Part shown: positions 1 to 64,000 of the stretch, piece by piece
How the letters are laid out: every line of letters starts with the position of its first letter
Position numbering within the stretch: the stretch's first letter is position 1
Origin: an uncultured Bacteroidales bacterium
GTDB lineage: Bacteria > Bacteroidota > Bacteroidia > Bacteroidales > UBA932
Direction of reading: 5' to 3'
Length of the DNA stretch: 64,000 bases
Assembly (NCBI GenBank): GCA_949289565.1
Contig: CASEOO010000028.1
Coordinates: 62,001 to 126,000 of the forward strand
Notes under the pieces: model-generated
Databases searched by the model: none
Told to the model about the DNA's origin: nothing
What the model saw: only the letters and a program-made list of their open reading frames with translations
Position numbers and translations under genes: made by a program

Positions 1-107
1 TGAGCCGGGCTTCTGAAGCGGAAGAAAATAAATATTGGGTCGAGGGCCGCATCCGCGGCAATGAGGCTTCGCAGGTATCTTCCTTTATCGTGGAGATGAT
101 ATTCTGA
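1..107 (+). CDS. C-terminal end of an unidentified protein (partial)
   Basis: An open frame enters from the left edge (codons in the phase of base 3) and ends at the TGA at 105-107, giving about 34 residues ending in VEMIF. The stretch is rich in Glu and Ser with ordinary codon use. The next gene begins 32 bases downstream on the same strand. The fragment is too short to assign a family or function, and it is called coding only because the frame is open with plausible composition up to a gene-spaced stop. Confidence 0.5.
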   Translation, partial: SRASEAEENKYWVEGRIRGNEASQVSSFIVEMIF

Positions 108-139
108 TTGCAGGTTAGGAATCAAACACAGAATCGAAT

Positions 140-1828
140 ATGAGTGAATTATTTTTTGGTCAGGGGACCGGGCATTCCATCATGCTTCTGGCATTCGTGA
201 TAGCCACAGGTCTTCTTCTGGGCAGGATCAAGGTCAAGGGAGTCTCCCTCGGCTCCACCTGGATTCTTTTCGTGGGCATTTTCATGAGCCATTTCGGCTT
301 CCGTGCAGATGCCTCGCTCCTGCATTTTTTGAAGGAGTTCGGACTTATCCTGTTCGTATTCTCCATAGGTCTTCAGGTCGGCCCTGGTTTTTTCCATTCT
401 TTCAAGAAAGGAGGTCTGACATTGAATCTTCTGGCGATATGCCTGGTGCTTTTGGCTGTAATAGCCACGTATGTGATTTCATTGGTTACAGGTGAAAGCC
501 TTCCGACCATGGTCGGCGTGATGTCTGGCGCCGTTACGAACACGCCTGGCCTCGGTGCGGCCCAGCAGACTTTCCTGGATGCCACAGCCGGTTCTTTCGT
601 GCATGAAATAAATTCAGCCGAGGTGGCGTCGTCTCTGGCTTCCGGTTATGCAGTGGCATATCCGATCGGTGTCCTGGGCGTAATCCTGGTGCTGATGCTG
701 ACCAAGATCATCTTCAAGATAGATGTGAATAAAGAGGCGGAGAAGCTCGACAGCGAGGATACAGGCATTGACAGCGCCGTCCGTATCGCATTCCAGGTGA
801 AGAATCCTGCTATCTTCGGCAAGACCATCATGGAGGTCGACAAGTCCATCACCAACAAGTTCGTCATTTCCAGGGTCTGCAGGCCGAACGGAAATATTGA
901 GATGCCGCTTTCCTCCACTGTGCTCAACGAAGGGGACAAAGTGCTGGTCGTGACTTCCCAGGCTTCAGTGGATGTCATCACCATGCTTTTCGGCGAGGCC
1001 ATCCCTATGGACAACGCCTTGTGGAACAAGCCAGATACTTCATTGAATGCCAAGAGGCTGCTCATCACCAAATCTTCTCTCACAGGAAAGAAACTGAAGG
1101 ATCTCAAAATACGTTCTACATATGGTGTCAGCGTGACTCGTGTCACCAGGGCTGGCGTGGATCTCGTGGCCAATCCTAACCTGATACTGCAGATGGGCGA
1201 CAACATACTGGTCGTGGGACCTCAGTCTGCTATTGACAAGGTCGCCAGGCTTGTGGGCAATACCCAGTCCGGGCTTTCGCATCCGAACCTTATCCCTATA
1301 TTCTTCGGGATCGCGCTGGGTGTATTCTTCGGCTCAATACCGTTCAAGTTCCCTGGAATCCCTCAGGCTATAAAGCTCGGCCTTGCCGGCGGACCTCTCA
1401 TCATCGCCATCCTCATCAGCTATTTCGGCCCTCGCATGAAGGTCACAACTTATACTACAGAAAGCGCCAACATGATGCTCAGGGAGATAGGCATCTCCAT
1501 CTTCCTTGCCGCAGTGGGGCTTGGCGCAGGAGAGAATTTCGTAAGCTCTATCGTCAACGGCGGTTACTGGTGGATTCTTTATGGAGCTATAATCACCATT
1601 GTGCCGACATTCCTGATCGCTCTGATAGGCCGCCTGGCGTTCAAGCTGAATTTTTACCAGATATGCGGCCTTATTTCAGGAGGGTGCACGAACCCGCCTG
1701 TCCTGGCCTTCGCGCAGAATGCATACGGCACAGACTACACTTCAGTCAGCTATGCCACAGTGTATCCGTTGACTATGTTCATGAGAGTGCTTGTAGCTCA
1801 GATATTGATTCTCATAGCTGTTGCGTAA
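140..1828 (+). CDS. AspT/YidE-YbjL family putative transporter with two RCK_C domains
   Basis: 562-residue inner-membrane protein of the aspartate:alanine exchanger (AAE) type. The N-terminal membrane half spans roughly residues 10-195, two TrkA-C (RCK_C) regulatory domains lie in the cytosolic middle (about 215-295 and 303-380), and a second, duplicated membrane half covers about 385-562. The internal repeat shows as related segments: GAVTNTPGLGAAQ in the first half and GGCTNPPVLAFAQ in the second, typical of this duplicated family. Members exchange or export small carboxylates or amino acids; the substrate here cannot be read from sequence. The following threonine/serine exporter genes suggest a small transport operon. 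Length is normal for the family. Confidence 0.88.
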   Translation: MSELFFGQGTGHSIMLLAFVIATGLLLGRIKVKGVSLGSTWILFVGIFMSHFGFRADASLLHFLKEFGLILFVFSIGLQVGPGFFHSFKKGGLTLNLLAICLVLLAVIATYVISLVTGESLPTMVGVMSGAVTNTPGLGAAQQTFLDATAGSFVHEINSAEVASSLASGYAVAYPIGVLGVILVLMLTKIIFKIDVNKEAEKLDSEDTGIDSAVRIAFQVKNPAIFGKTIMEVDKSITNKFVISRVCRPNGNIEMPLSSTVLNEGDKVLVVTSQASVDVITMLFGEAIPMDNALWNKPDTSLNAKRLLITKSSLTGKKLKDLKIRSTYGVSVTRVTRAGVDLVANPNLILQMGDNILVVGPQSAIDKVARLVGNTQSGLSHPNLIPIFFGIALGVFFGSIPFKFPGIPQAIKLGLAGGPLIIAILISYFGPRMKVTTYTTESANMMLREIGISIFLAAVGLGAGENFVSSIVNGGYWWILYGAIITIVPTFLIALIGRLAFKLNFYQICGLISGGCTNPPVLAFAQNAYGTDYTSVSYATVYPLTMFMRVLVAQILILIAVA

Positions 1829-1839
1829 GCGTCTGCTGA

Positions 1840-2622
1840 ATGGCAAAAGAAAATATGACACAGGAATATATCATTGAGATAGCGAACTTTATAGCTCGCT
1901 ATCTCTCTTATATGCTGGGCGCAGGCGTCCATACTTCCCGCGTGGTCAGGAACAGCAAGCGCATCGGGACGGCCCTGGGAGTGGATGTCAGCATACACAC
2001 TTCACAGAAGACAGCCACCCTTACGGTATCTGACCATGACAGCCAGGTATTCAGCACGAAGGTGGTGGATATCCCGGCTTTCCCTATAAGTTTCGAGTGG
2101 AATGCCGACCTGAGCGCCTTGAGCTGGGCGGCCCATGACGAGAAATTGTCGCTTGAAGCTATCGAGCACAAGTTCGAGGAAATCATTTCGAAGCCGAAAA
2201 TGAATCCTGTATTCGTCCTTTTCATGGCTTCACTGGCCAATGCATCTTTCTGCCGTCTTTTCGGAGGCGACATCTGGGCGATGCTCATCACTTTCACTGC
2301 TACCATGGTAGGCTTTTTCACCAGGCAGCATCTGACCAGACGGAAGGTGAATCACTACATAGTTTTCATCGTGTCGGCTTTTGTAGCCTCCATATGCGCG
2401 TCAACCGCTCTGGCACTGGGAATAGAGACCGCGGAGATTGCGCTGGCTACAAGTGTCCTTTACCTGGTGCCTGGAGTCCCGCTGATCAACGGCCTCATAG
2501 ATATCACGGACGGCCATATCCAGATAGGAATCAGCCGCTTCGTAAATGCTTTCATGCTTATCATCTGCATAGCGATAGGCATGTCCGTTACACTTATGCT
2601 TGTTAAAGACAGTCTTTTATGA
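1840..2622 (+). CDS. ThrE-type threonine/serine exporter, N-terminal subunit (DUF1212)
   Basis: 260 residues. A soluble N-terminal region of about 120 residues is followed by five predicted membrane segments. The segment PGVPLINGLIDI near residue 205 is a hallmark of the ThrE/DUF1212 family of amino acid exporters. In actinobacterial ThrE the two membrane parts are fused; here the C-terminal part is the next gene, which starts inside this stop codon (ATGA overlap at 2619-2622), so the two proteins are probably translated together and form one transporter. Export of threonine or serine is inferred from the family. Confidence 0.85.
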   Translation: MAKENMTQEYIIEIANFIARYLSYMLGAGVHTSRVVRNSKRIGTALGVDVSIHTSQKTATLTVSDHDSQVFSTKVVDIPAFPISFEWNADLSALSWAAHDEKLSLEAIEHKFEEIISKPKMNPVFVLFMASLANASFCRLFGGDIWAMLITFTATMVGFFTRQHLTRRKVNHYIVFIVSAFVASICASTALALGIETAEIALATSVLYLVPGVPLINGLIDITDGHIQIGISRFVNAFMLIICIAIGMSVTLMLVKDSLL

Positions 2623-3116
2623 TAGCTATCGACATCATTTCCGACGGTTTGTTTGCCGCTGTCGCGGCAATGGGTTTCGGCTCTATTTCCGATCCTCCGC
2701 TGAGGGCGTTCCCGTATATAGCGATATTGGCCGCCGCGGGCCATGCGGCCAGATATTGCCTTATGAATTTTCTCGGTGTAGACATAGTCACGGCATCGCT
2801 GGTGGCGGCATTCATCATCGGCACAGGAAGCGTATTTTTCGGAAGGAAAGTTTTCTGCCCGATGACTGTGCTTTACATTCCTGCCTTGCTGCCGATGGTC
2901 CCGGGTACTTATGCATACAAGACGGTTTTCTCTCTGATTATGTTTTTTCAGGAGATTTCATCTCCGACGAAAGGCAATGAGTATCTTCAGGAGATGATTT
3001 ATAACGGGGCGGTATCGTTCAGCGTGCTGTTCATGCTGGCAGTTGGCGCCACTATCCCTGTTTTCCTGCTCAGAGAGAGAGCTAATTCCATGACCAGAGG
3101 CTCAAAATTCATATAG
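2619..3116 (+). CDS. ThrE_2-type threonine/serine exporter subunit (DUF3815)
   Basis: 165-residue, very hydrophobic protein with about five membrane segments, matching the ThrE_2/DUF3815 half of split threonine/serine exporters (motif VPGTYAYK near residue 90). It overlaps the preceding ThrE N-terminal subunit by four bases (ATGA), the usual arrangement for this two-gene exporter. The two proteins are expected to assemble in the inner membrane. The start is fixed by the overlap. Confidence 0.83.
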   Translation: MIAIDIISDGLFAAVAAMGFGSISDPPLRAFPYIAILAAAGHAARYCLMNFLGVDIVTASLVAAFIIGTGSVFFGRKVFCPMTVLYIPALLPMVPGTYAYKTVFSLIMFFQEISSPTKGNEYLQEMIYNGAVSFSVLFMLAVGATIPVFLLRERANSMTRGSKFI

Positions 3117-3135
3117 AATGAACTGAAAACAAGAC

Positions 3136-3840
3136 ATGATGGAACAAATATTCTGGAACTCCATAGCAGACTACAATGCGGATACATGGCCATGGCAGAT
3201 AGCGATGATGTCAATAGCTGCCGTCCTTACTTTCATATTGCGCTTCCGGCCGTCTCCATGGGCGAAAACTGCCATGAAAATCTACATGGTGGCTGTGTCG
3301 CTGTGGATAGCATTCGTATATTATATGGGATATGGCTCGGTGCGGGACTATTCGAATGTAATGACTATTTTCTGGTGTCTGATTGCCCTGTCGTGGCTGT
3401 ATGACCTGGCTACGGGTTTCTCCACTTTCCAAAGATCCGGCAAGTCGGAAGTCTGGGGAATAATCATGCTTGTGCTGCCTCTGGCTTATCCTTTCATCTC
3501 GGTGTCCAGGGGGCTGGTATTCCCTCAGATCACGACGCCGATGCTGCCGAGTTCAGTGGCGCTGTATATGCTGGGCATGCTCATGGCTTTCAACAAGAAG
3601 ATAAATTTCTTCGCTTTCCTGCTGGTGCTGCATTGGTCAGTGATAGCCATATCGAAAATCAGCATATTCAACATACCTGAAGATGCATTGCTTGCAGCGG
3701 CCTGCATACCGTCGATGGTCATCTTCGTGCTTCATGCGCTGAAAGAGAACAGCGAGACTCACAAGCCATCCTACGGCACTGTGAAGATGCTCGTCATAGC
3801 TGTGGCTCTCGTCCTGGCTGGCTGCATGGTGGCCGCCTGA
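3136..3840 (+). CDS. Multispanning membrane protein, DUF6064-like
   Basis: 234 residues with about seven predicted membrane helices and a short N-terminus containing FWNSIADYN. The overall plan, including LMAFNKKINFF near residue 155 and conserved aromatic residues in the first loop, resembles the DUF6064 family of uncharacterised inner-membrane proteins. It starts 19 bases after the exporter gene and may belong to the same transcript. No catalytic motif is visible and no function is proposed. Confidence 0.65.
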   Translation: MMEQIFWNSIADYNADTWPWQIAMMSIAAVLTFILRFRPSPWAKTAMKIYMVAVSLWIAFVYYMGYGSVRDYSNVMTIFWCLIALSWLYDLATGFSTFQRSGKSEVWGIIMLVLPLAYPFISVSRGLVFPQITTPMLPSSVALYMLGMLMAFNKKINFFAFLLVLHWSVIAISKISIFNIPEDALLAAACIPSMVIFVLHALKENSETHKPSYGTVKMLVIAVALVLAGCMVAA

Positions 3841-3886
3841 TATGCACTGGAGGGATAGCATCATCCTGCCTAACCATCTCAAAATC

Positions 3887-4474
3887 ATGACAGAACTAGT
3901 TTATCCATATGATGTGGCACCTATGGTGCCGCCTTATTCTATAAATGTTCCTCAGGAATATATCCATGCGAAGGAATGGTTTCCTGTAGTAGAACCGTCC
4001 GGGCTGGTCGTCGGAAGAGCCAGCCGGGCATATTGCCACAGCGGGGCGAAGCCATTGCACCCGGTGGTGCACCTTCATATTATTGACCGCTTTGAGCGTC
4101 TTTATCTCCAGAAGCGTTCTGTGCACAAGGATATCCAGCCTGGAAAATGGGACACTGCTGTCGGCGGACATGTGGACTATGGCGAGAGCATACTGGAAGC
4201 TCTTTTCAGGGAAGCGTCAGAGGAGCTGGGCTTCAGGGAATTCAACCCCGTGCCTGTCATTTCATATGTTTTTGAGTCTCAGATAGAGAAAGAATATGTG
4301 AATGTCTTTGCGGCTGTCGGGAATTTTTCTCTTGTCCCGGACCTGGACGAAGTGGAGGAAGGGCGCTGGTGGCCGCTGAAAGAAATAGAAGAAAACTTTG
4401 GAAAATCAGTCTTTACTCCTAACTTTGAACAAGAGTTTGCCAGAATAAAGGACAGCTTGATGGCTCTGCTGTGA
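3887..4474 (+). CDS. Nudix hydrolase
   Basis: 195 residues from the ATG at 3887 (an in-frame ATG at 3842 would add 15 residues; I prefer 3887 because an A-rich leader precedes it and the added residues resemble no family sequence). The Nudix box is complete: GG-HVDYGESILEALFREASEELGF fits G-x5-E-x7-R-E-U-x-E-E-x-G-U, so Mg2+-dependent hydrolysis of a nucleoside-diphosphate-linked substrate is expected. The segment HPVVHLHI before the box and the RASRAYCHSG motif place it near the YfcD/isopentenyl-isomerase-like Nudix group common in Bacteroidales. It is cytosolic. It sits upstream of the glycosyltransferase gene; whether they are linked functionally is unclear. Confidence 0.85.
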   Translation: MTELVYPYDVAPMVPPYSINVPQEYIHAKEWFPVVEPSGLVVGRASRAYCHSGAKPLHPVVHLHIIDRFERLYLQKRSVHKDIQPGKWDTAVGGHVDYGESILEALFREASEELGFREFNPVPVISYVFESQIEKEYVNVFAAVGNFSLVPDLDEVEEGRWWPLKEIEENFGKSVFTPNFEQEFARIKDSLMALL

Positions 4475-4577
4475 CATGCATGCAGGAAAGCATGCTGTTG
4501 TTCCGTACAGCCACGGACAGGAGTAAAGAGATTCAGAAGAAAGGCTGATGTCAGTCCGGCGGAATCTCATGTACTGA

Positions 4578-6044
4578 GTGAAACAATCAGCCGGACAGAC
4601 ATCGTTGCGCATTTTGAAAAAAACATCCGGAACAGGACGCCCGTCAGTGCGTTTTTTCTATGCGGAAGAAATGCTCCGCGACTGGAATCTGCAGTTTTGC
4701 AGGGCGTCGGCCTTGGAGGCTATATCTACTGCAGTGTCGGAAGATTATATGCTGGTCGATTTCAGAACAGATGCCAGGGAATGCGGCCCTGTCAACACTG
4801 ACCGTTTTATTTCGGTGGCCCAGGATACAGGGGCGGACATGCTTTATTCTGACTATCGCGAGAAAATCATAGATGCGGACGGCCGGGAGACTGTGAGATG
4901 CCATCCGCTTATTGACTGCCAGAAAGGCGCTCTGCGTGATGATTTTGATTTCGGGCCGGTGCTCTTTTTCAGGGCCTCTTCATTCAGAAAGGCCGCATCC
5001 AAAATGCCTCTGGACTGGAAATATGGGGCGATGTATGCTATGAGGCTGGCTATGAAAAAGATAGTTCACATCAATGAATTTCTTTACACAGCAGTTGCCG
5101 TTGACCTCAGGAAATCAGGCGAGAAGCAGTTCGATTATGTCGATCCGAAGAACCGCGAAGTCCAGGCAGAAATGGAGAAAATCTGTACAGCGCATCTGAA
5201 GCGCACCGGAGCATATCTGAATCATGAAAACTGCAAAACTTATTCAGAGGCCAGGGTGTCCTTTCAGGACAATGCTGACATGTATCCAGTGACCGCTTCT
5301 GTCATTATCCCCGTTTACAACAGGGCTGGAACTGTGGCGGATGCAGTGAAAAGCGCTCTCTCACAGAAATGCAGCTTCCGTTTCAATGTCATAGCGGTGG
5401 ACAATCACTCTTCGGACGGGACTTCGGAAATTCTCAGTTCTTTAGCCGCCGCTGACAGCCGGCTTGTCCATCTGGTGCCGGAACGTACAGATCTGGGCAT
5501 CGGAGGATGCTGGAATCTCGCTGCGGACCATGAAGCCTGCGGAGAATTCGCTGTCCAGCTGGACAGTGACGACATTTATTCTTCTGATGATGTGCTGGAA
5601 AGAATTGTCGAAGAATTCGGGAAACAAGACTGCGCCATGCTGGTCGGTTCTTATCAGATGACGGATTTTGCTTTGAATCCTATACCGCCAGGCGTGATAG
5701 ACCACCGGGAATGGACCGATGAGAACGGCGCTAACAATGCCTTGAGGGTAAACGGACTGGGAGCGCCCAGAGCTTTCCGCACTGCAGTCATCAGACATCT
5801 CCGCTTTCCCGATGTCAGTTATGGCGAAGACTATGCCATGGGGCTGAGAATCAGCAGAGAATACAAGATAGGGAGGATATATGACGTATTGTACTGCTGC
5901 AGACGCTGGGAAGGAAATTCAGACGCTGCGCTCAGCATCGAGAAATCCAATGCGAACAATTTCTACAAGGATCGTCTGCGTACATGGGAGATGAAAGCCC
6001 GGAAAAGATTGAACAAGGCTATGAAGAAAGGGAGAGCAAAGTGA
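4578..6044 (+). CDS. Glycosyltransferase family 2 protein with extra N-terminal domain
   Basis: 488 residues from a GTG that directly follows an in-frame TGA (4575-4577), so this is the first usable start. Residues 1-235 form an unassigned domain with DDFDFG and EFLYT motifs seen in related Bacteroidales proteins. From about residue 238 a GT-A domain begins: [13 protein letters not shown], then VDNHSSDGT, then LDSDD (the DxD-like metal/nucleotide-sugar motif) near residue 330. No signal peptide or membrane segment is seen, so it is cytosolic. It overlaps the DUF4922-SpoIID gene by four bases and belongs to the cell-wall turnover cluster. Donor and acceptor are unknown. Confidence 0.83.
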
Positions 6045-8434
6045 AAAGTCTGGAGAAATTCATAAATACGCAGCTTTCACTGTCGCCTTTGGCCTGCAGA
6101 AACTTCAGGGCGCTGAAGAATGTGCTTGTGCGCAGGATGAAAATAGGCGGGCTGGAAGTGATTTTACAGCACAATCCTGCCAGGATTGTGTCTTCGGCGG
6201 CCAAGCTTGACAGTGAATCCCTGGCCAGAAGAAAATGTTTTTTGTGCCAGGAGAACAGGCCGGGAGAGCAGATCAGCCGAGATTTTGAAGGCAGAAAAGG
6301 CCGAAAATATGATATATTGCTGAATCCTTATCCAATATTGAAGAATCATCTGGTCATAGCCATGAAACAGCATTGTGACCAGTCTATTTGGAGAAGATAT
6401 GTGGATATGCTTGATTTGGCCAGGGCCTACAAGGATTTCATTGTCTTTTACAATGGCCCCCAATGCGGAGCATCGGCGCCTGACCATCATCATTTTCAGG
6501 CGGCCTCCAGAGGCCAGCTGCCTCTGGAAAATGACCTGGACCTGCTTCTTGATGAGATCTCTTCCAGAGGCAGTGCGGACGGACTGAAATACCTTTCGTC
6601 ATGCCTGGATGCCGAAGTCTTTCTGTATGAAAAGTTTTTGCCGGGGATATTCGTTATACGCGGGACTGCCTCGAAATCCGTGGCCAAGATATTTTATCGG
6701 TTGCTGGACTGTGCCAGATGGAATCCTGAGATTCAGCCAGAGCCTATGTGCAATATCTTTGTGTGGTATAAGGCCGGGGAATTCCGCTCAGCCATAGTCT
6801 TCCGTTCTGTCCATAGGCCGCATCACTATTTTTCTGACGGCGCCGACCATCTGACTATGAGCCCTGGATGCACGGACATGGCCGGATGCCTGGTAGTTCC
6901 GGTGGCGGAAGAATTTTCGAAGCTGGATGTTCCTCTGCTGGAAAGCCTGCTGAGTGAGGTGGCTTTGAAAAAAGAAGACGAGGCTCTGATGTGCAGACGG
7001 CTTGTGCGCAAGCAGCAGAGTGTTTCTGTGGGCATTATGTCAGCGCCCGAGATAGTTTTCGAGATATTGGCGGACGGTGCCGGAGTGCGCCGTGCTGTAT
7101 GCAGGGAAGGAAAAATAGAATACGACGGATCTCTGTATGATGAGCTGTTTTTCGAGGCGAGGACGCTTTCGACTATGTTTGCGGAGCCTACATTCAAGCT
7201 GTGCGGAGTCACTATAGGCGCAGGATTCCATTGGGAGAGAAAGGAAGACCAGCTTTTCGCAGGAGCGCTCAGAATTTTTGCAGACGGGGACAGGCTGACT
7301 GCCGTCAATGTGCTTGGCATTGAGGATTATCTGGTGAGTGTGATTTCTTCAGAGATGAAATCCACAGCTCCGGAAGAGTTCCTGAAAGCGCATGCAGTGA
7401 TTTCCCGCTCATGGCTGGTCAGCCAGATACAGCGCAGGGCGGCCAGTTCAGAAAAGAAATTGTTCCCTTCTGAAATATGTGACATGCCTTCCCTGGTTTC
7501 ATATCTGGATGCCGATTTCCACCGGCAGGATGACAGAGACCCAGACAGAATCATCAAGTGGTACGGCAGAGAGGATCACAGGAAATTCGATGTATGTGCG
7601 GATGACCATTGCCAGAGGTATCAAGGGTTGACGCGTGCGGCCGGCATGGCCGCAAAGAAGGCGGTGGATGCCACGTGGGGCGAAGTGCTGATGTATGACG
7701 GGCAGATATGCGACACCAGGTTTTCGAAGTGCTGCGGAGGCGTGATGGAGAAATTCAGTTCCTGCTGGGATGATGTGGATTATGATTATTTGCAGGGCAT
7801 GTCTGATGCCGAGCCTTCTGGACAAGCGGACTTGTCGGACGAATCGGCATTCCGCAGCTGGCTCTCCTGCGGCGGCGATGAATATTTCTGCGGCAGGGCG
7901 TCTGCAGATGTGCTGAGCCGTGTCCTGAATTCCTACGATATGGAGACGGAGGACTTTTTCCGCTGGCAGGAAGAATATGGCAGGGATGAACTGTCAGCGC
8001 TTTTTGCCGAAAGGACAGGTGCTGTAATCGGGGAGATCCAGGCTTTGGTCCCGGTTCAGCGCGGTGCATCCGGAAGGATAGTCATGCTGAAAGTCATCGG
8101 GTCGCAGCATACTGTGACCATAGGCAAGGAGCTGGAGATCAGGCGAAGCCTGTCACGGTCACATCTGAAAAGTTCTGCTTTTGCAGTCGACTATATAGGG
8201 AGTGACGGACGTATTCTCGATGCAGGGCAGGTCGCAGGGAAAGCTGAAAGAGGGGAGCGGACTGAATTTTCGAAAATCCTGCTTCGAGGTGCTGGTTGGG
8301 GACATGGTGTCGGCTTGTGCCAGATCGGCGCCGCTGTCATGGCCTCCGAAGGGCACTCTTATAGAGAAATCCTCTCCCATTACTATCCTGGGGCCTCGCC
8401 CGCACAGGGAGGGTCCCAGAACCTGGCTGTATAG
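6041..8434 (+). CDS. DUF4922 (HIT-like)-SpoIID/LytB fusion protein
   Basis: 797 residues from the GTG at 6041, which overlaps the previous stop (GTGA) and follows an AGGGAGAG-like purine tract; an ATG at 5984 is in frame but would overlap the upstream gene by 61 bases. The N-terminal third is a DUF4922 domain with a HIT/GalT-like triple histidine (PDHHHFQ, His149-151), typical of nucleotidyl-transfer or phosphorylase folds. The C-terminal part is a SpoIID/LytB domain: [17 protein letters not shown] near 423, [11 protein letters not shown] near 557 and [13 protein letters not shown] near 751. SpoIID proteins act on peptidoglycan glycan strands, yet no signal peptide is visible. The last residues are encoded by sequence repeated 66 bases downstream. 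AmpG and NamZ genes follow. Confidence 0.85.
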
Positions 8435-8457
8435 CCTGCGAATTTTATTTTTTTATT

Positions 8458-8538
8458 GCAGGTGCTGTCAGCGAACAACGTTGCGCCCGCACAGGGAGGG
8501 TCCCACGGAGTGGGAGGGTTGTGAGCGCAAGCACCTGC
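8458..8538. repeat. REP-like palindromic element between the SpoIID-fusion and ampG genes
   Basis: An 81-bp unit is bounded by a perfect 9-bp inverted repeat (GCAGGTGCT at 8458-8466, AGCACCTGC at 8530-8538). It holds an inner hairpin TCCCAC-GGA-GTGGGA. A 21-bp piece of it (8485-8505, beginning GCCCGCACAGG) recurs exactly at 8398-8418, inside the last codons of the upstream gene. This looks like a dispersed REP/BIME-type element that has partly duplicated into the gene end. No associated transposase lies in the window. Confidence 0.65.
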
Positions 8539-8552
8539 ATAATAGAATTATT

Positions 8553-9869
8553 ATGAAAAAAAATATCAATCCGTGGGCGTGGGTCCCTACATTGTATTTT
8601 GCCGAAGGCATCCCCTACGTCCTCGTCAACACAGTCTCTGTCATCATGTTCAAGAAAATGGGCATGTCGAACGGAGATATCGCCATGTTTACAGGCCTGC
8701 TTTACCTCCCGTGGGTCATCAAACCCCTCTGGAGCCCATTTGTAGACATTGTCCGCACCAAACGCTGGTGGACAGTGGCCATGCAGCTTCTGATGACCGC
8801 GGCCATGCTTCTCGGAGCTTTTACCCTGCCGCGGCTTGCTCCTGAAACCATAGCTTCAGGACATGCGCCTGTGTCTCCATTCATCTTCACCCTCGTGATT
8901 TTCTGGGTTACAGCCTTTGCCTCAGCTACCCACGACATTGCGGCTGACGGATATTACATGCTGGCTCTTGACCAGGGACAGCAATCCTTTTTCGTCGGCA
9001 TCAGAAGCACATTTTACAGGCTTGCCACCATTTTCGGCCAGGGTGCACTGGTATTCATTGCCGGACTCATGGAGACTTCGTCCGGCAATATTCCTTTCGC
9101 CTGGACCATGACTTTGATTATATGCGCCGTCATTTTCGGCGCAATGGCGCTGTACCATACTTTCATCCTTCCACGCCCTGTCTCAGATTGCCCGCATTTG
9201 TCTCCAGACCAGCGTTCAGGCCGGGCTGCGGAAATTTTACGGGAATTTGGGAGAACCTTTTCTACTTTTTTCACGAAAAAGCAGATATGGCTTGGCATAG
9301 CTTTCATGCTTCTGTACCGTCTTCCCGAGGCGTTTCTGGTGAAGATGCTCAACCCTTTCCTGCTGGATCCGGCGGAAGCAGGTGGACTCGGCCTGTCTAC
9401 AGAAAATGTCGGCCTGGTTTATGGCACTGTGGGAGTGGCCGCGCTGACATTGGGCGGCATACTTGGAGGAATGGCGGCGGCGAAATGGGGATTGAAGAAA
9501 GTTCTTTGGCCCATGGCTCTGAGTCTTGCGCTGCCATGCTCTGTCTTTCTATATTTAGGGATGGCGCAGCCGGAAAATATATGGCTGATAAGTGCATGCG
9601 TGGCTTTGGACCAGTTCGGCTATGGTTTCGGCTTCACAGCCTATATGCTGTATCTTATCATGTTTTCTGAAGGGGAGTTCAAGACAGCGCATTATTCACT
9701 GTGCACGGCGTTCATGGCCATGAGCATGATGATTCCAGGAATGTTCGCAGGTTATCTCCAGGAGTGGCTGGGTTATGTGAACTTTTTCTGGATGGTGATG
9801 ATATGCTGTTTCGCCACGGTGGCGGTCACGGCATTTGTGAAGGTGGATCCGGAATTCGGGAAAAAATAA
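8553..9869 (+). CDS. ampG: AmpG-type muropeptide permease (MFS)
   Basis: 438 residues starting at the ATG at 8553 (MKKNINPWAW). The same frame is open much further upstream, but that part overlaps the preceding gene and the REP-like element. About twelve membrane helices. The start WAWVPTLYFAEGIPY, the loop LLYLPWVIKPLWSPFVD and the segment ATHDIAADGYYM are typical of AmpG permeases, which import anhydro-muropeptides or GlcNAc-anhMurNAc into the cytosol. The neighbours (a SpoIID-domain protein and NamZ) fit uptake of cell-wall fragments for recycling. The symbol is by family; the substrate is inferred. Confidence 0.87.
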   Translation: MKKNINPWAWVPTLYFAEGIPYVLVNTVSVIMFKKMGMSNGDIAMFTGLLYLPWVIKPLWSPFVDIVRTKRWWTVAMQLLMTAAMLLGAFTLPRLAPETIASGHAPVSPFIFTLVIFWVTAFASATHDIAADGYYMLALDQGQQSFFVGIRSTFYRLATIFGQGALVFIAGLMETSSGNIPFAWTMTLIICAVIFGAMALYHTFILPRPVSDCPHLSPDQRSGRAAEILREFGRTFSTFFTKKQIWLGIAFMLLYRLPEAFLVKMLNPFLLDPAEAGGLGLSTENVGLVYGTVGVAALTLGGILGGMAAAKWGLKKVLWPMALSLALPCSVFLYLGMAQPENIWLISACVALDQFGYGFGFTAYMLYLIMFSEGEFKTAHYSLCTAFMAMSMMIPGMFAGYLQEWLGYVNFFWMVMICCFATVAVTAFVKVDPEFGKK

Positions 9870-9923
9870 TCCTCCGGCAAGAGGAACGGTGCTGGCTGAC
9901 AGCACTGCTGGAGCATAATTAAT

Positions 9924-10015
9924 AACGTGAGTTCGATGAAAAGAACGAAGTGAATTTCAGAGAACTACCTCTGTAGAGGATTCGTTGAACGAATCCGTGG
10001 GCAAGTCCTCCCATA
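9924..10015 (+). repeat. 92-bp dispersed repeat, copy 1
   Basis: This stretch matches 44831-44922 over 92 bases without gaps and with only about eight mismatches. It contains short palindromes: GATTCGTT-G-AACGAATC and CCTCT-GT-AGAGG. Just past its end TCCTCCC and GGGAGGA can pair around the sequence at 10006-10026. It lies between ampG and the NamZ gene, about 75 bases before the latter's start. The other copy lies between two lyase genes. Both are intergenic and in the same orientation relative to the genes, which suggests a small non-coding mobile or regulatory element. Confidence 0.75.
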
Positions 10016-10089
10016 CGTAGGGGAGGATTGAGGCGGGGTGATACGTAGATAAAAGAGAGATTTCGAAGAAATCGTAATATTAAAGGGTT

Positions 10090-11385
10090 ATGAACAGGAA
10101 TAAAACGATTGCGGCGATATCCGCTATAATAATTCTATTGGCCGGAGCCATTGCACCGGCATACGGTGCAGACAGGAAAAGGGCGTCAGCGAAGAAAAAT
10201 GTGATTCCTGGCGTAGAGGTGCTGGTGAAGAGGGGATTTCCCGGGCTGAAAGGGAAAAATGTGGGGCTGGTGACGAATCCGAGCGGGGTGGACAGGAGCT
10301 TGCGTTCAACGATTGATATACTTTTCAATGCCCCTGAGGTGAATCTGGTGGCTCTTTTCGGTCCGGAACATGGAGTCCGCGGAGATGTATATGCCGGAGG
10401 GAAAGTGGATGGCCATGTGGATTCTGCTACTGGCCTTCCGGTGCATTCGCTATACGGGGCGGCCAGGAAGCCGACTCCGGAAATGCTGGAAGGGATAGAT
10501 GTGATGGTTTATGATATCCAGGATGTAGGGGCGAGGTCATACACTTTCATAAGCACACTCGGACTGGTGATGGAAGCATGTGCGGAGCAGGGGATAGAAG
10601 TAATGGTGCTTGACCGGCCGAATCCGCTGGGAGGCGAGAAAATCGAGGGAAGCTATGTGGAGGACGGGTATTTTTCGTTCGTGAGCCAGTACCGCATACC
10701 TTATGTTTACGGGCTTACAGTGGGCGAACTGGCGCTGATGATCAATGCAGAGGGGCTGAACTGCGGGCAGCTTGGAAATCAGGAGCCGGCGCGTTGCAGC
10801 CTGACTGTCATTCCGATGGAGGGATGGCGCAGGAGCATGAGATATGAGGATACAGGACTGCCGTGGGTGCTGCCGTCTCCGAATATCCCGTATCATTCCT
10901 CATCGGAGAATTACTGTGCCGCTGGTATCTGCGGCGAGCTGTATGGCTTTTTGAATATCGGCATAGGCTATACTCTTCCGTTTCAGGTATTTGCGGAGGA
11001 GTGGATCGATGCAGAACGGCTGAAAGAGGCTTTAGATGCGCTCCGTTTGCCTGGTGTGGCTTTCAGGACGATTTACTTCAAGCCGTTTTCAGGCCGTACT
11101 GCTGGACGGCTGGTGCAGGGTGTCCAATATTTTTTCACAGATTATGACGCCGCCAGGATCACCGAGGTGCAGTTCCATGTGATGGAGGCCATAGCGACAT
11201 TGTATCCGGACCATAAGCCGTTCGAGGCCGCATCTGGCATAGGCCTGTTCGACAAGGTCTGCGGCTCCCCCTATATCCGTGAGACCTTTTCGAAGTCATA
11301 CGATTTCGATGACATCAGCGATTTCTGGCGCAAGGATGAAGCCGCTTTCCGCAAACTCTCGTCCCGGTATCATCTGTATAAATGA
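10090..11385 (+). CDS. namZ: NamZ-type exo-beta-N-acetylmuramidase (DUF1343, GH171)
   Basis: 431 residues with a signal peptide (MNRNKTIAAISAIIILLAGA, cleavage after AYG near residue 27), so exported to the periplasm. DUF1343 landmarks are in order: KNVGLVTNPSGVDR near 55, LFGPEHGVRGD near 92, VYDIQDVGARSYTF near 140, DRPNPLGG near 175, and LPWVLPSPNIP near 260. NamZ of Bacillus subtilis, the founder of GH171, removes terminal MurNAc from peptidoglycan fragments. With AmpG and the SpoIID-domain protein upstream, the gene completes a cell-wall salvage set. It converges on the DUF262 pair with 38 bases between stops. Confidence 0.86.
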   Translation: MNRNKTIAAISAIIILLAGAIAPAYGADRKRASAKKNVIPGVEVLVKRGFPGLKGKNVGLVTNPSGVDRSLRSTIDILFNAPEVNLVALFGPEHGVRGDVYAGGKVDGHVDSATGLPVHSLYGAARKPTPEMLEGIDVMVYDIQDVGARSYTFISTLGLVMEACAEQGIEVMVLDRPNPLGGEKIEGSYVEDGYFSFVSQYRIPYVYGLTVGELALMINAEGLNCGQLGNQEPARCSLTVIPMEGWRRSMRYEDTGLPWVLPSPNIPYHSSSENYCAAGICGELYGFLNIGIGYTLPFQVFAEEWIDAERLKEALDALRLPGVAFRTIYFKPFSGRTAGRLVQGVQYFFTDYDAARITEVQFHVMEAIATLYPDHKPFEAASGIGLFDKVCGSPYIRETFSKSYDFDDISDFWRKDEAAFRKLSSRYHLYK

Positions 11386-11423
11386 CTAGCCTTCAGACCT
11401 GCTTTTCCATCGGTTTCTTGAGG

Positions 11424-13907
11424 TTATGGCACTGCTTCAAAAATTTTTTCGATTTCTGCAGATAAATTTCTAACAGTCTCTGTTTCCTTAAAGTGAAATA
11501 GAGGCGGAATCTGCACCCATCGTTCGTCATTGTCAATGTAACTGCATCCATTCAACAGATTAAGCAGCTCTTTAGCGTATTTCTTTGTTTTGCATTCAAA
11601 CTGTATTTTCAGTTCGTGGTGCTGGCAGAATCCTATCCATAATGTACATTGTTTCCGTTCTTGCTTGAGCCAAATGTAGTTGCCGAAACTGTCGCCATAT
11701 TGTTTGTACATCTCGAGCTGATTTGAATAGCAATATTCAAAACCATAATTGTTGGCTATGGTATTTGCTATCTTCGCTCTTTCTGTATCAAGCGCCACCC
11801 TTGCAAATTGTTTCCTTGGAACTGCAAACATTATGTGGCCTTCATACCAATATACTCTAAATACAGCTTTCCCGCTTGCTTCTTCACTTGCAACCCAATC
11901 ATATAGCTTAATATCGTGACGAATCCTGTCTACAGCCATGTTGCAGTATTCAATTTCTATGTCTGAAGCACCAGTCCACGGCGTAAAATCTTTAGCTCTG
12001 CCGATATACTCAGCAAGCCTTTCTTTAACGGCTTCGGCATTGTCTCCCTCCAGAACATCTGCCAGCATTTGCCTTACATCATTGTTCGATGCCAAGATGT
12101 TCTTTAAGTATTTATTAGTTTCCGCCCGTTCTGTTATAAAACGGTTTTTTATGTCGTTCCATGTAGCAAACTGACTCGCAATTGCACGAATCAACAGGTG
12201 GTCTTGACGATATGCCGGTGAAATGCCATATTCATCAAACATGTCTTTGGCAAGAGATAAACTATGCCGGTACTCAGGTAAGGACATGTCTTCTTTATAG
12301 AAGAACATTACCATACCTTTAAAGTATGGATGCTTTTCAGCATCTTCAAATACAGGCAGCCATTCATCGTTTTCAGCTATACGCGAAGCTTTCAACACCT
12401 CTTCAAGCAAAGCTCTGTTCTCCCTGTCATCAGCATTGTCTTCTTTCCACTGAGAAAGAGCATAGTAAAACGATTCTTTTTCTGACATTCTTTTGGCAAT
12501 GCTGTGAATAACAGCGGAGAATTTCCTGATCAACGATGATACAGGAGTCAGGCTGTCAATATTCGTGTTTTCGACCACATTCCATACAATGCGCATCCAT
12601 TGTTTGAAAGTATCTGCTTCAAATGACTCAAAAGCTTCAATAAATTCAATGACAGCACCAAACACAATTATCTTGATGTGTGTCATCTTGGAATTGATAT
12701 TGCTGTAGAAATCATCTCCATTCAATAATGGTTTTTCCCATGCAGGAACCATCATTTCGTATATAACCTTTCTCGAATCTTTGAAATCATATTGATAAAA
12801 GGTGTCAAGCACTTTGTCTAATGTCAGCACGTATTCCGGATGATTTGTTAGAATCGACTCAAATTCCTGGAATCCAAGGTATTCGTTAACCTCTGTCCGG
12901 TTTTCTGCATCTGTATAAATCTTCCTCAATGTGATGTCCTGCCGCATATCCCTGTCATTGACAATATCTTTGGAGGCGACGATGTATTTGCATGCAAAGA
13001 ATCGGGAGAAGAAGCTCATATAAGAAGCGTCAAAGTTCTCAAATCCTTTCCTCCAGAACATGTCAATCCATTTGGCATCCAGTTTGACCGAGAAATTGAA
13101 ATGGAATTCAACAGTCTCTTCGCTGTCTTTACGATAGAGAGGAACAAGTTTTTTAAATGGCGGATAATCGATGCCTCCAATATAATTTGTCAGGTCGGCC
13201 TTGAAGTTCTCAAATGGACTTAGCTGCAAGCCTCGGGCATTCATCTTGATATACAATTCTTCAGACAGATTGAAGAAGCCCAATGACTTTACATAGAACT
13301 GGATATTTGCCAACTTCGTGTAAAGGTTGTTGTTATCTTGGTTGATATATCGTTCATGTATGGCATCAAGCATTGTAAGCATAGCTGTTATGGTGCTGTC
13401 TCTGTCGAATGACTTGAAATACCATTTTGCTTGTCTGATCACTTTAGATGGCGTCTGTCCAGATAAATCAATGCGATACGAGGCGAGTTTATGACAAAAT
13501 ACGGTTGACGTGGAACGTGTTTCATAGACGAAGCGATTCAGGGCGTCACGTATTGCTTTATCCTCCTCATCTTCTTCTGTCAACTCACAATTGGCTATAT
13601 ACCAGTAAACGAGGAACAAAGTAGTCATGCGTTGCTGACCATCCAGAAGTTCCATCACATATTCATCGTTTGAAGGACGGACAATGCCATAGATGAAATT
13701 GAAATCAAATATCTCGTCTGTTTTAAAATTCGCAAACATTTCATTCAAAAGGGTATTGCGAACATAGGTACATACACCGTCCATCCTGCCTTGCGCATAA
13801 GGGCGTTGTATCTTCGGGATGATAATCTGACTGACTTTAACCTTCGTATCTTTGTTAAGATCAAGATCTTTCCTATATATGTCAATAAATGTATATCTCT
13901 CGTTCAT
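11424..13907 (-). CDS. DUF262 domain protein, large, without recognisable HNH domain
   Basis: 827 residues. The N-terminal DUF262 domain (ParB/sulfiredoxin-like, found in GmrS/BrxU/SspE-type nucleases) is marked by IPKIQRPYAQGR near 31-41 and ELLDGQQRMTTLF with Asp89. In GmrSD-type enzymes this domain binds nucleotide and gates nuclease activity. No DUF1524 HNH motif is seen; the C-terminal 250 residues are unassigned. The start codon overlaps the stop of the upstream DUF262-DUF1524 gene (ATGA, 13904-13907), so the two are co-translated. The region is visibly AT-richer than its flanks, suggesting horizontal acquisition. Defence against modified phage DNA is the likeliest role, by family only. 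Confidence 0.82.
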   Translation of the reverse strand: MNERYTFIDIYRKDLDLNKDTKVKVSQIIIPKIQRPYAQGRMDGVCTYVRNTLLNEMFANFKTDEIFDFNFIYGIVRPSNDEYVMELLDGQQRMTTLFLVYWYIANCELTEEDEEDKAIRDALNRFVYETRSTSTVFCHKLASYRIDLSGQTPSKVIRQAKWYFKSFDRDSTITAMLTMLDAIHERYINQDNNNLYTKLANIQFYVKSLGFFNLSEELYIKMNARGLQLSPFENFKADLTNYIGGIDYPPFKKLVPLYRKDSEETVEFHFNFSVKLDAKWIDMFWRKGFENFDASYMSFFSRFFACKYIVASKDIVNDRDMRQDITLRKIYTDAENRTEVNEYLGFQEFESILTNHPEYVLTLDKVLDTFYQYDFKDSRKVIYEMMVPAWEKPLLNGDDFYSNINSKMTHIKIIVFGAVIEFIEAFESFEADTFKQWMRIVWNVVENTNIDSLTPVSSLIRKFSAVIHSIAKRMSEKESFYYALSQWKEDNADDRENRALLEEVLKASRIAENDEWLPVFEDAEKHPYFKGMVMFFYKEDMSLPEYRHSLSLAKDMFDEYGISPAYRQDHLLIRAIASQFATWNDIKNRFITERAETNKYLKNILASNNDVRQMLADVLEGDNAEAVKERLAEYIGRAKDFTPWTGASDIEIEYCNMAVDRIRHDIKLYDWVASEEASGKAVFRVYWYEGHIMFAVPRKQFARVALDTERAKIANTIANNYGFEYCYSNQLEMYKQYGDSFGNYIWLKQERKQCTLWIGFCQHHELKIQFECKTKKYAKELLNLLNGCSYIDNDERWVQIPPLFHFKETETVRNLSAEIEKIFEAVP

Positions 13908-15889
13908 TGCTCATCCTCCTCATTGCTTGCATAGTTTATAATAATATCATAAACGTATTTGTGATACGCATTCATGTCTTCTTCTGTCCAAAGAGAACGA
14001 TTCGTTCCCTTCTGGTCAAAGAATTTTGCAAAAATGTATTGTGTGGCGATAGGAACAAATATACCTTGCTTGATGCGCTCAATGATAATGCGGCGTTTGG
14101 TACAGAAAAGGCTGTTTCCATACATCCTGTTTGTGGCCGCATCAAGAAGTGTCAAATTGCCTATGGAGTTTTTAATCTCCTCATCCGCCTCTACCTCCTT
14201 GGCATTCTTCTTCAATATGTCAATAGCTATATCATAGGCTTTTTCTTCCAGATTTTGATTAATCTGCTTACGCTCTTCATCGGTCAGTTCCTCTGAACGG
14301 TCCTCCATTGCTGTCTTGATCCATTCAATTTTGTCTTTCTCCTTCTTCAGAGCATTTGTGTGGAAAGAGTCTACATGCTCAATGTCCCAGTTTTGAGCGC
14401 TAAGCACATCAAATGGGAATTTATATACATCTGAATCTGATTCGAGTTTTTGGTTTTGCTCATTCAGGAGGTGAATGTTCAAAGTCAACAGCAGTTTGTA
14501 GATATTGTCATGCTCCTTATAGGTATTGAGGATTCGTTTATTGTCTTTGTCAATCTTGATGCCTCGAAGATGATAGGATATGCGATTTTTCAAATAAAGT
14601 TCAAATTCATTTCTGGTTGACAGTTTGGACATATTTTCGAAATGAAGAACCAATCGGGACAAGTCTTCGCCGCACTGGCTTAACAAGCCAATGAAATTAT
14701 ATGTCGATGGGGTGCAGAACCAGTCATCGAGTGTGCGGAACAATTCCATCACCTCATTCCATGCGTCAGCAACTTCACGCTGCAAAGCTTCGCCGATTTT
14801 TCCTTCAAATCGGTTATAATAAAAACGGAAAATCTCACTCTGTCTGGTGTCCATTAACTTTTCGTCAATCTCCTTCAAAATATTATCCCACTCCTCTTCT
14901 CGCACATCTTTCAGAACATTCTTTTTATAAATCAGGTTGAAGAGCAGGTCTATCCGGTTAGGCATATCAACGCCTTTCTTTTGAAGGAAGTACCAGAAAT
15001 TGTTGGCATGGAGTGTGTTCTCTATAAGCTCCCATTCCAGAGCCAGCTCCGACTGCTTAATATATTTGTCGCCAGCAGTAAAATTTTTCTTCAACAAAAA
15101 CAGGCCTTTGATAAGTTCAGCATCAGTTAATCTAATCTTGCCAGTATTTATCTTTTGGAACTCCTTAATGTTATTTTTATCCTTGCTCTCAGCGATTTCA
15201 TACCATAACACTTGTACAGAACCTCCTTTGGTGTCGCTCATTCCGTTGAGCAATTTAAAGAAAGAGTTTCTAATATTGTCAAGACTTCCTCCTAATTGAT
15301 AGCGGATATTGATTTCCTTTCCGTCGGTCTTAATCCACTCTGCAATATATTTGAATGCATTTGCCATGTGGAAGAAGTCCACGTTTTCCTTGAAATCATC
15401 TTCGCAGCAGTCCTTTATCTTTTTCATGGACATGCTTTCAAGGAATTTGGCAGAATCATCGCGGGTGGCATAACAAATATGGTACAGCTCCTTTCCGTCC
15501 TCTTCTTCTTTCAGCGTTTCTGCATCCCATCCCTTCTGATCCATAAGATATTTGTATAGAAGGTATATGGTGGTTAATCGCTGCTGGCCGTCAATGATTT
15601 CCCAAACTCCATGTTTTTTTATGTCATCATTGTATTCATCCTTGAAAATTGATTTCAACTTTTCTTCATCGGTGATTGTGCGTGCAATAATCGGCTGAAG
15701 ACAATAGAATTGGTCTTGCTTCTTTTCTTTCCCTTCATTTGCAAAGTCATTTGCGAAACATAAAAGGTCTCGAAGCAGATCTCCAACCTGTTTCACAGTC
15801 CAACGATAACCTCTTTGATAGGATGGAATGTAGAAATATCTTCCATCAAGGAGCTCGCCTATAGCATATTGGTATATAGAGTTGTCCAT
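13904..15889 (-). CDS. DUF262-DUF1524 protein (GmrSD-like putative restriction endonuclease)
   Basis: 661 residues. DUF262 is at the N-terminus: IPSYQRGYRW at 21-30 and IIDGQQRLTTIYLL with Asp100. The C-terminal DUF1524 (HNH-superfamily nuclease) is marked by NWDIEHVDSFH near residue 500 and NLTLLDAATNRMYGN near 580, which supply the His and Asn positions of an HNH fold. This domain pair is that of GmrSD, BrxU and SspE, enzymes that cut or nick modified phage DNA. First gene of a two-gene minus-strand operon; the second DUF262 protein overlaps it by four bases. No methylase or phosphorothioation gene lies nearby, so the target modification is unknown. Confidence 0.86.
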   Translation of the reverse strand: MDNSIYQYAIGELLDGRYFYIPSYQRGYRWTVKQVGDLLRDLLCFANDFANEGKEKKQDQFYCLQPIIARTITDEEKLKSIFKDEYNDDIKKHGVWEIIDGQQRLTTIYLLYKYLMDQKGWDAETLKEEEDGKELYHICYATRDDSAKFLESMSMKKIKDCCEDDFKENVDFFHMANAFKYIAEWIKTDGKEINIRYQLGGSLDNIRNSFFKLLNGMSDTKGGSVQVLWYEIAESKDKNNIKEFQKINTGKIRLTDAELIKGLFLLKKNFTAGDKYIKQSELALEWELIENTLHANNFWYFLQKKGVDMPNRIDLLFNLIYKKNVLKDVREEEWDNILKEIDEKLMDTRQSEIFRFYYNRFEGKIGEALQREVADAWNEVMELFRTLDDWFCTPSTYNFIGLLSQCGEDLSRLVLHFENMSKLSTRNEFELYLKNRISYHLRGIKIDKDNKRILNTYKEHDNIYKLLLTLNIHLLNEQNQKLESDSDVYKFPFDVLSAQNWDIEHVDSFHTNALKKEKDKIEWIKTAMEDRSEELTDEERKQINQNLEEKAYDIAIDILKKNAKEVEADEEIKNSIGNLTLLDAATNRMYGNSLFCTKRRIIIERIKQGIFVPIATQYIFAKFFDQKGTNRSLWTEEDMNAYHKYVYDIIINYASNEEDEQ

Positions 15890-16017
15890 ATCACGCCTTA
15901 TTGTTACTTACTTTTATTTCTTCCTTTTGAAATCAACAATATATTTATCCATTTCCACTATGGACGTAATAGTTTGATATTCTGTTCGTTTATACATGTT
16001 TTTACATTTTACTCAGA

Positions 16018-16047
16018 GCAATGAGTATTTTACTCATTGCAAATATA
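16018..16047 (-). promoter_or_regulatory. Candidate promoter and palindromic operator of the DUF262 operon
   Basis: On the minus strand TATATTTG (plus strand 16040-16047) matches the Bacteroidota -7 box TAnnTTTG. Immediately downstream, where transcription would start, lies a perfect 23-bp palindrome (16018-16040: GCAATGAGTA-TTT-TACTCATTGC). A further TTTTACTCA copy lies at 16007-16015. The layout suggests a repressor site over the start of a transcript with a leader of about 140 bases before the gene. Sequence inference only; a hairpin in the leader is the alternative. Confidence 0.5.
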
Positions 16048-16172
16048 AAGTTTATTTCACGACTAAATTAATGCGTAACAAGAATATTGGTGGCATTTAT
16101 TTCCGGACCTGTTTTTTCTGGCCAGAAAAAAATATCTGCCAATATGATAAAATTTCAAAAAAATCAAAAATC

Positions 16173-16270
16173 TTAACCGAAACTTAACAAATCTTAACGC
16201 AAACTTAATAATCGTTAACAACATCGTAACTTAATCGTAAAAATCCCGACAAATTCTCACTATACCTTTG
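16173..16270 (+). promoter_or_regulatory. Seven-half-site PHO-box-like array and TAnnTTTG promoter
   Basis: TTAAC-like half-sites start at 16173, 16184, 16194, 16205, 16215, 16226 and 16237 (TTAAC three times, TTAAT, TTAAC, GTAAC, GTAAA). Steps are 11,10,11,10,11,11, so all lie on one face of the helix. TACCTTTG at 16263-16270 is a -7 box; no -33 TTTG is present, as expected for an activator-dependent promoter. Tandem half-sites with 11-bp period are the mark of PhoB/PhoP-type OmpR-family regulators (B. subtilis PhoP uses TTAACA-like repeats). The rest of the 409-bp gap (15890-16298) is AT-rich and shows no coding frame of note. Confidence 0.6.
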
Positions 16271-16298
16271 CCGCCGGAAATAAGAAAAAAGAAGCATA

Positions 16299-19061
16299 GT
16301 GAGAAAACTGAAACTTATTCTGGCCATCGCTGTCGTATTTTTCGGCCAGATCACGACCCAGAAGGCGGTCGCAGCTCCGGAAGAAGCCGGAGACATTCTT
16401 AAAGGTATAGTAATAGACGCCGAAACACAGGAGCCGCTTATCGGCGCGGCCATCATGGTGAGCAACACTACCGAAGGAGTCATCACTGACCTGGACGGAA
16501 GCTTCATCATAAATCTCCTCAGGGACAACACTCCGTTCGAAGTCTCCTATATAGGATACAAGACTGTGCCGTTCTCGATAGTCACTGCAGGCGGCTCCAT
16601 GAAACTCGATGTGAACCCTGAATATGCCGGAAGCATATCCCTGACGGGCAATGCACTGACGATACTCATGTTCCCTGACGGCGAAATGCTCCAGAACGCC
16701 GTAGTGACAGGCCGCAAGACTCTCGAATCGCTCCAGGCGCTTCAGAACGAAAGAATCACCTCCGGTTTCGCCATAGAAAACATGGGAGCCAAGGAAATGA
16801 GCCTGAAAGGAATATCGAACGCTCAGGAAAGCGTGGCCAAACTATCCGGAATATCCATCGCCAGCGCTGGCCAGCTTATAGTCCGCGGACTTGGCGACAG
16901 GTACAGCACCACCACGCTGAACGGCCTGCCGATAGCATCGCCGAACCCGGACAACAAGCTTATCCCGTTGGATATATTCCCGGCATCCACCATACAAAAC
17001 ATCACCGTGAGCAAGGTATATGAAGCCAGCTCGTATGCCGACTATTCCGGAGCGCACGTGGATATAAGCACGAAGGAAGGCAAGAGCGAAGATTTCTTCA
17101 ATGTATCGTTCTCTACAGGAGGATACTTCCAGACTCTCGCAAACGACTTTTACAGGATGGACGGCAAAAGCCTGTTCCTGACACAATGCCTTGACCCTGA
17201 AGCAGAGAGCATAGCATACGGAGACTTCCGGGATTACGTGAAGTCGAAAGACATCTTCGGCACGACTTTCCGCACCTATAAGAGAAATCCGCTTCCGGAC
17301 CTCGACGGCGGCGTAGGATTCGGAAAGAGCTTCCCTGTCGGAAACCAGACTCTCAGCCTGGTGGCTTCGGCCAGCATCAAGACCGGGGATGAAACCATGA
17401 CAGATGCGTTCTACAGGACTTATGAAGCCAGTTCGGCCGGCAGCATGCAGAGTGATTATACATACGACAGCTACGGGCAGAAAATAGACATTGCCGCTCT
17501 CGTGGACCTCGACTATACTCTGCGCCAGAGCGACAATATAGGCCTGACCGTCTTCTTCGCCAGAAACGCCAAGGACTCGCACCTCGACAGGCACGGCATC
17601 GACTACCAGGAATCCTACGACCTGATAGGAAGCAACCAGGTCACACACATATATACCCTTCAGAACTACCAGCTGTCAGGACATCATGAAGCGGCCAGAT
17701 GGCTCATAGACTGGGGCGCTTCCTATACCATGTCCGCCAGCGACGAACCGGACAGACGCCAGGTGATGTACCGCCGCGGAGCCGATGACCAGTGGTATTT
17801 TTTCAAGCTGAACCAGCAGGAGACCCAGAGATATTTCGGAAAACTCAGCGAAAATGAACTCGTGGCCGATATCAAGGCGACATACAATATAAATGAATAC
17901 AACAAGGTCCGTTTCGGCCTTTCGGCCAAAGACAAGGTCCGCAAGTTCCGCACCACCAGATTCTACTATGATGTCAGGAACATCAATGATCCGGTGACAG
18001 ATTTCCACAATCCTGATGCATACCTGAACTTCGCAAATCTGCAGGACGGACTGATATCGGTGAATCGCAGCCAGTTCGACAGAGACCAGTACGATGCCTC
18101 AAACATCATCGGGGCAGGATTCATAGAAACTGATCTCAAATTCGGCGACAGATGGTACCTGAATGCAGGTCTCCGTATGGAAGCCAGCCGCCAGAGCGTC
18201 GACTACAACGATGACGTGGAAAACCTCACCAGAAATCTTGACGCTTTCGACTTCTTCCCGGCTATCAACGTAAAATATGATGTTACAGCGAACAGCATGT
18301 TGAGGCTCTCTCTGTCACGCACCATCACCAGGCCGTCATTCATAGAAATGGCCCCTTTCCTCTATCAGGAAAGTTTCGGGGGTGCGCAGATAAGAGGTAA
18401 CGAAGAGCTCGAAAACGGATACAACTACAACTTCGACCTGAAATATGAACTCTTTTCGGAGAAAAATACAGACATGTTCGCTGTGACTGCATATTTCAAA
18501 TACCTCGAAAGCCCTATCGAGAGGACACAGAGACTCTCCGGCGGAGCTACAGAACATTCATTCCAGAATGCCGACAACGGTATAGCCGCAGGTGTGGAAG
18601 TCGAGTTCCGCAAGGAAATAGTGAAGAATCTGGCAGTCAGCGCCAATGCGTCCTACATGTACACGAACGTGATACTTCCGGAAGGAGGAGTGTACACGAA
18701 CCAGCAGAGGTCACTTCAGGGGGCGTCTCCATACCTTGCGAACGCAGATATCAGCTACACTCCTGAGTTCCGGAACGGTTCGAGCCTCAGCCTGGCCCTG
18801 CTTTACAATCTCCAGGGACCGAGAATCCATGCTGTCGGCATCATGGGGCTGGGAGATGTGAAACAGATGCCTCTGAACACTCTCGATTTCGTGGCGACCT
18901 ACAATATCGACAAGCATTTTTCGGTGAAGATGGCATTCAACAACATGCTGGACTCCACCATCAGGTTCAAGCAGGAAATCCCTAATGCAGGCAGGACAGT
19001 GGATGTCGAACAGTGGAGAATCGGCGCCGGCTTCGAAATCGGCATAAGTTATTCGCTCTGA
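16299..19061 (+). CDS. TonB-dependent outer-membrane receptor (non-SusC type)
   Basis: 920 residues from a GTG start, with a signal peptide ending near AVAA (residue 25). A CarboxypepD_reg-like domain follows (GIVIDAETQEPLIGAAIMV, about 33-110), then a plug with VRGLGDRYSTTTLNGLPIASP near 195, then a 22-strand-type barrel ending in GAGFEIGISYSL. The RGLGDRYS plug motif marks a receptor subgroup that occurs without SusD. The partner gene downstream encodes a beta-helix lipoprotein, a pairing seen elsewhere in Bacteroidota. Ligand unknown; the PHO-like array upstream suggests a phosphate-linked nutrient. It transports across the outer membrane using TonB energy. Confidence 0.85.
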   Translation: MRKLKLILAIAVVFFGQITTQKAVAAPEEAGDILKGIVIDAETQEPLIGAAIMVSNTTEGVITDLDGSFIINLLRDNTPFEVSYIGYKTVPFSIVTAGGSMKLDVNPEYAGSISLTGNALTILMFPDGEMLQNAVVTGRKTLESLQALQNERITSGFAIENMGAKEMSLKGISNAQESVAKLSGISIASAGQLIVRGLGDRYSTTTLNGLPIASPNPDNKLIPLDIFPASTIQNITVSKVYEASSYADYSGAHVDISTKEGKSEDFFNVSFSTGGYFQTLANDFYRMDGKSLFLTQCLDPEAESIAYGDFRDYVKSKDIFGTTFRTYKRNPLPDLDGGVGFGKSFPVGNQTLSLVASASIKTGDETMTDAFYRTYEASSAGSMQSDYTYDSYGQKIDIAALVDLDYTLRQSDNIGLTVFFARNAKDSHLDRHGIDYQESYDLIGSNQVTHIYTLQNYQLSGHHEAARWLIDWGASYTMSASDEPDRRQVMYRRGADDQWYFFKLNQQETQRYFGKLSENELVADIKATYNINEYNKVRFGLSAKDKVRKFRTTRFYYDVRNINDPVTDFHNPDAYLNFANLQDGLISVNRSQFDRDQYDASNIIGAGFIETDLKFGDRWYLNAGLRMEASRQSVDYNDDVENLTRNLDAFDFFPAINVKYDVTANSMLRLSLSRTITRPSFIEMAPFLYQESFGGAQIRGNEELENGYNYNFDLKYELFSEKNTDMFAVTAYFKYLESPIERTQRLSGGATEHSFQNADNGIAAGVEVEFRKEIVKNLAVSANASYMYTNVILPEGGVYTNQQRSLQGASPYLANADISYTPEFRNGSSLSLALLYNLQGPRIHAVGIMGLGDVKQMPLNTLDFVATYNIDKHFSVKMAFNNMLDSTIRFKQEIPNAGRTVDVEQWRIGAGFEIGISYSL

Positions 19062-19120
19062 CATTGCGCGGAGCGCATGAAGAAAAAATGAACAAACAAT
19101 ATAAACCCAATTTTCAAAGT

Positions 19121-20320
19121 ATGAAAACAGTTAAATTTTTCGCAGCGGCAGCCGCTGCAATGGGCATGGTGGCAGGTTTCTCATCATGCGAGAAGGAAGG
19201 AACTGATGGCAACAACGGCGAGGCAGTGGTTCTCGAAGGCGGAGAAATCAGCGGACGTTATTCAAACGACCTCACTCTTAAAAAAGGTGAATATACTCTG
19301 ACCGGCAGCCTCCAGATGGAAGCTCCTGCGACACTCACTATCGAGGCAGGAACGACTGTCACTTCAGCCGCTGCAGGAAACAACATCATCTACATCCTTA
19401 TCGAGCAGGGTGCGAAGATCATTGCCGAAGGTACCGAGTCAGAGCCGATCACGCTGACGGCAGAAGAGAAGAAAGCAGGCGCGTGGGGCGGACTTCATAT
19501 CTGCGGATATGCGCATACCAACGCTTCAGGCGAGACTACTTCTGAAATCGGAGGCGCCCTTTATGGCGGAAGCAATGATTCTGACAATTCCGGAAGCCTC
19601 AAGTATGTGCGCATACAGTATTCAGGTCTTGCCCTGGATTCAGAGCACGAGGCCAACGGTCTGTCGCTTTACGGCGTAGGAAACGGCACCAAGATATCTT
19701 ATGTCCAGGTTCTCGACGGTTCCGATGACGGTATCGAGTTCTTCGGCGGCTCTGCCAATATCGACCACTGCATCGTGGAGAACTGCACCGACGATTCATT
19801 CGACTGGACAGAAGGCTGGAACGGCACCGCAGAGTATATCGTGGCTTACCAGTCTGTGGCAGAGTGCGACTGCCTGATGGAGTGCGACAACAACGGCGAC
19901 AACAATGAAGCTTCCCCGGTAGCTCACCCTACTGTCCGTTACGCTACATTCGTGGGCAACAACAGCGCTGACAATGCCAGAGGCCTCCGTTTCCGTGAAG
20001 GGACTTACGTAAATCTCGAATATGCTCTTGTGACAGGCAAGCCGAAGCCGATCACACTTGAGACCACCTATACAGACGCTTCGTTTGCTGACGGTACATC
20101 GTCAATCAAAAACACTTGCATTTCGGGCAAACTCGTGAATGAAGTGGTGGATGACCAGGATAAGAATGTCGGCACATATTTCAACGATGATTTCGTATAT
20201 GACGGCAATACCGCCGATTATGATTTCTCAGGTGTCTTTACAGACAATTTCATCGGCAAAGTCGGCCAGAGCGGAGCAGTATCTGCTGATGACAACTGGA
20301 CGGCCGGCTGGACTCTGTAA
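19121..20320 (+). CDS. Right-handed beta-helix surface lipoprotein
   Basis: 399 residues if read from the ATG at 19121 (MKTVKFFAAAAAAMGMV), which gives a clean lipoprotein signal with lipobox FSSC at residue 23; ATGs at 19088 and further upstream are in frame but would bury the signal. Charged residues after the Cys favour surface export. The body is a solenoid of beta-helix rungs with alternating short strands: LTIEAGTTV, SLKYVRIQYSG, ISYVQVLDGSDDGIEFFGG, IDHCIVENC. It lies 59 bases after the TonB-dependent receptor, probably in one transcript ended by the hairpin at 20350, and may capture the receptor's ligand. No enzyme motif was recognised. Confidence 0.78.
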   Translation: MKTVKFFAAAAAAMGMVAGFSSCEKEGTDGNNGEAVVLEGGEISGRYSNDLTLKKGEYTLTGSLQMEAPATLTIEAGTTVTSAAAGNNIIYILIEQGAKIIAEGTESEPITLTAEEKKAGAWGGLHICGYAHTNASGETTSEIGGALYGGSNDSDNSGSLKYVRIQYSGLALDSEHEANGLSLYGVGNGTKISYVQVLDGSDDGIEFFGGSANIDHCIVENCTDDSFDWTEGWNGTAEYIVAYQSVAECDCLMECDNNGDNNEASPVAHPTVRYATFVGNNSADNARGLRFREGTYVNLEYALVTGKPKPITLETTYTDASFADGTSSIKNTCISGKLVNEVVDDQDKNVGTYFNDDFVYDGNTADYDFSGVFTDNFIGKVGQSGAVSADDNWTAGWTL

Positions 20321-20349
20321 ACAGCCGAGTCCGGACTGATTTTAGTTTA

Positions 20350-20380
20350 GTTCAGGCGAATTTCGCCTGAACATTTTCTT
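20350..20380 (+). terminator. Rho-independent terminator after the receptor/lipoprotein pair
   Basis: An 11-bp perfect stem (GTTCAGGCGAA paired with TTCGCCTGAAC, 20350-20372) is followed by ATTTTCTT. It closes the plus-strand transcript of the TonB-dependent receptor and the beta-helix lipoprotein. Confidence 0.8.
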
Positions 20381-20401
20381 TATGAACTTGCCCCTTCATC
20401 T

Positions 20402-20432
20402 TTGCCGTGGATTTGCAATCCGCGGCAATTTT
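20402..20432 (+). terminator. Second stem-loop with T tract
   Basis: A 12-bp stem with one G-T pair (TTGCCGTGGATT at 20402-20413, AATCCGCGGCAA at 20417-20428) around a TGC loop, then TTTT. It may be a backup terminator, or the terminator of the lost upstream part of the restriction locus. It overlaps a promoter-like element. Confidence 0.6.
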
Positions 20433-20442
20433 GTTATCTTTG
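20412..20442 (+). promoter_or_regulatory. Promoter-like TTTG/TATCTTTG pair
   Basis: TTTG at 20412-20415 and TATCTTTG at 20435-20442 fit the Bacteroidota -33/-7 consensus with 19 bases between. It would transcribe the hsdM remnant and the intact rhuM gene. Confidence 0.5.
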
Positions 20443-20513
20443 TTTGATCCCCAGTTTGTAACAGGGATGAAAGAGATTGACTGAAACTCGATACGCTGAT
20501 TCGTATCACATAG

Positions 20514-20822
20514 TTGCTGAAAGTGGATATTAAGGAATTGATAAAAAATAATATATGGCAAGAGAACAAACTTTCAGATTCTAATATCACACGGATTCTC
20601 GAAGCATTTGTTGCACGTAAGGATGATGTGCATTTTGCCCGTCTGGTAGAAAACGGCAAGATTGCCGAGAATGATTACAACATCTCGGTTTCGTCATACG
20701 TCGAACAGCCCGATACACGCGAGAAGGTGGATATAGAGGCGCTGAACCGGCGTATTGCCGAAATTGTCGCACGTCAAAACGTGCTGCGTACGGCGATTGA
20801 TGCGATTATAGCCTCATTATAA
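20514..20822 (+). pseudogene. hsdM: C-terminal remnant of a type I DNA methyltransferase (HsdM)
   Basis: About 100 residues are left, beginning right after an in-frame stop at 20511. ENKLSDSNITRILEAF, then HFARLVENGKIAENDYNISVSSYVE and a final coiled stretch (ALNRRIAEIVARQNVLR) match the extreme C-terminus of HsdM N6-adenine methylases. The catalytic part with the NPPF motif is missing altogether. An hsdS fragment and an intact rhuM follow, so this is the wreck of a type I restriction-modification operon. A TTG could start translation of the stub, but no activity is expected. Confidence 0.75.
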
Positions 20823-20879
20823 AAAAGTAGAATAGCAACTATCCGGAATATCCCGGATAGTCCCGAACGAATGATTGCG

Positions 20880-21896
20880 ATGGAAAAGATCGAAAATAAC
20901 GATTTTATCATTTACCAGACGGAAGACGGTATCACCCAAATTGAGGTTCGTTTGGAGAATGAGAACCTGTGGTTGACGCAGCGGCAGATGGCAGAACTGT
21001 ATCAGACTTCACGAACGAATGTAGTAGAGCATATAAAGCATATCTACGAAGAACAGGAGTTAGATGAAATTTCAACTTGTCGGAATTTCCGACAGGTTCG
21101 CATAGAGGGCAGCCGACAAGTCGAGCGCGAAATCCCATTTTATAATCTTGATATGATCATATCGCTGGGGTACAGGATAAAATCCCGTATTGCCACGAAT
21201 TTCCGTCGCTGGGCGACCGAGCGGTTGAAAGAGTATATGATCAAAGGCTTCACGATGGACGATGAGCGCTTGAAACAGATGGGCGGAGGCGGATACTGGC
21301 GCGAACTGCTCGATCGCATCCGCGATATCCGTTCGTCGGAGAAGGTTATGTATCGGCAGGTGCTGGATCTGTATGCTACGAGTGTCGATTACGATCCGAA
21401 GGCGGAACAATCTATCAAGTTTTTCAAGATTGTGCAGAACAAACTCCACTATGCTGCTCACGGACATACGGCCGCTGAGGTTATTTACGAACGGGCTGAT
21501 GCAGACAAACCGTTTATGGGATTGACGACTTTTCCCGGTGAACAACCATCCAAAACGGATGTTACGATTGCCAAAAATTATTTGAACGAGAAGGAGCTGA
21601 AGGTGTTGAATAATCTTGTATCGGGATATTTCGATTTCGCCGAGATACAGGCAATCAGGCGTAAACCGATGTATATGTCTGATTACATCAAGCAATTGGA
21701 TACTATTTTGGCATCGACCGGCGAAAAGCTGTTGTCCGGTGCAGGGCGCATATCCCATAAACAAGCCGAAGAGAAAGCTATTGCCGAATACCGGAAATAT
21801 CAGGTAAAAACGCTTTCTCCCGTGGAGCAGGCCTATATGGATTCTATTAAAACCTTGACTGCCAAAATATCGAAGGAGAAAGGAGGTGAGCAATGA
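20880..21896 (+). CDS. rhuM: RhuM family protein
   Basis: 338 residues from the ATG at 20880 (MEKIENNDFIIYQT); an ATG at 20871 adds three residues. The N-terminal part has the KilA/Bro-like DNA-binding layout of RhuM proteins: ENLWLTQRQMAELYQTSR near 30-48, then NFRQVR and YNLDMIISLGYRIKS near 85-105. The C-terminal part has GLTTFPGEQPSKTDV and a helical end. RhuM proteins are often found inserted between hsdM and hsdS of type I restriction loci, which is exactly this position. Their role is unknown. The gene is full length although its neighbours are broken; its stop overlaps the ATG of the hsdS fragment. Confidence 0.85.
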   Translation: MEKIENNDFIIYQTEDGITQIEVRLENENLWLTQRQMAELYQTSRTNVVEHIKHIYEEQELDEISTCRNFRQVRIEGSRQVEREIPFYNLDMIISLGYRIKSRIATNFRRWATERLKEYMIKGFTMDDERLKQMGGGGYWRELLDRIRDIRSSEKVMYRQVLDLYATSVDYDPKAEQSIKFFKIVQNKLHYAAHGHTAAEVIYERADADKPFMGLTTFPGEQPSKTDVTIAKNYLNEKELKVLNNLVSGYFDFAEIQAIRRKPMYMSDYIKQLDTILASTGEKLLSGAGRISHKQAEEKAIAEYRKYQVKTLSPVEQAYMDSIKTLTAKISKEKGGEQ

Positions 21897-22045
21897 GCCG
21901 TATCGAGGAGATGATCCGGGAGTTGTGTCCGGAAGGAGTGGAATATAAAGAACTGAAAAATGCAACTACAATTACGAGAGGTGTACGCGTTGTTAAAAGT
22001 CAATTGCACTCGATAGGAAGTTATCCTGTTTATCAAAAGTGTTGA
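21893..22045 (+). pseudogene. hsdS: N-terminal fragment of a type I specificity subunit (HsdS)
   Basis: ATG at 21893 overlaps the rhuM stop (ATGA). Fifty residues remain, with MSRIEEMIRELCPEGVEYKE and then ATTITRGVRVV and GSYPVYQ, the usual opening of the first target-recognition domain of HsdS. The frame stops at 22043-22045, about one tenth of the normal length. The break point coincides with the start of a different restriction-gene fragment, which suggests a deletion joining two genes. Confidence 0.75.
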
Positions 22046-22109
22046 CTTACGCAACAAAAAGGAGCTGATAGAACGCTTAAGTTTATGGACAAATTACAAT
22101 AAACAATGA
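22041..22109 (+). pseudogene. Probable C-terminal stub of a type I restriction subunit (HsdR)
   Basis: In a different frame from the hsdS piece, the codons at 22041-22109 read VDLRNKKELIERL and then a short tail to TGA. LRxKKxLIE is a recurrent motif near the C-terminus of HsdR proteins. The most economical reading is a deletion that removed most of hsdS and hsdR. The stretch is short, so the assignment is tentative. Confidence 0.4.
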
Positions 22110-22133
22110 TTTTTTCAGATTTTATCGATAGCC

Positions 22134-23171
22134 ATGGAATTCATTTTCGTGCTGACAGTGCTGGGTTTTGTGAGCCTGGCGACAGTCTTGTTGCTGCTGA
22201 TAGTTGCAGGCGTGGCCTCGGCGTTCGGCATATCTTTCGGGACAGTTTTCCTGAACGGTCTGTGGGCGCTCGCGATACCTCCGGCCGCGGTATTGTACGG
22301 CTGGCTGATAGGGAGAAACCAGGTGGCAGTGAATCATGTCGAGATAGTGTCTGAGCATGTTCCTGCATCCTTTGACGGCTGCAGGATAGTGCATATATCG
22401 GACATGCATCTGCGCTCGTTCAAGTCGAGAGGAAAGGCTCTGGAAAAAATAGTAGACAGGATAAATGCGGAAAATCCGGATCTGATAGCCTTTACCGGCG
22501 ACCTGGTGACCACACATCCGATAGAGATATTGCCTCATGCGGATGTGCTGGGAAAGCTTCGGGCGAAAGAAGGGGTCGTCTCTGTCATGGGAAACCATGA
22601 CTATTGTCCCTATAACGACTGGTCTTCCGAACAGGAAATGCTTGAGGCAGTGGATACTGTCAGGGCCTGGGAGCGGCGTCTTGGCTGGAAACTGCTGGAT
22701 GACACCCATATCGACATTGCCCGTCAGGGCACCGGAAAGACAGACACCATTTCCGTGATAGGGGTGGAGAATATTTCGGCGATGCGGCAGTTCGCGACTC
22801 ACGGCGATTTGCAGAAGGCGATGGAGGGGGCCGGCGGGGATTTCAAGATTCTGCTCTCGCATGACCCGACCCACTGGCGGGCGGAAGTGCTGGGAAAAAC
22901 CGACATCGGCCTGACGCTTTCAGGGCATACCCACAATGCACAGTGCCGTTTTTTCGGTTTAGAGCCGAGCCGGCTTGTATTCAGGGAGAACAGCGGCCTG
23001 TACGGCGAGAAGACGGTATACGGACGCCAATACCTTTATGTGAATGACGGCCTTGGGGAGACAATGTTTCCCGCCAGGATCGGTGTCCCTTCCGAGATCA
23101 CTGTCATCACTCTGTCATCTCGGAAGGGACTTGCATGGCGTATCATTCCAGGGGCATGCCGAAGGTTTTAA
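22134..23171 (+). CDS. Membrane-anchored metallophosphoesterase (YaeI/LpxG-like)
   Basis: 345 residues. Two N-terminal membrane helices (about 3-30 and 38-58) precede a calcineurin-like phosphoesterase domain: ISDMHLRSF near 85, FTGDLVTTHP near 122, VMGNHDYCPY near 155, LLSHDPTHW near 243 and LSGHTHNAQC near 263, together giving the full dinuclear metal site. Such enzymes split phosphodiesters or pyrophosphates; in some bacteria relatives hydrolyse UDP-diacylglucosamine. The active site would lie on the cytosolic or periplasmic face; topology is not settled. The last 20 or so residues after ITVITL come from an inverted-repeat element and appear to be a late extension. Confidence 0.82.
   Translation: MEFIFVLTVLGFVSLATVLLLLIVAGVASAFGISFGTVFLNGLWALAIPPAAVLYGWLIGRNQVAVNHVEIVSEHVPASFDGCRIVHISDMHLRSFKSRGKALEKIVDRINAENPDLIAFTGDLVTTHPIEILPHADVLGKLRAKEGVVSVMGNHDYCPYNDWSSEQEMLEAVDTVRAWERRLGWKLLDDTHIDIARQGTGKTDTISVIGVENISAMRQFATHGDLQKAMEGAGGDFKILLSHDPTHWRAEVLGKTDIGLTLSGHTHNAQCRFFGLEPSRLVFRENSGLYGEKTVYGRQYLYVNDGLGETMFPARIGVPSEITVITLSSRKGLAWRIIPGACRRF
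23085..23130. repeat. REP-like inverted repeat inside the 3' end of the phosphoesterase gene
   Basis: Perfect 14-bp arms (GTCCCTTCCGAGAT at 23085-23098, ATCTCGGAAGGGAC at 23117-23130) enclose an 18-bp loop. The element lies where related phosphoesterases usually end, so the protein reads on through it for about 20 residues of non-family sequence. It resembles a REP unit inserted at the gene end. Confidence 0.6.
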
Positions 23172-23210
23172 ATTTTTGATAAAAAGTTTCCGATGCAGCA
23201 AAACTATTTT

Positions 23211-23218
23211 TAATTTTG
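23211..23218 (+). promoter_or_regulatory. TAATTTTG -7 box for the DUF362 gene
   Basis: TAATTTTG fits TAnnTTTG and lies 33 bases before the ATG at 23252. An ORF start placed at 23216 (TTG) would lie inside this box, which is a reason to prefer the ATG. No convincing -33 TTTG is seen. Confidence 0.5.
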
Positions 23219-23251
23219 CAATCTGTCAACAATTTTCAAAAGGATCTGGAT

Positions 23252-24394
23252 ATGACTGAATCACAGAAGATTTCAAAAGTATTTTATACTGATTTCCGTT
23301 GCAAGCCGGATGAAGGGCCTGCATTCAAGCTTAAACGGCTGATCAAGGCTGCAGGAATCGGGCAGATGGAACTGGACGGAAAGTTCGTGGCTATCAAGAT
23401 GCATTTCGGAGAGCTGGGAAACATGACCTTCCTTCGTCCGAATTATGCAAAGGCTGTGGCTGACGTGGTGAAGGAACTGGGCGGAAAGCCTTTTCTGACT
23501 GATTGCAATACACTATATCCCGGAAGCAGGAAAAATGCCCTGGAGCATCTTTACTGTGCATGGGAGAACGGATTCACACCGCTGAGCGCCGGCTGTCCTG
23601 TCATCATCGCTGACGGCTTGAAGGGTACTGATGACATCGAGGTGCCTGTCGCAGGCGGCGAGTACGTGAAGAACGCGAAGATCGGACGTGCGGTCATGGA
23701 TGCGGACGTATTCATTTCCTTGACGCATTTCAAGGGCCATGAAATGACCGGTTTCGGCGGCGCCATCAAGAATATAGGCATGGGCTGCGGCTCACGTGCC
23801 GGAAAGAAGGAGCAGCACTGCAACGGCAAGCCTGTCATTGACGAGGAGAAATGCCGCGGATGCCGGCAATGCATGAAGGAATGCGCTAATGACGGCCTTC
23901 ATTTCGATGCTGAGCGCAGGAAGATGACAGTAGTCCAGGAGAACTGCGTCGGATGCGGACGCTGCATCGGCGCATGCAACTTCGACGCCATCGACTTCGC
24001 CCAGGATGCCGCTGTCAAGGAACTGAATTGCCGTATGGCTGAATATACGAAAGCGGTGGTGGACGGCCGTCCGAATTTCCATATTTCCCTGATATGCGAT
24101 GTGTCTCCGACCTGCGACTGCCATTCCGGAAATGACACGCCAATCATCCCCGATGTGGGTATGTTTGCATCTTTCGACCCTCTGGCTCTCGACCAGGCTT
24201 GCGTGGATGCCTGCCTGAAACAGACCCCGCTCCCTGGAAGCCAGCTTACAGACGAGATGTCGAAGCCGGATTTCCACGATCATCACGACCATTTCGACAA
24301 CACTAACCCGAACACCGAGTACAAGACCTGTCTTGCGCATGCAGAAAAGATAGGTCTGGGCTCACGCAAGTACGAGCTTGTACGGGTGAAATAG
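23252..24394 (+). CDS. DUF362 domain protein with two 4Fe-4S clusters
   Basis: 380 residues. The N-terminal 190 residues form the DUF362 domain (ISLTHFKGHEMTGFGGAIKN near 155-175). It is followed by a ferredoxin insert with two C-x2-C-x2-C-x3-C motifs at Cys201-211 and Cys232-242, each expected to carry a [4Fe-4S] cluster. A later CDVSPTCDCH segment near 285 adds further Cys/His residues. DUF362-ferredoxin proteins are widespread in anaerobes as presumed electron-transfer proteins; their substrates are unknown. No signal peptide, so cytosolic. It is followed by a hairpin and a cupin gene. Confidence 0.85.
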   Translation: MTESQKISKVFYTDFRCKPDEGPAFKLKRLIKAAGIGQMELDGKFVAIKMHFGELGNMTFLRPNYAKAVADVVKELGGKPFLTDCNTLYPGSRKNALEHLYCAWENGFTPLSAGCPVIIADGLKGTDDIEVPVAGGEYVKNAKIGRAVMDADVFISLTHFKGHEMTGFGGAIKNIGMGCGSRAGKKEQHCNGKPVIDEEKCRGCRQCMKECANDGLHFDAERRKMTVVQENCVGCGRCIGACNFDAIDFAQDAAVKELNCRMAEYTKAVVDGRPNFHISLICDVSPTCDCHSGNDTPIIPDVGMFASFDPLALDQACVDACLKQTPLPGSQLTDEMSKPDFHDHHDHFDNTNPNTEYKTCLAHAEKIGLGSRKYELVRVK

Positions 24395-24421
24395 TTTTCC
24401 ATGGTGCCGAGCAGTCATGAT

Positions 24422-24466
24422 TCAGCCCTGCTGTGATTCCGGTTTGTAGACAGTCTGCAGGGCTGA
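24422..24466 (+). other. Intercistronic inverted repeat before the cupin gene
   Basis: Perfect 10-bp arms (TCAGCCCTGC at 24422-24431, GCAGGGCTGA at 24457-24466) with a 25-base loop. It ends just before the cupin start codons. There is no T tract, so an attenuator, transcript-stabilising hairpin or operator is more likely than a terminator. Confidence 0.45.
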
Positions 24467-24476
24467 TGTGAAAACA

Positions 24477-24821
24477 ATGATGAAAACAAGAAGCGAAACA
24501 TTTCAGTTCGGGGAGAGCCTCGAATGGCACGATGCAGGCAAGAGCTGCAGAAGACAGATCATGGGATATGACGGCCAGCTGATGGTGGTCAAGGTGCATT
24601 TTGAAAAAGGCGCTGTGGGCCAGCGGCATTCTCACTATCACAGCCAGGCATCATATGTGGTATCAGGAAAATTCGAAGTGGATATCGATGGGCAGAAGTC
24701 CGTGGTCGGCCCAGGTGACGGCTATTATGTGGAGCCTGACCAGATGCACGGATGCACCTGCCTGGAAGAAGGCATCCTTCTCGATGTCTTTTCACCGCAA
24801 AGGGCGGATTTCCTGAAATAG
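24477..24821 (+). CDS. Small cupin protein (KdgF-like)
   Basis: About 114 residues; ATGs at 24477 and 24480 and a GTG at 24468 are all possible starts. It is a single beta-barrel cupin with motif 1 GQRHSHYHSQASYVVSGKFE (His residues near 44-48 plus Glu) and motif 2 GDGYYVEPDQMHGC, giving the three-His/one-Glu metal site. Proteins of this size resemble KdgF, which linearises unsaturated uronates in pectin and alginate breakdown, but many cupins share the layout. It is not close to the glycan locus 17 kb away, so that link is only a possibility. Cytosolic. Confidence 0.75.
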   Translation: MMKTRSETFQFGESLEWHDAGKSCRRQIMGYDGQLMVVKVHFEKGAVGQRHSHYHSQASYVVSGKFEVDIDGQKSVVGPGDGYYVEPDQMHGCTCLEEGILLDVFSPQRADFLK

Positions 24822-24825
24822 GATT

Positions 24826-26052
24826 CTAGTTGCCAGGCCGTATGTCTGGCAGAAATACAGCCACGATCCCGAGCAGCGGCAGGAGTGTGCTGATGTGGAA
24901 GATGTATTCTATGCTGGTCTCGTCGGCAAGCCATCCGAAGAAAGCGGACCCTATGCCTCCCAGTCCAAACATCAGCCCGAAGAACATTCCAGAAATCATC
25001 CCGAGCTTGTCCGGCATCAGGTCCGTGGCGTACACCAATATCGCCGAAAATGCGGATGCTATCACCAGTCCGCTCATCACGGCGGCGAAGATGGTCCAGC
25101 CCAGATTCAGATATGGCATGGCCAATGTGAACGGTGCCGCCCCGAGAATTGAGAACAGGATCACATATTTGCGCCCGTAACGGTCTCCGAGGAAGCCTCC
25201 GGCCAGGGTGCCGATCGCGAATGCCGCCAGATATGCGAACAGGCATAGCTGGGAATGCTGGATGGAAACTCCGAATTTCTCTATGAGATAGAATGTGAAA
25301 TAGCTCGTCATGCAGGCGTTGAAGAAATACTTCGAGAAGAGCATCAGCACCAGGATGGCCAGGGCGATGTGTACTGTCTTCCGTGGCAGCCCCGGTGATA
25401 AGACACGGACCTCTTCCCTGCTTTCCTTTTTATGTGCCAGCAGCAGGCTGTACCATGCGCCGATTCTTACCAGGATTATGGATGCGAGCATGGCGGCCAG
25501 CGCCATCCAGCCCACGGCATGCTGACCGTGCGGCAGAACTATGAGTGCCGCCAGCAGAGGTCCTATTGCGCTTCCGCCGTTCCCTCCTACCTGGAATATC
25601 GACTGGGCCAGGCTCTTTTTCCCTCCTGAAGCCATCTGGACTACCCGTGATGCTTCCGGGTGGAAGACAGCCGAGCCGCATCCTATGACCGAAACCGCCA
25701 GCAGTATTGACGCGAACCCCGGCGCATAAGCCAGAATCAGAAGTCCGGCCAGAGTGAAACACATCCCCGCAGCCAGAGAATACGGCCTTGGATGCTTGTC
25801 CGCATACAGGCCAACAAACGGCTGGAACACTGATGACACCATCTGGTACACCAGAGTGATGATGCCGATCTGGATGAAACTGAATCCAAAACTTTCTTTC
25901 ATCAACGGATACATCGCCGGCACCACTGACTGTATCATGTCGTTCAGCATGTGGCAAAATCCCATTGTGAACAGCACCGCGAATGCCGTCCCGTCCTTTA
26001 TGCGCGGACGCCCTTTTATCTTTTCCGCTAAATTCATCTTCCCTCTTTTCAT
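24826..26052 (-). CDS. MFS transporter, fosmidomycin-resistance (Fsr) type
   Basis: 408 residues (an internal Met at residue 6 is an alternative start). Twelve predicted membrane helices. FCHMLNDMIQSVVPAMYPL near 32-50, GLYADKHPRP near 82 and GCGSAVFHPEASR near 125 are typical of the Fsr family of drug/metabolite exporters. It stands alone on the minus strand, convergent with the cupin gene (four bases between the stops), with its own -7 box upstream at 26134-26141. The substrate is not predictable; fosmidomycin resistance is the family archetype only. Confidence 0.85.
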   Translation of the reverse strand: MKRGKMNLAEKIKGRPRIKDGTAFAVLFTMGFCHMLNDMIQSVVPAMYPLMKESFGFSFIQIGIITLVYQMVSSVFQPFVGLYADKHPRPYSLAAGMCFTLAGLLILAYAPGFASILLAVSVIGCGSAVFHPEASRVVQMASGGKKSLAQSIFQVGGNGGSAIGPLLAALIVLPHGQHAVGWMALAAMLASIILVRIGAWYSLLLAHKKESREEVRVLSPGLPRKTVHIALAILVLMLFSKYFFNACMTSYFTFYLIEKFGVSIQHSQLCLFAYLAAFAIGTLAGGFLGDRYGRKYVILFSILGAAPFTLAMPYLNLGWTIFAAVMSGLVIASAFSAILVYATDLMPDKLGMISGMFFGLMFGLGGIGSAFFGWLADETSIEYIFHISTLLPLLGIVAVFLPDIRPGN

Positions 26053-26133
26053 TTTTCAGGTGGCCTTCCGGCCAATATTTTCGTCCAGCTTCCTCATGAT
26101 ACCTGCGATGACTCGTTGTCAGTTTTCCGGTCG

Positions 26134-26141
26134 CAAAAATA
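26134..26141 (-). promoter_or_regulatory. -7 box for the Fsr-type transporter gene
   Basis: The minus strand reads TATTTTTG (plus CAAAAATA), matching TAnnTTTG, 82 bases upstream of the start. Confidence 0.45.
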
Positions 26142-26322
26142 CTCTTTTTTCGTGACACTATCGCTCAGGACTTTCTGTTGATGCGGTACTATCTGCGTCA
26201 CTTTGGCCTCAAAACGATGCAGATGGAAAGATGGCGCAAGGGAGGGCAGGATAAGAATAGGTTATGATTCGGGCTTGGAAAAATCGCAATAAATGGCGAT
26301 TGTCGCGTGATGACATCTGCGG

Positions 26323-26330
26323 TACTTTTG
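26323..26330 (+). promoter_or_regulatory. -7 box for the porin-imelysin operon
   Basis: TACTTTTG fits TAnnTTTG and ends 17 bases before the ATG at 26348. A TTG at 26300-26302, 20 bases upstream, could serve as the -33 element. The rest of the 295-base gap back to the transporter gene shows no gene-like frame. Confidence 0.55.
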
Positions 26331-26347
26331 CATCCGGAAAATGAAAA

Positions 26348-27784
26348 ATGCAGAAAATGAAGACAAGAAATGTATTTGCGGCTATTGGAATATGTGCGTT
26401 GATATCAGGTAATCAGATACTTGCACAACCGGAATCTGACGCAGTCACCAGGGTAGCACAACCGAAACATGACGCAGTCACCAGGGTAGCACAACCGAAA
26501 CCTGACGCAGTCTCCGGAGCCACGCTGCCGGTGCAGGACACATTGCCGTCAGGCAGGAACTCATCCGGAAAGAAAGGTTTTGCAGAACGTTTCACCATAG
26601 GAGGATATGGCGAAGCAGTCATGACTTACAACATGTACAGCGACAATTTCGGCATATACTCAGACCCTGAAGAGTACAGGAACAGCAAGGGGCACGGCAG
26701 GTTCGACCTTCCGCATGCAGTCATCATGCTCGGCTATGACTTCGGGAAAGGATGGAAGCTCGGGATGGAAATCGAATTCGAACACGGCGGGGTAGAGGCT
26801 GCTGTGGAACGCGAAAACGAAGAAGCCGGTGAATTCGAAAAGGAGATAGAACGCGGAGGCGAAGTCGCCCTGGAGCAGTTCTGGATCGAAAAATCATTTT
26901 TCCCTCAGCTTAATGTCAGGGCCGGGCACATCATCGTGCCGGTCGGACTTACGAATACCAGCCATCTTCCGACACAGTTCTTTACCGTCTACAGGCCTGA
27001 AGGCGAGAATACCATCATGCCATGTACCTGGCATGAGACGGGAATCAGTGTCTGGGGCCGCGCTGGAGACTGGAGATATGAGGCGCTGATGGTAGCCGGA
27101 CTGAATTCCACCCTTTTCTCCACGGCCGGCTGGGTGCACGACGGCTCTGCATCTCCATATGAATTCAAGCCAGCAAACCAGATCGCCGGAGCATTCAGAA
27201 TCGACAACTATTCCGTCAAGGGACTCCGTATGGGATTGAGCGGATATATAGGAAACAGCTTCCATAACGACATCACTACGAACACCTCCGCTCAGTACCG
27301 GAAAGCCAAAGGCACAGTGATGATAGGCGCTTTCGACTTCGAATACAACGATCACCATTTTATAGCGAGGGGCAGTGTCGACTATGGTTATCTGACTGAT
27401 ATCGACTACATAAACAGGCGCAATTCCACCCAGAACCATACCACTTCCTCCCCGTATTCGCATTCTCTGGTCGGCAAAGCCGCAATGGCGGCCGGTGTAG
27501 AGGCGGGGTACGACTTCTTCTCTCTTTCAGACAAGCTCATGGAGAAAAACCAGAAATTCTACCTTTTCGGCAGGTATGAGTATTATGATTCCTATATTCC
27601 TGCCGAAGGCACGACTCCGAACGACTGGACGAACAAGCATCGTATAGCGGTGGGTGTCAATTATTTCCCTATACCGGAAATCGGCATCAAGGCCGAATAT
27701 TCGCACCGTTTCCTGAAAACTCCGTACAATCCTGAGCCTTCGGTCTCAGTCGGAATCGTATGGGCGGCGTATTTCAATCATTGA
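26348..27784 (+). CDS. Porin-like outer-membrane beta-barrel protein
   Basis: 478 residues with a signal peptide ending at ILAQ (near residue 26). Directly after it lie two and a half copies of an 11-residue repeat (AQPxxDAVTRV), then a linker. From about residue 78 a long beta-barrel begins with FTIGGYGEAVMTYNMYS and ends SVGIVWAAYFNH, with a terminal aromatic/His as in outer-membrane proteins. The family resembles the OprO/P-type or DUF3138-like porins paired with imelysins. First gene of a probable operon with imelysin, DUF1111 and CcsBA, so passage of iron or an iron chelate is a reasonable guess. Confidence 0.75.
   Translation: MQKMKTRNVFAAIGICALISGNQILAQPESDAVTRVAQPKHDAVTRVAQPKPDAVSGATLPVQDTLPSGRNSSGKKGFAERFTIGGYGEAVMTYNMYSDNFGIYSDPEEYRNSKGHGRFDLPHAVIMLGYDFGKGWKLGMEIEFEHGGVEAAVERENEEAGEFEKEIERGGEVALEQFWIEKSFFPQLNVRAGHIIVPVGLTNTSHLPTQFFTVYRPEGENTIMPCTWHETGISVWGRAGDWRYEALMVAGLNSTLFSTAGWVHDGSASPYEFKPANQIAGAFRIDNYSVKGLRMGLSGYIGNSFHNDITTNTSAQYRKAKGTVMIGAFDFEYNDHHFIARGSVDYGYLTDIDYINRRNSTQNHTTSSPYSHSLVGKAAMAAGVEAGYDFFSLSDKLMEKNQKFYLFGRYEYYDSYIPAEGTTPNDWTNKHRIAVGVNYFPIPEIGIKAEYSHRFLKTPYNPEPSVSVGIVWAAYFNH
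26423..26512 (+). repeat. 33-bp tandem repeat in the porin gene
   Basis: Units begin at 26423, 26456 and 26489 (each starting GCACAACCG); the third is partial. They keep the reading frame and encode 11-residue units in the linker just after the signal peptide. Two or three differences separate the units, so the duplication is recent. Confidence 0.85.
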
Positions 27785-27853
27785 CATGAAGTGTATAGTC
27801 CGATTGAAAAAGCATTAACAGTGAAAAAACCAAATAACATAAATAACAAAACA

Positions 27854-29041
27854 ATGAAAAAGACAGTTTATTTAGCCGTGGCTGCGCTGGCCATTGCCAG
27901 CCTTGCGGCATGCGATCAGAACAGCGGAGACGACCTCGATCCCGTCGATGGCGTTGACGCCCGCTTCATGGCTATTGCCGACCGTTTCGTAAACCACACG
28001 GTCATCCCTACTTACACCAGCCTTTCAGACTATACGGACCAGCTGGTGAAAGACCTCGAAGCTCTCAAGAAAGACGTGACACAGGCAAATATCGACAAGG
28101 CTTGCGAGACATTCCTGACAGCCAGAGCCTATTGGGAAAAGTCGGAAGCTTTCCTCTGGGGAGCCGCCACTGACTTCGGAATAGACCCTCATATCGACAC
28201 ATGGCCTCTCGATCTCACAGGCCTGAAGGAAGCGTTGACGAACCAGGCCCAGATCAACGGCCTCTCAGGTGAGGACGGCGATGTATATGCCGGAGAGAAA
28301 CTGGGACCTACACTTCTCGGATTCCATGGAATCGAATACGTTCTTTTCTGGGAAGGAAAACACAGGACTGCAGACTGGTTTGCCGAAGGCAAAACCGACA
28401 ATGGTGTCAAATGCTCGGATTACCTGACTTATGCCGTAGCGGTAGCCGGGGATCTCAGGAACAAATGCTGGCAGATGGAAATCGCATGGGCAGGCGAGAG
28501 CCACAATCCTGACCGCTATGCAAAAGTGAACGACGAACTCGAACTTCCGCTGACCATGACCGGAGGAGCCAGCTACGGAGAAAACCTTCTCAACGCAGGA
28601 AAGGCTGGAAGCTCGTGCAGAAATGCCGTCGTGGCCATGCAGTGGATCATTGAAGGCTGCAACACCATCGCCGACGAGGTTGCATCCCAGAAAATAGGGA
28701 TGGTGTACTCCGGCGAAGACGCGAACTATGTCGAGTCACCGTACAGCTACATGTCGATAGTCGACTTCGAGGACAATATGATAAGCATTGAGAATGTATG
28801 GAATGGAGGTGTCGAAGGCGACTACGATTCAGTGAATTCCCTGAGCGCGTATTTCAAGGAAGTCAACCCTGACCTTGAAAAGAGAATTTCAGATGCCATA
28901 GATAATGCCATCGCGAAAATCAAGGCCATCCCTGAACCGTTCATCGAAAACTTCCAGAACGCAAACTGCGGGGCAGCTATCGAAGCCATTCAGGAACTCG
29001 ACACAGCACTTTCGACAGCCATAAACGAACTTGCCAGATAG
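27854..29041 (+). CDS. Imelysin family lipoprotein (ICMP, peptidase M75-like)
   Basis: 395 residues from the ATG at 27854. The lipoprotein signal MKKTVYLAVAALAIASLAAC gives a Cys near residue 20. The family signature GxHxxE is present as LGFHGIEYVLF (near residue 158), and the body is helical with a second half that includes KAGSSCRNAVVAMQWI. Imelysins are iron-regulated periplasmic or surface proteins, related to EfeO, that help ferric/ferrous iron uptake; no peptidase activity is proven for most. The porin upstream and the di-haem DUF1111 gene downstream match the known imelysin/DUF1111 pairing in Fur-controlled operons of other bacteria. Confidence 0.87.
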   Translation: MKKTVYLAVAALAIASLAACDQNSGDDLDPVDGVDARFMAIADRFVNHTVIPTYTSLSDYTDQLVKDLEALKKDVTQANIDKACETFLTARAYWEKSEAFLWGAATDFGIDPHIDTWPLDLTGLKEALTNQAQINGLSGEDGDVYAGEKLGPTLLGFHGIEYVLFWEGKHRTADWFAEGKTDNGVKCSDYLTYAVAVAGDLRNKCWQMEIAWAGESHNPDRYAKVNDELELPLTMTGGASYGENLLNAGKAGSSCRNAVVAMQWIIEGCNTIADEVASQKIGMVYSGEDANYVESPYSYMSIVDFEDNMISIENVWNGGVEGDYDSVNSLSAYFKEVNPDLEKRISDAIDNAIAKIKAIPEPFIENFQNANCGAAIEAIQELDTALSTAINELAR

Positions 29042-29064
29042 TCCCTGGCGGGAACAATGACAGA

Positions 29065-29099
29065 TTGACCCGAAATGCGGCACCCCCGCATCGGGTCAA
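29065..29099 (+). terminator. Strong intercistronic hairpin between imelysin and DUF1111 genes
   Basis: TTGACCCGA (29065-29073) pairs with TCGGGTCAA (29091-29099), and GCGG pairs with CCGC inside. No T run follows (AATTAATTTAAG), so it may reduce read-through or stabilise the upstream mRNA rather than end the operon. Confidence 0.5.
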
Positions 29100-29122
29100 T
29101 CAAATTAATTTAAGATAAAACT

Positions 29123-30787
29123 ATGAAAATCAATTTATTTCTAATGGTGTCAGCCGCCACGGCCATGACAATGCTTGCGGCCGGCTGCAATGATGATCCT
29201 ATCGCTCCGGACAATACCGATCCGGAGCCGGTCCCTGACTGGGTCGAAGTGGAAACATACGCCGGCGGAGAACTCGGCACTACATTCAACGTTTCGGCCT
29301 CTGCATTCGAAGATCCGACCCCGGCTGTGGAAAACGCAGGCCTGGTCCAGGACTTCAAGCATGGCGAAATGATATTCGAGCACAATTTCGGACCTACATC
29401 AGAGCCGTTCGACGGACTCGGGCCCCTGTATCTGAGAACATCCTGCCTGATGTGCCATCCGGGCTATGGCCATGGCAAGCGCACGACCTCCTACCGCTAT
29501 GACGAGATGGGAAACGGCTATCTTCTCGTGCTTTATGACAAACAGACCGGAGCATACCTGACATCTCTCACAGGAATGCCTCAAACCCAGGCTATAGCTC
29601 CGTTCAAAGCTCCGCTGGACGAAGAGAAAATCCAGATAAACTGGCTCGACTACACTGATGAATGGGGAAACAAGTTCCCTGACGGAGAAACATACGGCCT
29701 CATCTATCCGGAAGTGACCATTCCTGCGGACGCATATTATGTACCTGTCCAAGCCAGCAGAAACGGCCAGACCGTGGATCTGACAGTGGATGAGGTCGGC
29801 ATACGCCTTGAGTCTACTATCGGTATCTATGGAAGCGGCTTGCTGGATGCCATACCGGATGAAGATCTGAAAGCCCAGTATGCGGATTCTGAAACATATT
29901 TCAAGGAACATGGCCTTGATGCTTCGGAATATGTGAATCCGGCTTTCTTCAAAGACGGCGAATGGGTGAAGCAATATTCGAACACTCTCCAGGGAGACGG
30001 GGAGCAGCATCCGTTCCGTTTCACATACGCTCTCAGCCGTGGAGCACTTCAGGACGGCCCTGGGGCCAATGCCATCTGGAATATCACGAATGTGACCCGC
30101 TCGGACCGCAGATACCATTATATGACCGCGGCTTACGCCAATACCGCTTCGCAGGATCCGGATGTGCAGGAAGGTTTCTACCATTTCATAGATACCTATT
30201 TCCCGGACTATAAGGACAAATGGAATACCGGTGATGTGCAAAAGGATATCTACAGCTTCCTGATGTCGCAAGACCTTCCGGTGGAAATGTCCGATGAGGA
30301 ATACACGAACCTGATGATATGGCACAGGGGTCTTGCAGTGCCTGCAGCCAGGAATCTGGATGACCCTAAGGTGCAGAGAGGCCGCGAACTGTTCCGCCAG
30401 ATAGGATGCGCTTCCTGCCACAGGCCGTCCTGGACTACCGGGGAGGACAATTACAACGATCCGAACCTTTTCTTCAAGGGGAACGAGCTTCCACGCTATC
30501 CTCACCAGACCATCTGGCCGTACAGCGACATGATGCAGCACAAGCTGTACATGAAAAACGACATCAGGGGAGACTGGTGCAGGACCACTCCTCTGTGGGG
30601 CCGCGGACTGTCTCTCGTATGCTCCGGACATCAGGACAGGCTGCATGACTGCAGGGCGAGGAATGTCATCGAGGCCATCATGTGGCACGGAGCGCAGGAA
30701 AGCCATGCACGAGCATCTGTGGAGGAATTCCGGGAGCTGAGCAAGGATGACCGCGATGCCATAGTAGAATTTATAAACTCTATCTGA
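29123..30787 (+). CDS. DUF1111 di-haem oxidoreductase family lipoprotein
   Basis: 554 residues. Lipoprotein signal with Cys near 22 (LAAGC). Two c-type haem sites are present: CLMCH (near residue 110) and CASCH (near 431). The first lies in TSCLMCHPGYGHG. The C-terminal part has LWGRGLSLVCSGHQDRLHDCRARNVIEAIMWHG, typical of DUF1111/MauG-like thiol oxidoreductases. Attachment of haem needs a cytochrome c synthase, and the next gene encodes one (though interrupted). Expected to work in the periplasm or at the outer membrane, probably in redox steps of iron acquisition with the imelysin. Confidence 0.86.
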   Translation: MKINLFLMVSAATAMTMLAAGCNDDPIAPDNTDPEPVPDWVEVETYAGGELGTTFNVSASAFEDPTPAVENAGLVQDFKHGEMIFEHNFGPTSEPFDGLGPLYLRTSCLMCHPGYGHGKRTTSYRYDEMGNGYLLVLYDKQTGAYLTSLTGMPQTQAIAPFKAPLDEEKIQINWLDYTDEWGNKFPDGETYGLIYPEVTIPADAYYVPVQASRNGQTVDLTVDEVGIRLESTIGIYGSGLLDAIPDEDLKAQYADSETYFKEHGLDASEYVNPAFFKDGEWVKQYSNTLQGDGEQHPFRFTYALSRGALQDGPGANAIWNITNVTRSDRRYHYMTAAYANTASQDPDVQEGFYHFIDTYFPDYKDKWNTGDVQKDIYSFLMSQDLPVEMSDEEYTNLMIWHRGLAVPAARNLDDPKVQRGRELFRQIGCASCHRPSWTTGEDNYNDPNLFFKGNELPRYPHQTIWPYSDMMQHKLYMKNDIRGDWCRTTPLWGRGLSLVCSGHQDRLHDCRARNVIEAIMWHGAQESHARASVEEFRELSKDDRDAIVEFINSI

Positions 30788-30801
30788 TCCTGCGAATTTG
30801 T

Positions 30802-32928
30802 ATGTTTGAAAAAATCTGCAAGTACCTTTCATTCGGCTCGATAGCCGTACTGGCCCTCTATATGGCCGCCATGACTGTCCTGGAAAAGTATTCCGGCACA
30901 GAGGCGGCCATGCTGCGGGGCTATCATTCAGTCCCTTTCATCGTTCTCTGGGCAGTCGCGGCAGTTTCCTGACTGGCATTTTACGTAACGAGGACTGAAT
31001 GCAGGCAGCTCGCCACATCAGGAATCCATCTTGCATTTGTTTTTATATTGTCAGGCGCTCTGATTACCCGCATTGACGGGGTGCAGGGCGCCCTTCATCT
31101 GAGAGTCGGGGACGGGCCGGCCTCGGAATTTGTGACGGAGGATATGCAAGCAGAGCCTTTCCCGTTCACAGTGTCGTTGGAAAACTTTGAGATAGAGTAC
31201 TATCCGGGCACATATGCGCCGGTGGACTATGTCAGCACACTGAAAATTCAGGATGGGGACAGTGAAACTGAATTCGCTGTGGCCATGAACAGGATTGCCA
31301 GATATCGTGGCTATAGATTCTATCAGTCCAGCTATGATGAAGACGGACGAGGCTCCACTCTCTCTGTCAGCCATGACCCGGTCGGCGTGCCTGTGACATA
31401 CACAGGCTATGCACTTCTCCTGCTGTCCATGGCCGGTTTTTTCTTCCAGAAAGACAGTCATTTCAGAACTGTGCTCAGACGGATTTCCCGGAAAGCCTCG
31501 GCATCCGTGCTTTTTTTATGCTTCATTGCGGCGGCCGATGCCGGAGCGAAATCCGGACTCCAGGATGAAAGACCGGAGGCCAGGACATCGGTGCCGTTGA
31601 AGTGCCTTCCTGAAGAAACCGCGGAAGAGTACGGCCGGATGTACATTTACTACAACGACAGGATATGTCCTGTCCAGACCCTGGCCAGGGATTTCACCAT
31701 GAAGCTTTACGGAAAGGCCTCATATAAGGGCATGACCCCCGAACAGGTGCTTACAGGATGGATATTCTTTCCTGACAGCTGGTCCGAGACACTGCAGCAG
31801 GATTCCGGTACATCCGCGAAGTCCTTGAAAAAAGCCCGGGAAAAACAGGAAGCGGCGATGCTTGTATGTACAGCCGAGATTCTGAAGATATTCCCGATAC
31901 TGGACGATGCAGGCTCCGTCAGATGGTATTCTTCCGTGGACAGGCTTCCGGCAGGAATGGATACGGACCAATGGCTTTTCGTCCGCAAGGTGATGAGCCT
32001 CGCAGGGGAGTCCATTGTCAGGAAAGACTTCGCTGAGGCTGGAAATATATTTGCGAAAATCCGTGAATATCAGGAGAAAACAGCAGAAGGCCTGCTTCCT
32101 GGCGACACCCGCATTGCCGCGGAGCGGCTATACAATGTCATTGAACGGCCGAAGACCGTTTCGATGGTGTGCATTGCCGCAGGCATAATATTATTTATCG
32201 TATACTGTCTGTCTTCCGGATTCGGCAGAGGCCTCAGATTTGCCGGCGCAGCCTTGTCAGGGGTCGTTTTTCTGTATCTGACACTGGTGATGGGGCTGCG
32301 GTGGTACATTTCCGCCCATGTCCCGATGTCGAACGGATTTGAGGTGATGCTGCTTCTGGCCTGGCATACTATGATGCTGGGCACGTTGATACAGAGGAAG
32401 TTCCCTATGATATTGCCTTTTGCTTTCCTGTTGGGAGGCTTTGCGCTTCTGGTGGCTTCGATAGGGGAGTCTGACCCGGCTATTGCTTACCTGATGCCGG
32501 TCTTGTCCTCTCCGCTGCTGTCAGTCCATGTGATGACGATGATGATTTCGTATACCTTGCTGGGGCTGGTGATGCTGAACGGAGTCATGGCTCTGGTGAA
32601 ACACGGCCGTTCAAGGACCGGTATGGCAGATGCGGCCGACATGTCCCTGGCCATTCTCTATCCGGCAGTCTTTTTCCTGACGGCGGGCACATTCCTCGGC
32701 GCTGTCTGGGCGAATGTATCATGGGGACGGTACTGGGCCTGGGATCCTAAGGAGGTGTGGGCTCTGATCACGATTCTGGTGTATTCTTTCGCCCTTCACG
32801 GCCGGAGCCTGAAAGTTTTTTCGAATCCGCGGTTTTTCCACTGGTTCTGCGTGCTGGCTTTCCTTTGTGTGCTGGTTACTTATTTCGGAGTGAATTATTT
32901 TCTTGGCGGTCTTCACAGTTATAGCTAA
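30802..32928 (+). pseudogene. CcsBA-type cytochrome c synthetase, interrupted by an in-frame TGA
   Basis: One frame of 709 codons runs from the ATG at 30802 to 32928, broken only by TGA at 30970-30972 (codon 57), where AAVS-stop-LAFYVTR fits a lost Trp (TGG to TGA) in a membrane helix. The ResB/CcsB half (SGALITRIDG, PVTYTGYALLLLSMAGFFF) and a CcsA half with the haem-handling loop WGRYWAWDPKEVWAL near the end are otherwise intact. It follows the di-haem DUF1111 gene by 14 bases and would serve it. Restart at the TTG at 31048 would lose the first helices. Either a true nonsense mutation or a base error; selenocysteine is unlikely. Confidence 0.78.
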
Positions 32929-32954
32929 ATTTGCGATTCTAAATCGAAACTTAA

Positions 32955-33254
32955 ATGAATTTTTCAGGAATCATCATCGGGCTCTGCACATTCCTGATCA
33001 TCGGAGTGTGCCACCCTCTGGTCATCAAGGCGGAGTATCATCTCGGGAAAGGCTGCTGGTGGCTTTTCCTTCTGGCGGGCATCGGTTTTGCCGCGCTTTC
33101 GCTTTTCATTGACAGCATGGTATGGTCTACCATCGCAGGAGTGGCCGCATTCTCTTCTTTCTGGTCTATTCTGGAGCTTTTCGAACAGGAAAAGCGTGTG
33201 AAGAAAGGCTGGTTTCCGGCTAATCCCAGAAAACGGACAGGGAAGAAAAAATAG
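32955..33254 (+). CDS. DUF4491 family small membrane protein
   Basis: 99 residues with three predicted membrane helices (about 3-20, 33-50, 54-70) and a basic C-terminus (FPANPRKRTGKKK). MNFSGIIIGLCTFLIIGVCHP and the HLGKGCWWLF segment are typical of DUF4491 proteins of Bacteroidales, whose function is unknown. It starts 26 bases after the cytochrome c synthetase gene and may be the last gene of that operon. Confidence 0.8.
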   Translation: MNFSGIIIGLCTFLIIGVCHPLVIKAEYHLGKGCWWLFLLAGIGFAALSLFIDSMVWSTIAGVAAFSSFWSILELFEQEKRVKKGWFPANPRKRTGKKK

Positions 33255-33348
33255 CCTGTGCCCTGCGAAACGTTCCGTTCTCCCGGCCTTACAGGATTTC
33301 CGGTACATTCTTCGGTAAAAGATATACATCAGTTTCCTGATTTTGCTT

Positions 33349-33356
33349 TAATTTTG
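33349..33356 (+). promoter_or_regulatory. -7 box for the DUF3737 gene
   Basis: TAATTTTG matches TAnnTTTG. It leaves a leader of about 70 bases that is GC-rich with a possible CCCGTCCC/GGGCGGG stem. Confidence 0.5.
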
Positions 33357-33433
33357 CATCGTGATTTGGAATGCTCCCGTCCCGGTGCGGACACTGCGGG
33401 CGGGATGGAAAAATTTTTACAGGAGATTTTATT

Positions 33434-34285
33434 ATGAAAACGATAGCAAATCAGGAATTCGGCGGAGAGAGGCCGCTTTTCGCCTCTCATGACCTCCGTC
33501 TGGAAAATGTCATCATCCGGGAGGGCGAATCCGCCATCAAGGAATGCAGCAATATCGAGGCAGAGAACTGCCGTTTCGAAGGAAACTATCCTTTCTGGCA
33601 TGTCCATGGCTTCTCCATCAGGAACTGTTATTTCGCTGTCGGAGGCAGGTCGGCGCTATGGTACTCCGATCATCTGAAAATGTCCGATACGGTGATAGAC
33701 GCACCGAAAATGTTCCGCGAGATGCACGATATCGACATAGAAAACGTCGTGATCAACGATGCCGACGAGATTTTCTGGAGATGCCGTGACATCAGGGTGA
33801 AGAACCTGAAGCTGCATGACGGCACGTATCCGTTCATGTTCAGCGAGAACATATACGTGGACGGACTGGAAAGCGACAGCAAATATGTCTTCCAGTATGT
33901 GAAGAATGTCGAGATACACCATGCGAAGATCACCACGAAGGACGCTTTCTGGGAGGTGGAGAACGTCACCATCTATGATTCCGAGCTGAACGGGGAATAT
34001 CTGGGATGGCATTCGAAGAATCTCCGTCTGGTGAACTGCCATATCAGCGGGGAGCAGCCCCTCTGCTATGCGCATGACCTGGTCCTGGAGAACTGCACAT
34101 TCGACCCTTCGTGCGACAGGGCATTCGAATATAGCACTGTGAATGCCGATATACGCGGAGCTGTCACGAATATCAAGAATCCTATGTCTGGCCATATCGT
34201 CGCCGACAGCATAGGCTCCGTGACTATAGACGAGAACATCAAGGCTCCTGCCGACTGCAGAATAGAAATCCGCAGGAGTGCTTGA
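33434..34285 (+). CDS. DUF3737 family beta-helix-like protein
   Basis: 283 residues from the ATG at 33434 (MKTIANQEFGGERPLFAS). An upstream in-frame ATG at 33371 would put GC-rich leader sequence into the protein. The chain is a ladder of about 20-residue repeats (DLRLENVIIREGESAIKECSN-like, then CRFEGNYPFWHVHGF, DIDIENVVINDADEIFW), which predicts a single-stranded right-handed beta-helix. DUF3737 proteins are cytosolic and uncharacterised. No signal peptide. Function unknown. Confidence 0.85.
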   Translation: MKTIANQEFGGERPLFASHDLRLENVIIREGESAIKECSNIEAENCRFEGNYPFWHVHGFSIRNCYFAVGGRSALWYSDHLKMSDTVIDAPKMFREMHDIDIENVVINDADEIFWRCRDIRVKNLKLHDGTYPFMFSENIYVDGLESDSKYVFQYVKNVEIHHAKITTKDAFWEVENVTIYDSELNGEYLGWHSKNLRLVNCHISGEQPLCYAHDLVLENCTFDPSCDRAFEYSTVNADIRGAVTNIKNPMSGHIVADSIGSVTIDENIKAPADCRIEIRRSA

Positions 34286-34398
34286 TCCTGCCATGATGGC
34301 CATGACGGCCAATGATTCCGAAGAAATAGTGACGTCAGCTCTACGGAATCCCGGCGCTGGACAGAATAATTTCTTGGATTGACGTTAAAAACGAATAT

Positions 34399-35589
34399 AT
34401 GCAATACGATTTCGACGAGATTGTCCCGCGCAGAGGGACGAATTCATATAAATGGGACAACGCCCCGAAAGGGGTATTGCCGCTTTGGGTGGCAGACATG
34501 GATTTCAGGACGGCGAAGCCTGTGACGGATGCCCTGCAGAAAAGGGTGGAGCATGGCATTTTCGGCTATACGAAAGTACCTCAGGAATACTATGACTCAG
34601 TCATCGGATGGTTCGGACGCAGGCATGGCCTCCACATTGAAAAAGACTGGATAATATACACTTCCGGTGTCGTTCCGGCCATTTCTGCCATATTGAAAGC
34701 GATGACTGCGCCCGGCGACAAGATCCTGCTCCTGACACCTGTCTACAACTGTTTCTATTCTTCCATCAGGAACAACGGATGCGAGGCGGCATCATGCCCT
34801 CTGATACGCACAGGAGACACGTACACCATAGATTTCGACGATTTCGAGGCCAAGGCCGCCGACCCGCAGGTGAAAGTCTTCATCCTCTGCAGTCCTCACA
34901 ATCCGTCCGGACGTGTGTGGACGCGAGAGGAACTGGCCAGAATGGGGGAGATCTGCAGAAAGCATGGAGTTTTCGTCATTTCCGACGAGATTCATTGCGA
35001 GCTGGTCTATTCGGAGTCCAAGCACATCCCGTTCGTTTCGCTTTCAGAAGATTTCCTCATGAATTCCGCCACCTGCATATCTCCGAGCAAGGCTTTCAAC
35101 ATAGCCGGGCTTCAGATAGCGAACATAGTCGCGGCAGATGAGAAAATACGTGCGAAGATAGACAGGGCCATAAACATAAACGAAGTATGCGATGTGAATC
35201 CTTTCGGCGTCATCGCCACCATAGCAGCCTATAACGAAGGCGAAGAGTGGCTGGAGCAGCTTCTGGTTTATCTGAAAGGGAACTATGACTTCATGCTGGA
35301 TTTCTGCAGGAAGAATCTGCCGGAATTTCCGGTGGCCAGGCTGGAAGGAACATATCTGGCATGGATGGACTGCGGCATCCTCGGCATGACATCGGAGGCT
35401 CTGGAGGAAGACCTGAAAGACAAGGCCGGGATATGGCTGAATGCAGGCTCCATGTACGGCCCGGAAGGCGAGGGATACCAGCGCTGGAATCTGGCATGTC
35501 CGCGCGCACGCCTGGCAGAGGCCCTGGAAAGATTCCGCGGCTACGTCCGGGCGAAAGACTTGCAGCAGGCTGAATCGCCGGAAGCCTGA
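34399..35589 (+). CDS. MalY/PatB-type pyridoxal-phosphate C-S lyase (aminotransferase class I/II fold)
   Basis: 396 residues. It begins YDFDEIVPRRGTNSYKWD, the N-terminal signature of MalY/PatB enzymes, followed by LPLWVADMDF. The PLP lysine is Lys231 in SPSKAFNIAGLQ, and the cofactor-binding Asp lies in ISDEIHCEL. C-terminal Arg in WNLACPRARLAEAL binds the substrate carboxylate. The reaction is expected to be beta-elimination of cystathionine or related thioethers, giving homocysteine or a thiol, pyruvate and ammonia. Cytosolic, full length, standing alone on the plus strand and converging with the cation transporter. Confidence 0.9.
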   Translation: MQYDFDEIVPRRGTNSYKWDNAPKGVLPLWVADMDFRTAKPVTDALQKRVEHGIFGYTKVPQEYYDSVIGWFGRRHGLHIEKDWIIYTSGVVPAISAILKAMTAPGDKILLLTPVYNCFYSSIRNNGCEAASCPLIRTGDTYTIDFDDFEAKAADPQVKVFILCSPHNPSGRVWTREELARMGEICRKHGVFVISDEIHCELVYSESKHIPFVSLSEDFLMNSATCISPSKAFNIAGLQIANIVAADEKIRAKIDRAININEVCDVNPFGVIATIAAYNEGEEWLEQLLVYLKGNYDFMLDFCRKNLPEFPVARLEGTYLAWMDCGILGMTSEALEEDLKDKAGIWLNAGSMYGPEGEGYQRWNLACPRARLAEALERFRGYVRAKDLQQAESPEA

Positions 35590-35615
35590 GGGCGCATCCT
35601 ATGCCCGGCGGCAGA

Positions 35616-36536
35616 CTATCTGTTCTTCGGCTCCGGCTTTACAGGCTCGACATGGATGCTGATGAAAGCTCCGCTGCCGAGCAGTTCCTTCAGCTTAGTC
35701 TCCATTTCGCGCGTGATGGCATGCGACTGCTCCACTGTCATCTTCCCGTCCATCCTTACATGGACGTCTATGGCGCAGTTGTTCCCTATCCGTCTGGTTC
35801 TCAGGTTGTGAGGACTGCTGACCTGCGGGAACGACAGCAGTATGTCCGTGATTTCCTTTTCTGTCTCATCCGGCAGTGAAGCCTCTATCAGTTCGTCGAT
35901 GCAAGGTTTGAACAGCTTGTACGCCACCTTGATGATGAAAAAGCTCACCACTACGGCAGCCACCGGGTCCAGCACTCTCCAGTTCTCGCCCAGAAGGATG
36001 GCTCCGCCAATGCCGACGGCCGTTCCTATCGACGAGAGCGCGTCGCTTCTGTGATGCCAGGCATTCGCCACCACGGATTTCGAGTTCATTCTGTCGCCGA
36101 CTATCCTGGTGTACTGGTACAACGCTTCTTTCGACACGATGGAAATCAATGCCGCCCACAATGCTATCATGCCGGGCTCTTCCAATGCCTCACCATGCAG
36201 GAAGCCCCAGATCGACTTCGCCCCGTTCCAGAATATGCCGGCCCCGACGAAAAAGAGGATGAGTCCTATGATGGCTGTCGCCAATGTCTCATATTTCCCA
36301 TGTCCGAAATCGTGGTCCTTGTCCTGCGGCTTGTTCGCTATCTTCACGAAGATGATCACGATGATGTCGGTGATGAAATCAGACAGCGAATGCACTGCAT
36401 CTGCTATCATCGCGGCGCTCTGTCCGATAATGCCTGCCGCGAACTTGAAAACCAGAAGCAGCAGGTTCGTGATGCTCCCTATGATGGTGACCTGGAAAAT
36501 CTTTCTTTCCCTGGTCCTGGTGTCTATCTCTTCCAT
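35616..36536 (-). CDS. Cation diffusion facilitator family transporter
   Basis: 306 residues from the ATG at 36536 (MEEIDTRTRERK); an upstream in-frame Met at 36614 would place the promoter inside the gene. Six membrane helices with paired metal-binding motifs HSLSDFITDI (helix 2) and HHRSDALSS (helix 5), the HxxxD-type zinc site of CDF/ZitB-like antiporters. A cytosolic ferredoxin-like C-terminal domain (RIGNNCAIDVHVRMDG, HVEP) follows. Exports Zn2+, Fe2+ or Mn2+ against protons; the exact metal is uncertain. The gene is divergent from the sulfatase. Confidence 0.9.
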   Translation of the reverse strand: MEEIDTRTRERKIFQVTIIGSITNLLLLVFKFAAGIIGQSAAMIADAVHSLSDFITDIIVIIFVKIANKPQDKDHDFGHGKYETLATAIIGLILFFVGAGIFWNGAKSIWGFLHGEALEEPGMIALWAALISIVSKEALYQYTRIVGDRMNSKSVVANAWHHRSDALSSIGTAVGIGGAILLGENWRVLDPVAAVVVSFFIIKVAYKLFKPCIDELIEASLPDETEKEITDILLSFPQVSSPHNLRTRRIGNNCAIDVHVRMDGKMTVEQSHAITREMETKLKELLGSGAFISIHVEPVKPEPKNR

Positions 36537-36559
36537 AGCATTGTCATCCAAATGGACCG

Positions 36560-36567
36560 CAAATATA
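36560..36567 (-). promoter_or_regulatory. -7 box for the cation transporter gene
   Basis: The minus strand reads TATATTTG (plus CAAATATA), 24 bases upstream of the ATG at 36536. It supports the shorter gene start. Confidence 0.5.
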
Positions 36568-36630
36568 ATATTTTCCGGAATACAATGCCGCTTAACCGCT
36601 CCATATGGGAGCACTCATGCGTTTTTCTTG

Positions 36631-36661
36631 CTTGTTTCCCCGGATAGATTTTCTAAATTTG
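36631..36661 (+). promoter_or_regulatory. Promoter of the sulfatase gene
   Basis: TAAATTTG at 36654-36661 matches TAnnTTTG, and CTTG at 36631-36634 lies at the -33 position. It lacks the direct repeats seen at the two lyase/GH88 promoters, so the sulfatase may be controlled differently from the rest of the locus. Confidence 0.5.
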
Positions 36662-36689
36662 CTGGAAATGCTGTTAAATCGAGATTCAT

Positions 36690-38099
36690 ATGAAGAAAAG
36701 TGCAGACAAGGGTTTATTGAGGGCATTGCCGGCTGCTGTGGCGGCCGCTGTGCCTGGAATGTTGTATGCAGAGGCTCCGTCGGATGCCGCTAAACGCGCA
36801 GGAGACAGGCCGAACATCATTTATATCATGACAGACCAGCAGTGCGCGGCGGCGATGAGCTGTGCAGGAAACATGGATGTGTCCACGCCGAATATGGACA
36901 GGCTGGCTGAACATGGCATCAGATTTACGAATGCTTACTGCGCCATGCCTCTGAGCGGTCCTGCGAGAGGCGCGATGTTTACAGGATATATGCCGAGCGA
37001 AACCGGAATCATCGAGAACGATATCCCTATCCCGGATTCATTGCAGAACAAGACTCTCGGCACGTTGGTGGGCGAGTCAGGATATGACTGCGCATATGCC
37101 GGAAAATGGCATGTTCATACTGTGGATCTGCCGTCGGAGTTTGCATTCGGATTCCGGAATCTGCACGGCCACACCGACATAGGCCTGGCCGAGGCCTGCA
37201 TAGACTATCTCCGGGAGGATCATGGCCGTCCGTTCTTCCTGGTGGCCTCGTATATCAATCCTCACAATATCTGCGAGTTCGCCAGAAACCAGAATACTCC
37301 GCTTGCGCATATTCCTGATTTTACTTTGGAGGACTGTCCATGCCTGCCGGCCAATTATGCTGTGAATCCATATGATGCTTCCGTGCTGCAGTTCGAAAAA
37401 CGTCAGAGCTATGCCCTGTATCCGTCACAGGATTTCCGCCCGGATGACTGGAGGCGCTACCGCTATGCATATTACAGGCTGGTGGAGGCTGTGGATGCGG
37501 AGATCGGGAAGATTGTAGATGAAATAGACAGGCAAAATTTGTGGGAGAATACTGTGATCATCTTCACCAGCGACCATGGAGACGGCTGCGGCGCCCATCA
37601 GTGGAACCAGAAGACAGTCCTGTATGAAGAAGTGGCGAACATACCTTTCATAGTGTGTCTTCCTGGCGGGAAAAATGCCGGCAAGGTCCTCCCGCAGCTT
37701 ATAAACAACGGTGTGGATCTCATGCCTACCATATGTGACTGGGCAGAAGCTGAAGTGCCTGAAGGAAGGTCTGGCCTCAGCATCAGGGACGTGGCTGAGT
37801 CAGGAGATGCTTCTCTTCATCTGCGTGACTATGTCGTGACTGAGACGAATTTCAACCAGACTGCCGGCACCCTCGGCTGGATGGTGCGCACTCCTGAATA
37901 CAAATACGTCCTTTATGACAAGGGCCAGTATCGTGAGCAGCTTTACGACATGGAGGCAGACAGGGGCGAGATGGTGAATCTGGCAGTGGACGCACGCTAT
38001 TCTGACATAGTGAAAGAACACCGCGCCATGCTCCGTGAATGGATGGAAAACCATCCTGGCCCCGGCCGTGCCCGCCACTTCCGCTTCATCCCGGAATAA
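36690..38099 (+). CDS. Family S1 sulfatase, serine-type
   Basis: 469 residues with a signal peptide ending near LYAEA (residue 27). Sulfatase fold: RPNIIYIMTDQQ (metal-binding Asp), then the active-site motif SGPAR with Ser89, an S-x-P-x-R type that needs oxidation to formylglycine by an anaerobic sulfatase-maturating enzyme, then GKWHVH near 139 and IIFTSDHGDGCG near 290 (second metal ligands). The C-terminal region is complete. It removes sulfate from a carbohydrate in the periplasm. It sits at the left border of the glycan locus, convergent with the regulator gene (four bases apart), and so probably belongs to it. Confidence 0.88.
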   Translation: MKKSADKGLLRALPAAVAAAVPGMLYAEAPSDAAKRAGDRPNIIYIMTDQQCAAAMSCAGNMDVSTPNMDRLAEHGIRFTNAYCAMPLSGPARGAMFTGYMPSETGIIENDIPIPDSLQNKTLGTLVGESGYDCAYAGKWHVHTVDLPSEFAFGFRNLHGHTDIGLAEACIDYLREDHGRPFFLVASYINPHNICEFARNQNTPLAHIPDFTLEDCPCLPANYAVNPYDASVLQFEKRQSYALYPSQDFRPDDWRRYRYAYYRLVEAVDAEIGKIVDEIDRQNLWENTVIIFTSDHGDGCGAHQWNQKTVLYEEVANIPFIVCLPGGKNAGKVLPQLINNGVDLMPTICDWAEAEVPEGRSGLSIRDVAESGDASLHLRDYVVTETNFNQTAGTLGWMVRTPEYKYVLYDKGQYREQLYDMEADRGEMVNLAVDARYSDIVKEHRAMLREWMENHPGPGRARHFRFIPE

Positions 38100-38103
38100 C
38101 TTC

Positions 38104-41100
38104 TCATTTATATTCTGAAGGAAGGCATCCGAAATGCTTCTTGAAGCTGGTGGTGAAGTATGCCGGCGAGCTGTACCCGACCATGTCGCTGACCTCGGCC
38201 ACGCTGTATCTGCCGTCCTTCAGAAGTTCGCATGCTTTCGACATCCTGATTTTTCTTATAAAATCCATTGATGATGAGCCGGTGAGAGCTTTCATTTTTA
38301 TATGAAGGTTCGACCGGCTCATGTTCATGGCTTCGGCGAACATGTCGGCAGAGAATTCGGAATCATCCAGATGTGCTTCTACCGTCGATACTGCTTTTTT
38401 CAGGAATTCCGCATCGAGCTTGTTGAGGGCCATCGTCTCAGGTTTCACGTCTGCCGCTTCTGCGAAATGTCTGATGGCGCTTATCCGGGTCCGTATCATA
38501 TTTTTGACTTTCCCTGTCACTATGGCGAGGGTGAACGGTTTCGGAATATAGTCGTCAGCACCGGCCTCCAGTCCCTCCATCTGCCATTTTATATCCGACT
38601 TGGCCGAAAGCATGATGACGGGTATGTGGCTGGTCTCTATATTCTGTTTCACAGTCCGGCATAGCTTGATCCCGTCCATCACAGGCATCATCACATCGGA
38701 AAGTATGATGTCCGGCAGCCATTTTTTCATCGTCTTTACAGCTTCCTGCCCGTTTTCTGCCGCAGCCACATCGAATTCTTCCGACAGCCCGGCAGAAAGA
38801 TATTCCCTGATATCCCTGTCATCTTCTACGACCATCACCCTTGGCTTCTGGCCGGCACTTCCAGTTTCAGGTGCGGCCACCGCCGCAATGCATCCGGCCT
38901 CATTTTCAGCAGAGCCTGCATCACTGTCATATGCGGCGTCTCTGTCATCCATAATGCTCCGTACATGCACTCTTGCCGGATTCGATGAGTAGACGGTTTC
39001 TTCAGAGTGTCCGTCAGCATTTTCCATTTCATGCGGCAGGTAGGCAGATGCTTCAGCAGGAAACCAGACTGTGAAACAGCTTCCTTTTCCCGGAACGCTG
39101 TCCACAGAGACACCTCCATGATGCAGCTCCGCAAGATTCTTTACCAGAGCCAGCCCTATGCCGCTGCCCACATGGCCGCTGTCAGACTGGTAGAACCTTT
39201 CGAATATGTGCCCGGCTTTTTCCTGGCTTATTCCAGCGCCTGTGTCTTTTACTTTCAGAACGCACCTGTCATCCTCTATGCATGCTGACAGCGTTATGCT
39301 TTGTCCCTGGGCGGTATATTTGAAGGCATTGGACAGCAGGTTGTTCAGAATCATTTCAATATACTGGCCGTCGAAACATATTTCTTTTCCTTCCAGTGTG
39401 GATTCTATTTTGTAATCTATCTTTTCAGATTCCGCGGCTTCCATATAGTAGCCGAATATCTTTTCCAGCAGCGGCTGCAGCTCCGTTTTCTTGACTTTCA
39501 GATGGAACACGCCCATCTCTGCCCTGCGGTAATCCATGAGCTGGTTTACAAGGTACAGAAGTCTGTCTGTATTCTTTTCCATGTATCTGAGCCTCTTCAG
39601 CTCCCATTTGTCCTTGACTCTGGACAGAAGTTCCTGCAGCGGGGCCGAAATCATGGTCAGAGGCGTGCGGATTTCATGGGACATGTTGATGAAAAACCTT
39701 ATTTTCATTTCGTTTACTTCCCTGATACGCTCTTTGTCCACTTTTTCGAAAGCGAGCTGCATCTTCATCTTTTTTCTGATCCACAGATATCTCGCGGCAA
39801 TGTATGCCAGAGCCAGCACTATGCATAGAAGTGCAAATCTGGACCATGCAGTGTTGTACCAGTGCGGCCTCACTATGATCTCAAGGCTGGCCGGCTTTTC
39901 GTTCCATATTCCGTCCTTGTTGGCCGCAGTGACCAGAAACCGGTATTTCCCAGGCTCAAGATTGGAGTATGTGGCCGCGCGTATGGGATCTGAAACTATA
40001 TTCCATCGTTCTTCAAACCCTTCGAGTTTATATGCAAATCTGTTCTCTTTCCATGATACGTAGTCGGGTACGGAGAATGTCAGAGTAAACGAAGAATTGC
40101 CTTCTTTAAGTTTGATGGATGAGGTGTTGCCGATATGGCGGGAAAGTATGCCTGTGCCGTCGCCGGGCTTGACCATCGAATTGGACACATAGAGGCCTGT
40201 GATATTTACCGGATGGATGAAATGGTTTTCCGGCATTTTGTCAGGCTCGAATACGGTGATGCCGTCTATGCCTCCGAAATACATTTTCCCGTCTGCAGTC
40301 CTGCAGCATGAGCCGATGTTGAACTGGTTTCCAGGAAGCCCGTCGGACGAGACATAGTTTTTGAAAAGCCGTTTTCCCGGTTCGAAGCAGCTGAGCCCGT
40401 TTCCTGTGCTTATCCAGAGCCTGCCTTTCCCGTCTTCGAGAATACCGCATATGACATTTCCGGGCAGCCCGTCCTTCATTGTATAATGTGCCAGATTTTT
40501 TTCTCTCTCATCGAAACAATACAGTCCATTTCTTGTGCCTATCCAGAACTTTCTGTCCTCTGTCTCATGTATGCAATTTACAAAAGTTGCATCCAGCTCT
40601 CCGGCCTGAGGCATGATGCTGGCTGGCGTGGCTCTGTCATCATTCATATAGAAAATCTTCAGGCCTGTTTCAGTGCCTGTCCATATACGCCCTCGCGAAT
40701 CGCATTTCAGGGTGATAAGCTTCCCGGTGCTGACAGGCTTGCCTGTGCCGGTGTCGATTATCGGGTGATAGCTATGGCCTTTCAACGAAAATCTGTAAAT
40801 GTTCCCGTTGACCATGCCGAGAAGCATAGCTCCATCCTTGTATGGAAGCACTGAATATACATTCCCTCCTTTTTCTGCATAATTTTCTATATGCCCGCTG
40901 TCCTTGCTGATGATGCCTAGTCCGCCATGGTGCATTCCGGCATAGACATAGTGTTCATCGATGTACAGCGACTTTATATCATTGGCCCCCAGTCCGTCTG
41001 CCATGGTATAAAAAGAAAATTTGCCTGAGGCAGGGTCGTACCTGTTCACTCCGCCGCTGTTTGTCCCTATCCATACGATGCCGTCTCCATCTTCAGCTAT

Positions 41101-42165
41101 GCAGCTGACTATGTTGTCGTTCAGTGAATTTCTGTATGGGATGTTGCTGATGGAAGAGAATCTGCGTGTCAGGGGATGCCAATAGTTTATTCCGCCGAAA
41201 TAAGTTCCGAGCCACATGCCTCCCTGAGAGTCTTTGTATATAGCCCTGACAGATGACTGTGACAGGCTTCCCGGCTGCACGGGGTCGCTTTCGTATATTT
41301 TGAAGGTTTCGGAAGCCGGGTCGAAAACGTTCAGAGATGTGAATGTCCCTATCCACAGATTTCCGTCAGAATCTGGGCATATGGACCGTATGTAATCGGA
41401 TGATATTTTGTGTGTTCCGGTGCTGAAATGCTGGAAAGACCAGTCTTCAAGATCTATTCTGAACAGGCCGTAGCCTTCTGTGCCTGCCCATAGTACAGAG
41501 GATTTTTCAATGAAAAGAGCCTGGACTCTGTTCCCTTTGAAGAACGGGACACGCATTTCTTCGGCCGCTGTCCCGTCAGCTGATATTCTGATCAGACGTC
41601 CTTTCTTCGTCCCGATGAATATGATGTCCGTATTTCCTGCCATGGATGTGATTTCATCACTGGACAGATCGGGGACAGAATCCGGAATAGAGAACTGTTT
41701 TTTCTTGATATCGAATATTCTCAGCCCGGAAGATGTCCCCAGAAGCAGCCTGCCGTCACCCATGGCGGCTATATGCTCTATGGAAGTCTGCCGTCCTCCG
41801 GATGAAATGGAATAATTCCGGAAACGTTCTGCATCCTGGTCATATAATGACAGCCCTGAGTATGTCCCGGCCCATATGCGCCCGCCCTCATCCATGGCGA
41901 CGGTCCTGATGATGTCGCTGGCTATGGATGTGCTGTCGCTGTCATCATGCCTGAAAACCGTGAATGTGTATCCGTCGTACAGGTTGAGCCCGTTGTATGT
42001 GGCAAACCACATGTTGCCTTTTGTGTCCTGTTCTATGTCCAGCACAGTGCTCTGGGAAAGTCCTTCTTTCTCTCCGATATGGGTGAAGTATATGTCATCG
42101 GCATTGGCCGTGGAGAAAGACACGGCCAGAAGGGCAAAGACGGAAATAATGGCGGAATGTTTCAT
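38104..42165 (-). CDS. Hybrid two-component system regulator (periplasmic sensor-kinase-receiver-AraC)
   Basis: 1353 residues. Signal peptide (MKHSAIISVFALLAVSFSTA), then about 14 Reg_prop beta-propeller blades (repeated GNMWFATYNGLNLYD-like units) making a periplasmic sensor, a Y_Y_Y domain near 700-770, and one membrane helix near 780. The cytosol holds a histidine kinase with NMSHEIRTPL (near 825), a HATPase with DTGAGI and GSGIGLALV, a receiver domain (VVEDD near 1110, phospho-Asp in ILSDVMMPVMDG near 1157), and a C-terminal AraC DNA-binding domain from about 1250 to the end. Such regulators sense oligosaccharides and activate their own utilization locus; here it is divergent from the first lyase. 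Confidence 0.92.
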   Translation of the reverse strand: MKHSAIISVFALLAVSFSTANADDIYFTHIGEKEGLSQSTVLDIEQDTKGNMWFATYNGLNLYDGYTFTVFRHDDSDSTSIASDIIRTVAMDEGGRIWAGTYSGLSLYDQDAERFRNYSISSGGRQTSIEHIAAMGDGRLLLGTSSGLRIFDIKKKQFSIPDSVPDLSSDEITSMAGNTDIIFIGTKKGRLIRISADGTAAEEMRVPFFKGNRVQALFIEKSSVLWAGTEGYGLFRIDLEDWSFQHFSTGTHKISSDYIRSICPDSDGNLWIGTFTSLNVFDPASETFKIYESDPVQPGSLSQSSVRAIYKDSQGGMWLGTYFGGINYWHPLTRRFSSISNIPYRNSLNDNIVSCIAEDGDGIVWIGTNSGGVNRYDPASGKFSFYTMADGLGANDIKSLYIDEHYVYAGMHHGGLGIISKDSGHIENYAEKGGNVYSVLPYKDGAMLLGMVNGNIYRFSLKGHSYHPIIDTGTGKPVSTGKLITLKCDSRGRIWTGTETGLKIFYMNDDRATPASIMPQAGELDATFVNCIHETEDRKFWIGTRNGLYCFDEREKNLAHYTMKDGLPGNVICGILEDGKGRLWISTGNGLSCFEPGKRLFKNYVSSDGLPGNQFNIGSCCRTADGKMYFGGIDGITVFEPDKMPENHFIHPVNITGLYVSNSMVKPGDGTGILSRHIGNTSSIKLKEGNSSFTLTFSVPDYVSWKENRFAYKLEGFEERWNIVSDPIRAATYSNLEPGKYRFLVTAANKDGIWNEKPASLEIIVRPHWYNTAWSRFALLCIVLALAYIAARYLWIRKKMKMQLAFEKVDKERIREVNEMKIRFFINMSHEIRTPLTMISAPLQELLSRVKDKWELKRLRYMEKNTDRLLYLVNQLMDYRRAEMGVFHLKVKKTELQPLLEKIFGYYMEAAESEKIDYKIESTLEGKEICFDGQYIEMILNNLLSNAFKYTAQGQSITLSACIEDDRCVLKVKDTGAGISQEKAGHIFERFYQSDSGHVGSGIGLALVKNLAELHHGGVSVDSVPGKGSCFTVWFPAEASAYLPHEMENADGHSEETVYSSNPARVHVRSIMDDRDAAYDSDAGSAENEAGCIAAVAAPETGSAGQKPRVMVVEDDRDIREYLSAGLSEEFDVAAAENGQEAVKTMKKWLPDIILSDVMMPVMDGIKLCRTVKQNIETSHIPVIMLSAKSDIKWQMEGLEAGADDYIPKPFTLAIVTGKVKNMIRTRISAIRHFAEAADVKPETMALNKLDAEFLKKAVSTVEAHLDDSEFSADMFAEAMNMSRSNLHIKMKALTGSSSMDFIRKIRMSKACELLKDGRYSVAEVSDMVGYSSPAYFTTSFKKHFGCLPSEYK

Positions 42166-42188
42166 AACAATGGTAAAGTTAGGATTTA

Positions 42189-42254
42189 TTCAACAGTTTC
42201 GAAAAATTATTGGACAGTTTCTAAAGCCTGAGCCGGAACGGAACTCTAATTTTG
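42189..42254 (+). promoter_or_regulatory. Candidate regulator operator and promoter before lyase 1
   Basis: Two 16-bp direct repeats, TTCAACAGTTTCGAAA (42189-42204) and TTGGACAGTTTCTAAA (42210-42225), have a 21-bp period. TAATTTTG at 42247-42254 is the -7 box; its start lies exactly 22 bases after the second repeat's end. No -33 TTTG is seen. The same geometry recurs before the GH88 gene. Direct repeats spaced two helical turns apart suit an AraC-type activator such as the divergent hybrid regulator. Confidence 0.7.
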
Positions 42255-42289
42255 CAGTCATAATCACGGAATCAATGACACTATAGAAT

Positions 42290-44827
42290 ATGAATCTGTC
42301 CAGAATTTTTGTTTTGTCTGTGCAGGCCGCTTTCATGCTGTTTTTTTCTGCCATGCCGGCCGCCGCTCATGAATCCGCCCCGGAAAGGGTTCATGAGAAT
42401 GTGAGGGAGACACCTTATCCCCAGCCTTTTCACCAGGTTTACCTGAACCCTGCTCCGCTGCTTGCTCCCAAGTCGCTGAAGACATCAGAAAATATCCAGT
42501 TCCAGCTGTCGAAAGATCCGGATTTCAAGGACAAGTCCACTGTCACCTCAGATCCTAAGCCATGGTGCATGTTCAATCCGCATCGTGAATTGGAAAAGGG
42601 AACATGGCACTGGCGTCTGCGCTCTGTGGATGCTGACGGGAAAGCCGGGGACTGGAGCCAGACATGGTCTTTCGTGATTACTGGAGATGAGCCTGTGTTC
42701 GTCACCCCGCCCTTCAGTGAATTTTACAAGAATATGCCGAAAGGATATCCGAGACTTTACTGCTTTATAGCCGATGAACTTCAGTCCGCCTCGGATACAG
42801 TGGCCAAGCACAGGGAATACAAGGAACTTCTCCACAGGGCCGGTCTCGGTCTGAAATCGGCCGCCGATTCTGTTCCCGATCCCCGTAAAAAAGTGAAGGA
42901 GATGGCTCTGATGGCCAAGCATCTGCACACTGCGTACTGCGCTACGGGAGACAGACAGTATGCGGACAGGATGCTGGCTTTCACACGCTCTCTGCTCCAG
43001 ACAGGACCGGATGAATCTATGATGAAGCAGGATGACTTTTACGCTGGAGACTTCATGTATCTGATGCTCCATACTTATGATGTGTGTTATGAACAGCTGA
43101 CGCCTGAGGAAAGGGAAAGAATCCATGAACTCGTCATGTCCCAGGCGAAATATCACCATTTCTTCCAGCGGACAGGCTCCGAAGAGACTCATATTTTCGA
43201 CAACCACTTCTGGCAGCGCGGCTACAGGGAGATGCTCCAGATAGGCCTTATGTTCGCTGACACAGATCCCGCCGCCAGGGAGATGCTGGAGTACTGCTAC
43301 GAACTCTGGACAGCCAGGGCTCCGGCGTCAGGCTTCAACCGGGATGGCGAATGGCACAACGGCACAGGCTATTTCACTGCCAATGTCACTACTCTATGGT
43401 ATGTGCCAAGCCTGTTCTCTTATATGACAGGCACGGATTTCCTTCAGCATCCATGGTACAGGAATGCCGGCAAAGCCCTTCTATACAACTGGCCTGTAGG
43501 AACCATGAGCGCTGGCTTCGGGGATCAGAACGAGCGTCAGCTCACTCCGGACAGGCAGAGGGCCGCATTTGCTGATTTTCTGGCCAGGGAGACCGGCGAC
43601 CCTTACGCTCAGTGGTACGCCAGCCATCTGAACAGGACGGTCCGGGGCGATTTTGAAATGAGGATTTACCGCATGGCCCGCGGACATATTGCATACCCGA
43701 ATGTAAAACCGCTGCCGGAAGGGGCCGCCAAGGCTCTGTGGATGCAGGATATAGGCCAGATGGCGGCTAACTCGGCATTGCAGAACACGAACAGGAATCT
43801 TTCCTTGAGTTTCAGGTCGAGTCCCTTCGGCTCGGGAAGCCACACCCTGGCGGACCAGAACAGCTTCAACCTTCATTTCCGCGGCGTGCCGGTATACCGC
43901 TCGACAGGCTATTACCTGAATTTCAGCGATGCTCACAACCTCATGTCTTACCGCCACACCAGGGCGCACAACACCATCCTCGTCAACGGCATCGGACAGC
44001 CTTTCACTACCCGTGCCTACGGCAATATCGTCAGAATGCTGAATGGCGATCATATTTCATACGCCCTCGGAGATGCCTCCAATGCATATTGCGGCATAAG
44101 CGAATATCCGATGTGGGAGAAGAATTTCGAGAATGCCGGCATCTCGCAGACTGCTGAGAACGGCTTCGGGGAGACTCCGCTCACAAAGTACCGCCGCCAC
44201 ATTTTCCTGCTGCATCCGGACGTGGTGCTTATCTACGATGAACTGGAGGCTTCGGAGCCTGTACGCTGGGACTGGCTGCTGCACAGCCCAGTGGAGTTCA
44301 GAATTGACCGGAAAAATCATATTCTGACTACACGCTATGAAGATAAACAGTTCACCTCCATGGCACAGCTTTTCAGCAATTATCCATGCACGATTTCCCA
44401 GACTGACGAATTTGCCGTGGCTCCCGACATGTCTTTGGTGAAGCCTGGGCAGGAAGACAAATACCCGAACCAGTGGCATCTGACGGCTGCATTCGAGCCA
44501 TGCCAGGCGAACAGGATATTGACGGTCATCAGGATATTGCCGGACGGCACAGAAGATACATTGAATGTCAGGAGAGACAAGAATCGTTTCATATATGGCC
44601 ACTGGGTGATAGAGGCTGAGATGGATGCATCTAAGCCGGCATCGCTGAGAGTCGAGAACACCAGATTCGGAACAGTGTTCGACTATGGCGGCGGAGATGT
44701 GGAAATAGGGGACAAGGTATATCAAAGGCATGAGCAGGGTTCTTCAGTCCTTTATGACATGATAGACGGCGAATGGATTATACATGAAATGTCTGATTCA
44801 GCTCCGCAGATTACGGGACGTCCATAA
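42290..44827 (+). CDS. Lyase 1: DUF4962-heparinase II/III family polysaccharide lyase
   Basis: 845 residues with a signal peptide (cleavage after AAAH, near 26). The N-terminal DUF4962 region (PYPQPFHQVYLNPAPLL, about 45-150) is followed by an (alpha/alpha) toroid and a C-terminal beta-sandwich. Family catalytic candidates: His306 in FDNHFWQ, Tyr361 in NGTGYF and His518 in GSGSHTLADQ, by analogy to His202, Tyr257 and His406 of Pedobacter heparinase II; His560 lies in RAHN. It should cleave uronate-containing chains by beta-elimination. The usual second His of the S-H-x-H motif is Leu here. First gene of the plus-strand locus, behind its own operator. Confidence 0.85.
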   Translation: MNLSRIFVLSVQAAFMLFFSAMPAAAHESAPERVHENVRETPYPQPFHQVYLNPAPLLAPKSLKTSENIQFQLSKDPDFKDKSTVTSDPKPWCMFNPHRELEKGTWHWRLRSVDADGKAGDWSQTWSFVITGDEPVFVTPPFSEFYKNMPKGYPRLYCFIADELQSASDTVAKHREYKELLHRAGLGLKSAADSVPDPRKKVKEMALMAKHLHTAYCATGDRQYADRMLAFTRSLLQTGPDESMMKQDDFYAGDFMYLMLHTYDVCYEQLTPEERERIHELVMSQAKYHHFFQRTGSEETHIFDNHFWQRGYREMLQIGLMFADTDPAAREMLEYCYELWTARAPASGFNRDGEWHNGTGYFTANVTTLWYVPSLFSYMTGTDFLQHPWYRNAGKALLYNWPVGTMSAGFGDQNERQLTPDRQRAAFADFLARETGDPYAQWYASHLNRTVRGDFEMRIYRMARGHIAYPNVKPLPEGAAKALWMQDIGQMAANSALQNTNRNLSLSFRSSPFGSGSHTLADQNSFNLHFRGVPVYRSTGYYLNFSDAHNLMSYRHTRAHNTILVNGIGQPFTTRAYGNIVRMLNGDHISYALGDASNAYCGISEYPMWEKNFENAGISQTAENGFGETPLTKYRRHIFLLHPDVVLIYDELEASEPVRWDWLLHSPVEFRIDRKNHILTTRYEDKQFTSMAQLFSNYPCTISQTDEFAVAPDMSLVKPGQEDKYPNQWHLTAAFEPCQANRILTVIRILPDGTEDTLNVRRDKNRFIYGHWVIEAEMDASKPASLRVENTRFGTVFDYGGGDVEIGDKVYQRHEQGSSVLYDMIDGEWIIHEMSDSAPQITGRP

Positions 44828-44830
44828 ATT

Positions 44831-44922
44831 AACATGAGTTCGATGAAAAGAACGAAGTGAATTTCAGAGAACTGCCTCTTTAGAGGATTCGTTGAACGAG
44901 TCCGCATGCAAGTCCTCCCATA
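44831..44922 (+). repeat. 92-bp dispersed repeat, copy 2
   Basis: Gap-free match to 9924-10015, with about eight differences. It sits directly after the lyase 1 stop, in the 203-base gap before lyase 2. One arm of the internal palindrome is altered (GATTCGTT then AACGAGTC), so pairing is slightly weaker than in copy 1. An open frame starting at 44932 runs into lyase 2 but lies outside any signal peptide and is not used. Confidence 0.75.
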
Positions 44923-45030
44923 TATACTGCAGTGCGGGGAAAGTCATGCATCAGTTTAAGTTTGAGGTTAGTTAATAGTGGCATAGCCGCGCCGCATTGC
45001 AGTTTTTTGAATTTAAAATACATCTGCTAT

Positions 45031-47385
45031 ATGAAAATAATTTCATTCATCTTGGCGGCATTGCTGCCGCTGGCGGCGGCAGGAGAAGCCATCCATGAAA
45101 AATACCTGTCGGAGCCTTATCCTCAGCAAGGCGATATAATATGCATAAATCCTGTGCCTCTCAAAGTCCCTCTCTGCATGATGCAGACAGAGTTCATGCA
45201 GTTCCAGATGTCTATGGACAAACATTTCGAAGACAGCACCGTCATCACATCCGAACCGGCGGCCTGGAATATCTTCAACGCACACATGGAGCTTGCGTCC
45301 GGGACTTGGCACTGGCGTTTCCGCGGAGTCTCTGCCGGCGGGGAGACCCTTCCTTGGAGCAGGACTTTCACTTTCAGCATTGCGGAAGATACTCCTGTCT
45401 TCGTGACCCCTCCGTATGATGTATTCCGGAAAAATATTCCTGCAGAGGGCTCCCGGCTTTACTGCTTCCTTGAAGACAGTCTGCCGGAAGCGCGTAAAGC
45501 CATGAGACGGCATCCCGAGTTCGAGTCCATGATATCGGATTCCAGGACGGCTCTGGCTTCCGATTTCAGGAATGACACTCTGCCGTTCAGGCGCATTACG
45601 CAGATGTACGACATGAACCAGAACCTCTACACTGCTTACAGGATGCTGCAGAGGGAGCTCTATGCCGGCAAGATGGTGCAGAATATCCGCTGCCTGCTGC
45701 GCGCAGAGCCTGACATGACTGTGATATCTAATGATTTCAAGGCAGGAGAACTCATGTATACCCTTGCCCTGGCATACGAGAGCTGCCATGACCGTTTCTC
45801 AGACGATGAATTGAAACAAATTGAAGACTTGATGCTGCTCACCCTCAGGACGCACGAGCCTCGTATAAGAGAGAACGAAGTGGACATGTTTTTCGACAAC
45901 CATTTCTGGCAGTTCACTTTCCGCCACATGCTGCAGGGCGCCTTGGTGCTTTGCGACAGATACCCTGAGGCGGAAGAATATCTGGAGTTCAGCTACGAAC
46001 TCTGGACTAGTAAAGCTCCTGCCGCAGGCTTCAACCGTGACGGGAACTGGCACAACGGCACCTGCTATTTCAGCGCAAATGCAGTTTCGTTAGGATACGT
46101 GGCCTTGCTTTTCTCCCATCTGGCCGGAACGGACTTTTTCCAGCATCCATGGTACAGGAACAGCGGTATCGGAGTGGCTTACAGCTGGCTTCCGTGGTCG
46201 ATGTCGGCCGGATTCGGAGACGGCCACGAACAGATGAATCCCAAACCTCTGCGTATCAGAAGCGCCTATGCCGACATGCTGGCACGCGAAACCGGAGACC
46301 CGTATGCCGCCTGGTATTCTTCTCTGAACGACAGATATCTCGACGAGCCGGAAACCAGATTCTACAGGATGGCCTGCGGGAAATCCCGTCCGGCCAATGC
46401 TGACTTGCCGGCAGATGCACCGGAGGCCGTATGGTTCGAAGATTCAGGCGAGTTCCTCGCCAATTCTGATCTCCGCGATCCGGATAGCAATCTCAGCCTG
46501 AGTTTCAGGTCCAGCCCGTTCGGTTCGGGAAGCCACACTCATTCGAACCAGAATGCTTTCAACCTTCATTTCCGCGGAGTCCCGGTCTATAGATCAGCCG
46601 GACATTATATGAATTTCCAGGATCCGCACAATCTTCTGCAGTACAGGCATACACGCGGACATAACACGGTCTTGGTAAATGGCATCGGACAGCCTTTCAC
46701 CTCCGGAGCATTTGGGCAGATTCTGGAAACTGTGGCCGATGACGGATTCGCATACGCGCTCGGAGATGCCTCGAATGCTTACTGCGGTGTCAGTGAAGAT
46801 CCGATGTGGATAGAGAAAATGGCTTCCTCAGGCGTGGAGCAGTCGGTGGAGAACGGTTTCGGGAAGACTCCTTTGAAGAAATTCCGCAGATATATAGCTA
46901 TGCTCGGTGATGACAAGGTCCTGGTTTATGACGAGCTGGAGGCTTCTGAGGCCGCTGAATGGGACTGGCTGCTGCACAGCCCGGTACGTTTCGATATTGA
47001 GGAGAATGTCCTCTATACCGAAAATCTGGAGCATGGCTTCCATGCGCGGACAGCGTTGTTTGCGACAGACAGTCTGGAAGTGTCGCAGACAGACAGATAT
47101 TGGGCTCCAGTGAATGAAACCGTGGCTCAAAGAGGGGAGGATTTCACTCCCGAATGGTCGCTTTCAGCGAAGACAGCTCCGCTGAAAAAGGTGAGGATAC
47201 TGGCCCTCATCCAGGTAAAGGACGGGCATGTGGCTTTTGAAGACATTGTCCGTGAGGACACCTGCATTTTCAGGTTCGGGAACTGGACAGTGGAGGCGCA
47301 GATGAATCCAGACAGGAAGGCAGGGCTGCGGATATCTGATTCTGTTTCAGGAAAAGAGTATAAACTGCCTTCAGAGGCATTGTAG
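45031..47385 (+). CDS. Lyase 2: DUF4962-heparinase II/III family polysaccharide lyase
   Basis: 784 residues from the ATG at 45031, which opens a signal peptide (MKIISFILAALLPLAAAG); an upstream in-frame start at 44932 would hide it. Same plan as lyase 1: DUF4962 start with EPYPQQGDIICINPVPL, His291 in FDNHFWQ, Tyr346 in NGTCYF, His502 in GSGSHTHSNQ. Unlike its paralogues it keeps the second His (His504) of the S-H-x-H motif but has Ser-Asn in place of Ala-Asp after it. It is periplasmic or surface-exposed and ends just before the second operator. Confidence 0.85.
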   Translation: MKIISFILAALLPLAAAGEAIHEKYLSEPYPQQGDIICINPVPLKVPLCMMQTEFMQFQMSMDKHFEDSTVITSEPAAWNIFNAHMELASGTWHWRFRGVSAGGETLPWSRTFTFSIAEDTPVFVTPPYDVFRKNIPAEGSRLYCFLEDSLPEARKAMRRHPEFESMISDSRTALASDFRNDTLPFRRITQMYDMNQNLYTAYRMLQRELYAGKMVQNIRCLLRAEPDMTVISNDFKAGELMYTLALAYESCHDRFSDDELKQIEDLMLLTLRTHEPRIRENEVDMFFDNHFWQFTFRHMLQGALVLCDRYPEAEEYLEFSYELWTSKAPAAGFNRDGNWHNGTCYFSANAVSLGYVALLFSHLAGTDFFQHPWYRNSGIGVAYSWLPWSMSAGFGDGHEQMNPKPLRIRSAYADMLARETGDPYAAWYSSLNDRYLDEPETRFYRMACGKSRPANADLPADAPEAVWFEDSGEFLANSDLRDPDSNLSLSFRSSPFGSGSHTHSNQNAFNLHFRGVPVYRSAGHYMNFQDPHNLLQYRHTRGHNTVLVNGIGQPFTSGAFGQILETVADDGFAYALGDASNAYCGVSEDPMWIEKMASSGVEQSVENGFGKTPLKKFRRYIAMLGDDKVLVYDELEASEAAEWDWLLHSPVRFDIEENVLYTENLEHGFHARTALFATDSLEVSQTDRYWAPVNETVAQRGEDFTPEWSLSAKTAPLKKVRILALIQVKDGHVAFEDIVREDTCIFRFGNWTVEAQMNPDRKAGLRISDSVSGKEYKLPSEAL

Positions 47386-47394
47386 ACGAGATTT

Positions 47395-47460
47395 TTCAAC
47401 GATTTTAAAAATTTATTCAACGCATTTAAAAGTCTTGCGCAAACATTCGGACTATTTTTG
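47395..47460 (+). promoter_or_regulatory. Candidate regulator operator and promoter before the GH88-susCD operon
   Basis: Direct repeats TTCAACGATTTTAAAA (47395-47410) and TTCAACGCATTTAAAA (47416-47431) have a 21-bp period, with TATTTTTG at 47453-47460 starting 22 bases after the second repeat's end, as at 42189-42254. Nine positions (TT, AC, TT, AAA) are the same in all four repeat copies. This promoter should drive GH88, susC, susD and downstream genes. Confidence 0.72.
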
Positions 47461-47481
47461 CAGAAATTAATAACCAGCCAT

Positions 47482-48774
47482 ATGATGAACAGACACTTTG
47501 AAACGAAATTGAATTCATGCGCGGCGCTTCTATTGTTTTCGGCCGCCATCTTTTCTTCATGCGCTAACGATGATGAAGCATGGGTGAGCCGGGCTTTGGA
47601 CACGGCCGCATATCAGCTGGACATGACAGCCGGGGAGCTGGATGGCACAGGCATGATGCCCAGGACGGCAGTGACCGGATATGATGTCGATTTTCTGGCT
47701 TCACAGCTGGAAAAAGACAAGTCTGCATTTGTGGATTCTCTGGTGTCGAATCCTCCTGCAGAAAATCTCGGCCGTCTCAAGCCGTGCGGCATCATAGACT
47801 GGACGAGCGGATTTTTCCCTGGAAGTCTCTGGTATGCATACGAGCTGACTGGGAAGGAAAATCTGAAAGAGGAGGCCGTGAAGTATACTAATCTGCTGTA
47901 TCCGATACGGAAATTCGAAGGCTCGCACGATATAGGTTTCATGATAGGCTGCAGCTACGGCAATGCATGGCGTCTTTCACCGGATGACACCGTGAAGAAT
48001 GTGATAGTCGAGACTGCGAATACTCTCAGTTCCCGTTTCGATGATGGCATAGGATGCATACGTTCCTGGGATTTCGGTCCGTGGAACTATCCTGTCATCA
48101 TAGACAACATGATGAACCTGGACCTGCTGTTCATGGCCAGCCGCCTTTCGGGTGATCCTGGCTATAAGCAGATAGCTGTCCGCCACGCCTTGACTACCAT
48201 GCAGAATCATTTCCGCCCGGATTTCACTTCGTGGCACGTAGTGAGCTATCTTGATGACGGTTCAGTGGAGAAACGGCAGACACATCAGGGAAAAAACGAC
48301 GATTCCGCATGGTCCAGAGGCCAGGCCTGGGGAGTCTACGGATATACTTCCTGTTTTCGTGAGACAGGTGATTCGCTTTTCCTGAAACAGGCTGTGAATA
48401 TAGCAGACATGATTATGGAGAGGAATGCCGCGCCTGACTTGATACCGTATTGGGATTTCGATGCTCCTGTCACGGACGATACGCCGAGGGACGCTTCCGC
48501 GGCCGCAGTCATGGCATCGGCATTCATAGAACTGAGCACATTTGTTCCTGAGGACGGTGAAAAATATTTCGTGTACGCCAAGAATATTCTCAAAACGCTC
48601 TCATCTGATGCCTATCTGGCGGAGAAAGGGACTAATGCAGGATTCATCTTGAAACATTCCACCGGTTCGCTTCCGCATGGCTCGGAGATAGATGCCCCGC
48701 TCAACTATGCCGACTATTATTACCTGGAGGCTATGAAACGCTATCTGGACATTTCCAGGGGATCGGACAGGTAA
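47482..48774 (+). CDS. GH88 unsaturated glucuronyl hydrolase
   Basis: 430 residues from the ATG at 47482 (47485 is equally possible); an earlier in-frame TTG at 47458 lies within the promoter. Lipoprotein signal with Cys near 29 (IFSSC). The (alpha/alpha)6 barrel carries the two catalytic-type acidic residues: Asp208 in DNMMNLDLLF and Asp274 in DDSAWSRGQAWG. GH88 enzymes remove the 4,5-unsaturated uronate left by lyases through hydration of the double bond. Position between three lyases and SusC is textbook for a glycosaminoglycan-type locus. The preferred linkage and sulfation cannot be read from sequence. Confidence 0.9.
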   Translation: MMNRHFETKLNSCAALLLFSAAIFSSCANDDEAWVSRALDTAAYQLDMTAGELDGTGMMPRTAVTGYDVDFLASQLEKDKSAFVDSLVSNPPAENLGRLKPCGIIDWTSGFFPGSLWYAYELTGKENLKEEAVKYTNLLYPIRKFEGSHDIGFMIGCSYGNAWRLSPDDTVKNVIVETANTLSSRFDDGIGCIRSWDFGPWNYPVIIDNMMNLDLLFMASRLSGDPGYKQIAVRHALTTMQNHFRPDFTSWHVVSYLDDGSVEKRQTHQGKNDDSAWSRGQAWGVYGYTSCFRETGDSLFLKQAVNIADMIMERNAAPDLIPYWDFDAPVTDDTPRDASAAAVMASAFIELSTFVPEDGEKYFVYAKNILKTLSSDAYLAEKGTNAGFILKHSTGSLPHGSEIDAPLNYADYYYLEAMKRYLDISRGSDR

Positions 48775-48775
48775 T

Positions 48776-48796
48776 ATTTTCAGACAGGCTGAAAAT
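48776..48796 (+). other. Hairpin between GH88 and susC
   Basis: ATTTTCAG-ACAGG-CTGAAAAT, an 8-bp perfect stem in the 41-base gap. There is no T tract. It may tune susC expression or mRNA processing rather than terminate. Confidence 0.4.
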
Positions 48797-48815
48797 CCTA
48801 AACAGTTCTACTGAG

Positions 48816-51800
48816 ATGAAACATTACATTAAACTGGCGGCGATATTTTTCCTGATGGCGATTCCCATGTTTTCTATGGCTCAGGAAATCACTGTCTCAG
48901 GAGTCGTGGCCGATGAAGAGGGCATACCGGTCATAGGCGCTTCCGTCATGGTCAAGGGACAGACCCAGGTCGGCACCATCACAGACATCGACGGCAGATT
49001 TTCCATGAAGTCCGCCCCGGATGCCATCCTGCAATTTTCTTATATAGGCATGCTGACGGCAGAAGTCCCTGTAGACGGCAGAAACACGCTCGAAGTCACC
49101 ATGAAATACGACTATACAGAGCTGGACGAGGTCGTGGTCATAGGTTATGGCGCATCGAAAAGAAGCGAGCTTACAGGCTCGGTGTCATCAGTGAAATCAG
49201 AAGAAATCATGAGCACTCCGACATCCGATGTGGCTCAGGCTCTTGCCGGCCGTGTGGCAGGTGTCCAGATAGTCCAGTCGGAAGGCGGTCCCGGCGCTGA
49301 AGTTTCCATCCGTGTGCGCGGAGGCATGTCCATTACACAGAGCAACGAGCCTCTGTACGTCATAGACGGTTTTCCTACGGAAGACGGAATGTCTGATCTG
49401 GACCCTGGCGACATAGAAACTATCGATATATTGAAGGATGCTTCTGCCACGGCCATTTACGGGGCCCGAGGGGCCAATGGCGTCGTCCTGATTACCACCA
49501 AGTCCGGCGGTGCCAGGGATGATTCGAAAGTCAATGTCAGCTTCGACACCTATGTCGGATTCGGCAAGCTTGCAAAGAAACTTCCTGTGCTCTCTTCTGA
49601 AGAGTTCGTTCTTATGGACTATGAAAGGAGCTGGTTCCTGACAGGGGAAGACGGAGTCCGTGCATCCCAGAACAGATACGGCTCTCTCATCGAGCGCGAT
49701 TCAAATTATGCCGGACGTTTCATCGACTGGCAGGATCTGACACTCGGACGCACCACCCTCACACAGAATTACAGGGTCAATGTCTCAGGAGGGACGAAAG
49801 ATCTCAAATACGGGCTCAGCTATGCGTACTTCAACAGTGAAGGCGCCATGGTGTATAGCGGAAGTGAAAAGCATACAGTCTCTTTCAATATTTCGCACAA
49901 CAGCGGCAAGCGGTTTTCAGTGAACGCCAGGGTAAACTATTCATATAACAAAGTCGAGGGAGTCGGCACATCCGAAGAAAGCACCCGTTTCAACAAAATG
50001 GAGCAAATCCTCCAGTACCGTCCTACGGCCGGCATTGACGGCTCGGATCTGGAACTCATGGAAGGAGAAGATCCTCTGTACGAGGATGACGAGTCCAATC
50101 CCATGCAGAATCCTCTGATCACGGCAGCCGAGGAAAAGGACGACCGTGTCACGCGGAATCTCCAGATCAATGCAGGTTTCACCTTCCGCTTCAACAAGCA
50201 CTGGTATTTCAGAAGCAATCTCGGAAGCCGCTACCGTATTACGCGCAGGGACCAGTTTTACGGTGAAAATTCATCGACAGCCAAACGTTCCAGCATCAGC
50301 GGCAGTGTCCAATACACTGAAAATATGACATTCCAGATATCCAATGTGCTGAACTATGAGTACAAAGTGAAAAACCACAGGCTCACATGGATGCTGGGAC
50401 AGGAATATGTGATGCGCAACGCGCAATGGGTGAGATCGTCGGTCACCAACCTTCCGAACAATGACATCGCCCTCGATGACATGAGTCTCGGAACGCCAGG
50501 CGCTATCACGTCGAATGTGAATTTTGATGACAGGCTGCTTTCGTTCTTCACCCGTCTGAACTACAATTTCGGCGAGAAATACATAGTGCAGGCCACTCTC
50601 AGGGCTGACGGCTCATCCAAATTCAGCACAAATCACAAATGGGGCATCTTCCCTGCCGTTTCCGCTTCATGGCGGCTGATTGAAGAAGATTTCATCAAGA
50701 ACCTGAATGCCTTTTCAGACTTGAGGCTCAGGGCGGGCTATGGACTGGCTGGAAACAACAACATAGCCAGCTACTCTTCTCTCGACCTGCTGAAATCAGC
50801 CAGCTATCCGAGCGGGGAGACAGTGACTCCTGGATATACCCCGTCAGGCATACCGAACACTGAACTGCAATGGGAGTCCAACCAGACTTTCAATGTGGGC
50901 CTCGATCTCGGTTTCTTCCGCCAGAGGCTGACCATAACGCCTGAGTTCTACCTGAACCGCAGCTCGCATCTGCTGCTGAATTCGAAGGTGCCTATGTCTT
51001 CCGGCTTCACCACGATGATGCGGAATATAGGAAAGACCAGAAATATCGGAGTCGACCTTACAGTCACATCTGTCAACATCGACAAGAATGATTTCACCTG
51101 GACTACAAACCTGAATATTTCCCATAACAAAAACGAAATAGCGGCGCTCTCGGGCGAGGAGTATTTCCTCGAAGAGGCAACCTTCGGATACAACCAGAAC
51201 ACTCATATCATAGAAGTCGGGAAGCCTGTCGGCCAATTCTATGGTTTCAGGACCATAGGCCTGTATCAGGTGGAGGATTTCGACTATGATGCCGCCACAG
51301 GCACATATACTCTGAAAGACGAAGTTCCCGGAAGGGCAGGAGTCCAGCCGGGATACTGGAAATTCGAAGATGTGGACGAGGATGGGGATATCGATGACAA
51401 TGACCGCACAGTCATCGGAAATGCAAATCCTCTTTTTTTCGGAGGCATCACAAATAATTTTTCATACAAAGGTTTCGACTTGAGTGTCTTTTTCTCTTTC
51501 AGTTACGGGGCGCAGGTGCTCAATGCCACGAAATTGACAAATACCAAGACCGGCATGACAAACAAGAATGTCCTGGCCATAGCCGGAAGTTCCGACCGCT
51601 GGATGACTGTAGATTCCTTCGGAAACAGTGTCACATCTCCCGAGGCATTGGCTGCCATGAACGCGGGAAAGACAGTGGCCTCGGTGGCTGACTCAGAGCA
51701 GGGTGACAACTATGTTCACTCATGGGCAGTTGAAGACGCTTCATATCTGAGGCTGAGCAATGTCACTTTCGGCTACACATTCCCGTCCAAATGGATGAAA

Positions 51801-51980
51801 AAGGCTAAGATACGCAAGCTCAGGCTCTATGTTACGGGCGGCAACCTTTTCTGCCTCACTCCGTACACCGGATTCGACCCGGAGGTATCCACACGCGGGA
51901 ACACACTGACGCCTGGAGTGGATTTCGGAGCCTATCCGAGAAGCAGGACATTTGTGGCAGGACTGAATATAACATTTTAG
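48816..51980 (+). CDS. susC: SusC-type TonB-linked outer-membrane transporter
   Basis: 1054 residues. Signal peptide ends at MAQE (near 23). A CarboxypepD_reg-like domain (ITVSGVVADEEGIPVIGAS, 25-105) precedes the SusC signature LDEVVVIGYGASKRSELTGSV near 110. The plug has VRGGMSITQSNEPLYVIDG near 168, and the barrel runs to the C-terminal VAGLNITF. With SusD, four bases downstream, it imports oligosaccharides across the outer membrane. Full length for the family. Second gene of the GH88-led operon. Confidence 0.95.
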   Translation: MKHYIKLAAIFFLMAIPMFSMAQEITVSGVVADEEGIPVIGASVMVKGQTQVGTITDIDGRFSMKSAPDAILQFSYIGMLTAEVPVDGRNTLEVTMKYDYTELDEVVVIGYGASKRSELTGSVSSVKSEEIMSTPTSDVAQALAGRVAGVQIVQSEGGPGAEVSIRVRGGMSITQSNEPLYVIDGFPTEDGMSDLDPGDIETIDILKDASATAIYGARGANGVVLITTKSGGARDDSKVNVSFDTYVGFGKLAKKLPVLSSEEFVLMDYERSWFLTGEDGVRASQNRYGSLIERDSNYAGRFIDWQDLTLGRTTLTQNYRVNVSGGTKDLKYGLSYAYFNSEGAMVYSGSEKHTVSFNISHNSGKRFSVNARVNYSYNKVEGVGTSEESTRFNKMEQILQYRPTAGIDGSDLELMEGEDPLYEDDESNPMQNPLITAAEEKDDRVTRNLQINAGFTFRFNKHWYFRSNLGSRYRITRRDQFYGENSSTAKRSSISGSVQYTENMTFQISNVLNYEYKVKNHRLTWMLGQEYVMRNAQWVRSSVTNLPNNDIALDDMSLGTPGAITSNVNFDDRLLSFFTRLNYNFGEKYIVQATLRADGSSKFSTNHKWGIFPAVSASWRLIEEDFIKNLNAFSDLRLRAGYGLAGNNNIASYSSLDLLKSASYPSGETVTPGYTPSGIPNTELQWESNQTFNVGLDLGFFRQRLTITPEFYLNRSSHLLLNSKVPMSSGFTTMMRNIGKTRNIGVDLTVTSVNIDKNDFTWTTNLNISHNKNEIAALSGEEYFLEEATFGYNQNTHIIEVGKPVGQFYGFRTIGLYQVEDFDYDAATGTYTLKDEVPGRAGVQPGYWKFEDVDEDGDIDDNDRTVIGNANPLFFGGITNNFSYKGFDLSVFFSFSYGAQVLNATKLTNTKTGMTNKNVLAIAGSSDRWMTVDSFGNSVTSPEALAAMNAGKTVASVADSEQGDNYVHSWAVEDASYLRLSNVTFGYTFPSKWMKKAKIRKLRLYVTGGNLFCLTPYTGFDPEVSTRGNTLTPGVDFGAYPRSRTFVAGLNITF

Positions 51981-51983
51981 AAC

Positions 51984-53675
51984 ATGAAGAAGAATTTGAC
52001 ATATATTCTGACGGCTTGCGCCTCTCTGGCCTCCTGTTCTGGAATCCTTGACGAGAATCCCGGTTCATACTATGAACGTGAAGAATTCTTCAAGGATGCA
52101 CAGACTGCCGCCATGGGCATCACTGGCATATACAATGTGCTGCCTCTCCTTTACGGCGACTATGAAATGGCAATGGCGGCCTCTGATGACACATATTATG
52201 TCTCAGGCGTAAACCAGGACAACGGGCGTCGTGACATCGCTCACTATCAGCTGACCACGACCAACACATACGTCGAGAATGACTGGAGGTATACCTATGA
52301 CGGCCTGAACAGGGCGAACTACATGATAGCCGGCATCGAAGGCATGGATGGGTATGCAGACAGCGAAGAACTGCGGCTGCTGGTGGCTGAAGCGAAATTC
52401 CTCAGGGCATTCCTTTCTTTCAACCTGGTCAGATATTGGGGCGATGTCCCGTACAAGACGGAATATACCGGCAGTTATGAGCAGGCATACGGACCGAGAG
52501 TAGACAGGGAAAAGATTTATGACCAGATTGTGGCAGATCTCGAAGATGCGAAGATATTGCCATGGGCAGACGGATCTTCATCTCCGGAAACAGCTGCTCA
52601 AGGTGCTGTAAGAGGTCTGCTGATGAGGGTGCTGCTGGCCAGGGCAGGATACAGCCTGCAGATGGACGGCACACTCGACAGACCGTCGGATGCAGTGCGC
52701 CGGGAATATTTCGAAGCCGTCATCCGTGAGTGGGAGGCATTCGTGGAGAACGGATATCACGGATTCTATCCTGGAGGATATGAAGCGTTGTTCCGCTCTT
52801 TCTCCCAAGGCGAACTGAATTCGAAAGAGAGCATCTTCGAAGTGGCCTTCTATACCGTGGACGGAAGGACAGGAGCGCGTGGGTATTGGGGTACATATAA
52901 CGGCCCTCTGGTAGCCGCTCCCGGCATCGAAACTACTGAGACTGACGGTTATATGGGCAGGGCCAACGCCATGTTCCGCGTCATTCCGGAGTGGAGGGAC
53001 TTCTTCGAGTATTCAGAAGAGGAAAACGGAGTCCGGGACGAGAGACGCGATGTCATGGTATGCACTTATCAGTACAACTGGGACAGCGAGACCTATTCCC
53101 ATGTGGTTCAGGACAATATCACCAGGCCGAAGAACTGGTATCCCGGCAAATGGAGACGTGAATGGATGCCGCTCGGCTACAAAGACCCGAATATCACTGA
53201 CGTGAACTATTGCAGCATCCGCTATGCCGATGTGGTGCTGATGGCTGCCGAGGCATACAATGAGACAGGAGAGACCGGCAGGGCATGGGAACTTCTGAAC
53301 AGCGTCAGAAGCCGCGCCGGAGCATCGCAGATTACCTCCTCGAACTATGCATCTCTGATGAAATCGCCTAAAGTGTATGACCTGGCATTTATTGACGACA
53401 GCGATGAGGCCGGCAGATTCCGGACAGCACTTTTCTGGGAGCGAGGATTTGAACTCGCATTCGAAGGCCACAGGAAATACGATCTTATTCGCTGGGGGAT
53501 TCTGAAAGAGGCTCTTGCCCTGCCTGCAGATCATGACACCCGCGCAAATCAGGGAGAAGACGCCTTCATAGCGAAGACCACGTTCCAGAGCGGGAAGCAC
53601 GAACTCTTCCCGATTCCGCTGGACGAAATCCAGGCGAACCCGTATCTGAACAACACAAATAACCCTAATTATTGA
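51984..53675 (+). CDS. susD: SusD/RagB family glycan-binding lipoprotein
   Basis: 563 residues. Lipoprotein signal with Cys18 (SLASC). N-terminal TPR-type helices (YDGLNRANYMIAGIEG, AEAKFLRAFLSFNLVRYWGDVPY) and the C-terminal RagB/SusD block (FWERGFELAFEGHRKYDLIRWG, then FPIPLDEIQANP) are complete. It forms the lid of the SusC transporter and binds the oligosaccharide at the cell surface. Gene order and a 3-base gap after susC show translational coupling. Confidence 0.95.
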   Translation: MKKNLTYILTACASLASCSGILDENPGSYYEREEFFKDAQTAAMGITGIYNVLPLLYGDYEMAMAASDDTYYVSGVNQDNGRRDIAHYQLTTTNTYVENDWRYTYDGLNRANYMIAGIEGMDGYADSEELRLLVAEAKFLRAFLSFNLVRYWGDVPYKTEYTGSYEQAYGPRVDREKIYDQIVADLEDAKILPWADGSSSPETAAQGAVRGLLMRVLLARAGYSLQMDGTLDRPSDAVRREYFEAVIREWEAFVENGYHGFYPGGYEALFRSFSQGELNSKESIFEVAFYTVDGRTGARGYWGTYNGPLVAAPGIETTETDGYMGRANAMFRVIPEWRDFFEYSEEENGVRDERRDVMVCTYQYNWDSETYSHVVQDNITRPKNWYPGKWRREWMPLGYKDPNITDVNYCSIRYADVVLMAAEAYNETGETGRAWELLNSVRSRAGASQITSSNYASLMKSPKVYDLAFIDDSDEAGRFRTALFWERGFELAFEGHRKYDLIRWGILKEALALPADHDTRANQGEDAFIAKTTFQSGKHELFPIPLDEIQANPYLNNTNNPNY

Positions 53676-53699
53676 CAACCGCATAAACAGTTATTACCG

Positions 53700-54449
53700 A
53701 TGAACGGAAAGATATTGTTTACAGTTCTGCTTATGTCGTTTTCATGCCTGGTGCATATGAACGCGGAAGCAGCCTGCATGGAAATCTCAGATAGATCTGA
53801 GCCTCCATACAAATACATGCAGAAAGGAATCAAGACAAAACTCGAAGATGTCAAGTCTGCAAAATCTTCCAAGTCTTCGCCTTCGGCCAATGCGTCTGGC
53901 GGAAAGATGCAGGCGCGGTCTTCTGAAACGCCGGTTTCCGATGGCCAGCAAGCATCTGCAGGTGAATTTTTCGCCGCAGTGAAGACCAATATCGCTTATT
54001 ACGCCGGGGCTGTCGCCAATATCGGTGCAGAAGTGCAGCTTCATCCTCATGTCACTCTCGATATGCCGGTGAGCATGAGCTTTTGGGATATGGAGCGCGC
54101 ACATGGCTTGCGCCTGGTCTTGTTCCAGCCTGAAGCACGTTACTGGTTCAGCCATGCAGGCTCCGGACATTTCATAGGACTTCATGCCCATGCGGCCGGA
54201 TTCAATATCCAGTGGAATGACTGGAGATACCAGTCTGCCGGTCGGCCATTGCTGGGAGGCGGGATATCATACGGTTATTCTTTGCGTATATCAGGCCGCT
54301 GGAATTTCGAGTTCAATCTCGGTGCAGGATATGCAAACATGAAATATGACCGTTTCTATAATATTGACAACGGAGCGCAGTCCGGAGGCGGAGAGTACGA
54401 TTACTGGGGAATCACGCGCCTTGGGCTTTCATTAGTGTACAAGTTCTGA
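53700..54449 (+). CDS. DUF3575 family outer-membrane protein
   Basis: 249 residues. Signal peptide ends near NAEA (residue 24). A low-complexity Ser/Lys linker (about 52-85) precedes a small beta-barrel or barrel-like DUF3575 domain: FFAAVKTNIAYYAGAVANIGAEV near 95, YWFSHAGSGHFIGLHAHAAGF near 148, and a C-terminal LGLSLVYKF typical of outer-membrane proteins. DUF3575 genes often start Mfa/FimA-type fimbrial operons in Bacteroidales, and fimbrillin-like genes follow here. Role in the glycan locus unknown; it may assemble or anchor the surface proteins encoded next. Confidence 0.82.
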   Translation: MNGKILFTVLLMSFSCLVHMNAEAACMEISDRSEPPYKYMQKGIKTKLEDVKSAKSSKSSPSANASGGKMQARSSETPVSDGQQASAGEFFAAVKTNIAYYAGAVANIGAEVQLHPHVTLDMPVSMSFWDMERAHGLRLVLFQPEARYWFSHAGSGHFIGLHAHAAGFNIQWNDWRYQSAGRPLLGGGISYGYSLRISGRWNFEFNLGAGYANMKYDRFYNIDNGAQSGGGEYDYWGITRLGLSLVYKF

Positions 54450-54474
54450 GTCCAATTCATAAAACGATAATCTG

Positions 54475-55464
54475 ATGAGAAAGAATATCATTTACATATT
54501 GGCGGCAATGCCGCTTATGGCCGGTTGTCTGATGGAATATCCTGAGATGACCGCGGACGGGGAGCTCGGAATCGATCCTACTTCGGTGACTGTCAATCTG
54601 GAGATATCGGCAGACTTGAAACTCGGAGAGGAAATTCCTGACTATTCGGATGAAGATGAAATCTGGATGCATAGAATCACTGTGGCTGCATATGATGCCG
54701 GGACGCGTCTTCTTGAAAAGAAAGAGACCGTCTATGAAGAACTGTCCCCGGACGGAGAATTAAGCGTGGATCTGGACTTGAAGCTTCATGCCAAGGAATA
54801 CCGCATAGTGGTCTGGGCTGATCTGGAGAGTGAAGGCGAGAGCGGGGCTTATTATGGTATCGGGGACTTGACGAGCATACTCTATGCTGAAAACAACTAC
54901 CGCGGGCAGACTATGTACAAGGATGCCCTTTACGCTTCCATACAGTGCGACCTGTCGAAGTACAGTGAGGAGTGGGGCGCAGAAGAGACTGTATCTGCCG
55001 TGCTTTCCCGGCCTATGGGAGTCTATGAACTGGTGGCCAATGACGTGCAGAGATTCCTCTCGAAACTTGAATCAGGGGAGGTGTCAGGCGAGACGTTCAC
55101 GGCGAGAGTGAACTATGACGGCTTTCTTCCTGCAGGTTTCAATGCCTATGACGGCATCACGAAGCATGCTTTCCGCTACCTGACATTCAGACGCACAGTC
55201 CGTGTCCCTGACAGCGGTGCGGAGGAGTTGTCCCTGGTTTTTGACTATGTGTTCATGGACGATGAGGAAGATACTGTACCTCTCACTCTGGATATTCTGG
55301 ATGAAAAAGGGAGTGTCATCGCCAGCACCTCTCTTAATGTCGCATGCCGGAAGAACGGAAAGACTGTCATCAGACGGCCTTTCTTGACCAGCATGCCTGG
55401 GGATGGAGTAGGCATCGACACCGGTTTCGAGGAAAGTGAAGATATCGACCTAGGCATCATATAA
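54475..55464 (+). CDS. DUF6562/FimB-Mfa2-like surface lipoprotein
   Basis: 329 residues. Lipoprotein signal with Cys18 (LMAGC). The domain shows the fimbrillin-related pattern: HRITVAAYDAGTRLLEKKE near 63, RIVVWADLESEGESGAYYG near 110, and a later strand-rich half (FRYLTFRRTVRVPD near 232). The VVWAD...YY...DL pattern recurs in the next gene product (FWADY...YY...DL), so the two are related. The C-terminal tail is acidic (EESEDIDLGII). Likely a surface-exposed adhesion or glycan-binding subunit; assigned by pattern only. Confidence 0.62.
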   Translation: MRKNIIYILAAMPLMAGCLMEYPEMTADGELGIDPTSVTVNLEISADLKLGEEIPDYSDEDEIWMHRITVAAYDAGTRLLEKKETVYEELSPDGELSVDLDLKLHAKEYRIVVWADLESEGESGAYYGIGDLTSILYAENNYRGQTMYKDALYASIQCDLSKYSEEWGAEETVSAVLSRPMGVYELVANDVQRFLSKLESGEVSGETFTARVNYDGFLPAGFNAYDGITKHAFRYLTFRRTVRVPDSGAEELSLVFDYVFMDDEEDTVPLTLDILDEKGSVIASTSLNVACRKNGKTVIRRPFLTSMPGDGVGIDTGFEESEDIDLGII

Positions 55465-55479
55465 ATGATATGCGGAAAT

Positions 55480-55507
55480 TTTCCATGATAGAAAAATGGC
55501 ATGGAAA
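55480..55507 (+). other. Hairpin in the gap between the two DUF6562-like genes
   Basis: TTTCCATG (55480-55487) and CATGGAAA (55500-55507) form an 8-bp stem. The 107-base gap also holds a single TTCAACAG at 55525-55532, as in the locus operators, but no second repeat 21 bases on and no -7 box. Confidence 0.4.
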
Positions 55508-55571
55508 GAATCCGGATGAAATTATTCAACAGCAAGTTTAATCAATCGAAGACAATAACCAATAACGTATT

Positions 55572-57134
55572 ATGAAAAAGATTTTAATCTGGACATTGGC
55601 GGCCATGGGCCTGATGATGTCCGCATCATGCAGTGAAGAGAATATCGCTCCGGAAACTGTGCCGGGCCCGGTGACTATCACAGCTTCTGTGCCGGAACTT
55701 TCTACCAAGACAGTCCCTGAAGCGCCAGAGGGTCATCAGCTCAGATGCATCCTGGTGGTGGACTATCCTGAAGCCGCTGATGCACGCTACGAGCAGCTCG
55801 CAGAAGGCACGGACAATTTTTCTTTCACTTTCACTCCGCAGGAAGCAGGCTATACCTGCCTGTTCTGGGCCGACTACATTGCTTCGGATGCGGCCGTGTC
55901 CGACGGAAAGTATGCTGACAAATATTACAATACATCTGACCTGCACAGCATCGGTTATGTGCAAACTGTACTTTCTGACGGAAGCCTGTTCAACAACGAA
56001 GCCTGCGATGCTTTTTCCGGGACTTTGCCAGAGGGAAAGACTGCTGTCACCCTTTACCGCCCATTTGCCAAATTGACATTCAAGGACAGGGAGGACGGCG
56101 CTATCACGGCATCTGCCATAACCGTAAATTACACTGCTGTACCGTCAGGATTCGATGTGCTGACAAATACCGCTTCAGGGACAGCATCCATATCCGAAAC
56201 CGGTGCCGCTCCGGCAAATGCAGCCGAAGGAGTGTGGTTCTACAACTACATTTTCGCTCCTGTGGACGCACAGGCTCTTCCTGGCGACATTACACTGACA
56301 GTCGATGGCGGCGAGGCCAAGACTATACCGGCATCACAGATTCCTCTTGACGCGAACCACGATACAGGGCTTGCATTCACTGTCGGAGAGGAGACCACCA
56401 TCACTGTGGATGTAGAAGACGGCATGGGTGTGGAGCGTCCTGTAGACCCTGAAGTCGGCGACTTCTTCTACTCTGACGCCACATATTCCACGACTCTCGA
56501 TGCTTCGAAGACTGTCGTAGGAGTCGTTTTCGCTGTGGCTGACGCCAATGGAGCCGCTTCCGCAGATGCTGTTGCCAATTATCCTGAAACCACACTTTCA
56601 GAAATCCGCGGCTGGGTGGTCGGACTGAAGGAAATATCACCTACACCGAGATTCGCGAATGCCTCTGACGGAAGTGCGGGAGTCAATATAGAAGGTATCG
56701 AAGGTGTAAATACCGATGAAGCCGATATCAAGGGCTATGAGAATACTTCCGCATGGAAAGGAAATACTCTTTCATCCAATGCAGCTTATGCCGCTTTGAA
56801 TGCTGTCGATTCATATGCAGAAACTTACAATGCTACGGTTACAGGCGCAGCCACTGGCTGGTATCTTCCTGCCATAGGGCAGCTTGATGCGCTGAGAACT
56901 GCTTACAATGCTGAAAACAGTGCAGTGAGGGCCGCTCTTGAAACGCTCTCAGGTACAGCCGATCTTTTTGCGGCTGGCACTGGCGGTTCCGCATATTACT
57001 GGTCAAGCACGGCCAAGGCAGGAGAATCCTCGAATTCAGTACGTACCATAGTTTTCGATTCTTCAGTGGAAAATTATATTGCAGACCATGCCGGCAACGC
57101 AGGCCGTCACTGCCGTCCTGTCCTCACATTCTAG
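55572..57134 (+). CDS. DUF6562-like (fimbrillin-type) lipoprotein with C-terminal lectin-like domain
   Basis: 520 residues. Lipoprotein signal with Cys near 20 (MSASC). Residues 30-285 form a fimbrillin-related DUF6562 domain (YTCLFWADYIASD near 95, YRPFAKLTFKDRED near 165). Residues 300-520 form a distinct domain with GWYLPAIGQLDALRTAYN near 433, YYWSSTAK near 476 and HCRPVLTF at the end, the pattern of Fib_succ/DUF1566 (Lcl)-type domains found in surface proteins. Together with its relative upstream and the DUF3575 gene it looks like a fimbria-type surface cassette embedded in the glycan operon. Ligand binding is inferred, not shown. Confidence 0.62.
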   Translation: MKKILIWTLAAMGLMMSASCSEENIAPETVPGPVTITASVPELSTKTVPEAPEGHQLRCILVVDYPEAADARYEQLAEGTDNFSFTFTPQEAGYTCLFWADYIASDAAVSDGKYADKYYNTSDLHSIGYVQTVLSDGSLFNNEACDAFSGTLPEGKTAVTLYRPFAKLTFKDREDGAITASAITVNYTAVPSGFDVLTNTASGTASISETGAAPANAAEGVWFYNYIFAPVDAQALPGDITLTVDGGEAKTIPASQIPLDANHDTGLAFTVGEETTITVDVEDGMGVERPVDPEVGDFFYSDATYSTTLDASKTVVGVVFAVADANGAASADAVANYPETTLSEIRGWVVGLKEISPTPRFANASDGSAGVNIEGIEGVNTDEADIKGYENTSAWKGNTLSSNAAYAALNAVDSYAETYNATVTGAATGWYLPAIGQLDALRTAYNAENSAVRAALETLSGTADLFAAGTGGSAYYWSSTAKAGESSNSVRTIVFDSSVENYIADHAGNAGRHCRPVLTF

Positions 57135-57151
57135 GATAAACATAAGAAAAA

Positions 57152-59722
57152 ATGATACGGACATTGAGATATTTGCCAGCGGCGGCCGCCGTCATTCTGG
57201 TCATTGCCGCAGTTTCCTGCGGCCAGGAAGAATTGTCTCCTGAAACCATTGGCCCGGCAGAGGCCGAGAAAGTGGAGACTCCGGAAGAATGGCACGACAA
57301 AACCCGCGTTCTGCCATATCCTAAGATGTCCAATGAACTGTATATCAATCCATCTCCTCTTATAGTGCCTGAAAATGCGGACAAGGGGAGATGGCTGCAG
57401 TTCGCACTTTCCAGAGACAGCGGTTTCCCGGAAACTTCCACCATGATGTCTGATACGCTAAGCTGGAACTTCTTCAATCCGCACAAGGCTCTGGAACCCG
57501 GCACCTGGTACTGGAAATACAGGAATATAGCGGCCGATGGTGCAGAAGATGTCTGGAGCGAGGCTATCCCGTTCGAGGTCAGCGCTTCCGTCCCTCAGTT
57601 CGTGACTCCGGATTTTGAAGCATTCTTTAAGAATCTTCCGCATGAGCATCCGAGGCTGTATTGCTGGCTAAGGCCATATATCGGCGAAGCCAGGGCAAAT
57701 CTGGAAGACCATGAAGAATACAGGATATTCATGAACAGGGTGAATATGGCCATGTCAGCGGACTATCCTGCCATCCTGTCTTCATTCAGCGAGTCAGGAA
57801 TGCAGCAGATAGACTCTTATGTGGACTATCTGTATCAGGCTGCACTCATGACTGAAGATGAAGATTATTATGACAAGCTGCATGAAATCCTGGGGCTTCT
57901 GCTTGCCAGAGGATTTTCTGATACAGAGCTCTTCAGTTCGAATTTCTGTGCCACCTACATTGCGCACGCGCATCTGTCCATATACGATATCCTGTACGGA
58001 AGGCTGGCGGATGCTGAAAAGACGGCGATAGAGAACCTGTTGATGAGATATGCCGGCACATACTTCACTTCGGCGTGCGGATACCAGGAAAATGCGATGT
58101 TCGACAACCATTTCTGGCAGAAGAATATGAGAGTCCAGTTCCAGACTGTTCTATGTCTGTGGGATAAACCGGGCTGCAGTGACGCGGCCATGCATATGCT
58201 GGAGTATTATTATGAACTCTGGACGGCACGTGCTCCTGCAGGAGGCTTCAACAGAGATGGAGCGTGGGTGAACGGCACCGGATATTTCGAAGCCAATGTC
58301 AGGACTCTGGCATATATGCCGATGATTCTTTCATACATCTCCAGATATGATTATCTGCAACATCCATGGTACAGGAATTCAGGCGAATCCCTTGCATATT
58401 CGTGGGCCCCTCATTCTGCCAGTTCCGGTTTCGGGGACAACAGCGAGGAATATGATACACCGCAGCGCCAGCGTGCCGCCTTTGCTGATTTTCTTGCACG
58501 CGAACTTGGAGATGAAATGGCTGGATGGTATGCGTCACAATGCCGGGATGAACTGCTGAAGGACACAGAGCTGCGTCTTTACAGGCTCTGCCGTTCCGGA
58601 GCTTATTCTGATGATTTCCCCTCTTCGGCTGACAAGATGAAATGGTTCAAGGATATAGGCGAGGTCGTCATGCATTCTGACCTTCAACATACTGAAAACG
58701 ACCTGGCGCTAAGCTTCCGTTCCAGTACATTCGGCTCCGGCAGCCATACCCTGGCAGACCAGAACAGCTTCAACCTGCTGTACAAGGGCGAAAGGATATA
58801 TTATCATTCAGGATATTATACTTCTTTCAGCGATGCGCATAACCTGCTTTCCTATCGCCATACCAGGGCGCACAACACTATTTTGGTTGACGGCATCGGA
58901 CAGCCGTTTTCGACTGAAGGCTACGGCATGGTCCTCAGAGCGGACGGAGGAGAGAATATAGCGTATTGCATCGGAGATGCATCCCGGGCATATTGCGGAA
59001 TCAGCGATGACCCTATGTGGGAGAAAAACTTCTTGGCGGCTGGTGTAGAACAGAGTGCGGAGAATGGTTTCGGCGAGACTCCATTGACGGGATACCGTCG
59101 GCAGATGCTCATGCTCTATCCGGATATTGTCCTGATTTATGATGAGCTGGAGGCTTCGGAGGCTGTGAGATGGGAGTGGCTTCTGCACAGCCCGGTGAAA
59201 TTCTCTGTGGATGAGGCTTCGGCGAGGTTCGTGTCGGAATTTCCTGAAAGCGGGAGTGCGGCTGTGACTGATTTCTTCTCCGTTGCAGACTTCACATTCA
59301 CTCAGACAGACCAGTTCTTTTCACCGCCTGTTCCCGAGGATCCGGAACGTTATCCTGCCCAGTGGCATCTGACGGCCAGTGCGTCCGGACTTCAGTCAGT
59401 GAGGATTCTGGCTGTGGTCAGAGTGGGGGATTCGCAGGATGACATCCCTCCAGTGGAGCGTTCCGGCGATATGCTGGCCTGCGGAAACTGGCAGATAAAA
59501 GCATCTCTCGACCCGTCCTCTCCGGAGTTTTTAGAGGTGCACAATACGCGCAATGCCGCTGTCTACAGCTATGGTTCTGATAATCTTGTGCTCGACGGCA
59601 TTGATTTCTATCGCGGATACAGAAATTCTTCCATTCTCTATGATGAACGTGAAGACGGAGAGTTCCGGGCTGTAGAGCTTGTCGACAGCTCTCCTGTTTC
59701 CACTAAGTCTGCGGCCAGATAG
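57152..59722 (+). CDS. Lyase 3: DUF4962-heparinase II/III family lipoprotein
   Basis: 856 residues. It begins with a lipoprotein signal (AAVSC, Cys near 23), unlike lyases 1 and 2, so it is probably on the outer membrane and could make the first surface cuts. DUF4962 start YPKMSNELYINPSPLIVP, then His320 in FDNHFWQ, Tyr378 in NGTGYF, His532 in GSGSHTLADQ, and RAHN. A His (YYHSGYY) replaces the usual residue near the metal site. Only 17 bases follow the preceding stop, so it belongs to the same transcript. Confidence 0.85.
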   Translation: MIRTLRYLPAAAAVILVIAAVSCGQEELSPETIGPAEAEKVETPEEWHDKTRVLPYPKMSNELYINPSPLIVPENADKGRWLQFALSRDSGFPETSTMMSDTLSWNFFNPHKALEPGTWYWKYRNIAADGAEDVWSEAIPFEVSASVPQFVTPDFEAFFKNLPHEHPRLYCWLRPYIGEARANLEDHEEYRIFMNRVNMAMSADYPAILSSFSESGMQQIDSYVDYLYQAALMTEDEDYYDKLHEILGLLLARGFSDTELFSSNFCATYIAHAHLSIYDILYGRLADAEKTAIENLLMRYAGTYFTSACGYQENAMFDNHFWQKNMRVQFQTVLCLWDKPGCSDAAMHMLEYYYELWTARAPAGGFNRDGAWVNGTGYFEANVRTLAYMPMILSYISRYDYLQHPWYRNSGESLAYSWAPHSASSGFGDNSEEYDTPQRQRAAFADFLARELGDEMAGWYASQCRDELLKDTELRLYRLCRSGAYSDDFPSSADKMKWFKDIGEVVMHSDLQHTENDLALSFRSSTFGSGSHTLADQNSFNLLYKGERIYYHSGYYTSFSDAHNLLSYRHTRAHNTILVDGIGQPFSTEGYGMVLRADGGENIAYCIGDASRAYCGISDDPMWEKNFLAAGVEQSAENGFGETPLTGYRRQMLMLYPDIVLIYDELEASEAVRWEWLLHSPVKFSVDEASARFVSEFPESGSAAVTDFFSVADFTFTQTDQFFSPPVPEDPERYPAQWHLTASASGLQSVRILAVVRVGDSQDDIPPVERSGDMLACGNWQIKASLDPSSPEFLEVHNTRNAAVYSYGSDNLVLDGIDFYRGYRNSSILYDEREDGEFRAVELVDSSPVSTKSAAR

Positions 59723-59791
59723 CGGCCGGTGTGAAAGATGGCGGAGAATGGCATGTACAATGAAAGTAAAACTATTAATAATGTTGAAATT

Positions 59792-59953
59792 ATGAAAAAT
59801 GCTAAATTGAAAGGAGATGAGTATGCATCCCCTCTGATGCAAGAACTTGAAATCAGTGTAGAATCCGGCTTTGCCGGCAGCGGCGATGAGGATTTCAATG
59901 ATGGAGGCATATCTGCTGAACGTACTGTAAAAAATAATTATCTCGGGCTTTAA
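59792..59953 (+). CDS. 53-residue acidic peptide, small surface-associated family
   Basis: Fifty-three residues from the ATG at 59792 (MKNAKLKGDEYASPLMQELEI); a Met at 59738 in frame would add unlike sequence. No signal peptide or membrane segment. The layout Y-x-x-P-x-x-x-x-L-E-I-x-V-E-x-G-F-A-G-S-G then Asp/Glu-Gly-rich stretch (GDEDFNDGG) is a recurring pattern of short Bacteroidales ORFs often placed beside outer-surface protein genes. No function is known. It starts 70 bases after lyase 3 and ends 14 bases before the beta-helix lipoprotein gene, so it is part of the operon. Confidence 0.6.
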   Translation: MKNAKLKGDEYASPLMQELEISVESGFAGSGDEDFNDGGISAERTVKNNYLGL

Positions 59954-59966
59954 TCTTCATGGTGAT

Positions 59967-62438
59967 ATGAAAAGATTTGGATATTTTGCAGTTATTGCCG
60001 CGTGTGCGGCGGCATCTGTTTCCTGCCAGGAAGAGCTGAAGACAGGGAGTGTGGGGTGTGCCGTTCCGATGATCACGAAGACTATGCTGGCGGAGGGAAG
60101 CCTCTGGACAGGTGACGCTGATACCAAAAGTACTTACGATCCTGAGGTCGGTATCACCATGACCGGGAATGAGCCTATGGATATATTTTACGGGAATCCT
60201 GCCAACGCAGAGAATGCCTCAAATACGAATCCATATATGAAACGCGTGGAAACATCTGCCACGTCCAACGGCAGTTTTTCCTATAGTTTCGGACATAATC
60301 AGATTGATGGCGCCGATGTCTACGATTATGTGGTCATCACTCCATATCTTTCGAATGCCGTCGCGGCTTTGAACGGGGCCGGCACAGCATTGCGCTTTGA
60401 GCTGTCCCCTGTGCAGATGCCTGGACAGAATTCATATGACTGCAACTATGACATCCTTTATGGGAAGGGGCAGAGTGCAGTCGCAATCGATACGGAATTG
60501 GAAGTGACAGCATTCAAGCGTATCACGGCGCCGGTGAGGTTCGAACTTTATGACCAGGGCGGCGCTCTCGGACAGGGAGAAAAAATCTATGCTGTCACGG
60601 CAACTTTCGGCAGCTCCGTATCTGATGCGGAAATAGCCGGGCGTCTGTTCCTGAATATGGCATATGATTATGAAGATTGCAAGGTAAATGATGCAGAGCC
60701 TGCCGGCAATGCAGCTACAGCGATTTACAAGGATGGTTTGGCGAAACTCGGAGATTCATATCCGGTCTGGTTCATGCTGAATCCTGCATCGCTCGAAGCC
60801 GGGGCGCCGCTGACTGTTGCAGTCACCACTGACAGAAGGACATTTGTCAAGTCTATCAATATTCCTGATGCCCTGACATTGTATACAGATTATTTCAATG
60901 TCATTCAGATGAATCTTTCAGATGCCGCCGCCGATGCTGTTCCGTCGTTGTATTTCGATTTTACTTCGGGTACTTCGGACATCATATCTTCTGGATCAGC
61001 CAGTGCCAGTGACGGAAACTCCTATTCATGGACATTCTCCGGATGCAGTGCATATACAGATGCTTCAGGGGCGTTGCCGACAGCGCTTCGCATGAATGCG
61101 TCCAGCAGTGCATCCATTATTCTGCCTGAGGTTGACGGCTGCAAAATTACTGGCATCAGATTGTATGCAAATCCTTCGAATATAGACTCAGGCACTTTCA
61201 TCGCATTGAACGATGGAGAACCGAAGAATTTCGGCAGTTATGATGCCGCCGGCGTGGCCGCTACAGGCGGAGTGCTTGAAATATCCGTACCTGAAGAAGA
61301 GCAGGGGAGTGCTTTGACATTGAAAGTTTCGGGAAGCAACGCTCTCATCAGCGGCATCGCATTGGACCTTGCGGAAGATTCCTCTTCTGAACAGCCGGAA
61401 ATTGATGAAAATGACTGGTATTCACAATATGTCAACGGGAGCGCGATTACAATCGATGGCAAGGAGTATAGTCAAGATACACATGGCGAAGCCGTATTGG
61501 TCAAAATTGAAGATTTGACGATTTCAGACCTGAATCAGGCAGGGATAATCTTTATCGACAATTCAGGGACGGCAGAACCTAAGTTTCTTACTGCAAACAG
61601 ATTCACTGCTATTGACGGTCATCCTGAAGGAAATGTCATCATAGGCCGTTACAGGGATTCCCAGCCTGAATTGAAGTTCGTGAATGGCGAGGGAGTTTCA
61701 CAGCAGCTCAGTCTTGAGCGTAGCGTTGTATTGAAAAATATCGGTATCTCTGCAGATGCTGCGTCTGTTTTCCAGAACGGAAGGGCGGAGTCTGCTGTCG
61801 GACTGACGCTTGAAGACTGTACTCTTTCTCTCAATTCAACTGTTGCGACTGCTGTCGTATTAGATAACAATGCAAGTTATTCATATGCTGACGTCGCAGT
61901 CAATAATTGTGTAATTGAAATCAATTCTGAAAATACTGAATTGCCTTCCGTATTCAAATCTTCAGGCTTCGGCCCTTTGGATTTTGCCATGACTAATTCC
62001 GTGGTCTATGCAGAAGCATCCATGAGGGCATATGTTGTCAATGTCTCCGCAGACTATTCCGATCTGAATGTTTCGATAGCCGACAATACATTCAATAATA
62101 TATACACATCGAACGGCTTGATATACGGAAATTCATTCAATTCTCTCAGCGTAAAGAACAATTTAGTGTATGATGCCCAGTCGAACAGACCTTTTGTGTA
62201 TTGCACGAAATCTTGCCAGACATCTGATATATCAGGAAATTGCCTTTATGCAAACTGGACAGCGGATCATGCTGAGTCGGTGATTGAAACTCCGGAAGAC
62301 AGCAATTTCAATTATACCGAATATCCTTTCACTTCTGAAGTGAATGCTTCCGCAGGCTATTTCCCTGTAGACCAGTCTATAATCACAAACGGAGCCGGAG
62401 CTGATTACAGCACCAAATACTGGATATCGCGGAACTGA
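59967..62438 (+). CDS. Large surface lipoprotein: fimbrillin-like N-domain and beta-helix C-domain
   Basis: 823 residues. Lipoprotein signal with Cys20 (ASVSC). Residues 40-310 resemble fimbrillin-like domains (VYDYVVITPYLSNAV near 115, FKRITAPVRFELYD near 185, YFNVIQMNLSD near 310). Residues 325-470 form a beta-sandwich with TFSGCSAYTDASG. From about 500 to 800 a right-handed beta-helix of the DUF4957/DUF5123 type runs (LKNIGISADAASVFQNG, VGLTLEDCTLSLNS, VAVNNCVIEINSE, NVSIADNTFNNIYTS). It is the last gene of the locus, where surface glycan-binding proteins are usual, and could also be a lyase-fold protein; no catalytic residues were identified. Confidence 0.72.
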   Translation: MKRFGYFAVIAACAAASVSCQEELKTGSVGCAVPMITKTMLAEGSLWTGDADTKSTYDPEVGITMTGNEPMDIFYGNPANAENASNTNPYMKRVETSATSNGSFSYSFGHNQIDGADVYDYVVITPYLSNAVAALNGAGTALRFELSPVQMPGQNSYDCNYDILYGKGQSAVAIDTELEVTAFKRITAPVRFELYDQGGALGQGEKIYAVTATFGSSVSDAEIAGRLFLNMAYDYEDCKVNDAEPAGNAATAIYKDGLAKLGDSYPVWFMLNPASLEAGAPLTVAVTTDRRTFVKSINIPDALTLYTDYFNVIQMNLSDAAADAVPSLYFDFTSGTSDIISSGSASASDGNSYSWTFSGCSAYTDASGALPTALRMNASSSASIILPEVDGCKITGIRLYANPSNIDSGTFIALNDGEPKNFGSYDAAGVAATGGVLEISVPEEEQGSALTLKVSGSNALISGIALDLAEDSSSEQPEIDENDWYSQYVNGSAITIDGKEYSQDTHGEAVLVKIEDLTISDLNQAGIIFIDNSGTAEPKFLTANRFTAIDGHPEGNVIIGRYRDSQPELKFVNGEGVSQQLSLERSVVLKNIGISADAASVFQNGRAESAVGLTLEDCTLSLNSTVATAVVLDNNASYSYADVAVNNCVIEINSENTELPSVFKSSGFGPLDFAMTNSVVYAEASMRAYVVNVSADYSDLNVSIADNTFNNIYTSNGLIYGNSFNSLSVKNNLVYDAQSNRPFVYCTKSCQTSDISGNCLYANWTADHAESVIETPEDSNFNYTEYPFTSEVNASAGYFPVDQSIITNGAGADYSTKYWISRN

Positions 62439-62497
62439 TTCCACCGTACATGAGGGTGACCAAAAGGGGACTTTTGCCCCTCCCGCACAAGAATAAA

Positions 62498-62543
62498 TTG
62501 AACCGTATATTTTCAGGTTTTTCCTCGAAAATATACGGTTCAA
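62498..62543. terminator. Bidirectional terminator between the glycan locus and ppdK
   Basis: A perfect 17-bp inverted repeat (TTGAACCGTATATTTTC at 62498-62514; GAAAATATACGGTTCAA at 62527-62543) with a T-rich loop, between convergent genes. A smaller CAAAAG-GGGA-CTTTTG hairpin lies just upstream at 62461-62476. Confidence 0.8.
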
Positions 62544-62565
62544 TAGTTAATGCACCTGTGTCAGG

Positions 62566-64000
62566 CTATTTCTCAGCCGCATCCTTTATCGCAGCCTGCG
62601 CCGCTGCAAGGCGGGCGATAGGCACGCGGAACGGCGAGCATGAAACGTAGTTCAGGCCGATCTTGTAGCAGAATTCCACTGAAGCAGGGTCGCCGCCGTG
62701 CTCTCCGCAGATACCGCATTTCAGGTCCGGACGTGTCTCGCGGCCTGAAGTCACTGCATAGTCGATCAGTTTGCCTACAGCCTTGGTGTCCAGAGTCTGG
62801 AACGGGTCGTTGTCCAGGATCTTGTTTCCGAGATAGTCGCCCATGAATGTTCCGACATCGTCACGTGAGAAGCCGAATGTCATCTGGGTCAGGTCATTCG
62901 TGCCGAATGAGAAGAATTCGGCAGTCTTGGCCATCCTGTCGGCAGTCAGGGCTGCGCGCGGAATTTCGATCATCGTTCCGAACTTGTAGTCGATATGCTG
63001 GTTCGTGGCGGCTTCCACTTCCGCTTTTACTTTCACGCAGATGGCTTTCTGGAACTTCAGTTCCCGCTGTGACACCGTCACAGGTATCATGATTTCCGGC
63101 ATAGGGTGGAGTCCCTCTTCCTGAAGCTCTGCGGCCGCAGTGAAGATAGCCCTGAACTGGGTCTCGGAAATCATCGGATAGGTCACGTGGAGACGCACGC
63201 CCCTGTGTCCCATCATCGGGTTCACCTCATGGAGGGATGCACCCCTCTTTTCGATTTCACCCTCGCTGATGCCGAGCTCGTGTGCAAGCTCTTCTTTCTT
63301 GTCTTTCGTCTGAGGCACGAACTCGTGGAGAGGCGGGTCGAGAAGACGGAATGTCACCGGCTTGCCGTCCATCACTTTCATAGTGCCTTTCACCGAAGCC
63401 TTGATGTACGGCTCAAGTTCATCCAGGGCCGCCCTTCTTTCATCATCAGTTTTTGAAAGGATCATCTTGCGGAGTTTGGCAAGAGGAGTCTCTGCGTTCT
63501 TTCCGTAGAACATGTGCTCGATACGGAAGAGGCCGATGCCTTCAGCTCCGAAGCTGAGAGCCCTCTGGGCATCTTCAGGAGTGTCTGCATTTGTCCTGAC
63601 ACCGAGCTTGCGGTATTTGTCCACTATGCTCATGAACTTGATGAAGCGAGGATTTTCGGAAGCGTCCATCGTGTCGATTTCGCTTGCGTATACATAACCC
63701 TTAGCTCCGTTCAGGCTGACGATGTCTCCCTCATGGATTTCTGCGCCGCTCTTGAATTTAGCCACTTTTTTCTCCAGGTCGATATGCATGCTCTCGCATC
63801 CTACGATGCAGCATTTGCCCCATCCGCGGGCTACCAAGGCTGCGTGTGACGTCATACCTCCCCTCTGGGTGAGAATACCTGCGGCCGCGCGCATTCCTTC
63901 CACATCCTCAGGAGATGTTTCTTCGCGGATCAGGATAGTCTTGATGCCCTTGGCATTGGCCTTCATGGCCGCCTCAGAAGTGAATACTGCCTTTCCTACA
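62566..64000 (-). CDS. ppdK: Pyruvate, phosphate dikinase, C-terminal half (partial)
   Basis: About 477 residues are visible; the gene continues past the right edge on the minus strand, where codons are still in frame (VGKAVFTSEAAMKANAKG). The phospho-histidine swivelling domain has GGMTSHAALVARGWG, and the PEP/pyruvate TIM barrel has FRIEHMF near residue 160 of the visible part, FSFGTNDLTQMTFGFSRDD, and the C-terminal active-site Cys in YVSCSPFRVPIARLAAAQ. The enzyme interconverts pyruvate, ATP and Pi with PEP, AMP and PPi, a central step in anaerobic Bacteroidales. The N-terminal nucleotide-binding domain is outside the window. Confidence 0.95.
   Translation of the reverse strand, partial: VGKAVFTSEAAMKANAKGIKTILIREETSPEDVEGMRAAAGILTQRGGMTSHAALVARGWGKCCIVGCESMHIDLEKKVAKFKSGAEIHEGDIVSLNGAKGYVYASEIDTMDASENPRFIKFMSIVDKYRKLGVRTNADTPEDAQRALSFGAEGIGLFRIEHMFYGKNAETPLAKLRKMILSKTDDERRAALDELEPYIKASVKGTMKVMDGKPVTFRLLDPPLHEFVPQTKDKKEELAHELGISEGEIEKRGASLHEVNPMMGHRGVRLHVTYPMISETQFRAIFTAAAELQEEGLHPMPEIMIPVTVSQRELKFQKAICVKVKAEVEAATNQHIDYKFGTMIEIPRAALTADRMAKTAEFFSFGTNDLTQMTFGFSRDDVGTFMGDYLGNKILDNDPFQTLDTKAVGKLIDYAVTSGRETRPDLKCGICGEHGGDPASVEFCYKIGLNYVSCSPFRVPIARLAAAQAAIKDAAEK

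Follow-up and report, generated by a model that had tools for sequence, protein, structure and literature searches.

The window, the whole 64-kb stretch of DNA analysed here, carries a gene for a TonB-dependent receptor followed by one for a predicted surface lipoprotein, and a phased array of short direct repeats precedes the pair (Table 1). The Plug (PF07715) and barrel (PF00593) domains of the receptor score above cut-off. Membership of the SusC/RagA family was considered and rejected, with 55.2 bits for TIGR04056 (NCBIfam) against a cut-off of 368.25. In a Pfam search the lipoprotein matched no family, SusD included; its lipobox cysteine is near-invariant among relatives. Its AlphaFold2 model (mean pLDDT 88) is grouped by VIA-align with right-handed beta-helix proteins, the best being AlgG epimerase (Z 24.2, rmsd 3.4 over 268 residues). 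Foldseek with this model returned nothing below E 1e-3, and a sequence search of solved structures returned nothing at E 1. The order is receptor then lipoprotein, and a lipoprotein relative lies 3' of the receptor in 55 of 64 loci; as judged with a simple ORF caller, two of the exceptions end within the receptor (L026, L042) and seven have a different ORF (L034, L039, L041, L044, L046, L057, L058).

Table 1. Features of the receptor locus, in window coordinates (start only for half-sites).
Feature	Position	Strand	Basis
Half-site 1, CTTAAC	16172	+	read from sequence
Half-site 2, CTTAAC	16183	+	read from sequence
Half-site 3, CTTAAC	16193	+	read from sequence
Half-site 4, CTTAAT	16204	+	read from sequence
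Half-site 5, GTTAAC	16214	+	read from sequence
Half-site 6, CGTAAC	16225	+	read from sequence
Half-site 7, CGTAAA	16236	+	read from sequence
Predicted PHO-box array, seven half-sites	16172..16242	+	sequence, shuffles, matrix scores
Degenerate in-phase eighth position CGACAAA (tentative)	16247..16253	+	orthologue comparison
Bacteroidota -7 box TAccTTTG	16263..16270	+	sequence; background consensus
TonB-dependent receptor, 920 aa (CarboxypepD_reg, Plug, barrel)	16299..19061	+	profile matches
Predicted surface lipoprotein, right-handed parallel beta-helix fold	19121..20320	+	structure model, lipobox alignment

An earlier note on this DNA had described seven TTAAC-like half-sites ending about 21 bases before a -7 box without a -33 element, and the sequence agrees exactly. 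The steps are 11, 10, 11, 10, 11 and 11 bases, 21 bases (16242-16262) separate the last hexamer from the -7 box, and the stretch inspected holds no TTTG at the -33 position of the receptor promoter. The consensus of the Bacteroidota -7 box is TAnnTTTG. The tentative eighth position lies 16 bases before this box, a place that holds a good half-site in many orthologues. Within the 250 bases before the receptor gene, the longest TTAAC run (at most one mismatch, steps of 10-11) has six members; in 5000 dinucleotide shuffles of this upstream, a run of five arose once and a run of six never. The receptor array is also the sole run of six in the whole window, and the minus strand has one run of five elsewhere. 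A first, untrained consensus matrix separated the window poorly from shuffles, scoring it at 17.7 when the highest shuffle reached 21.3. With a matrix built from phosphate-gene upstreams only, the array scores 35.0 against 12.8 for the next separate place on either strand of the 64 kb, a figure to be read with the knowledge that the 16 training upstreams were chosen from 29 after the weak ones had been seen.

Conservation before receptor orthologues

The closest orthologues of the receptor (94-98%) are found in Bacteroidales assemblies, and Candidatus Cryptobacteroides species are among the assemblies with the next closest. A genome scan gave 64 loci of relatives, from which L062 was dropped because it starts inside the gene, so that the modelled set comprised 64 upstreams (the window and 63 loci). 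The half-site learned from this set is TGTAACA, with T as an alternative at position 2 (TTTAACA). Of the 31 Cryptobacteroides-type upstreams, 30 showed an array at p<0.05 with a matrix trained on the 33 non-Cryptobacteroides Bacteroidales upstreams; with training in the reverse direction, 26 of those 33 did. When scored with the phosphate-gene matrix, and thus with its selected training set, 61 of the 64 receptor upstreams are significant; L028, L044 and L059 are not. The predicted array is conserved across genera before receptor orthologues.

The position of the array relative to the core promoter is conserved as well. Measured between the first bases of the last strong half-site and of the -7 box, the distance is 16 bases in 34 cases, 27 in 11 cases, the value also found in the window, and 38 in one, which places 46 of 53 upstreams at 5 mod 11; the box was sought as TTTG[CT], and in 11 of the 64 upstreams none was found. 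The shuffle and Rayleigh p-values ignore the kinship of the sequences.

Likeness to phosphate-gene promoters

The earlier note read the array as one of PhoB/PhoP type and expected to find it before known phosphate genes. Comparison across relatives supports both points. Scored with the receptor-trained matrix, 29 phoB, pst and pit upstreams average 18.7 against 5.4 for 152 controls (Mann-Whitney p=1.6e-12), and 20 of the 29 exceed the control 95th percentile, here with an unselected training set; the starts of three pst genes had been shifted by hand before scoring, and the upstreams are not independent, some phoB/pit and pstC/pstS pairs sharing one intergenic region. Matches to the PhoB model were left unscored if they were weak against the PhoB of the window's genome or fell within a pst operon, as were the pst starts of G034 and G040, whose first genes were unrecognised; genes of those two loci fell among the controls. 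The highest-scoring controls include a pstS-like binding protein (L168) and two porins (L169, L043). Strong arrays stand before pstC of B. fragilis, Bacteroides sp. ET71, B. reticulotermitis and B. graminisolvens, before pstS of Odoribacter laneus, and before phoB of B. fragilis, ET71 and B. graminisolvens; half-sites in 11-bp phase are also found ahead of phoB in several Bacteroidales and ahead of pit in Cryptobacteroides relatives. The B. fragilis pstC upstream, for example, reads TGTAACA-TGTAACA-TGAAACA-CTTCAAA-ATTCACA-CTTAATA in steps of 11. No clear array was found before two Alistipes phoB genes, a second Odoribacter pstS and several divergent pstS upstreams. Among phosphate-gene upstreams with a -7 box, nine of 13 (19 tried) have the same phase to it. 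The half-site and phase of the receptor array are shared with phoB, pst and pit promoters, as expected for a putative PhoB-type array.

The genome that contains the window (2.54 Mb, 46 contigs) gives a more mixed picture. The phoB and phoR genes, at G000:C6, diverge from the gene of a Pit-type phosphate transporter and are on a different contig from the receptor-lipoprotein pair; pstS, pstC, pstA, pstB and phoU lie on contig C14. The pattern YKTAACN5YKTAAC has five exact matches in this genome. One is in the receptor array; the others lie between phoB and pit, upstream of pstS, at a Porin_O_P gene on C18 and before the gene of a regulator-propeller protein. Four of the five thus fall at phosphate loci, with the receptor array counted as one, and the pit and pstS matches had already been seen with a looser pattern before this one was chosen. 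The reversed control pattern has seven matches, so the number is not enriched and only the location is informative. Across six genomes the real pattern matches 24 times, 10 of them at a phosphate gene or at this receptor. By matrix score, the expectation that the array recurs before phosphate genes of the same genome holds for pit (20.9, p 0.01) and for the phosphate-selective porin (29.5, p 0.003), but not for phoB (8.7, p 0.26) or pstS (4.9, p 0.36), and no array was found upstream of the genome's alkaline phosphatase gene (PF00245, G000:C43). Because phoB and pstS are weak, this genome supports the reading in part, and most of the weight lies with the comparison across relatives.

The gene pair across the phylum and alternative readings

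Relatives of the lipoprotein occur in 130 of 198 sampled Bacteroidota genomes. We examined 20 distant Bacteroidota loci, chosen from the better-scoring lipoprotein matches and not at random. All 20 have a TonB-dependent receptor-like ORF near the match (24-27% identity to the window receptor), and five lie inside pst/phoU/phoB clusters (L241, L243, L245, L249, L251). Arrays at p<0.05 precede 14 of the 20, including all five cluster loci; that of L251 is CTTAACA, CTTAACA, CTTAATA, CTTAACA in steps of 11. The lipoprotein homologues of L245 and L251 have a T9SS sorting domain, which is consistent with an extracellular place for such proteins. The earlier note had also proposed that the pair takes up a phosphate-containing nutrient or is induced by phosphate starvation. 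The pst/phoU/phoB neighbourhood in these five relatives agrees with such uptake, and a transport role for the predicted operon is suggested by homology and neighbourhood; the pair very probably helps the cell to scavenge phosphorus.

How the array is read depends on what else could have produced or maintained it. The region is AT-rich, and a phased run without function might arise there by chance, but none of the 5000 shuffles matched the run and the array is conserved across genera; we reject this origin, the probability of which is negligible. The array also sits in an intergenic region shared with divergent GmrSD-type (DUF262) genes at 11424-15889 and could in principle control these instead of the receptor. 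That reading is likewise rejected as very improbable: relatives with other genes or none on that side retain the array, 61 of the 64 receptor upstreams being significant with the selected matrix, and the array is phased to the receptor's -7 box. It is quite unlikely, in our judgement, that the array serves another OmpR/PhoB-family response regulator with a similar half-site and no relation to phosphate. Such a regulator is at hand in the second full-length PhoB-like protein of the same genome (G000:C43; 164.6 bits against 197), the motif of the Riemerella regulator is described as resembling that of ArcA (PMC9603813), and the genome's own phoB and pstS arrays are weak. However, the same matrix and phase recur before phoB, pst, pit and the Porin_O_P gene and are rare before controls, and the pair has a pst/pho neighbourhood in distant relatives.

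The last alternative disputes only the transport part. PhoB may bind while the pair serves a role other than phosphorus uptake, such as polysaccharide capture or a change of the envelope in starvation; pectate lyases, epimerases and polygalacturonases have the same beta-helix fold, and an effect on capsule and stress genes is reported for B. fragilis PhoB (PMC3547664). Linkage to pstS, pstCAB and phoU in five of the 20 distant loci and the Pi-starvation role reported for Caulobacter ElpS and a Flavobacterium pair (PMC2996285, PMC8115612) speak against this alternative, and we consider it unlikely. We regard it as highly probable that the array is a long PHO box forming a PhoB-driven promoter of a receptor and lipoprotein that import phosphate or a phosphate-bearing compound.

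Proposed mechanism and relation to known systems

In the mechanism that we propose, phosphate limitation would lead phosphorylated PhoB (the homologue at G000:C6) to assemble head to tail on the array, one half-site per helical turn. Since the promoter-proximal half-sites occupy the place of a -33 element, PhoB probably substitutes for this element and brings RNA polymerase to the -7 box; given the geometry, PhoB on consecutive half-sites activating a -7 promoter is the simplest reading. Induction of a two-gene operon would then supply the TonB-dependent receptor and the surface beta-helix lipoprotein, which together would capture phosphate or a phosphate-bearing compound and import it across the outer membrane, where Pst and Pit would take over. 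Candidate cargoes are Pi and phosphate esters, and the frequent PstS neighbours favour Pi. More tentatively, and with somewhat more doubt than conviction, one could envision the pair as a phylum-wide, PhoB-controlled and TonB-driven outer-membrane importer of phosphate or phosphate esters in gut Bacteroidales and environmental Bacteroidota, a phosphorus counterpart of SusCD with the beta-helix protein as surface capture lid.

Known PHO boxes include the consensus of E. coli PhoB and the TTAACA repeats of Bacillus PhoP. Like the PHO boxes of E. coli, Bacillus, Riemerella and B. fragilis pstC, the window array has one direct-repeat half-site per 11 bp in place of an upstream promoter element. 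It shares the TGTAACA/TTTAACA half-site with them, and such arrays precede phoB, pst and pit within the same order; it differs in having seven or eight half-sites, against two to four in known PHO boxes, and in its pairing with a Bacteroidota -7 box. B. fragilis PhoB is reported to bind a 512-bp pstC promoter fragment in EMSA, leaving a control fragment unbound (PMC3547664), in a strain that differs from the one whose pstC upstream was analysed here. The main text of that paper, which also reports an influence of PhoB on capsule and stress genes, mentions no TonB receptor. For Riemerella PhoP, a DAP-seq motif TTTAACA and binding before a TonB-dependent receptor gene are described (PMC9603813).

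The protein pair has described counterparts. Fjoh_0545 (TBDT) and Fjoh_0546 of F. johnsoniae, the latter an FII lipoprotein of beta-helix type (IPR011050), belong to a phoBR operon and are reported to be strongly induced on Pi depletion (PMC8115612). By description, both this pair and that of the window comprise a CarboxypepD_reg TonB receptor beside a beta-helix-type lipoprotein, but the window pair lies on another contig than phoBR. FI and FII lipoproteins are said there to be related to ElpS (CC0170) of Caulobacter crescentus, a surface lipoprotein made in phosphate starvation and encoded beside the TonB-dependent receptor CC0171 (PMC2996285). The window pair resembles this arrangement, again by description, and has the trait of a gene for a beta-helix lipoprotein (modelled fold) beside a TonB-dependent receptor; unlike the window pair, ElpS adjoins T2SS genes. 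According to the same account, CC0171 is constitutive and not phosphate-regulated, and ElpS homologues exist in Bacteroides species (PMC2996285). SusCD and PusCD likewise combine a TonB-dependent channel with a surface lipoprotein, but the window receptor falls below the SusC/RagA cut-off and its lipoprotein, modelled as a beta-helix, has no SusD match. In the open-licence literature, the terms used retrieved nothing that describes PHO boxes at Bacteroidales receptor genes. Regulator, motif type and protein pair have each been described in part before. The present analysis brings the three together in gut Bacteroidales and adds the architecture of the array and the way in which it is phased with the -7 box.

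The signature of TGTAACA or TTTAACA every 11 bp, phased to a -7 box, makes Pho regulons callable from sequence in gut Bacteroidales, many of which are uncultured, and a widespread receptor-lipoprotein pair gains a testable role. If the proposal is correct, phosphate would cross the Bacteroidota outer membrane during starvation by active, TonB-driven import, which would be unusual.

Several further loci deserve mention. The phosphate-selective porin gene of the window's genome (PF07396; L204, G000:C18:9043) has TGTAACA-TTTAACA-TGCAACA upstream in steps of 11 and is a further predicted PhoB target. Porin-like genes of BBP2/Porin_4 type at L043:2858-3841 and L169:8967-9953 have high-scoring arrays and are candidate phosphate porins. 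In both G046 and G044, an exact two-half-site match is located before the same NifU-like gene (L202, L210). In the pstS upstreams of the window's genome, G046 and G042 (L125, L160, L164), an 11-bp TTAAC pair points away from the gene; the reversed pairs are significant in the latter two. In the genus sample, one of 31 genomes passes the PstB cut-off, that of the window, and many of the assemblies are incomplete; many Cryptobacteroides may be without a canonical Pst and rely on Pit and the receptor. On the divergent side of the array, the two DUF262/GmrSD-type genes of the window separate it from a NamZ-like gene, and relatives have other defence-like genes there, namely those for an AbiEii and an HTH protein (L004) or AAA/DUF4143 and HSDR-like genes (L001), or none. 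This side looks like a defence insertion spot that spares the array.

Follow-up and report, generated by a model that had tools for sequence, protein, structure and literature searches.

Two promoters of a glycan locus of an uncultured Bacteroidales bacterium carry the same pair of direct repeats at the same distance from the -7 promoter box, and both pairs are very probably operators of the divergently encoded regulator, a hybrid two-component system (HTCS) of the BT4663 type (HTCS_Hep). The promoters precede the genes of lyase 1 and GH88 in a DNA stretch of 64,000 nucleotides, further referred to as the window. This prediction is supported by the motif and register kept at the lyase-1 promoter of a sister species, and by half-sites found at BT4663-type loci of the same genus and of Bacteroides, mostly in two tandem pairs and in register with the -7 box. 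The bt4662 promoter is among them, and the response-regulator part of BT4663 shifts a fragment of this promoter in gels (PMC11253607).

In each promoter a 16-bp element is repeated with a 21-bp period, and the original prediction had placed both pairs (42189/42210 before lyase 1 and 47395/47416 before GH88) exactly to the base. The consensus of the four copies is TT..AC...TT..AAA; a recount agreed that nine of the 16 positions are invariant. As had been claimed, the TAnnTTTG box starts at position +22 counted from the end of the second copy in both promoters, leaving 21 bases between them, and the -33 TTTG is absent, there being no TTTG within 30 bases upstream of either box. The sulfatase promoter had been described as free of the element, and indeed its box at 36654 has no half-site pair in the operator register; the register scan found none at the other TAnnTTTG boxes of the window either. 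The direct repeat in both promoters (16 + 5 bp, 21 bp apart) has the form of the HTCS operators of the type described by Ravcheev et al. in 2013. Both sites are located upstream of polysaccharide-utilization genes with an HTCS gene adjoining, the families present being HTCS, lyase, GH88 and SusC/D. A reverse-strand match with three mismatches, whose last part (TACCATTG) stands right at the start codon of the HTCS gene, was considered as a sign of HTCS autoregulation and rejected as a promoter, since a start site there would fall inside the gene. The features are listed in Table 1.

Table 1. Predicted operators, promoter boxes and genes of the locus (positions in the window).
Feature	Position	Strand	Sequence	Basis and remarks
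Lyase-1 operator half-site H1	42189..42204	+	TTCAACAGTTTCGAAA	L105 (promoter of the sister species) has 13/16 bases identical, invariant positions all kept
Lyase-1 operator half-site H2	42210..42225	+	TTGGACAGTTTCTAAA	14/16 identical in L105
Lyase-1 -7 promoter box	42247..42254	+	TAATTTTG	Identical box at equal distance in L105
GH88 operator half-site H1	47395..47410	+	TTCAACGATTTTAAAA	Sequence geometry
GH88 operator half-site H2	47416..47431	+	TTCAACGCATTTAAAA	Sequence geometry
-7 promoter box of the GH88-susC-susD transcription unit	47453..47460	+	TATTTTTG	Unit inferred from gene order
Sulfatase	36690..38099	+		Pfam, register scan; promoter (box 36654) without the element
BT4663-type hybrid two-component regulator, proposed binder	38104..42165	-		Pfam: Reg_prop sensor, Y_Y_Y, HisKA, HATPase, receiver, AraC-type HTH
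Lyase 1 (DUF4962 + Hepar_II_III_C), predicted target gene	42290..44827	+		Pfam; best PDB match 6lja
Lyase 2 (DUF4962 + Hepar_II_III_C)	45031..47385	+		Pfam; no own operator found in the register scan
GH88, unsaturated glucuronyl hydrolase-like, predicted target gene	47482..48774	+		Pfam
SusC-like TonB-dependent receptor, presumed downstream member of the GH88 unit	48816..51980	+		Pfam
SusD-like protein	51984..53675	+		Pfam

Given that the two promoters had been compared after the fact, the chance test left period and place free: both promoters were subjected to dinucleotide shuffling (n = 400), and any common period of 17–25 at any place was accepted. The shuffled pairs most often had four invariant columns and at most seven (one case of 400); nine were reached in none. 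With up to three mismatches allowed, the repeat pair has four matches in the window vs 0.02 expected, one of them on the opposite strand, overlapping the site at 47395. In 250 sampled genomes of the genus the full geometry with zero mismatches occurs at three sites, namely the two window sites and the lyase-1 promoter of the sister species (G243).

The window regulator has a BT4663-type sensor, a kinase, a receiver and an AraC-type HTH, and by homology it belongs to the hybrid two-component systems of the BT4663 type (HTCS_Hep). For the sensor, the match to PDB entry 4a2l covers nearly the full length and scores 733 bits. We take this entry to be BT4663 of Bacteroides thetaiotaomicron. The protein encoded at locus L262, to which the window HTCS is 47.7% identical over its length, has a sensor part 100% identical to the compared 306-residue stretch of 4a2l. 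BT4663 is a heparin-binding regulator and was named HTCS_Hep (PMC3878776). For lyase 1, the closest PDB entry is 6lja, a heparinase II/III-like protein, and the enzymes of the locus, with GH88, sulfatase and SusC/D neighbours, agree with a role of the HTCS_Hep type. Degradation of heparin/heparan sulfate is the probable function of the locus; a ligand of this type is proposed from the homology of the sensor only. Positions 53700–57134 of the window, between susD and a third DUF4962/heparinase-like lyase gene (57152–59722), contain a DUF3575 gene and two DUF6562 genes, one of them also Mfa2-like; these genes are fimbrillin-anchor-like and lie inside the glycan locus.

The gene order sulfatase, HTCS, lyases 1 and 2, GH88, susC, susD is kept in one sampled relative, the sister species G243, and the DNA-binding domains of the two HTCSs are 76.5% identical. 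Its lyase-1 promoter retains 27 of the 32 half-site bases, including 18/18 at invariant positions, as well as the box (8/8) and four of the five spacer bases, whereas agreement in the 21-base linker (6/21) and in the 60 bases upstream (21/60) is near random. The lyase-1 orthologue of another congener, G050, has the same geometry (2 mismatches in the genome scan; 15 of the 18 invariant bases kept). The operator there belongs to a lyase 1 / GH88 / lyase 3 group (L106 11717, contig C1 of G050). No HTCS was found beside it in the fetched neighbourhood; hence a regulator encoded elsewhere must serve this site, probably the HTCS on contig C14 of G050, acting in trans. No such site precedes the nearest GH88 orthologues in G243 and G050, apparently because GH88 directly follows a lyase gene in these genomes. 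Conservation of the motif at orthologous loci, proposed earlier as a check, was thus borne out for lyase 1 in both relatives and failed for the two closest GH88 orthologues, so the GH88 site rests on similarity to other operators and not on positional conservation. Half-site quads stand before GH88 genes at related loci.

A matrix based solely on the four copies in the window was run on related loci left out of its construction. It yielded ten pair-plus-box cases, the pair being located exactly 63 bases before the box in eight of them, vs two cases altogether in 20 shuffled sets. The genes identified downstream include those of PL12-type (Hepar_II_III_N) lyases and GH88. Half-sites of these promoters start at -99, -78, -58 and -37 relative to the box; of these positions, just -58 and -37 are used in the window promoters. 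A weak register match (L066 14516) with an unrelated ORF downstream was set aside as probable chance.

Two other contigs of the same genome carry sites of this kind. On contig C22 a near match to the window sites, a pair in the exact register (last repeat 451–466, box 488) with a third copy 21 bp upstream, precedes hepB, a heparin/heparan-sulfate lyase gene (NF045571, 1350 bits), which is a probable in-trans member of the predicted regulon. Contig C35 encodes a second BT4663-type HTCS together with a Hepar_II_III_N lyase, whose promoter has four half-sites, and GH88. The gene of this HTCS (L002; C35 46356–50350) is split over two reading frames with ORFs of 1142 and 268 aa, a result of a frameshift, decay or an assembly error.

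Thirty BT4663-type loci were taken from Bacteroides, the genus of B. nordii. They contain 16 pair-plus-box cases, of which ten are at a distance of 63 or 64 and five of the remaining six at 22, 23, 43 or 44; shuffled sets gave 0–3 cases each and at most one per distance. The B. nordii stretch L049 contains no pair in the operator register. The B. nordii relative at 10001–13976 of this stretch likewise appears in two overlapping frame segments, near 10851–10912. Locus L262 is the BT4663 locus (100% match to 4a2l), and the adjoining gene, encoding a Hepar_II_III_N (PL12-type) protein, is presumed to be bt4662. The promoter of this gene has the sequence TTAAACAAAAACAACA-5-CTCAACAAATTTGATA-5-AAAATCATTTTTGAAC-5-ATGAACAACCTAAATT-21-TACATTTG: the predicted half-sites are spaced 21-21-21, the last one ends 22 before the box, and the last two, which are weaker than the first two, stand in the register of the window. 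The bt4662 promoter shares half-sites and register with the window promoters. The response-regulator part of BT4663 shifts a fragment of this promoter in vitro (gel shift, PMC11253607); the half-sites within the fragment remain predictions.

At other HTCS loci the lag of 21 is enriched as well: it occurs in 13 of the 70 promoters from the genus and in 10 of the 51 from B. nordii, other lags averaging about 2 with a maximum of 6. Across these mixed HTCS promoters no single dominant offset to the box was found, and the register is claimed for BT4663-type loci only. At a different HTCS locus of a congener (L190 10165), TTGGACTTTATGAAAC / TTGGATTTTGCGAAAA start at -58 and -37, a hint that regulators outside the BT4663 type may share the register; the downstream gene encodes a protein of 1033 aa whose size and start are SusC-like. 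For BT4663-type HTCS promoters across Bacteroidales, we see an even chance that half-site pairs are generally locked to the -7 box in one-pair or two-pair modules. The proposed starts are -58/-37 for the proximal pair and -99/-78 for the distal pair, one base further in Bacteroides. If this grammar is true, the core promoter and regulon members would be callable from sequence alone, and the number of modules may set promoter strength or sensitivity.

It is extremely improbable that the repeats are a chance likeness between AT-rich promoters or stem from promoter DNA that was recently duplicated. The half-sites are AT-rich and just 16 bp long, but nine invariant columns never arose by shuffling, the elements are conserved across species where their flanks diverge, and the two window promoters are unlike each other in the spacers and surroundings of the repeats, which argues against duplication. 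It is also very improbable that an unrelated one-component AraC-type or other regulator binds these sites and the neighbouring HTCS is a bystander. AraC-type half-sites generally resemble each other, and HTCS binding to the window sites is itself predicted. However, in Bacteroides, too, the motif accompanies BT4663-type HTCS loci and keeps its register, and the BT4663 response-regulator part binds the bt4662 promoter fragment (PMC11253607).

The sites could be true HTCS operators and yet have the C35 paralogue, alone or jointly with the window HTCS, as the main binder. The DNA-binding domain of this paralogue is 54.8% identical to that of the window HTCS, its own locus carries similar half-sites, and the hepB site on contig C22 resembles the C35 half-sites (ACAAATTTGA) more than those of the window. 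We consider this unlikely, given that the C35 gene is split over two frames, positions 7–9 of the half-sites are not the same in the window and in the C35 type, and it is the window HTCS that adjoins the operator, with synteny kept in G243.

In the mechanism that we infer for the window HTCS, the regulator would sense heparin/heparan-sulfate-type oligosaccharide in the periplasm and phosphorylate its own receiver domain, and this phosphorylation would free the AraC-type domains. Once free, they would pair on the same face of the DNA, one at each half-site (TTnnACnnnTTnnAAA, 21 bp from centre to centre). The half-site nearer the box, ending 21 bp before TAnnTTTG, would span about -49 to -34 relative to the start site. 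Because it lies next to the position of the absent -33 TTTG, the activator probably takes the place of this element in recruiting RNA polymerase; the direction of control would be activation, with lyase 1 and the GH88-susCD unit switched on. The register to the box, looked at with regard to AraC-type class II activation, is fixed in the two window promoters, at related loci of the genus and at the Bacteroides loci. The original prediction of an AraC-type pair on the same helix face, two turns apart, with the divergent hybrid regulator as the candidate binder, fits everything that could be tested.

In the Escherichia coli araBAD promoter, the AraC half-sites I1-I2 are direct repeats 21 bp apart, the downstream one located beside the upstream promoter element. 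The window operators would work in a similar way. The window regulator, unlike E. coli AraC, is a membrane-bound phosphorelay hybrid, the window promoters have a Bacteroidota -7 box, and nothing points to looping between the window operators and a distant site, in contrast to araBAD.

The earlier remark that defined operators for such regulators are few must be corrected: the 2013 prediction covers 16 HTCS motifs, all of them direct repeats spaced 21 bp apart on average, and HTCSs were proposed to bind as dimers on one side of DNA, two turns apart (PMC3878776). The window operators are likened to these by geometry (direct repeat, 16 + 5 bp, 21 bp between centres), notably to the HTCS_Man group with its 16-bp sites and 5-bp spacer (PMC3878776), although HTCS_Man is a different regulator subfamily. 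With the HTCS_Hep (BT4663) regulon of B. thetaiotaomicron (Ravcheev et al. 2013, PMC3878776) they have in common the regulator type, heparinase-family lyases as predicted targets, the sequence class of half-sites and the register of the proximal pair to the -7 box. They differ in the number of half-sites: bt4662 has four, arranged as two tandem pairs (21-21-21), and each window promoter just the proximal pair, in which the half-sites are stronger. The lyases differ in domain type as well, with DUF4962 in the window and Hepar_II_III_N at bt4662. We did not find a register fixed relative to the -7 box, or the one-pair/two-pair form, stated in PMC3878776 or in the accessible part of PMC11253607. 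A repeat noticed by eye becomes a conserved predicted operator of a named regulator class, and the locus is assigned to a heparin/heparan-sulfate-type regulon with hepB as a probable in-trans member. The precise geometry eases regulon prediction and promoter mutagenesis in many mostly unstudied gut Bacteroidota. The window operators are a well-supported new case of the predicted HTCS direct-repeat operators, to which the fixed register and the one-pair and two-pair forms are a modest addition.
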